The position numbers were made by a program, and so were the translations under genes. A DNA stretch of 64,000 bases, from the NCBI GenBank assembly GCA_014898415.1, contig RCTD01000014.1:496001-560000 (forward strand), written 5' to 3'. The notes beneath the pieces were generated by a model that saw nothing but the letters and a program-made list of their open reading frames with translations, made no database searches and was not told the origin of the DNA. This DNA comes from Stromatinia cepivora (taxonomy: Eukaryota > Ascomycota > Leotiomycetes > Helotiales > Sclerotiniaceae). Of the stretch, positions 1 to 64,000 are shown piece by piece; position 1 is the first letter of the stretch, and every line of letters begins with the position of its first letter.

Positions 1-938
1 CACGAAATATCTCTGTCGCACCATCAAAACCTATGTTCTATCTTCTTCCGTCCGATCGTCGATGTGAACCTATATCAGCGCTTCAAATGCTTAATCTGGA
101 AAACATCGCAGATACTGAACTTGGCCTTACCGAGGATATGATGACTGAGAATGCAGGTCGTGGTATTGCTGAAGTCGGATTATCGGCTGTGAACAATGGA
201 GGTCGTGGTTTAACCCAAGGCAAGAAATCCGCCGTCCCCACGGTCATAGTCTTCGCGGGCAACAACAAAAGTGGTCTTCGAGCGGTTGCAGCTGGTCGAC
301 ATCTCCGAAACCACGGTCTCAACGTTGTAGTTTGTGTCCTTGGCCTTGAACGTGATTCCGAACTCTTGGTTGGACTACGTCGTCAAATCAAAGTTTTCCG
401 CGGTTTCGGCGGTAAGGTTTATACCAAAGCCGAACTTCTTGATTTTGTCAAAACTTTGAATGCACCTATTGATTTGATAATAGATGGTCTTCTCGGTCTC
501 ACAATGTCTTTTGAAGAGCTCCGAACTGGTGATCAAGCTACAGCCTACGAACTTATTGAATGGGCCAATAGAAATAAAGCAGCAGTTCTCGCCATTGATG
601 TCCCTACTGGTATTGATCCCACGAGCGGTAAGGTAAGTGTCATTGATGGGCGAAAATTATATATCTACGCGAGATATGTTGTTGCAATGGGAGCACCTAA
701 GAAAGGTCTATTAGAAGCAATGAGTATGGGCGAGGGAGTTGGTGATGAGGAGAAAATGGGATTAGGGATTACAAGCTTGAATGCGAAGGCGAGTGGGGAG
801 TGGCAACTTTCCGTTGCGGACGTTGGGCTAGGGATGGCGGTTTGGAAGAAAGCCGGAACGAGAGTTAGGAGGGGAGTGGAGTTTGAGGGGAGCTGGGTAT
901 TAGGAATGAGGTTTCAGAGCGGAGCGGGACTTGCATAG
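1..938 (+). CDS. EDC3: Enhancer of mRNA decapping 3, C-terminal YjeF_N domain (5' end outside window)
   Basis: The reading frame is open from the window edge (first full codon at base 3) to a TAG at 936-938, so the N-terminal LSm and FDF parts lie outside. What is visible is a YjeF_N Rossmann-like domain. It opens with an ISALQML...LGLTEDMMTENAGRGIAE segment, continues with a VIVFAGNNKSG loop, and has an IDVPTGIDPTSGK loop near the end. In the epimerase NAXE the equivalent loop is GxGNNGGDG; here it reads GNNKSGLRA, so catalytic residues are gone, as expected for Edc3. Edc3 is a P-body scaffold that dimerises through this domain and stimulates Dcp2 decapping (family knowledge). The ATG at 33 is internal, not the start. 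The gene is convergent with LIG4. NAXE itself is the alternative but is less likely. Confidence 0.88.
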   Translation, partial: RNISVAPSKPMFYLLPSDRRCEPISALQMLNLENIADTELGLTEDMMTENAGRGIAEVGLSAVNNGGRGLTQGKKSAVPTVIVFAGNNKSGLRAVAAGRHLRNHGLNVVVCVLGLERDSELLVGLRRQIKVFRGFGGKVYTKAELLDFVKTLNAPIDLIIDGLLGLTMSFEELRTGDQATAYELIEWANRNKAAVLAIDVPTGIDPTSGKVSVIDGRKLYIYARYVVAMGAPKKGLLEAMSMGEGVGDEEKMGLGITSLNAKASGEWQLSVADVGLGMAVWKKAGTRVRRGVEFEGSWVLGMRFQSGAGLA

Positions 939-1718
939 ATTTCGGGTTTGATTGCAGATTTCTTTCGTTTCTTGATGGGATTGTATGTTATGGGTTCAAA
1001 AGCATGAATTTTGGAACGGGGAGTGGAAATCAATAAATAGCATAGCATGGCGTTTTACTTGTTGCATATTTTTGGTATTGGCTAGCTTCTTGGCTGGCTA
1101 GGTATGGTGGGTCCTATGGCTGGCTTGATAGGGATGGGAATGAATTGAAACGAAATGGAATGAAATGATGTGGTTGCGATGCTTTGCTCGTCCATGGATG
1201 GAACAATAACATTATGAAAGGGGAGAAACGTGGAATAGATATTCGATATTATTATCGATGACAATGAAATATACTTTTTTATACTTTATTTTACGTTGAT
1301 ACACTTTGTTGATTGATTAGGTACTTTATGTTTCGTGAGTTGGCGAACCAATGATATTTGCCCAATGGGGCTGGTAAGATCTTACAAAGTGACTAGGAAA
1401 GGAAATGAGGAATGAGGAGTAAGGAGGTTTATACACATATTGAACTTGCACTATGAGTTTGGAGATGGTAACCTTACATGTATAATTTAGCTGGTGATGT
1501 TGATGCAGTCCGGTAGAGTGATAGAGTGAATATGTATTTGTTAATGCTTGATATGAGTGGATGTCGTCATGTATTGTGTATGATAATCTTGACTCGCAAC
1601 ATATCCGGGAAATCATTGATTTTGAAAAAATAACTCTGGAATGACTCCAGGACTTCAGGACTCCAGATAAATCCCCAACTCCAATCCCAGGTCCATTCGA
1701 CCGCCTAAAACCCCATCA
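939..1718. other. Convergent intergenic region EDC3/LIG4
   Basis: Spacer between two 3' ends. An AATAAA-like stretch (cAATAAATAG near 1030) could serve EDC3 polyadenylation. The rest is unique sequence of ordinary composition; short ORFs on the minus strand show no recognisable protein. Confidence 0.5.
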
Positions 1719-4700
1719 TCATAACTCCATCAAATAACGATTTTCATCCAGCCTCGTCTCCGCATCCCAAGAATCTCGGATCCATTTCCAGCTCACGAGA
1801 TGCGCCGTCCTCCCGCCCAATTCCCTTTTGATTTCCCGAATCTTCTCCTCCGAAATTTCTGCAAAGATTATATGCGTCACATCTTCCTTCTTGACTTGTG
1901 TCTCCACATCCTTTCCGCGCAGAACCACACCGCACGCAAATTCGAAGTGGTTCATCGCGATCCTAATATCGATATTAAGATCCCCTTCCTCGCCATCCGT
2001 TACCAAAATCCCTCGACATCCCCTAAACGTCCATCCTTTCAAATTTCCAAACCCCTTATCCTTTTCCGCCAACAGTGTCATAAACTTCGCCGCATCAAAT
2101 TGCGTATCCCCCTCAATCCTACCCATCCCATCCATAATCCCCCTTAACTCCTTCGGCCCCACATCCCGGCAATAAGGATCTCCGTATTGATCTGAATTTG
2201 CCGCAATCCTCTCCTTATCCTCTTCCCTCGCAAAAAGCATATGACCCGTCTCATACGGAATGACAAATCTCGACTTTCCCAACTTTGCATCTGTTTCCAT
2301 CTGCGCAATTGCATGTAATACCCATTGTGGTTTCACATATTTTTTTTTCCCGCTTTTGATTAGCGAGGCGACTTTGACGACGCGTTTGTCGGCAATGACA
2401 ATGATATCTTCTTTCGCACTAGGAGATTGATAGATTCGACCGCCGTTGTTCTTGATAATCGTTTCGATTTCCGCCTTGCTTTTCTTGACTGGTAGGATCA
2501 TATCGCTGAAGACGCAAAAATCCATGCCCTCGAACACGCCCGTGTTAGGTCCATCATACAACACTTTGCCATCGTCTTCGGTGCCTGCAATAACTTTCTC
2601 TCTCTTTATTCTCTTAGCAGCTCTCTTCTTCTTGTCAACTTTAAATTCATCATCTTTCCCCTCCTCAACCTTCGCTTTTAATTCCATGAATTCCTCGATT
2701 GAAAGAGCACTCTTCCAATCTTTATCCGGACGCAAACGTTTAAAGCGCGGGAAGCGAAGTGTGAGATTGGTGCGGAAGGAATCCGATATGCTAACTGATG
2801 CAGCTTTGACTTCTATGACGATGGAATCGTCTGGTTTTATCCAGACATCTGGTCGTTCTTTTTCTTGATGTGTGCCTGCTAATTCTATAAATTCGGTTGG
2901 TGGGGATTTGGCGTCCCATTTTATCCATTTTCCATTGGTTTGATGGCGGATAGCGGCATAGTCATCTGCGTTGAATCCACCACCTACTTTGAAGAATGAG
3001 AAACATTTCATGGGGTTTGCTCCTATCTTGTGGTTAGTATGTGTTTGTTGTTTGAGGAGAGAGGAAAACATCTTACCGATTCTGATATGTTTGTCATCAA
3101 CACGCAAACCACATAAGAATGATGCTAGATTTCCTCCTCGGTAACCTGAGCCATAATAGCCACCAATTATTATACAGTCCAAGGACTCTCCAAATCCAGT
3201 CATGTATTCAGGTTTGACTTTCATCCAATCATCGTTCCGACTGTTTAGCCTATACATCGATCGTGGATTCTTCAACACCAATCCCTCGGATCCTTCCGCG
3301 ACGATTTTTCGCAGGGCAGGATCGACTTCGGAAGATGATTTGGCGGGTGTAAAATTATGCTTTTCGATACGTCCCTCGACATTTTGAACGGATGACTCCA
3401 ATACTTTACGCCTGTCTTTCAAGGTGTATTTTGTGATATTTTTTCCGTTAACATACAAGCAGTCAAAGACTTTGAAGACGGGCCTAGCCGCTGTGGTAGA
3501 GAATGGATCCTTTCCTCCTGATATTGCGGCAGTTTTCAGAGTGCCAAATGCCACCATCTTATTCGTAACAGGATCCCATGTGATCATCTCGCCATCCAAT
3601 ATGATACTACTTACTCTTGGATCGAAGGCGTTCTTCATATGTCTTGTCAGTGCTGAATTGTCGTCCTCAAAACCATTGCCATAGAGATATGTGTAATCTT
3701 TACCCTTTCGAGACCACCAAGTAAAACGGCGACCCCCTGGAATATCATCATTCTCCTCCATGTGCATCTGGATTCTTTCGCCGTCCAATTTTTCCTCGAT
3801 CCAAAATTCTGAATCGTTGTCCTTATCGTGGGGATTTTGGGCACACATTTTTTCAACCATTTTCTCGAATGAATTTGACATGAATTGTGCGAGTTGAGGT
3901 TGGAAACATGACATCAATTCCACACCCGTCTCATCAGCTTCTAAGGTGACATTGGGATCCGAAAGTTCCCAACAGACTCGACGGAGACTAGAAGAAACAT
4001 TGAAAAGCGCTTCTCCATCCGGATGCCAGAGCTATAGCAATGAATTAGTAAAATATTAGAGAGATTCGCCAGCAACTTACATTAAGAAAAGTCTTTTCTG
4101 AAGCACCAATTTTCATCTGTCGAAGAATCATTCGAATCAACCATACTAATTCCTCCGCATTCATCCTCTGATAAAATTCTCGAAAGATAGGCAATTGATG
4201 TTCTTCCTTCTGCGCCAAAGCGAGTTTGTCAAGCATCTCATTAACCTCCCCAATAGTCATATCTCCAACCTTCTGTCGCATGGGTCGTTTCGACAAAACC
4301 TCATAACACCTACCAGGAAAATCTCCCGAATTAGCACTCGGAGGACCACGTGCAGGAAGTTTCCAATTAATGAGATTATATCCATCATCCGAATCTTTAG
4401 ACAGATTCAAAAGCTTGATAATGAGTCTTCCGACCGAAGCTTCTTTTAGTCCGTACATAGCTCGATCGCGATCTTTTTCGGGAAGAATAAGTCGTAACGC
4501 GGGATAGAAATCATCGCCCACTTCGCTGCGCCATCGTGACATGAATCGGACAATGATGTTCTTTCGTATTTCATTAGGAGAAAGATTATTAGGTCCATGT
4601 GGTCCTAGTTTCTTGCGCGCAGCGGCTGGACCTGGCTTTTTATTCTTGTTGGCTTCAAGAGGATCGAAGAGAGATTGGAATAATTCGTGGAATGGTAATG

Positions 4701-4900
4701 TTTTTCCATGATTACGAGGACGATCTGGATATCTTTCATTTTGATTAGATTTGATAATAATTGGAATGATTTCCGATTGATTTGACTTACTTGTCGTTAA
4801 ACTCTTCTTTACTAATGGTGCTATATGCATATTGACGTTCATCATCAGCTATAGCCTCGGGACTTGGCTTCTTATTTTTATTCTGTTGACTTGATGCCAT
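1719..4900 (-). CDS. LIG4: DNA ligase IV (non-homologous end joining)
   Basis: ATP-dependent DNA ligase that seals double-strand breaks with Xrcc4/Lif1 in the nucleus. I read four exons: 4900-4791, 4732-4081, 4031-3077 and 3022-1719, joined in frame to 1,006 residues, the usual size for fungal Lig4. The start ATG at 4900 has a good context (ACCATGG). Introns are 58, 48 and 54 nt, all with GTAAGN donors. The N-terminal DNA-binding domain spans roughly residues 40-270. The adenylation motif EKLDGER has its lysine at about 335, DGEM is near 400 and EGLVLK near 503-508. Two BRCT domains follow, at about 735-830 and 910-1006, with the Xrcc4-binding linker between them, ending HLVSWKWIRDSW. The third intron is in frame without stops, so a gene finder could miss it. 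A CACGTG box lies about 120 bp upstream (5020-5025). Confidence 0.96.
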
Positions 4901-5257
4901 GGTTCATGATGTTGTGTTTTATTAAATTGGAAAATAATTGAAAGTTGATTTCTTAAGTAGATCTCTTTGACGGCTCAAGAGATCAGGTTGCCTAGCCAAG
5001 CGCGATATTATCACGTCGTCACGTGTGCACGGCAATTCCTCGGTCTTTTTTCGCCGAGGTCTTAGCACCCAGACCTAGAGCGAGTTTGAGTGCAATTTGG
5101 TGTTTAATCACAAAATAACTACAACACTTACTATCTCCAATGAGAAGTGCAGCCACGGCCTGTCGATTCAAGTTTCGAAAGACTTTTAAAGAGCTGAATG
5201 GCTACTTGCTGTAATGTTGCTAGACTAAGGTGTTTGTGATCGTGTGCTGGATGGACC
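4901..5257. promoter_or_regulatory. LIG4 upstream region
   Basis: Spacer between the LIG4 start and the P450 relic. It carries a palindromic CACGTG at 5020-5025 inside GTCACGTGTGCAC. No gene was recognised. Confidence 0.4.
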
Positions 5258-6178
5258 ATGTTACCGCTACACCCAGTAGATATTCCAGAGTTCTCGAGTT
5301 ATCAGCGAGAAATCGAAAGAGATGTTTACCAATTTTGTGGCTGTTATATTGCAAATTACTCAGCTTTACAAATTCTCGCAGCAATTCTTGCGATTCATTC
5401 CTTCTTTTGTCAATTATTAACCCTACTTCACCCTGTCCCGATAGCGTGGCTCAAAGTTGGCTGCAGCGACCGGCTGGTATGAAACATACTATCAGTTGAT
5501 GAAGAATGGAAAAGGAGATTTCACATCCAGGATCAATGAAATGCTCAAGATCTATCCTATGCTCGAATGAATATTCCCTTCAATTTAACCTTTACGCCGG
5601 CCCGGATGTTTATCTTTGCAGGACCAGTCTTTCGTATAAATCCTCATGCCATTAATATACATGATTCAGAATACTACGAGACTGTATATTCTCATGAACA
5701 AACATCGACAATCCAGGTTGTGTTGTGTATCAGTTTGGAACCCCTGGGACTATCTGTGGAATGATGAATCAGGAACCTCACCGTCAGTGCAAAAATAATG
5801 CTCTTGCCATTTCCCCACAAACGAAATTTATCAGACAAAGTGCCGCAGATTAGGAACCATGTAGCAAGATTCCTGATAGGCTGTGAACACAGTATGCAGA
5901 CGCCGATAACCCCTTGAGTCTGTTAACCTTTTCTTGGTATACAGCAGACGTGATTCCATTGCAACATATTCATTTGATTGCATCTTTGATTATTTGGACT
6001 CGCCAGAGTTAGGGAACCGTTTTATTGTTTCATTAAATGATTTCCAGGGTTTTGCACATTACTTCTTTTAAATCTCATGCCTTTTTAAATTGTTAGCCAA
6101 GTGCCTGAATGAGTCATTGGAGCTCTTCAGCCAGCAATGGAACCACGGATCTCTGCTCTGGCTCGCTGACAGCTCACA
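5258..6178 (+). pseudogene. Cytochrome P450 relic (N-terminal half, frameshifted)
   Basis: Collinear P450 fragments occur in different frames. 5258-5437 gives a hydrophobic anchor then LLTLLHP. From about 5434 a shifted frame reads an interrupted hinge (TLSR, stop, RGSKLAAATGWYETYY), matching the LSRFPGPKLAAATGWYE type of hinge, to a stop near 5571. 5621-5704 reads GPVFRINPHAINIHDSEYYE, the usual segment after an intron; the preceding TTTGCAG looks like its acceptor but I see no donor. 5731-5815 reads FGTPGTICGMMNQEPHRQ, the helix C region with its H-R. 5922-6066 reads SIATYSF and LDSPELGNRF. 6092-6178 reads VSQVPE, stop, VIGALQPAMEPR. At least two stops look like single transitions (TGG to TGA, CGA to TGA). 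The I-helix, ExxR and heme-cysteine regions are not found downstream, so this is a truncated relic. Confidence 0.8.
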
Positions 6179-8155
6179 GCCTAGCTTTTCAACTTCTTAT
6201 GGTAGCCTTGCTCGCTGGTCTCATATTCAATGCACCAAAGCTCTATCATACCAAAATTACAGCATTCTGGCCGGAACGCCTGTATCGCGCGTCTCCTGGC
6301 ATGCTCATCACGATGAGTCCGTATTTCCGTCTAGCTTCTCCTTTGTCCCTGCGCGTTGAAGAAACAATCCCAAAAGCCCCAATTGCAATCAAAACCCTGT
6401 CGCGACTTACCATGTTCCTTGGCAAAGGGACACTCATGTGCTTGGTATGCAGCTGGCCTATGTAAAAGTGTAATTTTGCATTAGCATCATGTTTTGAAAC
6501 TTCAACTCGAGCTGTTTGAGACTTAATGGGTGGATGTGGATTGTTACTTAGATCAAATCACGACATCTCCGCAAGTGCTCTGCCGTCGCCAAGGTGAAAT
6601 TCGACAGCGCGGCTGCAGTTTCGGTGACTGAGTGTAGAGAACTCATCTATATCAACAACACTTTAATTCGCAGCCTCCCACCCCCGCAGTTGCGAGACCA
6701 ACGGCGAAATGAATATCTCCTTTACAGTCCCTGCAGCTAAGAAAGCCAAGCCAAAGTCTTTGCATCCACTGATAATCTCCAGCGTTTTTATCTCCACCTC
6801 AAGTGAACTCATATCCATTTCGTAGACACAATTGCTACTAAATCGTTAATATATAACTACTTGATGGTTTTTGACGGCACTATGGTGAACCTACCACTAA
6901 GATATGGACTGGACTACCTTACTACCTATGCCTCCTAAAGTATAGTGTTGTCGCTATGGTGAGATTGCTGCACTTACTATACCATATGCTTTCAGCAAAA
7001 TACTCCACATCTTATCACACCACTAGTAATGATACAAGGGCGTCTTGGTGAAATTTTTCAATGTAGATGATTTTGCCGTAAGTGATACTCTGTGGTAAAT
7101 GAAGACACCTAGTTGTTGAATTTTAGTTCTAGCTAGACACTCACTTGGGTGATATTTCGGCTTCTGGAGTAGCTTCTTATTCGCATGCTGGAGTACCTAG
7201 AGAGAGTAAAGATATGACGGAAGAATATCAAGAAGCTTATATTAATATATATGTATATTTATATATATATTATTCGAGGTTCTTGTCTTGGGGTAGAATA
7301 TAAGTAAGGAGTATATGCGAGGAAAGCGAGGAAAGATATTTTATTTACGAGACGCTCGCTTGCTTGAGAAGGGAAAGGGTACGGTGCGAAGTTGCGGGAT
7401 CAATATAAAAAGTTAACTAGTGAGAATTTATAAGACATAATAGAATTAGCATAACAAGTAAAGACGAATCGGCGCCTATTGAATTTAGCTGCGAACGCAG
7501 CTCATGGCGTGATAATGTGAACGGTGGGAAATTTGCATAATCTTTGGGCTGTAGGCCATGAGGATCGAAGTTGCTGAAAATTTTTGGCGTATAGACAAGA
7601 TAAGGCGATGGGTATTTGATATTTGATCCATTAGTAAAGGGCTATTGAGGATTCAATTCATTGGCTATCGTAAGCTGTTGGTAAAAAGGATTTAGTCCGG
7701 TAATTGTATTGTACTATGTGTACTGGGAATTCATGCTCGCAGAATAGCGTGGTGAGTAGTAAGTAGCTGGTCTATTTTGTTTTGCTGTGCTGGTGATATG
7801 GATATAGATGAGATTTATATCACTTCATTCATCATAACACCTAGACAGTAGCAGTAGCTCATATCTTTTCTCGAAGATATATAATCTTACAAAACATATA
7901 ATATATATATATACAAGTAGCCATTCATACACTATACAAAGTAAATTAAAGTAAATTAGTAATTTCAAACGTCATATATCTATCGAAGACTCCATCTATC
8001 CTATTTTGATCATTACTCCCTGACATGCATCCAGGATGCATAATAATAATATCCCAAACTCACACTCATACTCATACTCATACCCCTACCCCAACTGCCA
8101 TCCTGAATGCAAAATCTGAATCCTGAATCCGATTTTACAACGTTCGCTCTTTAGG

Positions 8156-8190
<35 letters not shown>

Positions 8191-8580
8191 AGTATCAAGA
8201 TTCAAGCGCAACCAACGCATCCATTCAATACAGTGCAATACAAAACAATATTTCCATCCCAGCCGTGCTAATATATCAATATCAATATCAATATGAATAT
8301 CAATACAATTTGTACAAACCAGCACAAGCATCCGACCGAATCCCACCCATCTCTTATTTACTCTATGTATACCTACCGACCTACCTACCTATCTACAAAC
8401 TCAACTCATCCACAGACTAGACTAGCGCGAGCTATCTATTGAAAATCTATAATCCTTCTTCTTCTATGAAACTCCCATCCGTTATCCTGCATAGCTTCTC
8501 CATTCCCCAATTCCCCAATACCCCATTCCATTTCAACTTCAACCTCCAATTACCCCTTCTATCCATCTCTCCAAACAAAA
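6179..8580. other. Intergenic region, no recognised gene
   Basis: 2.4 kb of mostly unique sequence between the P450 relic and the IRS4 3' end. A short frame from about 6709 (MNISFTVPAAKKAKP...) resembles the start of a basic splicing-type protein but stops after about 38 codons. TA-rich microsatellites lie near 7238-7275 and 7894-7915. No RNA gene was seen. Confidence 0.4.
8156..8191. repeat. (CTAT)n microsatellite
   Basis: About nine uninterrupted copies of a four-base CTAT unit in the 3' flank of the IRS4-like gene. Confidence 0.9.
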
Positions 8581-11343
8581 CTAGGACCTAATTTTAATCC
8601 CACCCATTCCCCCCGCACTCCCCCAAACACTAGATCCTACCCTACCTGGTAACTTTCTCCCCTTCAACCTCTGATCAATAAGCCACAATCCCACCACAAA
8701 CTCATCTTTTTCCAATCTTCCTCCCGCTTTCGCATTCGCCACAAGTCGACTTCTGTAGCCCCTCCCCTCAACCAAGTCCCAAACTTCTTCTAATACATCT
8801 CCACCCAACCGACTCCTTTCCCAGATATCTCTAATCACTACTCCGGGCACAGTATCCACCGCGTCCTCGACTTCTACCGTTTTCCCCTCCTGATCAATCT
8901 TATATGGATAAAGTCCTTTGTTACTAGCCCATACAGCTTCATATCTTTTTCTCTCCCTTTCTGTGATACCATCTCTCCAACGTTTCCGATTTCCCTCATT
9001 ATGTTTATTCGGATGTTTTTTAACCAAATGTTTTTTAGCCCTTCTCTTTTCTCCATCTCCTTCTTCTTCCTTGAGTTCTTTTCCCGTTTTAGGTTTCCTC
9101 ATCGTAGTTTTCATTATTGGGACTCCAGCTGCAGATCCATTGTTCTGAGGAGGTGTGGGCGTCCTGGAATTATCGGAATGGAAGATATGTAAATTTTTAT
9201 GTCGTCGAGTAGGAGGAGGAGCTGGGGGCCGAATACTTCCAGAAGATATGGAAGGAGTGGAAGCACGGGATGAGGCGAGAGATCCAGCTACGATGGCGTT
9301 GGCCAGGGAATCGACATTCATTGGGGGTATGGAGGATGTCTGATGCCGTTTTTGCTGCGCTATTTTTGCACGGAATGACGGGGATCTGGGTTCAGGTTGG
9401 GAAGAGGCGGAGACGAAGGAATCATCTGAAGATCCATCATCATCGTCATCATTGTTGTTGTAGGACTGTTCCGATACTGGAGGTTCGGATGTCGGTTTAA
9501 GTTTGGAAGATTTAGGCGGTGTCTTGGTTGAAGAAGAACGTCTTGGAGGTTGGGTGGGAGGTTTTAAGGATGGTTCATTTCGGTCAGCCGGTTTTAAAAT
9601 AGGAGAATGCATTGAGAGTGGCCGAGGAGCGTGCACTTGAGGCTTTGCAGATTGGGTTTCCGATGCAGGAGCATTACCAGGCGTGCGTCGTGGGGGCGGT
9701 ATGGAAGGTTTTTGTACTGGTGATTTTGAGAGTGATTCGGTGGATTCCAAAGCACGAGGAGATGTAGGTCGAATAGATTGCAATGAGGGCTTCGCTAATG
9801 GTTTGGTAGGCGGAGGGCCATGAGAAGAAATAGGCCGAGAAAGCTTTTGTATTGAGGGCTTTGTAGAAAGGTTAGGTGATGGGCCATGAGAAGAAACAGG
9901 TCGAGTATTATGTATGACAGGCTTCTGCGCCAGAGGTTTCGGAGATGGCTTCGAAGCTACGGAGCCAGGAGTATGGGAGGAAGCAGGTCGAGGTTGTACT
10001 GCAGGCTTTGAGGTAGACTTTGTTCCTTCAGATATAGGGCCTTGGGAAGAAGAAGGTCGGGGTTGTACCGAAGCCTTCGCAGCAGACTTCTTTGGCTCCA
10101 GCTCCGGCGCATGAGAAGAAACAATTTGAGGTTGTACTGCAGGTTTTGCAGGTGACTTCAATTCCTTAGAAATAGAGGCTTCTGAAGAAGTATTCCGAGG
10201 TTGTATCGCAGGTTTCGTAGCAGATGACTTCACTGACTCCACGTCCGGCGCGTGAGAAGAAACCGGTCTCGTCAGCCCTACCGGTCTCAAAACAGGTATA
10301 GGCGCATGACTTGAAGCCGGTCTCCTCAAACTACCCTGCCTACCCACAACCCCACTCCCTCTATCACTACCACTCTCCCCGCCTCCTCCCGTACCTCCTT
10401 TCTTCACTCCCCTATTCGTCTGCTCCCACATCCCCACCAAATTAGACGTCGGAGGAATACTCGATACATCCAACCTCCTATCCAGACTATCAATCGAACT
10501 CGCGTAACTTTGTCTCCTGCTCATTAATGGACTTCCTTGTTTCCCTATTCCTTCCCCTATACCCATCCCCTGACTCTGACTTGGACTACTCTCCCTACTC
10601 CTTTTTGCCGCCAAATTCGCCGCCATGAAGGCCGCCGAACTATTCTTCATATTCGCGCTATGTTCCGGCGTGCTATTCCCACTACCAGAAAACGGAGGTA
10701 GTAGGTGTCCGTTGGATCTCTGCTTTCGTTTTTGGAGCCCCGTGTGTCCAATTTGATATTCCGGCCTTCCGCTAATACTTCCTCCATCGGTCGTCTGAGA
10801 TTCTCCCGTTTTCTCACTCCCTAGTATCTGTTGTCCATATCCCATCCCCTCATTCATCACCGAAACTTTCGACGGACTTCTCGTTCTTCCTCCTCCTCCG
10901 CCAGTGTGCCCTCCAATCCCAACCTTCGCAGCAGCCGCCAATGCCCCATCCTTCCCATTCAAACCCTTCTCCGCTAATTGCACATTCCCCTTATTCGGAA
11001 CCGGCGGCACCGCTCTCACTTTCGATCTTCCCTCCTTCGCATTTGAAAAAGCCAAAGAAGCACCCGTCAACGCTGCATTTTGCGCAGCTGCTATCCCTCT
11101 TCCCGTTTCTGTTCCTACTCCTCCTATATGTATATTGCTCAAAGAATTGATACTCGGATTATGATTAATCCGCGAAGACGGAGATGTAGTCGAATGCAAA
11201 GTCGAAGCCGAAGCCGAAGCCGAATTCTCAAAGACAGCAGATTGTTGTGTATTCCTCGCGGTAGTACTCGTACCAGATACCGGTCGAGTAACCTTCATCA
11301 TCTTCGTATCACCAGCATCACCATCGAAATTTGGATCCGCCAT
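8581..11343 (-). CDS. IRS4: IRS4-like EH-domain protein
   Basis: Single exon of 920 residues, from ATG at 11343 to TAG at 8581. The C-terminal third is diagnostic of fungal Irs4/Tax4 (increased rDNA silencing) proteins. A basic [18 protein letters not shown] segment (about 770-787) is followed by an EH domain at about 787-900, including [43 protein letters not shown] and [21 protein letters not shown] domains bind NPF peptides; yeast Irs4 links to the phosphoinositide phosphatase Inp51 and to silencing (family knowledge). The loop between the two EF-hand helices carries an insertion (about residues 860-877), so calcium binding there is doubtful. Residues 1-780 are low-complexity, Ser/Pro-rich and presumably disordered. 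Residues 340-575 hold a degenerate proline repeat (see finding). An acidic [14 protein letters not shown] stretch lies near 630. Confidence 0.88.
9619..10326 (-). repeat. Degenerate RPxSSHAP/KPAxQPR coding repeat in IRS4-like gene
   Basis: Residues about 340-575 contain roughly ten imperfect units of 20-35 residues. The core reads RPxSSHxP followed by a lysine-serine spacer and KPxxQ(P/K). Clear units include [57 protein letters not shown] and RPTSPRA. Divergence between units is high, so the repeat is old. Confidence 0.8.
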
Positions 11344-13589
11344 GATAGCTTGCTATGCGATGCTACAAGCTACAATCCTTCATACGTAAGACCCGCGACG
11401 CAAAGAATTTCGAAATTAAAAGCATTGGGACAGATTGCGATACTATTGCCGTGGCGGAAATTTCGTGAAGCTTACAATTCAGTGAGTAAGTAGCTAAGGT
11501 AAGGTACTCGTATCGATGAATAGCATATGCAAAGTATTGTGGAGTCAATGAATGATCCCATCATAAGATCGTTGCTTATACGCTACGAGACATGCAATTG
11601 AATTGAATATTCCATTCCATTGATTCTGTCAATCAAATCGATATTACTTCAAGAATCAAAAGAAAAGACAATCTCGGGTTCGTGGGGTGGGTGTTCTAAA
11701 CCTCCTCATAATCAAATTAAATAAAACAATGGCATAAATTTGTACCTAGGTAGGATATTTATCAACTTAACTTCCCTACCCAGGTAATAAATACTCTTAT
11801 CCATGTTTGCGGCTAATTATCTAGGTATTCGTTTTAGCTTTCCCCTTAGGCATAGGCCGCAACGTCGAAAGCGTCTTTATCCAGTGCAGCCTAAGAATCA
11901 GGCCTAAAAATAGATAGAAGAACAATAGAAGACTCCGTAGAATAAACCATTCTTCACCAGCCCAGCCCTATGAGAAATTATTTACTTTTAGGTACGTGAA
12001 TTTATTCGCTATCAACCAAATTCTATTTATTCCGATACACACATACCCACCTTATCCTATATCCAGCTAATCAAAACCAACCCACCTAACCCTCGTAAAC
12101 AAACACAACCTTAAACACCAATTACTACAACAAATTAACCATAATAAATACCAAATATCCACATCCACACCTTACAATTTGATATACTTTGTAATTACAT
12201 ACCTAATATAGTAAATACACTTCATCACCAACATCCTACTAGCTATCTCTGATTCCCTTCAAATATCACAACAACTTCCTAGTTGATTCTCATTCCATAG
12301 ATAGTTAGATCTATAGCTTTTCTCCAGTATACTTCTCCATTCATTCATTCATTCATTCATCCTATATACCCCATTCTCACATATCCTCAATTACACACAC
12401 AATAATCATCACAAACACACCCAAGAAATATTGTAAGAGTATCTTCGATCTTTAGTCATATTCAAATATTCTATTTCCCCTCAATCCACGAGGATAGGTA
12501 TTGGAAAAGTCCCAGCAAGTATCATATCGACCCAATCCATCCACCATCTGAAAATTCATCCATATATGACTCCAGTATAAAAAATTAATAAAACAACCCA
12601 TGTCGTATTGGACGAACCGTCTCTAAGAAAACTCCCTTAAACCGCTCCGCTCGTTATCGCTATGAAGAGCTCAATTTCCGAACTCCCCTAAATGTATTCA
12701 TAAAAAAATTCAATTGTGAAATGAAAGTTGTTCATCCGCCACCGCCAATAAACACACACATTCGAGTTTCGTAATTGATATGCAGAACCACGCCTTCCGG
12801 ACCCTTGGTGCATAACAAGTTCATTCTCATATGTGGGATGAGGTAATGACGGTGGATCCTGTTTTTTGGACCTGCATTTCCGCCTGCGCACTGGATTTCA
12901 AGAATTCCATCTCCCCATCGCTAGGGCTTTGACCTTTCTGAAGAACACATTGGACCACTCCGACTTTACCCGCCATTCCAATTCAATTTTTTTTTTCCTG
13001 CTTGAAGATCTGCTTGAGACCTCGGCTGTCGTCATGCCATGTCATATCATACTAGTGAATCTCTACGCCAATCCATACACATGACACTAGACAATCATAT
13101 GCAACCGCCAATCCCCTGAATGGAAATTTCAAATCAAAAGCTGTTCGACTGCTTGACGTTGTAACAGATAATGCCAACCTATTACAATTCCAAGTAAAAA
13201 ATTTCGTGATCGGAATTCCTCTACCGAACTGATAAAATTTTCAATAGAAAGCGAAACACCGAAGATTCCATGTGTCATGGTGTAAAAAGCCTTTTCTCGT
13301 GCTCCAGGGTAAAAGTGGATAAAATTGAATAAGTCGATGGGAATACACCCACCCGCTGGAGGGGGGTGTGTTATGTGGGACTAGCGTGGTTCTAGAAGGT
13401 CGGTATTTGAAAAAGGTGTGTCGGGTATGGAAGCCCAAGTACCGCTTGAGATCCGCCCATCAGAAAAAAAATGAATCATGAATTTGAACCAATGACACGT
13501 AAATAACAAGACTTGAAAAGCCAAAAGCTTGTTGGTGAAAGTGTTGCATGAATTGCGCCGGGTAATCTGCGACGAATATCTGACTCTGT
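11344..13589. promoter_or_regulatory. IRS4-like upstream region and intergenic spacer
   Basis: 2.2 kb with no recognisable gene. The first part is the promoter and 5' leader of the IRS4-like gene; several CCTAGGTA/TACCTAGG-type strings occur at 11,740-11,830. A (TTCA)n microsatellite of about five and a half copies lies at 12,339-12,360. Short ORFs here have no family resemblance. Confidence 0.4.
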
Positions 13590-15038
13590 TTAGTAAGTAA
13601 GTGCAGTCCATCGAAGAGGAACTCCATCATTTCCAATTTCGTAAGGTTTGCTGGATGCCTGTCTGGGTGGCAGAGCCCATCTCGCTCTTCCTGGTTTGCG
13701 GTCATCCAACTTTCCATTTTTTCGCATTGCCATTTCCATAACTGCAATTCGGATAAAATCGCTATTCTCCCTCATATCGCGTTGACGTGCAACTGGACCG
13801 GTGGCAACCTCGGCAAAAGCTTGCTCAGAATTTGCTTGTCCGCGCCTGTTGAGTCCGGTTGGCGGAGTATCTCTTGGAGACTTAGAAACCTTGTAGGTTT
13901 GCATCTGGATGGATGCCGTGCATTGTGTAGCACTCATTGTTTGAGTGAGAGATGTTGGCACATGAGCATCCGTGGGTGCATTTGTTGTGGGGTTGAGATA
14001 ACGACGTAGTGCTGGAGTAGGTGTATCAACCAGTAGAGGTGGCATCCTTTCATCCGTAAACGGAACTTTCGGGTCAATTGACATGATTGATCTTGTAAGA
14101 AAATCATCAGGCGTGATCATAGGTGTTGTGAGACTCGAAAATGATTTTGCCGCGGACCTCAAAGCACGTAACGATGCAGTCAAGTTTGATTTAAATGCGG
14201 ACTTGCGACGTGGGGGTTCGACACCAGCAATAGGTTGTTGATCCTTGGGTAAATCCAATGCTCGTTGAAAGACTCTAAAGTCAAGCTCTTCAACATCCAC
14301 ATCTGATAAAGGATGGTCGTGCAAAGTACTTTCGCCCGAAAATATTGGTTGATACCTCCGGGTTGGCAAAGACCTTCTCCCTCTTGAACTCGGTGTTATT
14401 ATTGAGCCTGGTGTAGTTGAAGCATCACTGAGGGAAGCATCGTCCAACGATGGTACAGATTCGCTCGATGTAGTCCTACTCGACAGGACTGATCCCGGAC
14501 CATTCTCCGAACCGCAACAATCGGTCGAATCGATTTCTTCTGGAGGACTTAACAACAACTCCATAGGACTCATACCAAATGTCATACTCATTTCTTTCTC
14601 CGAAACAGCAGTATGTTGTAATATAGCATCCACGGTCAACCTTTGCCTAGATGTAGCTTGTCTGCGAACACCGTTGTTTGATCTGGGAGGCGGAATGGCG
14701 GTAATCGCCAACAAGGCGGCGACAGAGGGAGGAATCGCATCGGGCGAATGGACATCGTGAGGGCGACGACCTGAACGTGTTGAGTACTTTTTGGTAGTTT
14801 GCCGACGATCCTTTCTTGGTTCAAATCCCAAGCCATTTTTGAAACTATCGTGATGACCTCGTGTAGGAATCACAACTGGCGAAGTAAAACTGGTCGTAAC
14901 CTCAGTACTGGAAGTTGACTTTGGCATGTTATCTGAGGTTTGTTCATATTTGGATTCGGAAGTCGATTTGGAAGAAGATGTTGAAGGTTTTGATTTCGAT
15001 TTTTGTGTGGTGAATAATGAGAAAGAAGTAGGCATCAT
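13590..15038 (-). CDS. Conserved fungal protein of unknown function (482 aa)
   Basis: Single-exon frame from ATG at 15038 to TAA at 13590. No enzymatic domain is recognised. The first 60 residues are Ser/Thr/Lys-rich and the protein looks largely disordered. Two patches look conserved: IPPSVAALLAITAIPPP with RQRLTVDAIL near residues 100-137, and a C-terminal block RENSDFIRIAVMEMAMRKNG (423-442) followed by PGRARWALPPR. The combination of a Pro-Ala-Leu patch and a final R/W-rich block is one I recall from unnamed ascomycete proteins, which is why I call it conserved; this is recall, not a search. A 3' splice-like CTAAACAG just after the stop could extend the end, but the present stop looks natural. 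The upstream side opens onto a 5.7-kb spacer. Confidence 0.7.
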   Translation of the reverse strand: MMPTSFSLFTTQKSKSKPSTSSSKSTSESKYEQTSDNMPKSTSSTEVTTSFTSPVVIPTRGHHDSFKNGLGFEPRKDRRQTTKKYSTRSGRRPHDVHSPDAIPPSVAALLAITAIPPPRSNNGVRRQATSRQRLTVDAILQHTAVSEKEMSMTFGMSPMELLLSPPEEIDSTDCCGSENGPGSVLSSRTTSSESVPSLDDASLSDASTTPGSIITPSSRGRRSLPTRRYQPIFSGESTLHDHPLSDVDVEELDFRVFQRALDLPKDQQPIAGVEPPRRKSAFKSNLTASLRALRSAAKSFSSLTTPMITPDDFLTRSIMSIDPKVPFTDERMPPLLVDTPTPALRRYLNPTTNAPTDAHVPTSLTQTMSATQCTASIQMQTYKVSKSPRDTPPTGLNRRGQANSEQAFAEVATGPVARQRDMRENSDFIRIAVMEMAMRKNGKLDDRKPGRARWALPPRQASSKPYEIGNDGVPLRWTALTY

Positions 15039-18000
15039 GTTGCTCGCGTGCCCTGGGAGCTACTGCATGAACCAGTTGTAATTTATTACTTGATAGAAAC
15101 CAAATTTGTCGGAGATTTAAATAATACCCTTGACAGGATTCGTCCTTGAGAGTGAAGAGGAAAACCTGTATAAACAATAATTTATAAGTCTTATCGGAAC
15201 AAGAATCGAGTCGTTTTCATAATTTTAAGTTGTTGATGCTGAAAGTCATCGCAGTACTCCGATTGTACTGTGATTCAAGAGCTTATCATGACTTGATGGG
15301 TCGGATAATGGATTGATAATTACAAACAAATTGTAGTATATGATAGATTTGATAGAAGTAGGTGTGTGTATTGAATTCAACCTTTTACATTAAAGGGTGA
15401 TTAATAGTTTTTGAGAGAGGATAAACAAACAAACAGAGAAAAATAGAAGCAGGAATGTTTTAATTTGTATCGAGGAGAAGTCCAGCTGATTTGAATCACC
15501 ACTTTAAGATGAAGGCTTATGGCCGACTACCTTTAGAGATAAGCTGGAATGAAGGAGATAAGCGATAGCTATCGTATACGATAGTGAGTGAACTTGAGTT
15601 TGAAGACCTGAAGGCTGGAGAGCGGGCTTGGTTTATGAAGATCGGATAAGCTTTTGGGCAATTTGAGTACGTCAACAAAATGATATGTTGTCAATGATGT
15701 ACCCAATTTCAAAGCTTGGAAGGAATCAGATTGAAGAAGATTGGACAGACCAGATTGAAACTGGAAGAGATCTCTAGATATCTTCACCAATAACGATGAA
15801 GGAAAAGAAAACCCCATTTAAATGTTTTGCAGCAATGAATCATCAACGCATGGTTTCTTTTTCTTATTATTTTTTTTCCTTCCCATAACACATATCATTC
15901 GGATATACAAAAGGGTATAGAGAAGTGACCCTGATCCATTCTTTTTACCCATCTCCCATACATCCTTGGATTTTGGCGTCAACGGTTATGGAGTATTTCA
16001 ATCAATTTGACTTTCCTACTTTCGCCTAAAGAAATCATTTACAATCAATAACATTCCGAATCATATTATCAATTATCATCCTACAGTACATATCCTTCAA
16101 TTCGGTGTCGTCGCCGTCGTCGTCGTCTTACTGTGATAAGACGACTTTTTTATTCAATGATCTTATTCAGGAACATATCCATTTCGATAAATTGATGCTA
16201 TGTTTTATGTTAATGCGTACCTAGGAACTTGTGTACCTACTTGTTCATTATTCATGGACTTGACCGGAAGTCCGGATACACAACTTCAAGGCGGATGGAT
16301 CTGTTCAATCTCAATGAATCTCAGGTAACCACTTTGAGATGTTTATCCTGTCGTGTTTGTGTTTATATCAGGCCGGATGATATAATGATTCACTTAAGGT
16401 CCTATCAATTAATGTTTTTAGACGCAGAAAGAGAAAGAGACAATCTCTCGCCTTATCCACCTTCCTGTTGTGTCAGCTGAAATTGAAGTCATACCGGTAC
16501 TTCCCCCCAACAACTATTAACGGATGGATACTTACTATCTACTACCTAGTCACATTTTATACATGATACTGTATACATCTTGGGTTCCCGTCTTAGGCGT
16601 TTGATGATTTTTGTTCAATGTGGGTCTTGAGATCCTTCTGCTTCATTTTAAATCATTTATCTGCATTCTGATTGTCTCCTTCCCTATCACGAGAAAATTC
16701 TTTAGCCACGTCAGTCAAACGCTCCGCTATGTGATATTTTCGGTTCATTTATATGTTTCATCATTTTCATGGTTAGGTTGTCGCGGGTGTTGGGCCTGAT
16801 TCCTTTGAACTGGTGACTGAGGTACCGGTACCCCAATCCGAATTTAGTAAAAGGATACGGTTTTGAGCTCGCTCAACCGAAAGAAAACCATTTTTATTAT
16901 TAATAATTGATTCGATGATATCTTGTCCCTGGCTTATGCTTGATTTTTTAGAACCGTTTCCGAAGTTTTGCAGTCACAACCCTTGTACTGATTTTCCGGC
17001 ATTCTGTACGGGGAAACTTTAGAATCTCCATATTTCATAGAAATTCCACTAGGAATAATAGCCTCACAAATGTAGAAGTTCCGCATACTTTTTTATATCA
17101 AATCCACAAACATGCACAAAATCAAGGGTCTTTTCGAAAAAGCATATGTTACGACCAGCAAAGCTCCCTGACTCACTCCTGCGTGGATGACCCTTGAAAG
17201 AAGTTGAAGCAACCAAACCGCTTTGCTTACAACAAATTGCATGTCAGACTTTTAACCTTCTCCCCATGATATCACACTCAATCTTCTCGTCCAAAGAGCC
17301 AAAGAGGCTGCTGCAAGTGTATGCTTATGGAATTCCGTTATCATCAGTATATGATAGGTTAGGAAATATATAAGATGATCCACTTCCCAGGTACCAACAA
17401 ACTTCCTCATTTGTTCTCGAAGAAGCATGACTTCTCAAAATTATCTTCGCATCTTGCCTCGTCGGAAATTTAATAGTGTCAATCGGCGATCGTTTCATTT
17501 CTGCCCAGGTGTGATGGCCAACATATCCAGCGGAACGTGATAGCTCACATTCACTGGTAGGATAGTTAAAAGCCTTTGGTTACACCACAAAGTCTGGATC
17601 TTGAATATATCTGGAGTCTACACCCTGAGGAAGAGGAATGTTTAATTGGCAGATAACACATTGGCACATTTTGTACCGGTACCGGCATGCCAAGACTATA
17701 ATTGCTTATCTCGTGGATCGGCTAGGAGCGACTTAGAGTCTAAAATCTGGGGTTGACGTCCTCGTGAACTGGTCGGCTTATCATTTTTGACAAGCTGTGT
17801 ACAACATTACATCGCGCCAATCAAAGGTTCGTGTGAAATTAATGTCATACCGGTAGATGAACGAGTGGGCCGAAGATTGTCCTCGTGATGACCCCTCACG
17901 TGGTATATAACATTAATTTTAAGACATAGTTATTTGCATAATTTATAGCTCGCATATTTTAAACCTTGATTGGATGATTCAATAATAAATCGAACAATGA

Positions 18001-20764
18001 TATTAGACATTCCAAAAAGGATCAACTAAAGACTTGATTAATTATGATTTTGGAAGGCTGGATATATACTTCATGAATCTGTACACTCACTTTTGCTCAA
18101 TCTTCACATATCGATTTTGCTCGTAACTATAGAAGCCATCAATTGAATATTTGACGATAATCATATGAATTACGATGTTTTTGTTCTATGCGAATATCAT
18201 TTGCATGGACCCCTTCTATGAAGTTTGTATACAACTCAGTAAAACTATACGCTGATGTAATCGGATCCTCTAGTCTCTAAGATAAACATTACTGAGGTAA
18301 AATTTGTACCGCATGTTGCATTTGTACTAGGCGAAAAGCCTACAGTAGTAACATTCCACGCCCAAATCAACAGCAGTCTTAAAGTCCTAATTTCATACGA
18401 TACTTCTGAAGTGAAAACTTTGCTGGCATTTTCACTGTAGATTTTTCATCATGCGTCTGTAGCTCTCTTCCAACGCTCGATCGCTTCCATTTTGGAACAC
18501 TGCAAGTTTTGGCGCAGTCTTGGCTCACCGTGCCGGCCAGACTTCTGGGCGTGGTAAGTAGCCACCTCGTTATCAATTTCAAATGTCGCTTGCCATCTGA
18601 ATGCTGCCATCTTGAAGCCGAATCCAGCTTGCCCCCCCGCGAAGAATTAGGAGTTGTCCGAAGTATTGAATCGACCTGTTGCGTTCTGGCGGTTAGTCAA
18701 AGGAGACCCATGAGTGACTAACCACCGCCTAAGATTCATTGTAGGTATTTAGAGAGGGAAAAGTGGCAAGTTCTAGATATAAATCGAGTCCCAATTTAGT
18801 GCGGTATCCTAAGCATTTTCACCTGATGTCAGTATAGTTCTAGTTTCTAAACTTAGAGAAGATGATGATAATGAAGGCATCTCCAAATTTCGTGAACATG
18901 AGTGTAGTATTGCCAGTTGTATGATTAGGATAAATTAGTCATTGGTCAACAATAAATAGTGGGTGAGATTAGATTTACAAATGTGGCCCTTTCTAGGACC
19001 ACGCCGAAGACGCCATCATATTTACCGTAGTTATATTCCCAAGCTATATCGCGGTTTCAATTGCAAAGATATCCCAGATATGTCTTCCGCCAACCCAAAT
19101 GCTTGACGATACAGTAAGGAGAGATGGAATTCATATAAACATGATCCCGAGCAACTCTCGCTTTCGGGGCCACATCATTCAACGGCAATATAATTTATCC
19201 AAAGAAATAAGATTGGGAGAGCTCCATTTCTTATTGACTCGGTAGTAGTGATTACCTATTTGATATGAATATCGGAAATTTGAGCAATAAGAATATAATA
19301 TAATTATACTCTCCTGAAAGTCACTCACGGGAGCTAAATCTATTTAAGTGAGGTTGTAGATGGCAACAAGTAGAGTTTGCCCAAGGTGTTAAATATTGTT
19401 CGTCACAATTGATCGATGTTGCACGCTTGCGATGGTGGAAAATATCAGATTGTATGGTGATTCTAAGTTAGGGAAAATGATGCCATTGGCTTATTACTTA
19501 ATGCTTAATGCTTAAGAAGAGCGTGATGATTTTTGTAAAAATACGGTATTTTGATACCGTAAAGTGTAGTCATTCGGTAAGTTAGGTAGTCGTTTCTAGC
19601 CAAAAATTGGAATTGAATATCACTATATTCAACGTACTCGAAGATCTTAATCAGGATCTCGCTAAACCAAATCTCTCCAGCTGGATATCAAAGTAGTGTT
19701 GTATCTTCCATACTCGCATTTACGAGTAAAGTAGTAAAGTTGACGGAGTTAAAGAGATAGAGCCAGATTCCTCATTCTTCTCCCTTTCCTTCCACATTTA
19801 CATTTACATTCATATGATACTCACAAATAGATATACAGATAGATAAATAACCCTCAAACTCGATTTTATTTGATTTTATTCTAATCTAAAATCCTACCTG
19901 CTATGACCAAATAGTACAATTTCTCGAGTTGATTAATTATCACTTAAGGAGATTTATCCGCTAACTAGCTAGTAATATAGAGATTATTATATAATTTAAT
20001 TTTTTTAAAAAAGAATTACTAATATCGATATATTATATAACTAATCTCAAAAGGAGCTACATTATTAACAAAACTTTATTCCCTTTCTTTTCAATATAAA
20101 TAATACCCTCTTTTTATAACGTAGAATGAATAATATACAATACCTCAATAATATTATATGAACGGTACCACCGAAGTGATACCAACAGTTATATACTCTG
20201 TAGTTTGAGTCGAGGTATACTTAGAAGCTTTTGACTGAATTTGAAGAACCTCTATAGAAGTTCTAGAAAGAGAAATCTTCTCTATGTATTTTCTATTTTC
20301 TATTTTCTATTTTCTAGTTCCTGGATATCGAATATCTCGTTCACGGCTCAAGTAACACTTTCGCTTCTTCACTTACCCTATGTAAGATCTTACCTTTTTA
20401 ACATAGATTTTGCTCGGTGGGATATGTTCTATGGTATAATAATGGCTTTTGTATCTATGGAGAAGATATTTTTGGATAAAGTACGGAAGATGAGAGATAG
20501 ATGATACGATTTATTGGTCATTGGTTATTTATTATTTGATAAGGGAGCTGGAGTTGAAGTTGGAATTGTATTTCTACTTCATCTATAGATTTAATCTAAT
20601 CTAATCTATTCCTCCTTTGCAGATGGTGAGTTTGATCTGTGTCTCTTTCCCGTTGTTTTTTCTGTATAGATCGAAAATTTCGGAAATTTATATCTCCACC
20701 GTCTATTTCCTACATAACCTGACCGCCCCTGTCTCCCCTTCCTCCTGATACATGACGCCTTACC
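15039..20764. other. 5.7-kb spacer without recognised protein genes
   Basis: Unique sequence of ordinary fungal composition. I scanned both strands and found only short ORFs (up to 87 codons) with no family resemblance and no convincing exon chain. It presumably includes the promoter of the 482-aa gene (left end) and the 3' flank of the methyltransferase (right end). A (GTC)n tract with a 9-bp hairpin lies at 16,100-16,150. TTTTCTA-type repeats lie at 20,285-20,316. An AT-rich patch spans about 19,970-20,170. Non-coding transcripts or a diverged gene cannot be excluded. Confidence 0.4.
16122..16154. repeat. Hairpin followed by T run
   Basis: GTCGTCTTA (16122-16130) pairs perfectly with TAAGACGAC (16137-16145) around a six-base loop, and a TTTTTT run follows directly. 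It sits at the end of a short GTC repeat. Function unknown. Confidence 0.6.
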
Positions 20765-21869
20765 TCACATCCTCCTAGCCAACAAAAACAAATGCGGTTC
20801 CTCCTCACTATCCGCCTCCTTCGGGGGTCTAAAAACCTGGTTCCACTCCCCCACAACCTCAAATCCATTTTCCTTCAACAACCATCTCCACCCTTCTCTC
20901 GTAAACAGTGAAAACGTAACCACATTCCCCATAAACCTCCCCTCTATACCCCTACAACAAAATCCATCCTCATCATATCCCTTTCCCTCTTCATCACCCT
21001 CCCCATCACCCTTTCCATCACCCTTTCCATCACCCTTTCCATCACCCTTCCCCTCTCCATCCCTGGGCCGTAAATCCTCAGCCGCAATCGTACAAATACA
21101 AATGAACCCGCCCTCTTTAACCCAAGCCCGCCATTTAGCACCCAAAGATTCGAGTTCAGAGCGAGAAAGTACAAAGAGAGAAAGGATGGCGAATATAGCG
21201 TCGAAACCTTCATTATTCTTCTTCAGATCGGAACTCCAATGTTCAAGTGGATCAAAGGTTCGCATGTCTCCCATGGCGAATTTACCGTTGGGCACCGAGG
21301 TTTGGCTGAGGGTTATCATGGTTTGGGAGAAATCGACGCCGTAGATTTGGTGACCCGCTGAGGAGAGGGTGGAGGCTACGGGGCGGCCGGTGCCGCAGCC
21401 TAGGTCGAGGATTTGGGAGTTTGGGGGGAGGACTGGGGGGGTGTTAGGGGGGAGTACTTGTGCTGTTTGAATTTGGGGACATATATGGGTTTCAATTAAG
21501 GAATGAGAAGCGGGTAAGAAATACCAACATAGAAGCTGGGATATCGATATGATGGAAAGCAAAAAAAGAAAACGAAAAACAGGAAAATAAAACAGTCATC
21601 CTAAGAACCCATCCACAAGATATCATAAGTTTCATTAGTTCCCAAATGCCAAAACGACCAATTTTTTTTTCAGAAAATGCACACCCAACACCCAACATAA
21701 CAAAAAACTCACTCTCAATTATCCTCTCAAGAAAAGCCAATAATCCCTCATCCTGCGCAAAAGCCATCTCATACGTCCCCCCAATAGCAGAGTACATTTC
21801 CTCGAAGTTTTGCGTTGAAGAGGAGGAGAGGGTATTGGAGTTAAGGTCGGGATTGGGATTTGAAGACAT
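20765..21869 (-). CDS. Class I SAM-dependent methyltransferase
   Basis: Two exons, 21869-21713 and 21462-20765, give 284 residues. The 250-nt intron (donor GTGAGT, acceptor AACAG) is long for this genome. The N-terminus FEEMYSAIGGTYEMAF is typical of small fungal methyltransferases of the UbiE/methyltransferase-25 type. Motif I, LDLGCGTG, is at 71-78, an acidic residue after strand 2 is in IYGVDFS, and a post-I GDMR is near 117-120. FDAIFAILSLFVLSR forms strand 4 and its loop, and the family-like CCRGIEGRFMGN and LFTREGW segments follow. The substrate cannot be told from sequence. Residues 187-213 are an in-frame (GDGK)n insert between ICTIAAEDLR and YDEDG, encoded by a 12-bp minisatellite; the domain core looks intact on either side. 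A gene finder could wrongly start at an ATG inside the intron. Confidence 0.85.
20981..21061. repeat. 12-bp coding minisatellite (GDGK)n
   Basis: Four near-perfect copies of a 12-bp unit (plus strand ATCACCCTTTCC) plus flanking variants, in frame in the methyltransferase exon 2. It encodes alternating Gly-Asp-Gly-Lys/Glu. Confidence 0.9.
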
Positions 21870-23852
21870 GATTGCTGGAGCTATTTGTCTTGAGCTTTTG
21901 GTGATTCGAGGTGTGTTGTAGAGATTGATGATTTTGTTTGAGTTGATTTGATTTTGCGCGGGATTGATGGCGATGATTATGATCAAATGTAAGATCTTAC
22001 TATGGTATAGTTAGATAATTGATAAATATACCATACAACTGTATACTCGCTCAATCCAGGTGTAACGAAGAGATTCCCGTAAACCCTACCTTATGGCATA
22101 TAAACAATAATCTAACCCCAATACCGAATTTGAATAACTTAAGAACCAATATACTTAACTACCTATTTATGTATATAACTCAGAAATCAATTGCAATCAT
22201 AAAAGAATCCGCAATCTACAATCTGCAATCTGTAATACGCAATATTTAATGCAATGTGTCACACCGAGAGACATCTGCAGGTCCTCCCCACAATCTCTCT
22301 CTCTCCACATTTTCTCTCCGCAATTTTCTTCCCAGAATTATAATAATTATTTATAAAAGTATTAGATATTCTAATGATAATATATTAAGTATTTTAGAGT
22401 TTGGTTATATTTGTAAAGATAATTAAGTTTTGTATTAAGGATAAATACCGAAAACATATAAAATAGCTTTCTAGATCTTTAATAAATGATTCGGTCAAAC
22501 TAATTACTTCCTTTTCTTCTACTCGAAATGGTGTTCTATTGGTCAAAGAAGTTTGTAGAATTATGATAAAATGAAGAACTGGTTGAGTTACTAAATATGG
22601 TATTGGAAATACTAAAGCTACTGGAATCAATGCAAGAAGCATTTAAGGGAGCGTCGTAATTATGATTATAGGATTGCGCAATCTTCCTGGTGTTGGTGGT
22701 CGATTAGGAGGTATTAAGAGTAAAAAGATATTTACGCGGTACAAAGATATACATACACAAAAAGAATAAAAAGACGATATGAAGAAAGATGAAGAAATGG
22801 GAAATAAACTTCAAAATAACATAAATCGGTTGCACCTACAGGATTTAAAGCAGAAGGATTCAAACCTTATCATTCTCCTAACCACCATTGACCAAAACTT
22901 CATCGCTTTTCCAAGGCATATATGAAAAATGGTATATGAATTTGTTTATACATAAATATCTTGGAAACATGAAATGAAACATGAAGCTATTCAGAATTTA
23001 ATTGGTTGTAAATGAAATAAATATGGTACATTGATTGAAGTTTGCTGGGATTAAGGTTAAATTGAACATTTACTCACCACAAAATAAATAAGCACCAGCC
23101 ACCCGTATGTTTGTTATGGAAAAAGTCATCAGAGTTCGAAACCTCATATCGAAACCTCATATCGAAACCTCATATCAAAACCTCATATCAAAACCTCAAG
23201 TGTTGTGCTGGCATATGAGAAAAAGGGCAGCGATGAGGAGAGATGAGATGACAAGGATTTGAGGGGCTGCAAATAAGTTACCTCTCTAGATGACCAAGTG
23301 AATAATCGGGAGACACATTTTCATATTGTCATCAGTTCGACTGTTGGTTCGACGGCGATAGTTCCAGCTATGACATGACCACCCCAAATGTGTCCCCTGA
23401 TTTACATCAAGAACACTGGCAATTATATATATATATAGACTAGCCCTATATTAGCCATTTCGAACAACAGACGAAAGCAATGGATTGTTTAATTTCGACG
23501 TGCACACGCGAACCCATGTGTCCAGTCGACAACTATCATTTTCCATAATTCTGAATTTTGTTGGAGTGCCAATCTAGTCAATTGCCGCGTTCTTGTCCGT
23601 TTCATTTAGTCCTCACGTGTAGGTAGGCTAGTAGACCTAGTGCCAGCACGAATCCAGTGGGCACTTGATTAATTTCCACACCTTCAATCGAAAAGTCACA
23701 TCTGTGAAAATTTTGTCTCACAATCTCAGCTAGCCACTTCAATCAACCATACTTCAAAATCTCTACCTTTCCCCTTTTCTTCCGGGATACTACACTTTCG
23801 CGACCTCGATACACGATACGACGTCACATAAACAATACAATAATACGTCATC
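21870..23852. other. Spacer between methyltransferase and small membrane-protein gene
   Basis: 2 kb with no firm gene. It includes a CT repeat near 22,300 and a 13-bp tandem repeat at 23,137-23,198. An 82-codon hydrophobic minus-strand frame lies at 22,394-22,642 without recognisable relatives or good context. The right end is a CT-rich fungal promoter-like tract (23,740-23,800) ahead of the next gene. Confidence 0.4.
23137..23198. repeat. 13-bp tandem repeat (CGAAACCTCATAT)n
   Basis: Almost five head-to-tail copies; the last two differ by G to A at the second base. Too short and without spacers, so not a CRISPR array. Confidence 0.9.
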
Positions 23853-24227
23853 ATGGCACAAATTTTTATGGAAACTGTAATATTCAACACAGATCGCTGC
23901 GGTGATGAAAAGGAGACATTTGAGGAGACGTTTGTTCAGAGGCATAGCATCCTCCTCGCAATTATTAGCCTCCTCGCCATCGTTTTCGGCATTATATACA
24001 TATTAGCTGAACAGGGAAAGAAAGAGGATCGTAACCTTGTCATCGAGAACAGAAACCCTACCCAGGGTAGAACGGTTCGGCAAATCAAGATTGAGGGCCT
24101 GGGAATCGATTTAGTCTTGGAATATCACTGTGACGACGCGGACACAGGAGTAAAGCCCTCCCGTTACGAGAGTCATTCAAAATTGGAGATCAATAAACGA
24201 CCGAACCTTGCTCTGGAAATAATATGA
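23853..24227 (+). CDS. Small single-pass membrane protein, unknown (124 aa)
   Basis: ATG at 23853 in good context (CATCATGGC), preceded by a CT-rich leader of the kind found at fungal transcription starts; TGA at 24225. Residues 1-30 are polar and acidic, 31-53 (HSILLAIISLLAIVFGIIYI...) form one strong transmembrane helix, and a charged tail follows with an EYHCDDAD stretch. There is no signal peptide at the very N-terminus; the helix could act as a signal anchor. I recognise no family. Codon composition is normal up to the stop, and AT-only DNA begins within a few bases after it. The 3' end may therefore have been replaced or eroded by the AT block, and the true gene could once have been longer. 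Confidence 0.55.
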   Translation: MAQIFMETVIFNTDRCGDEKETFEETFVQRHSILLAIISLLAIVFGIIYILAEQGKKEDRNLVIENRNPTQGRTVRQIKIEGLGIDLVLEYHCDDADTGVKPSRYESHSKLEINKRPNLALEII

Positions 24228-25085
24228 GGATAATATTATATTTAAATTATTTTAAACAACATTAATATCATTATTCATGATATTTTTGGGAATCTGAATC
24301 ATTATATTTATATAAGAATATTATAAATAAAAAATCACAATTTAAAATTTATTATTTTATTTATTATTTTATTTATTATTTTATTTATTATTATTTATAT
24401 AAATATTATCCCTATTATCAAATTTTTATATCTAATTTTGTTATTCAATTTTTTTATTATTATTCTATTATATATTTATTTATATTATATTATTTTTATT
24501 ATTACTAAAAATATAATTATAAGAATTAGATTTCTTATTTTATATTTAAAAATTTAATTTTAATCATCTTTCTTCATTAATAAATTAAATTTATTATTCA
24601 ATTATAAATTCTTTTATTTTTATTAATTATACTTTAAATCTATTATCATTTATTATATCAATATCATATAAAATAAATTCATTTTTCCAGAATTCTTATC
24701 TATATTATTATTAACAAAAAATTCTTATTCCATTTTCAATTTTCTCTATATCTCAAATAATAAAATTTTATATCAAATTAAAGATACTTAACACTTTTTA
24801 ATCTTCATTTCATTTTATAATACAACCCCTCTATTTCTTATTAAAAAAATATTTTTCTACAAATTACTTGTTAATCGAATTTTGTTTATATTTTTATTTT
24901 TATATTTTATATATTTTTATAATTACTAATTACAATATATACCTAAATTTAGAACTTTTATATATCCATCTAAATTCTAGTATTGTTTTCCAATTTCATA
25001 AAAGATATATATATTACTATTATTTTATAACTTTTTCAAATTATATTTTGTTGTTTTTTGTTTTAATTTTTTATTTGATTTGATC
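24228..25085. repeat. AT-rich degenerate block
   Basis: About 0.85 kb made almost wholly of A and T, with TTTATTATTTTA-type direct repeats at 24,345-24,405. No coding frame makes sense. Composition is what heavily RIP-mutated repeats show, but no recognisable element remains. Confidence 0.7.
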
Positions 25086-26373
25086 TCGCTGTCGATATAT
25101 AATCTCGCTTCCGTCTTAAGTTTCAATTCATTCTATTTTCATATAATATGACTTATATATTCTTGTATTTGAGCTCAATAAGCCACATATAGTCTTTACT
25201 AATTTTGTATTTGGATAAAGTTCCTATAGATTATATTAGTTCACCACAACAATTTGATACAAAATCAAAGTATATAAGTTTGATAGTTTCAATATATGTA
25301 TCAATTGATCTAGTAAAGTAATTCACATTTGTATGATGGGATGGAGCTCGATCAATCACGATGTCGAGTACTACCACCACCACCATTGATCAGAAGAATT
25401 AATTTTCTGGCACTGCACACTTCTATAAGAACGGTGATAATACTCAGAAGATTGATTGTGCGTTCCCCTCTAATCTCGCTGCATTGTAATAGAATGCATA
25501 TCTAGTCGCACTTTCCTTTATGCAGCCATTCTCCCCAGGTTCCGCCATCAACAATATTTTCCCTTTCCCTAGATGTAACTAACCCTCTCAAGCAGCGAGA
25601 ACCCCGCGGCCTCCGCTCCAAAAGACCCCAAAAGCCTCCGCTCCTACCACTGCTTAAAATCTCGCAAATTTTCATCCGTCAATACTTTCCTCGACCACGA
25701 AAGATTCCTCTCGAATATGTGGTCAGTATGTGGTCGATGTACATGATAAAAACCTTGCGATCGCATATGACGTGGGCTTAGTACACTTGAGTGACTTGCC
25801 AAAATTACGGTATTCAAATCATCCGCCTTAGGGTCCAAGCTCAATGATGCTATTCAAAGTGTTAGACCTACTACGGAAACTATTGGTAAATATCTAATGT
25901 ACTAGCAGCTGACAGGATCAGTTTTGTTCTATTAACTCCTGCTTTCACCGACCCGACAACACTGGCAGATTGCCTGCTCATCATAGAAAAGTAGGCAAGA
26001 CTGTGAGAATCTGTTCCTGCTAATAATGCGAATGTTTCCGATAAAGAAGTCGAGTGCAAGAACTAGTCGAAAGAGGATATATTTCCATTGAATTCAAACT
26101 TAACAATGACTCAATCATGACCGCAGAATGTATGCTGCGAGAAAAGGTTCGTCTTCTACGTCATAGATAACGAGTTCTCATTCTCATAATGTCACCATCA
26201 AATCTAGATTCTCTCGCTCCAGATCATCGTAAGACTGACCCACACGCATAAGCCGAAACTTGAACACGAACCGTTTATAGAAGTAAGTAGGGAAGTTATC
26301 TGATTTATCTTTAGGGTACATCATCATCATAGATCAAGTTTTCAAGTACGATGAAGACATTTCTCCTGGCTGG
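25086..26373. other. Normal-composition island between AT-rich blocks
   Basis: About 1.3 kb with ordinary base composition, including a GC-rich stretch near 25,600-25,640. No gene was recognised; a 66-codon minus-strand frame (25,644-25,844) has no family resemblance. It is the insertion site of the hAT-like element. Confidence 0.5.
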
Positions 26374-26381
26374 ACTGTCGA

Positions 26382-26887
26382 TAGGCTGCGCAACGGTTAC
26401 CCGCGGGGCGGATAATGGTTCTGGTGGATAATCCGTGGATAATTCATTGACGGGACGAATAATTGAAGAATCTGAATAGGTATCCATAGATAATTAACGG
26501 ATTATCTATAAGTATTTATAGATATTCATTATTTATAAATTGATAAGTAATTTATATGGATTAATAGATATTCGTTTATTTTTGAAATTATTCTTATATT
26601 ATTATATTAATTTTTATATTAATCTTTATATTAATCTTTATAAATTATATAAATTATTTATAAATTATTTATAAATTATTTATTAATCTATAGATTATTT
26701 GTAGATAATTTATCAATTCATAAATAAATAAATAATTTGTAAATAATCCATGGATAATTTATATAAAACAGATTATTTTAAAATCTCAATAGATAATTTG
26801 CAAAGCGGATAATACCTTCAATGGATAATCCATGGGGCGGATTATCCGCGGGTACCCATGGGTTGCGGGTTATTTCTGCGCAGCCTA
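26382..26887. mobile_element. hAT-like MITE with 8-bp target duplication
   Basis: 506-bp non-coding element. Its ends are perfect 11-bp inverted repeats, TAGGCTGCGCA at the left and TGCGCAGCCTA at the right, continued by an imperfect ACCCGCGG/CCGCGGGT arm. The flanks are an exact 8-bp direct repeat, ACTGTCGA, at 26374-26381 and 26888-26895. An 8-bp duplication plus short TIRs is the signature of hAT DNA transposons. The subterminal regions are full of GGATAAT/ATTATCC motifs, which could be transposase-binding sites. No transposase frame exists, so it is non-autonomous. Confidence 0.9.
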
Positions 26888-26945
26888 ACTGTCGAGTTTA
26901 CTTTTAGTAGAGATCGAGAATCCACACCAAGCCTTAGTATCAATT

Positions 26946-26981
26946 ATGGTTGCGTTGAACTAAGAACTTGAACGCAACCAT
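26946..26981. repeat. 11-bp perfect inverted repeat
   Basis: ATGGTTGCGTT (26946-26956) and AACGCAACCAT (26971-26981) face each other across 14 bases. TAGTATCAAT occurs as a direct repeat on both sides, so this may be a tiny insertion or a remnant. Confidence 0.7.
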
Positions 26982-27241
26982 GCCGTAGTATCAATGTTGA
27001 TTACTCCGATTTGGCTTGATGTATGATTGTATCGATAAGTCCCCTACTCTACATTCCGGCTACCCCCCCCATTCCGGCCACCTTAAAAATCATATTGCTA
27101 TAATAATATTTAATTTTTAAATCTTAATAATTCAATAATTATTATATTAATTGATCCGAAATTTTAATATTATTTTAATTATATTATAAAGAAATCATAT
27201 ATCGAAGATAATATTGTAATAGTATTAAATATAATCGCAAT

Positions 27242-27426
27242 TGTGAGAATAAAGAATCGGTTAATATTCGAATAACAATAGGTTTGGTTTTAGAATCAAA
27301 ACTTTTCATTACTTTCTTCAATTGTTTTAAAGAATTCTCTATCTATATAAATAAAAACTCTTCAAACTAATATATAATTCAATTCGTTTTCGATTAGCCT
27401 TTGTTTTATAATTAAGGTTTGTAATA
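27242..27426 (+). repeat. F-family LTR, left copy
   Basis: 185 bp, heavily transition-mutated. Aligned with the solo copy at 40,357, a 20-base stretch beginning TTC near its middle differs at seven positions, all C-to-T or G-to-A. Confidence 0.8.
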
Positions 27427-27822
27427 GAGCTCTTCTTTTCGAAACTTTCGTTTTCGAAAGTTTTTGATATTGAAATGAAATTATTTAAATTGAAATATTC
27501 AATCAAAACTAATATCATTCGATATTGTATTATATATCTTTTCGTAAAACTAGTATAAATCTATTGATATTGTATTATATACCTTTTCGTAGAATTATTA
27601 TAGATCTATCGAAACTCTTTCAATTTTTCCAAATTTCATTAATTTCTATAATAATGAAATTATAATATTTATATTTTCATTTTATGAAATTTAGTATCTT
27701 TACTTCTTTGAAAACTCTTTAATATTATTTAAAAATCTTTATATATATATATTCAATTTCGATCTATTTTCATTTTGATTTTGATATGATTTCGATAAAT
27801 ATGCTTTCGATGCGTATATTTT

Positions 27823-28104
27823 TGTCACGAATCGTGAACCACAGGAGGCTAATCACGTGATACCTCTTATCTCCCATATCAATTGATGAGCTGATCGTCT
27901 GTGTACATACATTACGATTTATACGATTTAGTATGGTAAAATAATGATCCTAATAATGTATGTATACAGTTCTACAATTCATATATGGGTATTTGTATAT
28001 ATATATATCTAATCGTTTTTTATGAGCTATAGTTCTTTAGTTGTAGATTCTAAGGAATATAATTGATTTTGTTTATTTAGCTTTATTATAGCTTTTATAT
28101 ATCA
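27823..28104 (+). repeat. 5' LTR of copy B
   Basis: Begins TGTCACGAATCGTGAACCAC and runs about 282 bp to a degenerate end (ATATCATA where related LTRs read ACATTACA or GCGTCACA). Confidence 0.88.
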
Positions 28105-28877
28105 TATTATCTACAATTCATTTATAAATATTTGGTTATCTAATGGCTTCTTAAATGAACTTTTACAAATATTATATCCAAAAAAAAAAATCTATTCTGA
28201 TTTAATCGATGAAGATATAAAACCCTTTTAGAAATATACCACTATTTTTACAATATAACAAATTCCTTCTTTTGTATATTCCGAATCTTTGAAAACCTAT
28301 TCTGAGGAACTCTTTCCTTCTTTTTAATTATTTCAATAATCTTTCAAAGAAAATAGGAATATAGATTTAGATAATATTATTATTGGAAAAAAGAAAACTA
28401 ATAAAAAGAAGATTTCAGTATATAAAATCGATGTTTTCAATGATTTAAATATTTCTTTCGATTTATTATTATAATTATAAGATTTTTATATAATAATTAT
28501 AAATTTGAAAGAAGAAAATCGATAATTGAAAATTATAATGATAATAAGTTTTGCAATAATATAATTTCCTTTTGAACTCTAAATAATATTTATATAAGTA
28601 TTTAGATTAATAATAATATTTGGGATTCTTTTTATTTCTTTAATTATGTCAGAATCACAAATGGTAAAGAATCAATTAGTCCTAAAACAACTATAAAACT
28701 TTTCATTATCCTTTTCTAATTAAGAGAACCTTTTTTTTTTAAATCCAATAAAGAATGATATCGAAACGATAACAAACTGTTGATTATATATTAGAGTTTA
28801 ATAAATGCAGAGATTTTACAGAGTTTTCTAATCAATCGACAGCAGACCGCCGGTTGTACGTTTGCCTTTAACAATAA

Positions 28878-29159
28878 TGTCACGAATCGTGAACCACAGG
28901 AGGCTAATCACATGATACCTCTTATCTCCTATATCAATTTATGAGCTGATCATCTGTATATATGCGTTATGAATCATACGATTTAATATAGTAAAATAGT
29001 AATCCTAATAATGTATATGTACAACTTTGTAATCTACAAATAGGTATTTATGTATATATATCTAGTCGTTCTTTATAAGCCATAATTCTTCAATTGTAAA
29101 TTCTAAAGAATATAATTGACCCTGTTTATTCAGCTCTACTACAGCTTTTGTACATTACA
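28878..29159 (+). repeat. 5' LTR of copy A
   Basis: 282 bp, TGTCACGAATCG...TACATTACA. The downstream 29,160-29,720 is nearly collinear with 28,105-28,700, confirming that A and B are copies of one family. Confidence 0.93.
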
Positions 29160-29729
29160 TTATCTACAACTCATTTACAAATATCCGATCATCTAATGGC
29201 CTCCCAAATAATACCTCACTTTAATAATACTTTCTTAAGTAAACTTTTATAAACATTACACCCAAAGGAAGAAGATCTATTCTGATCTAATCGATAAAGA
29301 TATAAACACTTTTAAAAGTGTATCATTACTTTCATAATACAACGAACTCCTTCTCCCATATACTCCAAATCTTCGAAAGTATATTCTGAGGAATCCTTTC
29401 CTTCTCCTTAATTATTTTAATAATCTTTCGAAGAAAATATAAATACAGAATTGGATAACATTATTATTAGAAGAAAGAAGACTAGTAAAAAAAAGATTCT
29501 AATATATAAAGCCGATATTTTCAACAATTCAATTGCTTCTTCCAAATCATTATTATAATTATAAGATCTTTATACAATAATTATAAATTTGAAAAAGAAG
29601 AATCGATAATTGAAAATTATAATGATAACGAATTTTACAATAATATAACCTTCTTTTGAACCCCAAATAATGTTTATATAGATATCCAGATCAATAACAG
29701 TATCTAAGATTCTCCTTATTTTTTCAATC

Positions 29730-32700
29730 GAAATTCAAGGACCTTCATCTAAGCAAACCCGAAGATCCCGAAGTCAGAGGAAGAAAACTTTGATCAGACG
29801 ATTTGATCATTCGGGGCCTTCCGATAAGTCTTCTTCTCTTTCAGAAAGTGACGATCCATCTAATAATTAGGGATCCCTTTATTCAAGAAACCAACCTAAT
29901 CGATCAAGATTGTATTCCTGTATTAATCACAATTTGCAGCAAGATATATATATACCAAAACCTACAAATCTTATTATTAAATTTAATGATAATATTGAAT
30001 TTAAAATTAATTTGTAGTAATTATTGATTATAGAATAACTCGAGTTATATATTATATTATTTAAAAATGAAATGCAACGCTATGTATATATAATCGACCA
30101 AACCGAATCGAAAGTATAAATATATTATCATACTTTTTATATACAAATACCCCGATTTACAATATTCGAATTGATCAAACAATTTATAACGATCTATCGG
30201 AACCCAGCCGAAATTGATAATGCTCATTCTCAATACAAAATATGGATTATGCTTAATACAATTCAATATAGCAACTTCTTAGAATAATATAGAAAGTTCA
30301 GATTATTTGCTACTCAAACAAAGATTATCGATAATAAAGTTCTATTCAAGGATCTCGAATAAAAGATTTCCGATTTTCTCTTACAAATAGTAATAATATC
30401 CATCAAGGATTATAAGATTACAAAAGAATTCGCGAATATACTTATTAGAATAAATCAAAACGAAGTTTCATTATAAAAACGAAACCAATATTATATTAAT
30501 CAAGAAACCTTTGTAATTATTTGTAAATCAATAACTATTACAAATCCCTTACAATCCTTTCGGAATTCTAATAATTCCAATTTTGGAACCTTTATATTCC
30601 CGAAATCGTTTCCATTCCAGAATACTCTTTTCAGATATATTGGCCTTACTATACTTAATAACTATTCGAATTTCAAATACTTATTGCTCTTTCCCTTTTC
30701 TGAAATAGTATATACATTAATGTCTTGTATTGATAACCTTAATAAGATTGAGATGGTATAAAAAGAAACAGAAGAATTCGAAGAATATTGAGATGCCAAA
30801 AAAGACTTCAATTCAGAAACTATAATTGAAATTATATAGAATATCCGTTTAAAAGAAAAAAAGCGTTTAAAACTAAATATTTAGATTCTATCTCCATTCT
30901 AAACGTTATACAGAATATAAGATTTCTTAATTTAATCAAACTTATAGAAGGAAAAGTATTCATCTTTTCCTACAACTTTTCGAAAAATGATTACATTTAT
31001 TGATTAAAAGCACTCATTGATTCTAAAGCAAATGAATTCGTTTTTATTAATATTATACTCTTTATTTATTTATTTCCTATATTTAAATCAAGAATTATAT
31101 TATTTGAAGTTTCAATTGAAGTTAAAGAGTATAATGATATACAAGGTTATACTATTATTTATTTTATATTCCTTAATTTAATGGTTGATAATTATGAACA
31201 ATCTTTTATCCCTTTCCTTATTATTGAATTAGGGAGTTATAGTATTATTTTAGATAGACTTTGATTATTAGAGATTCGAACAAAGTTCGATTATTTCAAT
31301 CAATATTTCGAATAGTCTAAAAAAAGATCTTGTATTATCTTCTATTCGAATAATCTTTTTATTATTTAATCATTCTTTTATAAATAGAAGATCGATCAAT
31401 TAATTTAAGATAACTAATTCAAAGAATATTGGAATCGAAGAGATTCACAATTGAGCAGATCAATCATAATTGATAATGTACAACAAGAACCTTTAAATAT
31501 AAATACAATACAGATTTTTATTGAAAAAAAAGAAGTTCTGATTCCTTTCAAATTCAATTTATTTTTTTCCCAATTAATTATACCATTATTACAAATCTAC
31601 AAATACCTCTTCTATATATCACCCGAAATCCTTGATCTATATATATTCAAACTTAATAAATTCCAATTAGAATATAAAAAAGATAAACAAATTGAACTCT
31701 TTATTATTACTTTGAAAAAACTCGATAATATAATAAATTCTTAACAAAACAAATAATATATAAAAGAAAGAATATTGGTTGCCTTAACCGAATTCAAGAA
31801 TACAAAAATTCGAAAGAAATTCGATTGAGTATTAACTAAAATCGATTCAGAATCTAAAATACTATTTGAATATCGATAATATTATCGAGCCTTTTCCAAA
31901 TATGAATCAAATATCTTGCCTTTTAATCAATCTTATAATTATAAAATCATATTAGAAGATAAAGGAGAATAAGTTTTACATTACAATCCGCTTTATAAAA
32001 TATCCTTAGAATAATTGGAAATCGTTAAAGAATATATTATAGATAATCTCAACAAAAGTTTTATTAAATTCAATCAAATCTTTTATATTATATTCATCCT
32101 ATTCATCAAGAAACCTAATGGTAATTTGAGATTCTATATAAACTTCAAATTATTGAATTCCTTAATATATAAGGATCGGTATTCCTTCCCTTTAATCAAC
32201 AAAACGCTTTTTTAGTTTTTCAATATTAAGATCTTTATCAAACTCGATATTCATCAAACTTTCTATTATATAAAAATAGATTCTGCTTCGGAAAAGTATA
32301 TTATTTTTCAAATCTAATATAGATTATACAAATACAAGGTTGTATTATTCGGATTAACGAATAATTTTATAATCTATCAGTATTATATGAATAATATTCT
32401 ATTCAATTATTTAAATATTTTTTATACAATATACTTTGATAATATTTTAATCTATTTCGAGAACAAAGAAGAACACCAAACTCATATTAAACTAATTCTC
32501 GAATGATTAAAAACCATTAATTTACAAACAGATCTCAAGAAATACGAATTCAATATTATATATATCAAATACTTGGATTTTATTATCTCTATTAAAGAAA
32601 TAAAAATAGATCCTAAAAAAATTGAGGTAATTGAGAACTGGATCTTTTTGATAACAATGAAAGGGATCCAATCATTCTTTGGTTTTTGTAATTTTTATTG

Positions 32701-34860
32701 ATAATTCATTAAGGATTACAATATAATAACGAAACCTTTCAACGAACTTATTAAAACAAATATTAAATTCGTATTCAATAAAGTATACTAAAACATATTC
32801 AATATCTTGAAGAAAAAGCTTATCTCCATTCCGCTTTTATAACATTATAATCACCGACTCCCCTATATATTCGAAATAAACATATCTGATAAAATAATTA
32901 CTAATATATTATCACAACAGTATAACAAAGATTAGTTTCCTGTAGCTTATTTCTCCAAAATCATAATTGCTATTGAATTGAATTACAAAGTTTATAACAA
33001 AGAAATACTATCAATCATTCGATCTCTTAATTATTAAAGAATGGAACTCATTAATTCATTATATAAAATCAAGGTTTATATTGACTATAAAACCTTCAAA
33101 TATTTCATAACTACTAAGATTCTCAACATCCAATAAACTCGCTAAACAGAAGTTCTAGCCGATTATAACTTCATCATTATATATCGCCTTGAAAAAGATA
33201 ACCCTTTCATTGATATCTTAATCTATCAGATCGACAAATTGGACCTTCAAAACTATACCAAGAAAAAGAATCGCCTTCAACAATTTATTAAAGATAATCA
33301 AGTTGATATCAAAATCATAAAAAAAGCTTTACAAAAACATCATCCAAACGAAACAATAATTATTAATATCGATTTAAGTAAAATCGCTTTTCGATTTGAT
33401 TTAGTTAATTATATCATCAAAACAAATAAAACTATAGATAACTTACTAACATTCAAAATACAAATTACTCAAAATCATAAATATATATTATTCCAAAATG
33501 ATCTTTTATTTTATAATAACCGTTTAATAATACCTGATATCAACAACCTTCGAATTTATCTGATTCATAAAACCCATAATTCCGTTTCCATTATTTATTT
33601 TAATACAAATAAAACCTATCTTTTATTATTTCAACAATATTATTGATCTAGAATACACAATACTATAACCAGATATATATATAATTATCATACTTACAAA
33701 TATAATTCTATTCTATATAATCATACTCCTGGTTTATTACATTCATTTTCAATTCCTAATCGAATATAATAATACATTATTATAGATTATTATAGTTTTA
33801 ATAAAGATAAATATAGATATAATAATATTTTAATCATTATTAATCGATTAATAAAGCAAGCTATCTTTATACTTTATCACAAATCAATCGATACTCGAAT
33901 TTAAGTACAATTATATCTCTATTATATATATCAATATTATAATCCCCTTAACATTATAATATCAAATCGCGGCCCCCAATTCATATTATAATTTTGAAAG
34001 GAATTCAGCCAAATCCTAGAAACCGATCTTAAACTATTCATTGCTCATTATCCCTAAACCAATGATCAAACTGAGATCTATAATCAATACTTTTAACAAT
34101 AATTAAAACCATTTATTAGTTATTATCAAAACGATTAATCAGAATTCCTATCTATAATGAATTACACGCAATTTACTCTTCTATACAACTCCTTAGAAGG
34201 GCTCGCACTCTACGAAACCCTATACAGGCATACACCGAAACATGCATGAAAATGGAAGGAAGACATTAATAAGCCAACAAACGATATAAATATGCATGAT
34301 GCCCGTATATACGCAGAACGCAATAGATTAGCTCTCATATAAGCGAAAGAAGGCTTATTGTATGCCCAAGCCAAGATATCGAAATCCATGAATACTTATT
34401 AGTGTAAAATCGATTTCGATATCGGAGATTATATATAATTTAATATAAAGAATTATTCTACTTAAAGATTATCCAAAAAACTGGACTTTCTAATTCAAGG
34501 AAGATTCAAGATCATTAATCGATCTAGGAGTTCTTTTAAATTCAAATTTCCGATTACAATGAAAATTCATTCTGTTTTCCCTTCAGATCGATTATATAAA
34601 GTATATAATAATTCTTTTCCTAATTAAATATTCGAATTATTTCCGTTTATTAATATAATTGATAATTCGGAATAGAAAATAGAGAAGGTTTTAGTAATAA
34701 AAAAAGCATGAAAAACCCTATTGTACAGAATCTCATAACTTAATAATAATATTGATTTTATTTGATATCCTATTTCAGATCTTAAAACATTATTGTACCT
34801 TCTACATGATTTTCATTTGGTCAATCCAATATTATCTGATCCTTTTAATCGATTAATTGA
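29730..34860 (+). pseudogene. Degraded gag-pol of copy A
   Basis: Recognisable in order: a gag-like region (29,730-30,960) without a visible zinc knuckle; a protease remnant near 31,015, where the expected D-S-G reads DSK in a LIDSKANEFVFIN context; reverse transcriptase from 32,015 with FIKKPNGNLRFYINFKLLN and, at about 32,436-32,460, YFDNILIYF where the family has YxDDILI. RNase H-like sequence lies near 32,860-33,220. Integrase runs from about 33,240, with SNRGPQFI where SDRGPQF is expected, a DQTE segment near 34,065, and a C-terminal YPISDLK...LLHDFHLVNP tail of the chromodomain-like type near 34,760. Many stops; no function possible. Confidence 0.85.
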
Positions 34861-35623
34861 TTAAATAAAGTTCTATGAAAGTGGAGAGGATAATTATAAT
34901 TATATGGATGACGATTTATTTATGAAATCAAAGAAAAGAAAAGTGTTCTTCAATAAAACAGACTAGATGTTATAATTTTATAATGATGTGTATATATACG
35001 ATTGTAAAAAGATCGAAAACTCATACAAATTCGAGGGAATTTGATCGTATATATATATAACCCGAGCTCTATACAATAGACAAACTATCATCACCAAGAT
35101 AATATAAAAGCAATATATTTCAAAAAACTTATGCTTATAATTATTTCAAAAATCATGCAAAAGGAAGCTTGAATATAGTAAAAACGAAATATAATATCAT
35201 CTTTATCGATTTCGTTCAATTTAATTGATTTGATCAATTTGGTCGATTAATTTGGTCGATTTCGGAATTGACCATATTAACCATCCATTATTACTATATT
35301 ATAATTCAACCTTCTTCCCTTTTTCTATTAAAACTTTTTTCTTTCAAAAATTCCCTAAATCAAGAAAAATATGAATCAATATTAATTTAACCAATTGATG
35401 AACGATTTGAACGATTTGATTAATTTATTTGTTATTTTGGTCAATTTGGTTGATTAATTTGGTTAATTTGGTCAATTTCCAGTAAATTGATCAAATCAAT
35501 CAAAATGATCAATCTAATTGATTTAGAGTTTATAAACCTTTACAAAATCTGGTTTCCGATGAAATAATAATGAAACAAAGGAATGAAATACTCAAGAACG
35601 AACTTTTCTGAAGGAAAAGATAA

Positions 35624-35905
35624 TGTTATAAATCGTGAACTATAGAAGACTAATTATATAATACCTTTTATCTCCTATATCAATTTATAAATTGATCATC
35701 TATATATATATATTACAAATCATACAATTTAATATAATAAAATGATAATCTTAATAACATATATATACAACCCCGCAACCTACAAATAAGTATTTGTATA
35801 TATATATCTAGTCGCTCTTTATAAGCTATAGTTCTTCAGTTATAGATTCTAAAGAACATAATTGACCCTGTTTATTTAGCTCTACTACGGCTCTTGTGCG
35901 TCACA
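35624..35905 (+). repeat. 3' LTR of copy A
   Basis: 282 bp, TGTTATAAATCG...CTTGTGCGTCACA, followed directly by the AATAA duplication. Confidence 0.93.
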
Positions 35906-35989
35906 AATAAAGCCACTTCCTTATAGAGATTCCTAACTTTACTAGCAACATCCTTCTAACAACCGTAACAAATTAAGAATTAAGGATCT

Positions 35990-38900
35990 TTATCTAAGCA
36001 AATCTAAAGATCCTGGGATCAAAAGAAGAAAACCTTAATCAAACGATTTGATTATCCAGGGTCTTTTGATAATTCTCCTTTTCTTTTAGAAAATGATGAT
36101 TTATATAATAATTAGAGATCCCTTTATTTAAAAAATCAATTTAACTGGTTAAGATTGTATTTCCGCATCAATTATAGTTTGTATTGAGATATATATATAT
36201 CAAAACCTACAAATCTTATTATTAAATTTAATAATGGTATTGAATTTAAAATTAGTTTATAATAATTATTGATTATAAAACGATTCGAATTATATATTAC
36301 ATTATTTAAGAATGAAATACAATACTATATTTATATAATTGATCAAATAGAATCGGAAATATAAGTATATTATTATATTCTTTATATATGAATACTTTGA
36401 TTCACAATATTCGAATCAATCGAATAATTTATAACGATTTATTGGAATCTGATTGAAATCGATGATATTTATTCTTAATATAAGATATAGATTATATTTA
36501 ATATAATTCAATATAATAATTTTCTAGAATGATATAGAAAGTTTAGATTATTTATTATTCAAATAGAAATCATTAATGATAAAATTCTATTTAGGGATTT
36601 TGAATAAAAGATTTCCGATTTTCTTTTACAAATAATAATAATATTTATTAAGGATTATAAGATTATAAAAAAAATTGTAAATATATTTATTAGAATAGAT
36701 TAAAATGAAGTTTTATTATAAAAACGAAATTGATATTGTATTAAATAAAATACTTTTATAGTTATTTGTAAATCGATAATTATTATGAATCCCTTATAAT
36801 TCTTTTGGAATTTTAATAGTTTCAATTTTGGAATCTTTATATTCCTGAAACCGTTTTTATTCCGGAATATCCTTTCTGAATATACAGATTCCGTTATATT
36901 CAATAATTATTCGAACTTTAAACATTCATCGCTTTCTTTCTCTCCTGGGATAATACATATATCGATACTTTGTATCGATAACCTTAATGAGATCGAGACG
37001 GTATAAGAAGAACTAAAAGAATATTGGGGTGCCGAAAAAGATTTCAGTCCAAAAGCTACAACTGAAATTATATAGAATACCTATTTAGAGAAAAAAAAGT
37101 ATTTAAAACCAAACATTTAGATTTTATTTCTATTTTAAATATTATACAGAATATAAGATTTCTTAATTTGATAAAACTTATAAGAAAAGAAATATTCATC
37201 TTTTTTTATAATCTTTTGAAGAATGATTATATTTACTAATCAAAAATATTTATTGATTCTAAAGCAAATAGATTTATTTTTATTAATATTATATTCCTTA
37301 TTTGTTTATTTCTTATATTTAAATTAAGAATTATATTGTTTGAAATTTCAATTGAAATTAAAAAGTATAATAATATATAAGATTATATCATTATCTATTT
37401 TATATTTCTTAATTTAATGATTAATAATTATAAATAATTTTTTGTCTTTTTCTTTATCATTAAATTAAAAAATTATAATATTATTTTAGATAAACTTTGA
37501 TTATCAAAGATTCGAGCAAAACTTAATTACTTTAATCGATATTTCGAATAATTTAAATAATTTCTTCATTATTTAATCATTTTTTTGTAAATAGAAAATC
37601 AATCGATTAGTTTAATAAAATATCGATCGATAAAATAATCAATTCGAAGAATATTAGAATCGAAGAGATTTATAATTGAATAGATCAATTACAATTGATA
37701 ACATATAACAAGAATCTTCAAATATAAATATAATATAGATTCTTATTGAAAAGAAAAAAGCCCTGATTTCTTTCAAATTCAATTTATCTCTTTTTCAATG
37801 AATTATATTATTATTATAGATCTATAAATACCTTTTCTATATATTATCCGAAATCCTCGATCTATATATATTCAAATCCAATAAATTTCAATTAGAATAT
37901 AAAAGAAATAAATAAACTGAATTTTTTATTATTATTTTAAAAAAATTCGATAGTATAATAAACTTTCAATAAAACAAATAATATACAAAAAAAGGAATAT
38001 TGATTATTTTAATCGAATTCAAGAATACAAAAGTTCGAAAGAAATTCAATCAAGTATTAACCGAAATCAATTCAGAATCTGAAATACTATTTGAATATCG
38101 ATAATATTATTAAACTTTTTCCAAATATAAATCAAATATTTTATCTTCTAATCAATTTTATAATTATAAAATCATATTAGAAAATAAAGGAAAAAAAGTT
38201 TTATATTATAATCCATTTTATAAAATATCTTTAGAACAATTGAAAATCATCAAAAAATATATTATAAATAATTTCAATAAAAATTTCATTAAATTCAATC
38301 AAACCCTTTATATTATATTCATTCTATTTATTAGAAAACTTAATAATAATTTAAAATTCTATATAGACTTCAGATTATTGAATTCCTTAATATATAAAAA
38401 TCAATATCCCTTTTTTTTGATCAACAAAATATTTTCTTGATTTTCTGATATCAAGGTTTTTATCAAACTTGATATTTATTAAGTTTTCTATTATATAAAA
38501 ATAGATTCTGTTTCAAAAGAATATATTATCTTTCGAATCCGATATAGATTATACAAATATAAGATTGTATTATTCAGATTAACGAATGATTTTGTAATCT
38601 ATTAATATTATATAAATAATATTCTATTCGATTATTTAGATATCTTTTATATAGTATATTTCAATAATATTTTAATCTATTTTGAAAATAAAGAAAAGTA
38701 TTAGATTTATATTAAATTAATTCTCGAACAATTAGAAGTTATTAATCTATAAATGGATTTTAAGAAATACAAATTCAATATTATATATATTAAATACTTA
38801 AACTTTATTATTTTTATTAAAGGAATAAAAATGAATCTTGAAAAGATTGAAATAGTTAAAAATTAGATCTTTTCAATAATAATAAAAAGGATTCAATTAT

Positions 38901-41280
38901 TTCTTAATTTTTATAACTTTTATCAATAATTCATTAAGAATTATAATATAATAACAAAACCTTTCAATGAATTCATTAGAACAAATATTAAATTTGTATT
39001 CGATAAAGTATATCAAAATATATTCAATATCTTGAAGAAAAAGTTTATCTTTATTCTATTCTTATAATATTATAATTATCGATTTCCTTATATATTCGAA
39101 ATAGATATATTCGATAAAATAATTACTAATATATTATTACAATAATATAATAAAGATTGATTATTTATAATTTATTTCTTCAAAATTATAATTATTATTG
39201 AATTGAATTACAAAGTTTATAATAAAGAAATACTATTAATCATTCGATCTTTCAATTATTGAAAAGCAAAATTTATTGATTTATTATATAAAATCAAGAT
39301 TTATATCGATTATAAGATCTTCGAATATTTCATAATTATCGAAACTTTTAATACTTGATAAACTTATTGAATAGAAATATTAATTAATTACAATTTCATT
39401 ATTATATATCACTCTAAAAAGAATAACCCTTTTATTAATATTTTAATCTATTAAATCAACAAATTGAATTTTTAGAATTATACTAAAAAAAAGAATCGCC
39501 TTTAATAGTTTATTAAAGATAACCAAATCAATATTGAAATTATAAGAAAAGCTTTACAAAAACATTATTCAAACGAAATAACAATTATTAATATCGATTT
39601 AAATAAAATTGCTTTTCGATTCGATCTAATTAACTATATTATCGAAACAAATAAAATTACAAATAACTTGTTAGTATTCAGAATATAAACTATTCAAGAT
39701 TATAAATATATATTATTTCAAAATAATCTTTTATTTTACAATAATTACTTGATAATATTCAATATCGATAACCTTTGAATTTATTTGATTTACAAAGCTT
39801 ATAATTTCGTTTTCATTATTCATTTTGGTATAAACAAAATCTATCTTTTATTATTTCAATAATATTATTGATCTAGTATATATAATATTATAACTAGATA
39901 TATATACAATTGTTATGCTTACAAACATAATTCTATTTTATATAATCGTACCCCTGATTTATTATATCTACTTCCAATTCCTAATCGAATATAGCAATAT
40001 ATCATTATGGATTATTATAATTTTAATAAGAATAAATACAGATATAATAATATTTTAGTTATTATTGATCGATTAATAAAGCAAATTATCTTTATACCTT
40101 ATTACAAATCAATTAATATTCGAATTCAAATATAATATTATTTTTATTATATATATCGATATTATAATCCTTTTGATATTATAATATTGAATTATAATCC
40201 TTAATTCATATTATAGTTCTGAAAGGAATTCAGTTAAATCTTAGGAACCGATTTCAAATTATCTATTGTCTATTATTCTCAAATCGATAATCAAATTGAA
40301 ATTTATAATCAATACCTTTAATAATAATTAAGATTGTTTATTAGTTATTATCAAAATGTGAGAATCACAGCAAAGAATCGGTTAATATTCGAATAACAAT
40401 AGGTTTGGGTTTAGAATCAAGACTTTTTCATTATTTTCTTTCTAATAGTATTGAAGAATTCCCTTCTATATAGATGAAAACTCTTCAAACTAGTGTACAA
40501 TTCGGCCCGCTTTCGGCTAGCCCTAGTTTCGTAGTTGAGGTTCGTAATACAAAACGATTAATTAGAATTCCTATTTATAATGGATTATATACAATTTATT
40601 TTTTTATGTGATTTCTTAGAAAGGCTTATATTCTATAAAATCTTATATAAATATATATCGAAATATATATCAAAATGAAAGGAAGATATTAATAAATTAA
40701 TAAACGATATAAATATATATAATATCTATATATATATAAAATATAATAAATTGATTTTTATATAAACAAAAGAAGGTTTATTATATATCTAAACCAAAAT
40801 ATTGAAATTTATAAATATTCATTGATATAAAATCGATTTCGATATCGAAGATTATATATAATTCAATATAAAAAATTACTTTATTCAAAGATTATTTAAG
40901 AAACTGAATTTTCCAATTCAAAGAAAATTTAAGATCATTAATCGATTTAAAAACTTTTTCAAACTCGAATTTTTGATTATAATGAAAACTCATCTTATTT
41001 TTCTTTCAAATCGATTATACAAAGTATACAACGATCCTTTTTTTGATCAAATATTCAAATCATTTCTATTTATTAATATAACTAATAATTCGGAATAGAA
41101 AATAAAGAAGATTCTAATAATAAAAAAAGCACAAAAAACCCTACTATATAGAATTTCATGATTTAATAGTAATATCAAATTCATTTAATATTTTATTTCC
41201 GATTTTAAAACATTATTATATCTTTTATATGATTTTCATTTAATCAATTCAATATTGTCTAATCCTTTTAATTGATTATT
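35990..41280 (+). pseudogene. Degraded gag-pol of copy B (remainder)
   Basis: Collinear with copy A but more AT-rich. Gag-like sequence spans 35,990-37,180, protease remnant near 37,245, reverse transcriptase 38,240-38,720 (FIRKLNNNLKFYIDFRLLN, then YFNNILIYF at the catalytic site), RNase H-like region to about 39,450, and integrase to about 41,270. Both catalytic aspartates of YxDD are lost. The integrase region is split by a solo LTR at 40,357. Confidence 0.8.
40357..40549 (+). mobile_element. Solo LTR of F family inside copy B
   Basis: 193 bp, TGTGAGAATCACAG...GTTCGTAATA, flanked by an exact 5-bp duplication CAAAA (40,352-40,356 and 40,550-40,554). The corresponding site in copy A (near 34,130) reads straight through TATCAAAACGATTAAT, which is an empty-site control. 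It keeps more C and G than the left F LTR. Confidence 0.93.
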
Positions 41281-41848
41281 TGATTAAATAAAGCTTTATA
41301 AAAGTAAAAAGGATAATTATAATTATATAAATAACAATTCATTTATAAAATTAAAGAAAAGAAAAATATTCTTCAATTCAACGGATTAGATATTATAATT
41401 TTATAATAATATATATATATAATCGCAAAAGGATCGAAAATCTATACAAATTCGAAGGAATTTGATTGTATATATATATAGTTCGAATTTTATATAACAA
41501 ATGAATTACTATTATCAAGACAATATGAAGGCAATATATTTAAAAAATTTATATCTATAATCATTTCAAAAATCATACAAAAAGAAAGCTTGAATATAAT
41601 AAAAACGAAATATAATGTTACCCCTATTGATTTCGTTCAATTTAATTGATTTGATCAATTTGATCGATTAATCTGATCGATTTCGGAATTGATCATATTA
41701 ACCACCCATTATTATTATACCATAATTCAATCCTCTCCCTTTTTCTATTGAAACTTTTTCTTTTTAAAGATTCCCTAAATCAAGAAGAATACGAATCAAT
41801 ATTAATTTACTTAATTAATAAACAATTTGATCAATTTGATCAATTCAT

Positions 41849-42189
41849 TGTTACAACGGGTCCTTGCGAAGTACCGCGTCATATGACTATGAACAAGTAA
41901 CGGAGCGTCAAGGAGTTACAATGTTTCTGGAGTGTAGTGAGGTCTGTAGATATCCAATATATTAAAGAGGTCTTAAGAAATAAAATAGAAAACAAAAGTT
42001 TATATAAGGGAATGGGTTTTATTATAATATAAAGTTTCGTACTTAAAAACAATCATTAGTTTCATTACTATAATTACAAGAATTGCAATCAGTTACAACC
42101 ATATTGAATTCCTACTTGAAGTCTAGTCTAAACCACCTCAAGAGATCTCTAGCCACTTCCACATGACCCTAGAGGCAGCTCCTGTAACA
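41849..42189. mobile_element. Solo LTR of a third family inside copy B, little mutated
   Basis: 341 bp with TGTTACA...TGTAACA termini and an exact 5-bp duplication TTCAT (41,844-41,848 and 42,190-42,194). Composition is close to normal, unlike the AT-rich host. A TATATAAG box lies near 42,001. Copies A and C lack it at the equivalent position. Confidence 0.92.
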
Positions 42190-42389
42190 TTCATTCATTA
42201 TCTTGATCAATTTGATCGATTATTTTGGTTAATTTGATCAATTTCCAATAAATTAATCAAATCAACCAAAATGATTAATCTAATTGATTTAGGGCTTATA
42301 AATCTTCACAAAATTTGATTTCTGATGAAATAATAGTGAAATAAAGGAGTAAAACGCTTGAAAGCGAGCTTTTCCAAAAGGGGGAGTAG

Positions 42390-42673
42390 TATTACAAATT
42401 ATGAATTATAGAAAGCTAATTATATAATACTTTTTATCTTCTATATCAATTGATGAATTGATTGTTTGTATATATACATTACGATTTATACGATTTAGTA
42501 TAATAAAATAGTGACCCTAATAATATATATATATAACCCTGCAGTTCATATATAGGTATTTGTATATATATATATTTAATCGCTTTTTACGAGCCATAAT
42601 TCTTCAATTGTAGATTCTAAGGAACATAATTGACCCTGTTTATTCAGCTCTACTACGGCTCTTGTGCGTCACA
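42390..42673 (+). repeat. 3' LTR of copy B
   Basis: 284 bp, TATTACAAATTATG...CTTGTGCGTCACA, followed by the ATTTT duplication. Confidence 0.92.
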
Positions 42674-42679
42674 ATTTTC

Positions 42680-42955
42680 GTTGGGTATGCTTTTGATTCG
42701 GATTTGGTAGATATACTTTCGATTCGGATTCGATAGGTTTTCGGTAGATATGTTTTCGATTCGGATTCGATAGGTTTTCGGTAGATATGTTTTCGATTCG
42801 GATTTGATAGGTTTTTGGTAGGTATGCTTTCGATTTGGATTCGATAGGTTTTTGGTAGATATACTTTTGATTTGGATTCGGTAGGTTTTCAGTGGGTATA
42901 CTTTCGATTCGGATTCGATAGGTTTTCGGTAGATATACTTTCGATGAGTATATTT
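42680..42955. repeat. 37-bp tandem repeat, about seven copies
   Basis: Imperfect head-to-tail units with the core GGTAGATATACTTTCGATTC then GGATTCGATAGGTTTTC. The period is 37, not a multiple of three, yet the minus strand stays open across it (42,669-43,109), giving a 37-residue super-repeat. It lies in the internal DNA of element F beside the insertion point of copy B. Confidence 0.85.
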
Positions 42956-44119
42956 TCAATTCGATTTTGATAGGTATATTTTCAATTCGAATTCGATATA
43001 CTTTCGATGTAATGAATAAAGGATATTGATATCTTTCTTTTTGGATCGATATCTCTATTGATTTTAATGATTCTGTAGATTTGATAAATAATAAAAAAAG
43101 GGTTTTCAATTTACTTTTTCTTTTGAAATTTGGAATATAAAATCTATTATTTTAAAAGAATATAAGTTTTGTTTTTTTAGAATCTGAATTTCTGAAAATG
43201 GAAAAATGAAAAATGATTAATTGTTAGTAGCAAATTATATATTTATCAATATATCGATTCAAATTTATATCAAAATGATATTTTCAATATAAATATTATT
43301 TCGTTTTTAGTTAATATATTAGTTTTCTGATATGGATTTAATTGTTTACAATTAGTTTTTATTAATGATTTTTCAGAATTATATAAGGATTAGTTTCATT
43401 TTTCTTTTTGGAAGAGGTTTGATATTCTATTAAAGGGAAAAGACTTTAAATATTCTATTAAGGTTTTGTTTAAAAATAGAAATGTAGTTATTATTGGATA
43501 TAAATTTGTTTATTATATTCTTTAAAGATAATATCAAAAGCTTTATAATAATCTCAATTTAAATATTTTCAATTTCAATATCTTCAATTTTAATATCTTC
43601 AATTTCAATATCTTCAATTTTTTCAACTATTTTTATATTCAAAATTCTTTAGTTTTTTAATAAGATTTAAGGGTTTTTTATATACTTTTTGTTTTTTCGT
43701 TTTTTTGTTTGAATGATTTATATGATTTAAAAATTCACTTTCGAATTTCATAAAATAAAGTAGGGTTCGATTCGTATATCATATTTATATTTTTCGAATA
43801 AATCTTTTCAATTTCTTTTTTTGTTTTCTTGATTTTCTTGATTTGAAGGTTTTTTGTAGTATTTTTGATAGGTTTTCGATAATATTCCGAAGGGTTTTTG
43901 AAGGTTCATTTTGAGGCCAAATTCGTATATATTTCGAAGATGAATTTCGAAGGGTTTCGATAATATTTTGAAGGATCTCAAAAGTTTATTTTCTAGATTT
44001 AATTCGATGATTTCTTTTCAAAGGTTTTTCGATAAAGTTTGAAGGCTTTTGTAAATCAAAAAATGAGGTTATTCTCAAAATTAATCGACGAATTGTTTTC
44101 CAGGGTGAATGAAAAGAAT
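42956..44119. other. Internal DNA of element F, no gene
   Basis: AT-rich. A TCAATTTCAATATCT-type direct repeat lies at 43,560-43,625. Repeated TCGAAGG/TTTTGAAGG strings occur at 43,850-44,050. No recognisable protein in either strand. Confidence 0.5.
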
Positions 44120-44229
44120 TATGAGAATTATAGTAAAGAATTGATTAATATTCGAATAACAATAGATTGGGTTTAGAATCAAGATTTTTCATTACTTCTT
44201 CTAATCATATTGAAGAATTCTCCTCTTAT
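44120..44229 (+). repeat. F-family LTR, right copy, left piece (split by copy C)
   Basis: Matches the first 110 bases of the F LTR and continues at 51,278-51,357 after removal of copy C and one CTTAT duplication. Confidence 0.85.
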
Positions 44230-44511
44230 TGTGACGCACAAGAGCCGTAGTAGAGCTGAATAAACAGGGTCAATTATATTCCTTAGAATCTACAATTAAA
44301 GAATTATAGCTCATAAGGAGCGATTAGATATATATACACAAATACCCATTTGTGGGTTACGAAGTTATATATATATATTATTAGGGTTATCATTTTACTA
44401 TATTAAATTATATGATTTATAATATATATATATAGATGATTAGCTTATAAATTGATATAGGAGATAAAAAGTATTATGTAATTAACCTTCTATAATTTAT
44501 AATTCGTAATA
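44230..44511 (-). repeat. 3' LTR of copy C
   Basis: TGTGACGCACAAGAGCC at the left edge. On the minus strand the right edge reads TATTACGAATT, preceded by the purine tract AAAGGGAAGAATAG. Confidence 0.92.
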
Positions 44512-45289
44512 CTATTCTTCCCTTTGGAAAAGTTCACCCTCGAATATTTCATTTTTTTGTTTTATTGTTATTTTATCGGAAACCAGATTTTGTAAAGGTT
44601 TATAAACTCTAAATCAATTAGATTAATTATTTTAATTGATTTGATCAATTTATTGGAAATTGACCAAATTGATCAAAATAATCGATCAAATTAACCAAAA
44701 TGACGAATGAATTGATCAAATCGATCAAATCGTTCATCAATTGGTTAAATTAATATTGATTTATATTTTCCTTGATTTAGGGAATCTCTGAAAGGAAAAA
44801 GTTTTAATAAAAAAGGGAAAGAGATTGAATTATAATATAATAATGATGAATGGTTAATATGATCAATTCCGAAATCGATTAAATTAATCGATTAAATTGA
44901 TCAAATCAATCAAATTGAACGAAATCGATAGAGGTGATATCACATTTCGTTTTTATTATATTCAAGTTTCCTTTTGTATGATTTTTGAAATGATTATAGG
45001 TATAAATTTTTTGAAATATATTGTCTTTGTATTATCTTGATGGTGGTAGTTCGTTTGTTGTATAGAATTCGGACTATATATGTATACAATCAAATTCCCT
45101 TGAATTTATATGGGTTTTCGATCCTTTCATAATTATATATATATATACTATTATAAAATTATAATATTTAATTTGTTGAATTAAAGAACACTTTTTTTTC
45201 CCTTAATTTTATAGATGAATCGTTATCTATATGATTATAATTATTCTTTTTACTCTTATAGAGTTTTATTCAATCAATTAATCGATTGA

Positions 45290-48200
45290 GAGGATCAAGC
45301 AACATTGAATTAGCTAGATGAAAATCGTATAGAAGATATAAAAATGTTTTAAGATCGGAAATAGGATACCAAATAAGATCGGTATCACTATTAAGCTATG
45401 AAACTCTGTATAATAGAGTTTTTCGTACTTTCTTTATTGTTAAAACCTTTTCCACTTTTTATTCTGAATTATCAATTATATTAATAAACAGAAATGATTC
45501 GAATATCTGATTAGGAAAAAGATCGTTATATATCTTATATAATCGATTTAAAGGGAAAACAGAATGAATTTTCATTGTAATCGGAAGTTCGAATTTGAAA
45601 GAGCTTCTAAATCGATTAATGATCTTGAATCTTTTTTGAATCGAGAAATCCAATTTTTTGGATGATCTTTAAATAGGGTAACTCTTCATATTGAACTATA
45701 TATAATCTCCGATATCGAAATCGACCTTATATCGATAAATATTCATGGATTTCGATATTTTGATTTGGATATACAATAAATCTTCTTTCGTTTGCACAAA
45801 AACTAATCTATTACATTCTATATATATATGAATATCATATATATTTATATCGTTTATTGACTTACTAGCGTTTTCCTTTCATTCCTATACACATTTCGGT
45901 GCATACCCGTATAGGGTTTCGTAGGATGTAAGCCCTTCTAAGGAGTTGTATAAAAGAGTAAGTTGTATATAATCCATTATAAATAAGAATTCTGATTAAT
46001 CGTCTTGATAATAACTAATAAACGATTTTAACTATTGTTGAAGGTACTAATTATAGATCTTAATTTGACCATTAGTTTGAGGATAATAAACAATGAATAA
46101 TTTGAAATCGATTTCTAGGATTTGATTGAATTCCTTTCAGAACTATAATATAAATTGGAGACTGCAATCCGATATTATAATATCAAGGGGATTATAATAT
46201 CGATATATATAGTAGAAATATAGTTATACTTAAATTCGAGTATCGATTGATTTGTAACAAGATATAGAGATAGTTTGCTTTATTAATCGATCAATAATGA
46301 TTAAAACGTTATTATATTTATATTTATCCTTATTAAAATTATAATAATCTATAATGATATATTGTTATACTCAATTAAGAATCGGAAATGGATATAATAA
46401 ATTAGGGGTACAATTATATAGAATAGAATTATATTTGCAAGTATGACAATTGTATATATATCTGATTACGATATCATGCATTCTGGGTTAGTAATATTGT
46501 TGAAATAATAAAAGATAGATTTTATTTATATTAAAATAAACAATGGAAACGGAATTATGGGTTTTATAAATCAAATAAATTCGAAGATTGTTGATATCGG
46601 ATATTACTAAATGATTATTGTAAAGCAAAAGGTTATTTTGGAATAATATATATTTATAATCTTGAGTAATTTACATTCTGAATGTTAGCAAATTATCTAT
46701 AGTTTTATTTGCTTCGATGATATAATTAATTAGATCGAATCGAGAAACGATTTCATTTAAATCGATACTAATAATCGCTATTTCGTTTGGATAATGCTTT
46801 TATAAAGCTTCTTTTATGATTTTGATATCAATTTAATTGTCTTTAATAAGTTGCTAAAGGCGATTCTTCTTTTTGGTATAATTCTGAAGGTCCAATTCGT
46901 TGGTCTAACAAATTAAGACATCAATAAAAGGGTTATTTTTTCCAGGGCGATATATAATGATAAAGTTATAATCAGTTAGAACTTTTGTTTAACGAACTTA
47001 TCGAGTATTAAGAATCTTGATAATCATGAAATATTCAAGGACCTTATAATCGGTATAAACCTTGATTTTATATAATGAACCGGCGAATTCTGCTTTTTAA
47101 TAATTAAGAGATCGAATGATTAACAGCATTTCCTTATCATGAATTTTGTAACTCAGTTTAACGATAATTATAGTTTTAGAGAAATAAGCTATAGGAAATT
47201 AATCTTCGTTATACTGTTATGATAATATATTAATAACTATTCTATCAGATACATCTGTTTTGAATATACAAGGGAATCGATGATTATAATATTGCAAAAA
47301 CAAAGCAAAGATAAGCTTTTTCTTCAAAATATTGAATGCATTTTGGTATACTTCGTTGAATATGAATTTAATGTTTACTTTAATGAATTCATTAAAAGGT
47401 TTCGTTATTATACTATAGTCCTTAATGAATCATTGATAAAAATTGCAAAAACCAAGAAATGATTGGATCTCTTTTATTGTTATTAGAAAGATCCAATTCC
47501 CAATTATTTTAATCTTTTCAAGATCTATTTCTATTCCTTTAGTAAAGATAATAAAGTCCAAATACTTGATATATATAATATTGAATTCATATTTCTTGAG
47601 ATCTGCTTATAGATTAATGATTTTTAATCATTCAAGAATTAATTTAATATAAATTTGATATTTTTCTTTATTTTTAGAATAGATTAGAATATTATCGAGG
47701 TATATTGTATAGAAGATATTTAGATAATCGAATAGAATATTATTCATATAATACTAATAGATTGTAAAATCATTTATTAATCCGAATAATACAACTTTGT
47801 ATTTGTATAATCTATATCGGATTCGAAAGGTAGTATACTCTTTCGAAACAGGATTCATTCTTATATGATAGAAAGTTTAACGAATATCGAGTTTGATAAA
47901 GATCTTAATATCGGAAAGCCGAGAAAGCGTTTCGTCGATTAAAGAAAAGGGATACCGATTCTTATATATCAAAGAATTCAATAATCTGAAGTCTATACAG
48001 AATCTTAAACTATTATTGGGTTTTTTAACAAATAAAACGGATACAATATAAAGGGCTTGATTAGATTCAATAAAATCTTTGCTAAAATTATCTATAATAT
48101 ATTCTTTAACGATTTTCAGCTGTTCCAAGAATATCTTGTAAAACAGGCTATAATACAAAACTTATTTTCCTTTGCTTTCTAATATGATTTTATAATTATA

Positions 48201-50410
48201 AAATCAATTAAAAAACAAAATGTTTGATTCATATTTGAAAAAAGCTTAATGATATTATCGATATTCAAATAGTATTTCGGATTCTGAATCGATTTCGGTC
48301 AATACTCGATCGAATTTTTCTCGAACTTTTGTATTCTTGAATTCAATTAAAGCAATCAATACTCTTTCTTTCATATATCATTCGTTTCATCAAGAATCTA
48401 TTATATTATCGAATTCTTTTAGAATAATAATAAAAAATTCAATTTGTTTATCTCTTTTGTATTCTAATTGGAATTTATCAGATTTGAATATATATAGATT
48501 GAGGATTTTGAGCAATATATAAAGGAAGTATTTATAGATCTATAATAATGATATAATTGATTAGGAAGAAAATAAATTAAATTTGAAAAAAATCAAGGCT
48601 TCTTTCTTTTCAACAAGAATTTGTATTATATTTATATTTGAAGGTTTTTATTGTATATCACCAACTACAATTGATCTGTTCAATTATGAATCTCTTCGAT
48701 TCCAATATTCCTTGAATTGATTATTTTATCGATCAGTATCTTATTGGGCTAATCAATCGATCTTCTATTTATAAAGAAATGATTAAATAATAAGGAGATT
48801 ATTCGAATAGGAGATAATACAAGATCTCTTTTTAAATCATTCGAAATATCGATTGAAGTAATCGAGCTTCACTCGAATCTCTAATAACCAAAGTCTATCT
48901 AAAATAATATTATAACTCTCTAATTCAATAATAAAGAAAAGAACAAAAGATTATTCACAATTATCGATCGTTAAATTAAGGAATATAAAATAGATAATAA
49001 TATAGTCTTATATACTATTATATCTTTTAACTTCAATTAAAGTTTCAAATAATATAATTCTTGATTTAAATATAGGAAATAAACAAGTAAAAAATATAAT
49101 ATTAATAAAAACGAATTTATTTACTTCAAAATCAATAAATGCTCTTGATTGATAAATATAACCATTTTTCGAAAGGTTACAAAAAAGGATGAATGCTTTT
49201 TCTCTTATAAACTTAATTAAATCAAGAAATCTTATATCCCATATAATATTTAGAATAGAAACAGAATCTAAGCATTTGGTTTTAAATACTTTTCTTCTTT
49301 TAAGTAAGTATTCTGTATATTTTCAATTATAGCTTTTAAATTGAAGTCTTCTTCGGCATTCCGGTATTCTTTGAATTCTTCTGTTTCTTTTTGTATTGTT
49401 TCGATCTCATTAAGGTTATTGATACAAAGCGTTGATATACGTATTACTTCAGAAAAGGGAGAGGGCAACAAATGTTTGAAATTCGAATAATTATTAGATG
49501 TAATAGGGCCGGTGTATCAGAGAAGAGTATTCCAGAATGGAAATAGTTTCAGAAATATAAAGATTCCAAAATTGGAATTGTTAAAGCTCCAAGAAAATTA
49601 CAAGGAATTTATAATAACTATTGATTTGTAAATAATTATAAAGATTTCTCGATCAATACAATATCGATTTCGTTTTTATAATAAAACTTTGTTTTGATTT
49701 ATTTTAATAAATATATTTGCAAATTCTTTTGTAATCTTACAATCCTTAATAGATATTATTATCATTTGTAAAAGAAAATCGGAAATCTTCTATTCAAGAT
49801 CCCTGAATAGAATTTTATTATCAGTAATCTTTATTTGAATAACAAATAATCTGAATTTCCTATACCATTCTAGAAAATTGTTATATCGAATTATATTAAA
49901 TATAATCTATATCTTATATTGAAAACGAGCATTATCGATTTCGGCCGGGTTCCGATAAATCGCTACAAATTATTTGATCAATTCGAATATCATAAATCGG
50001 AACACTTGTATATAAAAAGTATGATAATATATTTGTATTTCCGATTCGGTTTGATCGATTATATATACACAATATTACATTTTACTTTTAAGTAATATAG
50101 TATATAATTCGAATTGTTTTATGATCAATAATTACTATAAACTAATTTTAGATTCAATATCATTATTAAATTTAATAATAAGATTTATAGATTTTGATAT
50201 ATATGTATTTTATTGCGAATTATGATTGATACGGGAATACAATCTTGATCGGTTAGATTGGTTTCTTGAATAAGGGAACCCCTGATTATTAAATAAATTG
50301 TCATTTTCTGAAAGGGAAAGAGAATTATTGGAGGATCTCAAATGATCAAATCATTTAATCAAAATTTTCTTCCTTTAACTTCGAGATCTTTGAGTTTGCT
50401 TAAATAAAGA
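45290..50410 (-). pseudogene. Degraded gag-pol of copy C
   Basis: Order on the minus strand: gag-like (about 50,410-49,170, including an open 67-codon piece at 49,471-49,268), protease remnant near 49,140, reverse transcriptase from 48,158, RNase H-like, then integrase to about 45,290. The RT piece 48,158-47,877 is the best preserved in the island, 93 open codons with FVKKPNNSLRFCIDFRLLN and SLIDETLSRLSDIKIFIKLD. The catalytic motif near 47,690 reads YLDNILIYS. Other parts are broken by stops. Confidence 0.85.
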
Positions 50411-50990
50411 TCTTTGAGTTTCGATTAAAGGAATAAAGGAAATTCCAAATACTGCTATTAATCTGAATACCTATATAAACATCATTTGGAGTTCAAAAGG
50501 AAATTGCATTGTTACAGAATTTATCGTTACTATAGTTTTCAATTATCGATTCTTTTTTTTCAAATTTATAATTATTATATAAAGATTTTGTAATTGTAAT
50601 AATAATTCGAAAAAAGTAATTGAATTATTAGAAATATTAGTTTTATATATTGGAATCTTTTCTTTATCAATCTTTTTTCTTCCAATAATAATATTATCCA
50701 ATCCTGTATTTATATTTTCTTTGAAGGGTTGTTGAAATAATTAAGGAGAAGGAAAGGGTTCCTCAGAATATGCTTTCGAAGATTCGGAGCATACAAAAAA
50801 AGAAATTCGTTGTATTATGAAAATGATGGTATATTTCTAAAAGGGTTTATCTTCGTCGATTAAATCGGAATAGATCTTTTTCCTCTAAATATAACATTTA
50901 TAAAAGTTTATTTAAAAAAGTATTATTAAAATGAAATATTATTTGAAAGGCTATTAGATAATCAGATACTTATAAATAAATTGTAGATAA

Positions 50991-51272
50991 TATAATGCAT
51001 AAGAACCGTAATAAAGCTAAATAAATAAAATCAATTATATTCCTTAGAATTTATAATTAAAGAATTATAATTCGTAAGAAACGATTAGATATATATATAC
51101 AAATATCTATTTGTGGGTTGCAGGATTATATATATATATTATTAGGGTTACCATTTTACTATATTAAATCGTATGATTTGTAATGTATATGTACGGATGA
51201 TCAGCTCATAAATTGATATGGGAGATAAGAGGTATCACGTGGTTAGCCTCCTGTGGTTCACGATTCGTGACA
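50991..51272 (-). repeat. 5' LTR of copy C
   Basis: 282 bp; the right edge reads CACGATTCGTGACA, followed by the CTTAT duplication. Confidence 0.92.
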
Positions 51273-51277
51273 CTTAT

Positions 51278-51357
51278 ATAGATGAAAACTCTTCAAACTA
51301 GCATACAATTCGGTCCGCTTTCAGTTAGCCCTAGTTTCGTAGTTGAGGTTCGTAACA
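51278..51357 (+). repeat. F-family LTR, right copy, right piece
   Basis: Continuation of the LTR begun at 44,120; ends GAGGTTCGTAACA. Matches 40,470-40,549 of the solo copy almost base for base. Confidence 0.85.
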
Positions 51358-51885
51358 ATATTTTCAATAAAAGTATTAAAGATTATATATTTGAAGATAA
51401 TAAAATTTATAATTTGAAAATAATAATTTGGAGATTATAATGAAATAAATAATTATAAAATTATAATAATAATAATATAAAGTTATATAAAAATATTATA
51501 TTATATATAATTAATAATATTGAATAATATTCGAATTCGGTTTTTTAATTTTTAATATTGAAAGTATAATTTTCTTATATATTTTTTTTCGAATTCTTTT
51601 ATATATCAATATCTTATTCTTATTTATCAATTTAAATAAAAATTCATTATTCTAATTATTTTGATTAATATTATAAAGATTCTTTATTTAAATATCTTTG
51701 AATATCTTTGATATTTAAATTAAATTAGAGTTACTTTATTTAAATACTTTTATATCAATGATTTCGATTGTAATATAAATAATATTATATAATTATAATA
51801 CAAATAATATTATATAATTGTAGGATAAATAATATTATATAATCATAGTATAAATCATATAATTATAATATTAATAATATTATAT
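51358..51885. other. AT-rich degenerate sequence
   Basis: No gene. A degenerate AT repeat (AATAATATTATATAATTATA type, three or more copies) lies at 51,770-51,885. Confidence 0.5.
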
Positions 51886-52095
51886 TGTAAGAAAGTTGGG
51901 ATATCAAGGCCTAATATGTAGCTAGTTCGTAGTCATATGGTTATATGATTCTTTGTAATTAGATATAAGAGAGGGCTCTGCTTCTTTTTTCTTGAAAGAA
52001 ATTAATCGTTTTTTTATTAATCTTTTTGTATTCTATTTGTGTATAATTCAAATCATTGTTTAAATCTATTAGTTTTATTATTTGAAGTTTCTACA
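51886..52095. mobile_element. Possible solo LTR (TGTAAG...CTACA)
   Basis: A 210-bp stretch richer in G and C than its surroundings. Its termini TGTAAGAAAG and CTTC-like...TCTACA could be LTR ends, and an AGATATAAGAGAGGGCTC promoter-like core is present. The adjacent five bases (TATAT and ATGTA) do not form a clear duplication, so the limits are tentative. Confidence 0.45.
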
Positions 52096-52376
52096 ATGTA
52101 ATTTGATCAGTTCCAATTCCCATTTCCCTTTGCAGTGTGCTATCGGGATGTACGTATCTCGACCTACCTCTTTCACAATATAAATTCGAATATAATATTT
52201 AAAGATTTATAATAATTTATGAATTTTGTATTAAAGAATATAAAGGAAATATAAAATTTCTTTAAATTTATTGAAATATTATTATTTTATTATAAAGAAA
52301 TATTTTTCTGAAAAATAATAATTCCTTTTTTTAATTAATATTTTTAAGTTTTTAAAATGATATTTATTAAAATATA

Positions 52377-52558
52377 ATAAAAAGAATAAAAGAATAAAAG
52401 AATAAAAGAATAAGAGAATAAAAGAATAAAAGAATAAAAGAATAAAAGAATAAAAGAATAAAAGAATAAAAGAATAAAAGAATAAAAGAATAAAAGAATA
52501 AAGAATAAAAGAATAAAAGAATAAAAGAATAAAAGAATAAAAGAATAAAGAATAAAAA
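52377..52558. repeat. 8-bp minisatellite (GAATAAAA)n
   Basis: About 22 copies of an eight-base unit, with a GAATAAGA variant and two seven-base variants. The minus strand is open through it (FFYSFILL type) only because the repeat lacks stops. Confidence 0.92.
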
Positions 52559-53984
52559 ACTTTAATTATTATATAAATTTTTTGATAATTGAAATTAAAA
52601 ATAAAAATAATAGAAATAATTATAAAATAATTTTTGAAAAAGTTTAAAATATTATTGATTATATATAATAAAAAATTTAATTTCAAAATTATTATATTTT
52701 AATATTAATTTAATATAAAATAAAAAATTAAATATTTAAAAAGAAATACAAAAGATTTATTTATTTTATTAAAATAAATAATTTTTGATATAAATAAATA
52801 TTTTAATTAATTTATTTTTATTATTTTATTAATATTATTAAAGATTATAAATTTATAATAATTTTTGAAATAATGATATTTTAATAAAAGGTAATTTACT
52901 TTTCAAAAAATCTTATATTTAATAATAATAATAATAATAATAATTATATTCATATTCAAATCCAGAGATTATAAAATCTATATAAAATCTACTCTATATT
53001 TTATTATAGAATTTGATATATAGATCACTTTTTCGAAAAAAGGAATTCCGAATAATTTTAAATTTTGTAATTATTAAATTAAAAAGCTTCAAATTATGAA
53101 TATTTGATAGATTGTATAATATAAGTTGCGATATAAGTTCTGAAGGGTGTGAAAAATAACAACGGGTTCGCTGAAGGCTCACTTGTATAATGAATGAATA
53201 TATAAAGGTCTTATATATATAATATTATATAATTAGGCCTTTAAATTATAAAGTGATTAAAGAGAGTTTTTATTATATTTAAAAATAATATATTTCATAT
53301 ATCATTTATAATACTTTTAACCTTTAATTCATTTCTCTTCAATTTCATGTTCCTGTATAGACCTTATGTACTTTCTAGACCAATAAGAATCGAGTTATAA
53401 AAGGTGTTTTAAAGTATATATATTAAGAATATAGCTCAACTCATTCAAAGTAACAAACACTACGAAAGAAAAGATTTAACACCACATGTACATTATCTCT
53501 GATCAGAAACTTGAAAAAAAATCTCAATTCGTATTTGATATTTACTTACACAGACAAGAACCTCAAAATTCACTCATTTCCTATGTGTGATTAAAAAAAA
53601 CGCCTTTGATACATCCCTCAATCCATCCCCCAATCCATCCCATCCCAATGATCATTCCGCCCTATCTCTCATCGTATCCATTCTTTTTACTCCTACATTT
53701 CCCCGCTACCAAACCTATGACCAAAAAAAAAACATGTAAATGCAAAAGAAGAAAATACCAGATGCTTGAGAACAAAAATGTAGATGAAAAGAGGTCGTTC
53801 CAATCATACCCAAAGCATGACAGTCGTACCAGAAAAAGATCTTATGCTGGAAAGTAGAAAAAAATACAAGAAACGAAATCTGTTTAGGCTTTTCAAACCC
53901 ATTATTGACAAGTATAGACTTATAATTCGGCTGAAAACCCTAAGAACCCAAACCCAGTGATTTTGTGTTGAAACCATTATTCAG
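52559..53984. other. AT-rich right edge of the island and ASE1 3' flank
   Basis: AT-only sequence to about 53,330, with an (AAT)n microsatellite at 52,920-52,943, then a gradual return to normal composition. An 83-codon plus-strand frame at 53,606-53,857 is Pro/Ser/Ile-rich, then basic; I consider it non-coding. No gene recognised. Confidence 0.45.
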
Positions 53985-56431
53985 TTAAAAGGCATCTTCA
54001 TCTGTCCAGTTAGCTTCACTTCCAGATACAATCCGAGTGCACAATCGATCATTACTAAGAACTTGCCCAGCAGGTCCTTTATAAAGTGGATAGCCCTTTT
54101 TCTTCATCATGCTGCTGTTGACAGTAGCACTACCGCGGAATTGAGGAGGTTCATCTTCTGGAGTGTATCGATTCGCTCGGGCAGCTCGAAGTTTTGCAAA
54201 ATAATCTTCATTTGAGTCTTCTTCCGGCTCAGTCTCAGAAACATCTCCATAAGTTTCCCAGTTCTCAGAGCCAGAGGCAGTGTTTGCAGAGCTGGATGTG
54301 GTAGAAAGTTGACGACTGCTAGCAGGTGGTGCAGCTCCATAAGTTAATGATTGACCGAAGTTTGATCGCATTGATGATCTTAAATCCTGATATGATTGAG
54401 GTCTTTCTTTAGCTTTTGGTGGTGGATGTTCAAATACGTCTTCTGGAGAAATTGGTCTAACGCTACTGCTTGAAGAAGCAAAGCTCTCATTGCGGTGATA
54501 ATATGTTTGGGTGGGAGGTGCTGATGGGGGTGGTTCAAATAGTTCACGCATCTTTGGAGGTGGAGCTCTTGATGGTGGTGGACCCATTTTACCTCGAATT
54601 GTGCTAGTCGCCTGTCTTGATTCAGGTCGCATAGATTCAGTCCGTCGATTGCGTTCTGGAGAGTTGGGAAGGTTAAGACTTGACAAAGGTATACGATATG
54701 GGAGCCTAGAAGGTGATCTCGTACCACTTGCTGCAGACACTGAAGCGGAAGATTGATGTCTCTTCAATGTTCCTCCTGCAGTTGGCGTTCTAGCACCAGC
54801 TCTACTTGGTGGACCAGGCCTTGGCGCGCTGTTAGAACGACCTAGCGTTCCAGCCTTAGTAATGGTTTTTGGAGGGGGCTTCATGGAATTTGGAGGCGGT
54901 CCAGCTGGTGTCTTCGAACGTGGACCTGGAGCAGGTTTGGCCTCAGAAGATTCCAGTTCATCAAGGTATCTTTCACCATGAACCATGAAGGGGCGTCCAT
55001 ATTCATCCTCCCAATCCTCCAGAACTTTTCTCAATTTTGCTGCAATCTTTGGTAAGTCTTTAGCAATTCTCTTTCTCATCTTTTCCTCTCTCAATAAGCG
55101 AGTTGGATCACGCTTTTCACCCTTTTGACCGCGCATCATTAGACGACTAGCATCTTGTGATGATGCCTGAAGATCATCTCTGTCTTTGACGAGTGATCGA
55201 TGTTCCTCGATGAGAGCTAATGTAGGAGCGCGTTGCTCTTTGAGAGCTTCGAGACGTCCGATTTCCTGTTCATGGGCCTCCAAGAGAGCATCACTGTATA
55301 CATCCGAAAACGCAGGCGTGAACTCGAGCATCTCTTCCTCAGAAAAGTATAGTCCATCCCATAGCTCTTGTAATTTATATCGGGCATCCTCGACAAATAA
55401 ATGTAGATTTTGTCTCTTGAGATCATTTAACCTTGACAATTCATCTTCGAACTCGTTAATTTGTCGCATGCCAAATCCTCGGTTGCCATTCAAGAATCGT
55501 TTCCTCTCGGGCTCTTCGACACCCAGCTTTACCCATAAAGCTTCCACTGTAGTACGAAGATCTCTCAGGCGCTTCTCTCGACTCTTCTTCTCATCCACCA
55601 ATTTGCTTTGCTTCATGCGCAATCTGGAAATATCATCTTCGTGCAGACCAAGCTGCTCTGGCGCATCTCGATAGTATTTAACAATTGCGCTGTCGGTTTG
55701 AGCTGTGGGGGTGCCGAGTTCAGCCCATAATTGAATAATGTTTTCGGCGGTAGCCTTCACTAATGCGACACGGCGGGTATATTCCTCGTAGACGCGGGTA
55801 AATTCATCATCGAGATCGGTGACATAGTTATTGGAAAGGTCGAATGTGGGAGGAACACTCGCGTTTGGAGATGTAGGCGGAAGTTCGATTTTAATGAAAG
55901 ATGGCTCTAAATGCGATGAATATGACTCGAGAGCTTGGACAAGTTCTACATCATGTTAGCACAATCCATTGTCAGTCCCAAGAATGTAGAGCTTACTCTT
56001 GACTTGTTCAAATCTCTCCCTATGTATCTTTGATATACGTAGGTGTTTTTCTTTTAAAACTTGTAAACATTGCATCAATGGATATGTAATTTTGAGATCG
56101 TCGTCTTCGGATTCGTATTCATGGTGATCTTTGTTATCATCAAGGGAAGTTTCCATCTGCTTAATTGTTGTAATAATTCGGCGTGCTTCCTCTGACAAAT
56201 CATTCTTCTCGTTCGCGACTAATTGCACTTGGTTGTGTAAGGTCTCGGAGAGCGCAGCGAATAACTAGAAATGTTAGGTTTCACTACTTCTTCTTCTATA
56301 GCCAAGTAAACACTACATACCTCTGCCTCTCGAGACTCTCGCTCTCTTGATGGAACGCCAATCTCATCGAACAAGCCATGAAGTTCATCTATGATCGTCG
56401 AGACCTGCGACGATAGGTAGCTAGTATCCAT
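53985..56431 (-). CDS. ASE1: Microtubule cross-linker Ase1/MAP65/PRC1
   Basis: Three exons, 56431-56321, 56264-55997 and 55945-53985, give 779 residues in frame. Introns are 56 and 51 nt (donors GTATGT and GTAAGC). Ase1 dimers cross-link antiparallel microtubules at the spindle midzone and help cytokinesis (family knowledge). The N-terminal three quarters is helical, coiled-coil and spectrin-like, with family-like stretches: QVSTIIDELHGLFDEIGVP at the start, ENIIQLWAELGTP, KLVDEKKSREKRL, LQELWDGLYFSEEE and LPKIAAKLRKVLEDWEDEYG, then FMVHGERYLDEL. The tail after about residue 460 is basic, Pro/Ser-rich and disordered, with several SP/TP sites of the kind Cdk1 uses in this family. The gene is divergent from CSN5 and its 3' end faces the AT-rich island. 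Confidence 0.93.
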
Positions 56432-57361
56432 TGTGAATGCAAGGCCACTTCTGCTAAGGTTAATGGGCGGGGAGGGACTTGAATTAAAAGAGATGGCGGG
56501 TAGCCCCTAATTTGAAGAAAGGAGAAGTTCAATGTAATGTTAAAATGGATGACTGAGAATTGTGGACTGTGGAGAAGTTCTGTTTCGCAGAAGTGGAGGA
56601 AGGAATTGAAGGTGGAGAATCGGAATTTCGAAACAATTGAACAATGCTCAATTGCTCAATTGATCAATGATCTCAATTCTTTGCCGCGACACTGAAACCA
56701 ACCACCATTCGAAAAAAATTGAAATTCTAATCAACAAATTAAATGTCTGCTTCTGCTTTGTGCGTGTACACTTTTTATGCTGTATGCATTGAATGAAAGT
56801 TGAGTGGGTTCTAAGATCGATCTGAGGTCGTAGAAGAGAGAAAGTTGGGTTATGAAGGTCCACTTAGAATGAAAGATCGAGAAATGATTCGCATGGGAGA
56901 ATTGAGATCGTTTTGAGGAACACTAACTGGGTATTTACACATAAAGTTTGAGGCTGGATAATCGTTGCTAGAGGGACGTCCCGAGATATTGTTTCATTAA
57001 AAAAAACATTAAATTGCCTAAATAGGCATTTTATTGGTCAGGATTAATGGGATAATATTAGATAAGCAAGGATTTGCTCCTTAGCGTAGAAGTTAGTAGA
57101 CCCCGCAAAGAAGCCGTGTTCAATTGTGGTTCAATCAAGGAAGTTAACCAGGCTTTTTATTCTTAGAAGCTTCACAAGGCTGTTATCCACTAGAACACAA
57201 ATGACAGTGTCTCTTTATACAATCAAAGCTTCTCAGCCACCATTACACATCATACCAAGACAATAGCTCAGTTTCACACAGCTGCTAATAATTTTTTGAT
57301 TTATCATAATCATACGAATCTAACAAAAGAACTGCTTTTGATTGAAACTTATCCATTAACC
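56432..57361. promoter_or_regulatory. Divergent ASE1/CSN5 promoter region
   Basis: 0.93 kb between two divergent start codons, so promoters of both genes lie here. No further gene, RNA gene or strong motif was recognised. Confidence 0.5.
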
Positions 57362-58502
57362 ATGGATACTGCTTTCAAGACTTGGGGTAAGTAAAACTCC
57401 AACCTTGGATCTCTTTCCCCCCACCTCCCTTGCTACTGCCCCCCCCCCCCAACACTCCCTGCTAACCACCTTATCATTAACAGAGCTTGACAACAATGTC
57501 CAACTCGTGGATCCCAACCGCGATGCCCTCTACACCTATGACCCCGAAGAACAAAAAGCCATACAGGATGCCAAACCATGGAAAACCGATCCTCACCACT
57601 TCAAAAATGTCCGAATATCCGCCGTTGCCCTTTTGAAAATGGTTATGCATGCCCGCTCTGGAGGTTCTATCGAAGTCATGGGTTTAATGCAGGGAAAGAT
57701 TGCGGGCGATACTATTATCGTCACAGATGCATTCCGCCTACCTGTCGAAGGAACGGAAACTAGAGTAAATGCCCAAGACGAAGCAAATGAATATATGGTT
57801 GGGTATCTGCAACACTGTAGAGATCAGGGCAAGCTGGAGAATGCTGTAGGCTGGTATCATAGTCACCCAGGCTACGGATGTTGGTTGAGTGGCATTGATG
57901 TTGGGACGCAAGCTACGCAACAGATGTTTTCGGACCCTTTCCTTGCTGTGGTTATTGATCCTGATCGCACTATCTCTGCTGGAAAAGTCGAGATCGGAGC
58001 ATTCAGAACTTATCCTGAAAATTACAAGCCTGCGGATGCAGGATCTGGAGATGGATATCAAACGATTCCGCTTGCAAAGATTGAGGATTTTGGTGCACAC
58101 AGCAGCAGATATTACTCTTTGGAGGTCTCACATTTCAAGAGTTCATTAGACACGCATCTTTTGGAGTTATTATGGAACAAGTATTGGGTTCAGACATTGA
58201 GTCAAAGTCCTCTATTCACCAATCGCGAATACAGCAGCAAACAGATGCTCGACTTGAGCTCCAAGATTCGACAAGCTAGTTCTGGTATTATCCGTGGTGG
58301 GAGAACACCCGCTGGATCATCGTTAAGTAAAGGGATGGATCAACAACTAATGAAGGTAGTCAAGGATAGTAGCAAGATTGCCGGTGAAGAGATGACGGGG
58401 TTGAAGGCTGGCGAAGTTAAGGCACAGCTGTTCAATGGTTTAGGCGAGGCACCGAAGATCACAGCTGCTCCACTTGCTCCAGCGGTGACGGCTGCAGAAT
58501 GA
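57362..58502 (+). CDS. CSN5: COP9 signalosome subunit 5, JAMM deneddylase
   Basis: Two exons, 57362-57386 and 57484-58502, give 347 residues starting [13 protein letters not shown]. The first exon is only 25 nt; the 97-nt intron has a GTAAGT donor and contains a poly-C run. CSN5 is the catalytic zinc metalloprotease of the COP9 signalosome and removes Nedd8/Rub1 from cullins. The MPN+ (JAMM) site is complete: Glu72 in SIEVMG, and [17 protein letters not shown] with His134, His136, Ser144 and Asp147. The C-terminal half (from about 220) is the helical subunit-interaction region, including [20 protein letters not shown]. An ATG inside the intron in the same frame as exon 2 could mislead automated start calls. 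The 3' end is convergent with MSE1, 281 bp apart, with nothing else in the gap. Confidence 0.96.
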
Positions 58503-58783
58503 TGCTTCTTAACAGATAAGCAATATTTGGTAGCGAACATTGCTCGGCGTATGGGTTTGTGATGCGTTTTGAGGTCTAAAATACAAGGAGGCCACAGTAG
58601 TTTAGAGTGGAGAGGAATGAAGTTATGATACAATTCATCAATATGATACATCTTATTTTTTCCATCCCAGTCTGACTACGGAAATTTATCATCTCGTGAC
58701 CATAACTATCCTCAATCTGTTCCTCGTTTCAACTAACCTACCAGGGATCCGATAGATTACCATGCATCAACAAACCACACTCA

Positions 58784-61512
<2,729 letters not shown>

Positions 61513-62970
61513 ATGACCACCAACGGCGCATCAGGGGAGATGGATCTCTATGGTGAGTTATTTCAGTAGAGCTTAAACCGGCAATTACTAACATTCATAA
61601 AATAGGTATATTAGGCATAAGCAAAAATGCCACAAAATCCGAGATCAAAAAAGCCTACCATAAGGTATGCCCCGCACTTAGCTTCGCTGAAAATTCCTAT
61701 TGACTTTTTCAGGCAGCATTACAACATCATCCCGACAAGGTAGCAGAGGACCAGAGAGAGGAAGCAGATGAGAAGTTCAAGACAGTGAGCCAGGCATATG
61801 AAATTCTTTACGATGAGGAGAAAAGGGAAATGTACGATACTCATGGTATGGCTGCATTTGATGGAAGTCGACCTGGAATGGGAGCAGGCGGAGTTGACTT
61901 GGATGATATTTTGTCGCAGATGTTCGGTATGGGTGGGGGTATGGGCGGTATGGGAGGTATGCCACCTGGATTTGGAGGCCCAGGAGGACCTGGAGGGCCC
62001 GGAAAACCGCGAAGGGGAGCAGACGAAGAGCAGCCATACAAAATTTCACTCGAGGACCTGTATAAGGGAAAAACGGTCAAGTTCACGAGCAAGAAGAACG
62101 TAATCTGTAGCCATTGCAAAGGTACTGGGGGAAAGGAGAAGGCCAAGCCAGAAACTTGTGGCAGATGTAAGGGTAACGGTGTCACCATGGGCCTTAGGAG
62201 CGTTGGACCAGGTCTTGTCACCCAAGAAAGAGTTATGTGTGATACCTGCTCAGGAGCCGGTAAAATCTTTAAGGAGAAGGACAAGTGCAAGAAATGCAAA
62301 GGAAAACGCACAACCAAGGAACAAAAATCTTTGGAGTTATATATACCCAGGGGTGCAAGAGACGGCGACCGAATTGTATTGGAGGGTGAGGCTGATCAGG
62401 TACCCGATCAAACGCCCGGCAACATCGTATTTACTATTGATGAAGAAGATCACGAAATTTTCCAGCGGGCTGGCGATGATCTTTCTGCGGAGCTCAACAT
62501 CACATTAGCTGAAGCTCTCACAGGATTCTCACGAGTAGTTTTGAAACATTTAGACGGGCGTGGTATCTCAATAAATCATCCCCAAGGAAAGGTGTTGCAG
62601 CCCGGACAAATTTTAAAGGTTGAGGGCGAAGGTATGCCCCTGAAGAGGAGCGATGCCAAGGGTGATTTGTACTTGATTGTAAAAATCGAATTTCCTCAGG
62701 ACGGTTGGATAGAAGACGCGGCTGCATTCTCTACTCTGCAGCAGGTCTTACCTAAACCCGAGCCACCGATCACGGCCGAGGAGGTTGATGAGGTGGAATA
62801 TGACTCTGATGCTGATCTTGACGATGTAAGTATTGTTGATCCACTCTCACTTACTTTACAACTAACTTACAAATTAGTTTGGTGCAAATTCTGGGGATCC
62901 TCGTGCGGGTGGTGAGTGGGAGGACGACGAAGAAGATGATGAAGGAGGTGCTCAATGTGCTACCCAATAA
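61513..62970 (+). CDS. XDJ1: Class A J-domain co-chaperone, XDJ1-like
   Basis: Four exons, 61513-61552, 61606-61664, 61713-62825 and 62878-62970, give 434 residues. Introns are 53, 48 and 52 nt. The J-domain (about 10-80) has HHPDK at 38-42, the HPD that stimulates Hsp70 ATPase. A Gly/Met/Pro-rich linker (about 105-140) follows. The zinc-binding domain has four CxxC motifs, CSHCKGTG, CGRCKGNG, CDTCSGAG and CKKCKGKR. The peptide-binding beta domains follow (LELYIPRGARDGDRIVLEGE). The short last exon ends EEDDEGGAQCATQ, a CaaX box of the CASQ type that farnesyltransferase uses, so membrane tethering is likely. The J-domain (long loop KVAEDQREEADEKFK after HPD) looks closer to Xdj1 than to Ydj1/Mas5, which normally starts MVKET; that subfamily choice is less sure than the class. 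The frame at 61,785 is internal, not the start. Confidence 0.9.
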
Positions 62971-63485
62971 AGTTGGACATAGACTAGTATTATGTGCGTC
63001 ATGAGATTCAATTTGCCACTGGGAGGCATATTTTGGGTTGGATCACTTGGGACATAGAGCGGTAAATGGGACTACGATAGAACCATAGCGGAAGCGAATT
63101 CATGGAAGGCATGGCGTTCCGAGGTTTGTTTCAGCAAACATTGCAATAAACTCCCAAGAATCAAGCGCCATTTGTTCGCATTCCTACTGAAACTTGCATT
63201 GCAATTGTAAACATTCAAAACGGCACAGTGCTTCTAAGAACTGATCTATTTCCATTTTGCAGCATGCGTCCATTTTCGTTGTTTGTTGATGGAAGGTAAT
63301 ATTTTCGACGTCCAAATCCAATTTGAAATTTCTTTTTGACACCTTCAAGTATTCCGGAGACTCTAGGAATTGAATAACCAAATTTGGATTACAAAAAGCC
63401 TCTTCAACAATCTAGAATATTGTAAGCTCTCCGCGCGTTATTATCATCCCACGCACGTGACAAACACGCAAGCCCTAACACTTTG
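62971..63485. promoter_or_regulatory. XDJ1-like 3' flank and RPL32 promoter
   Basis: The TAA of the J-protein gene overlaps an AATAAA (62,966-62,971), a possible polyadenylation signal. Upstream of RPL32 lie CACGTG (63,454-63,459) and AGCCCTAAC (63,471-63,479). The latter resembles the CCCTAA element that Tbf1-like factors bind in fungal ribosomal protein promoters; this is inferred. Confidence 0.5.
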
Positions 63486-63494
63486 ATGCCTCAG

Positions 63495-63679
63495 GTAAGG
63501 ATATTCGCTTAAGATTCTGTGGGCTTAAACTATGAGACTACCAAAAAAAGATTTCGCAGGAAATCGTATCAACCAACGACAAACAATCGACAACCCGACG
63601 ACAAGGTGTGTATTGCTATTACCATGTCTCCTGGAGAGACGAAATTACTTCAATATCCGTTATGCTGACGGTTCTCTAG
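63495..63679 (+). other. Two probable 5'-leader introns of RPL32
   Basis: 63,495-63,559 (CAG|GTAAGG...TTTCGCAG) and 63,606-63,679 (AAG|GTGTGT...TTCTCTAG). The second acceptor directly precedes the start codon at 63,680. Leader introns adjoining the ATG are common in fungal ribosomal protein genes. Called from splice motifs only. Confidence 0.6.
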
Positions 63680-64000
63680 ATGGTTTCCGCTAAGAAGCAC
63701 GTTCCTATCGTCAAGAAGCGTATGTTTACTTCCCTCCTCGATCTTCGATCTTCGATTTGCATAGCCTGGGACCGATGAAGAGTTGCGACCGCCATTGGAG
63801 AGTCCGCGAATGGAAAGGATTGGATACGAGTTCGAAGAACGGTTGATTGACAGTTTTGTTATAGGCACCAAGCGTTTCCACAGACATCAGAGCGACTCCT
63901 ACAAATGTGTCGACGCAAGCTGGAGAAAGCCTAAGGGTATTGATAACCGTGTCCGAAGACGGTTCAAGGGACAAATGGTTATGCCATCGGTACGTGGAAC
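63680..64000 (+). CDS. RPL32: 60S ribosomal protein L32 (eL32), 5' part
   Basis: Start ATG at 63680 ([13 protein letters not shown]). Exon 1 is 63,680-63,719. A 145-nt intron (GTATGT...TTATAG) follows. Exon 2 runs from 63,865 ([20 protein letters not shown]) through [17 protein letters not shown] to MPS, where GTACGT at 63,990 looks like a further donor, so the rest lies outside the window. Together 55 codons are visible of an expected 130 or so. The KRTKxFxRHQSD and WRKPxGIDxxVRRRF motifs are specific for eL32, a protein of the large ribosomal subunit. Confidence 0.95.

What the first reader, a model, noticed from the sequence alone, without database searches (positions are those of the whole stretch)
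27237..51362. Four-level nested LTR retrotransposon island with readable insertion order
Exact 5-bp duplications define A (AATAA), B (ATTTT), C (CTTAT) and two solo LTRs (CAAAA, TTCAT). A is inside B; B lies between, and C lies within, the LTRs of the short element F; the solo LTRs are inside B. Unnesting gives a relative chronology: F first, then B and C, then A and the solo LTRs into B. Seeing perfect duplications survive in DNA this mutated is unusual and lets RIP intensity be compared with insertion order.
Basis: partly seen in the sequence, partly recalled or inferred. Interest (0 to 1): 0.75.

Follow-up and report, generated by a model that had tools for sequence, protein, structure and literature searches.

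The report
Nested, mutation-scarred retrotransposon island in fungus
A stretch of a fungal genome holds mobile elements inserted one inside another, and mutations shared by the short duplicated target sites suggest that the fungus's repeat-mutating defence acted between successive insertions; such nesting is common, but the readable order and the spared element ends are worth following up.

Summary
The genome matches Stromatinia cepivora. The five stated duplications are exact. A does not sit directly in B: it lies in an unnoticed 291-bp solo LTR (X, duplication AATTA), which lies in B. F has no matching duplication, its LTRs do not pair, and it lies in an older repeat (H) that also carries another solo LTR (Y). 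Order: H > F > B > X > A, with two more solo LTRs in B and C in F's 3' LTR. Other genome copies align across the A, B and C joins. A, B and C belong to one large family differing almost only by transitions (16.8% versus 0.07% transversions over 2 kb), as RIP predicts; LTR divergence gives no age, and the usual indices miss this RIP because the 5' base matters most. B, the older host, is more mutated than A. Duplications survive partly because the outermost 40-80 bp of A, B and C largely escaped mutation. At four insertions both duplication copies share RIP-type changes that most or many other copies lack, so mutation and insertion apparently alternated. Nested RIPed islands are known; edge sparing and time-stamped duplications are the interesting part.

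The parts
27036..27241 (.). H, left part: older host repeat in which F lies
   Evidence: L085 and L086 match from 27036
27242..27428 (+). F 5' LTR
   Evidence: Matches S1 and F 3' LTR
27429..27822 (+). F internal, left part; ends with B duplication ATTTT (27818-27822)
   Evidence: Join with 42679 on matches 38 of 38 best non-self rows
27823..42673 (+). B, with X, A, S1 and S2 inside; LTRs 27823-28106 and 42390-42673
28647..28877 (+). X solo LTR, left part; duplication AATTA 28642-28646
28878..35905 (+). A, full element; LTRs 28878-29159 and 35624-35905; duplication AATAA
35911..35970 (+). X solo LTR, right part; duplication AATTA 35971-35975
   Evidence: 39 of 39 non-self rows span the A join
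40357..40549 (+). S1, F-type solo LTR in B; duplication CAAAA
41849..42189 (+). S2, solo-LTR-like unit (TGTTACA..TGTAACA) in B; duplication TTCAT
42679..44119 (+). F internal, right part, with 37-bp tandem repeats near its start
44120..44229 (+). F 3' LTR, left part; ends with C duplication CTTAT
44230..51272 (-). C, full element; LTRs 50991-51272 and 44230-44511
51278..51357 (+). F 3' LTR, right part
   Evidence: 40 of 40 listed rows span the C join
51358..51885 (.). H, right part
   Evidence: L085, L087, L088
51886..52177 (+). Y, solo-LTR-like unit in H; only 4 flanking bases (ATAT) repeat
   Evidence: Absent from L085; 39 of 39 non-self best rows cover at least 288 of 292 bases
52178..52406 (.). 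H, continuation right of Y
   Evidence: L085 match 88%

Best explanation
This is a pile of LTR retrotransposons in Stromatinia cepivora, built by repeated insertion into DNA that the fungus's RIP-like defence had already mutated. Order: H, then F, then B into F and C into F's 3' LTR, then the elements that left X, S1 and S2 into B, then A into X. Each of these later insertions made a 5-bp duplication; LTR-LTR recombination then left X, S1 and S2 as solo LTRs. Between insertions, C-to-T and G-to-A mutation hit the repeated bodies but faded over the outermost 40-80 bp of A, B and C, which kept LTR tips and duplications legible. Shown: duplications, continuous joins, almost transition-only divergence, edge sparing in A, B and C, B more mutated than A. 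Inferred: that the enzyme is the RID-like methyltransferase found in the genome, that mutation happened in sexual cycles, and that changes shared by both duplication copies predate the insertion.
For: Duplications and joins. LTR pairs of A, B and C: 49, 56 and 53 transitions and 0 transversions in 282, 278 and 280 sites. 32 copies over 2 kb: transitions 16.8%, transversions 0.07%. B versus A 245:104 sites. Edges in A, B and C: first 40 columns 12/69 outer versus 50/69 inner; last 40 columns 1/51 outer versus 25/51 inner. Eight scorable C/G sites in the duplications of A, X, S1, S2 and B: 6 changed in both copies, 2 kept in both, 0 split (read). A methyltransferase with a short domain and no BAH match (P0121) and one with a long domain (L071) are present.
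Against: Eight sites are few, and one (B site, position 1) is weak: G in only 3 of 13 copies. X-family copy L073 has flanks TTGAT/TTAAT, which would be a split duplication. 5'-edge sparing is not seen in the F family (13/37 versus 85/308) or in X solo LTRs (first 40 columns 27/114, no lower than their middle), only 3'-edge sparing. B's rank among 32 copies is biased, since the other 29 fetched copies were picked for similarity to C. F cannot be shown to be a single insertion.
Confidence: 0.75

Rival explanations
1. Same nesting, but all mutation came late: the pile formed first and was mutated afterwards, so shared changes in duplications are independent hits.
For: All layers are heavily mutated, and A and C carry similar loads (177:153 sites).
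Against: 0 of 8 scorable duplication sites are split; at 50% change per copy the chance is about 0.004 (my arithmetic). Low edge rates make six double hits unlikely. B exceeds A.
Confidence: 0.17
2. F is one intact, very old insertion rather than a recombinant.
For: It hosts B and C; its internal part matches L002 and L003 along most of its length.
Against: No matching 5-mers; LTRs with 4 transversions and 3 gaps; L002 keeps duplication AATAA and, by eye, LTRs of one type.
Confidence: 0.3
3. The mutations are not RIP but another transition-biased process such as methylation followed by deamination.
For: Standard RIP indices are negative for A, B, C and F, and CpA is only weakly preferred.
Against: CpG is the least mutated 3' context (0.40), against plain CpG deamination; changes sit in repeats on both strands; a RID-like gene is present.
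Confidence: 0.1
4. The island is partly an assembly artefact.
For: Repeat-rich region; no reads seen.
Against: No N; the contig is 1.56 Mb; a misjoin would not give six exact duplications at LTR ends and continuous hosts.
Confidence: 0.03

Closest known systems
AT-rich, RIP-mutated transposon regions of Sclerotiniaceae, e.g. Botrytis fabae (PMC10971195, passages)
   Same: TE remnants in AT-rich blocks attributed to RIP; Gypsy elements among the TEs
   Different: Here insertion order, duplications and per-site mutation are resolved; I did not see such an analysis in the passages
RIP in Sclerotinia sclerotiorum and Botrytis (PMC4352252, passages; PMC8959702, passages)
   Same: Transition-biased decay of TEs; RID-type genes; CpA plus CpT signatures; depletion of GpC and TpC reported
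   Different: Here the 3' base matters little and the 5' base most: mutated fraction A 0.65, G 0.53, C 0.43, T 0.37
crapaud LTR retrotransposons of Podospora (PMC10787394, passages)
   Same: Solo LTRs less mutated than LTRs of full copies; LTRs variable in their 5' half (abstract), as in S2's family
   Different: Different element and host; edge profiles were not in the passages I saw

Membership tests
LTR retrotransposon (A, B, C) | Paired direct LTRs with TG..CA ends | tested here: met
   RIP has changed some ends
LTR retrotransposon (A, B, C) | Short target-site duplication | tested here: met
   AATAA, ATTTT, CTTAT
LTR retrotransposon (A, B, C), Ty3/gypsy type | Reverse transcriptase, RNase H and integrase in gypsy order | tested here: inconclusive
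   1 of 6 typed fragments hit Pfam RT_RNaseH_2 at 4.3e-5, below its curated cut-off; an RT-like stretch in C was recognised by eye from recall
Short non-autonomous LTR element (F) | Two matching LTRs, duplication, no coding domains | tested here: inconclusive
   Met for duplication in copy L002; window F lacks a duplication and matching LTRs; one 157-residue fragment had no Pfam hit
Solo LTR (X) | One LTR with flanking duplication, repeated elsewhere as a unit | tested here: met
   AATTA; 39 of 39 non-self rows; 6 of 12 fetched copies with exact flanks
RIP (repeat-induced point mutation) | Transition-only decay of repeats on both strands | tested here: met
RIP (repeat-induced point mutation) | CpA as preferred target | tested here: inconclusive
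   CpA highest of the 3' contexts but only 0.53 against 0.40-0.50; indices negative
RIP (repeat-induced point mutation) | RID-type methyltransferase in the genome | tested here: inconclusive
   P0121 has a short PF00145 domain and no BAH match, like class I; no tree built
RIP (repeat-induced point mutation) | Acts premeiotically in crosses | not testable with these tools
   Needs crosses

The most novel reading that the evidence does not exclude
RIP in this lineage fades over the last 40-80 bp of dispersed repeats, so target duplications stay readable and act as time stamps. Nested insertions then record alternating rounds of transposition and RIP, hence repeated sexual cycles, in a fungus described as asexual, with a mutation context set mainly by the base 5' of the cytosine.
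Probability: 0.45. Interest if true: 0.65.

Novelty: new member of a known kind. Interest (0 to 1): 0.5.

Why it matters
Nested transposon piles with RIP are ordinary in filamentous ascomycetes. This one is useful because host, insert and mutation can be ordered at single-base resolution. It offers a test of how far homology must extend for RIP to act (edge sparing), a way to time RIP against insertion that does not rely on LTR divergence, and genomic evidence on past sex in a pathogen called asexual (PMC3158057 passage). It also warns that index-based RIP scans can miss such an island.

Tried and rejected
LTR divergence as a clock: rejected, 0 transversions in 840 aligned LTR sites. CpA/TpA indices: rejected as a RIP test here. 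A first alignment had some loci in the wrong orientation; one search replaces it with 32 oriented rows. Family-wide edge test: the 22 F-type 3' LTRs were picked by similarity to a query with an intact end, so the contrast 33/660 versus 58/90 is biased; I rely on the within-element contrast in A, B and C. Not found: a 5'-edge contrast in the F family (13/37 versus 85/308, p=0.34) or lower change at the 5' edge of X solo LTRs (27/114). Not found: lower mutation of host B next to S1 and X; the S2 comparison there rests on 2 copies. C's duplication was dropped from the time-stamp count because the pyrimidine run varies in length. Pfam on typed fragments gave one weak hit. No methyltransferase tree was built and no structure predicted. 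Papers were seen as passages or listings, except part 1 of 3 of PMC5004834.
Full report
What the window is. The window is G000:C14:496001-560000 of a 55.7-Mb, 48-contig genome. A neighbouring gene matches Sclerotinia at 97-98%, and a methyltransferase gene matches Stromatinia cepivora at 99%; that protein's contig is listed at 2,842,903 bases, exactly the length of contig C4 here, on which the gene lies. The name Sclerotium cepivorum leads to the same taxon. GC is mostly 35-52% in the gene flanks and 12-30% from 27001 to 54000.

Anatomy. Self-comparison shows three copies of one element of about 7 kb: A and B on the plus strand, C on the minus strand. Duplications are exact for A, B, C, S1 and S2. 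Compared with A and C, B carries extra DNA at three places: S1, S2, and 300 bp surrounding A. The last is a solo LTR, X, with its own duplication AATTA; 39 of 39 non-self rows carry the unit across the A join (40 of 246 candidates scored), and 6 of 12 fetched copies have exact 5-bp flanks. So A lies in X and X lies in B.

F. Removing B and C leaves a short element of about 2.2 kb. Its joins align with other copies: 38 of 38 best non-self rows across the B site (the 55 further rows are partial pieces, and tandem repeats lie next to this join) and 40 of 40 listed rows across the C site. But F has no duplication, and its LTRs differ by 33 transitions, 4 transversions and 3 gaps in 176 columns. 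Copy L002 (2135 bp) has duplication AATAA and, by eye, LTRs of one type. I read F in this window as a recombinant of two F copies, though great age cannot be excluded.

Outer host. Of 38 non-self best rows for the joined outer flanks, 37 match the right side and 2 the left; one, C9:1620232-1620736, covers both. Its alignment (73% with gaps) also lacks 51886-52177, an LTR-like unit Y with 39 of 39 non-self best rows covering it nearly whole.

Mutation. Between LTRs of one element: A 49, B 56 and C 53 transitions, and no transversion in 282, 278 and 280 sites. Among 32 copies over 2 kb: transitions 16.8% (14.5-19.9), transversions 0.07% (0-0.3). Of 868 columns where at least two copies keep C or G, B has lost 64.6%, A 48.4%, C 45.6%, the other 29 copies 36.9-57.4%. 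Those 29 were the best matches to C, so B's first rank is biased; the B-A (245:104) and B-C (255:90) contrasts do not depend on them for choice of copy, only for calling sites. A and C do not differ (177:153). The one nested pair agrees with insertion order. X, S1 and S2 have higher GC (0.31-0.35) than A, B and C (0.19-0.25), in line with solo LTRs escaping RIP in Podospora (PMC10787394 passage).

Context. Loss depends on the 5' base (A 0.65, G 0.53, C 0.43, T 0.37; 19% of variance) more than on the 3' base (A 0.53, C 0.50, T 0.49, G 0.40; 4%). This makes ApC/GpT the main substrate and turns the usual indices negative for A, B, C and F. PMC8959702 mentions depletion of GpC and TpC in relatives (passage), so a role of the 5' base is not wholly new. 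In the listings of searches no title or abstract named ApC as the main context; I did not read those papers for it, apart from passages of PMC4352252.

Edges. The same LTR sequence is much less mutated where it faces foreign DNA than where it faces the element's interior: first 40 columns 12/69 against 50/69, last 40 columns 1/51 against 25/51 for A, B and C together. In eight 5' ends, loss is 0.08 in the first 20 bp, about 0.2 up to 80 bp and 0.44-0.61 beyond (five of the eight were picked by similarity to B's 5' end). In three 3' ends it is 3/75 within 60 bp and 0.28-0.48 beyond. Against a general rule: the F family (3 against 22 LTRs) and X solo LTRs show sparing at the 3' end only, the F sample being biased. 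Searches listed one paper each; the passages I read do not describe such a profile. [quoted passage not shown]

Time stamps. Scorable sites are duplication positions where some other copies keep C or G: A site 1 (G in 9 of 12 copies; changed in both duplication copies), X site 2 (C in 4 of 6, G in 6 of 6; both changed), S1 site 2 (G in 10 of 27, changed; C in 24 of 27, kept), S2 site 1 (C in 2 of 3, kept), B site 2 (C in 11 of 13, changed; G in 3 of 13, changed, weak). Of these 8, 6 are changed in both, 2 kept in both, none split. C's site is left out for alignment reasons. The simplest reading is that F was mutated before B arrived, B before X and S1, and X before A. Host B within 40 bp of S1 and X is as mutated as elsewhere (24/36 and 24/41), which fits mutation before insertion. 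Outside the window, copy L073 shows flanks differing by one transition, so splits do occur.

Machinery. PF00145 matches lie at five places. The protein matching L072 (P0121, 790 residues) has a short methyltransferase domain and no BAH match, as described for RID/Masc1; L071 has a long domain and a weak BAH match, as described for DIM-2 (class description from PMC4352252 passages). RIP occurs before meiosis (PMC4352252 passage), while PMC3158057 calls Sclerotium cepivorum asexual (passage). If the reading is right, sexual cycles occurred between insertions in its past.

Verdict.

Noticed in passing
window 52317-52634: Array of an 8-bp unit right of the island.
   Followed up: no
window 42644-42982: 37-bp tandem repeats inside F, next to the B insertion point.
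   Followed up: partly
S2 family, L010-L020: Most other copies match only bases 136-341 of S2; the 5' part varies.
   Followed up: partly
L018: An S2-type LTR runs straight into an A-family LTR start (TGTCACGAATCGTGAACC), so it looks like another nested insertion.
   Followed up: no
window 26946-26983: Short inverted repeat (ATGGTTGCGTT..AACGCAACCAT) just left of H.
   Followed up: no
C9:747956-748294 and C9:756559-756866: Two S2-type units on the same strand 8.6 kb apart, perhaps the LTRs of a full element.
   Followed up: no
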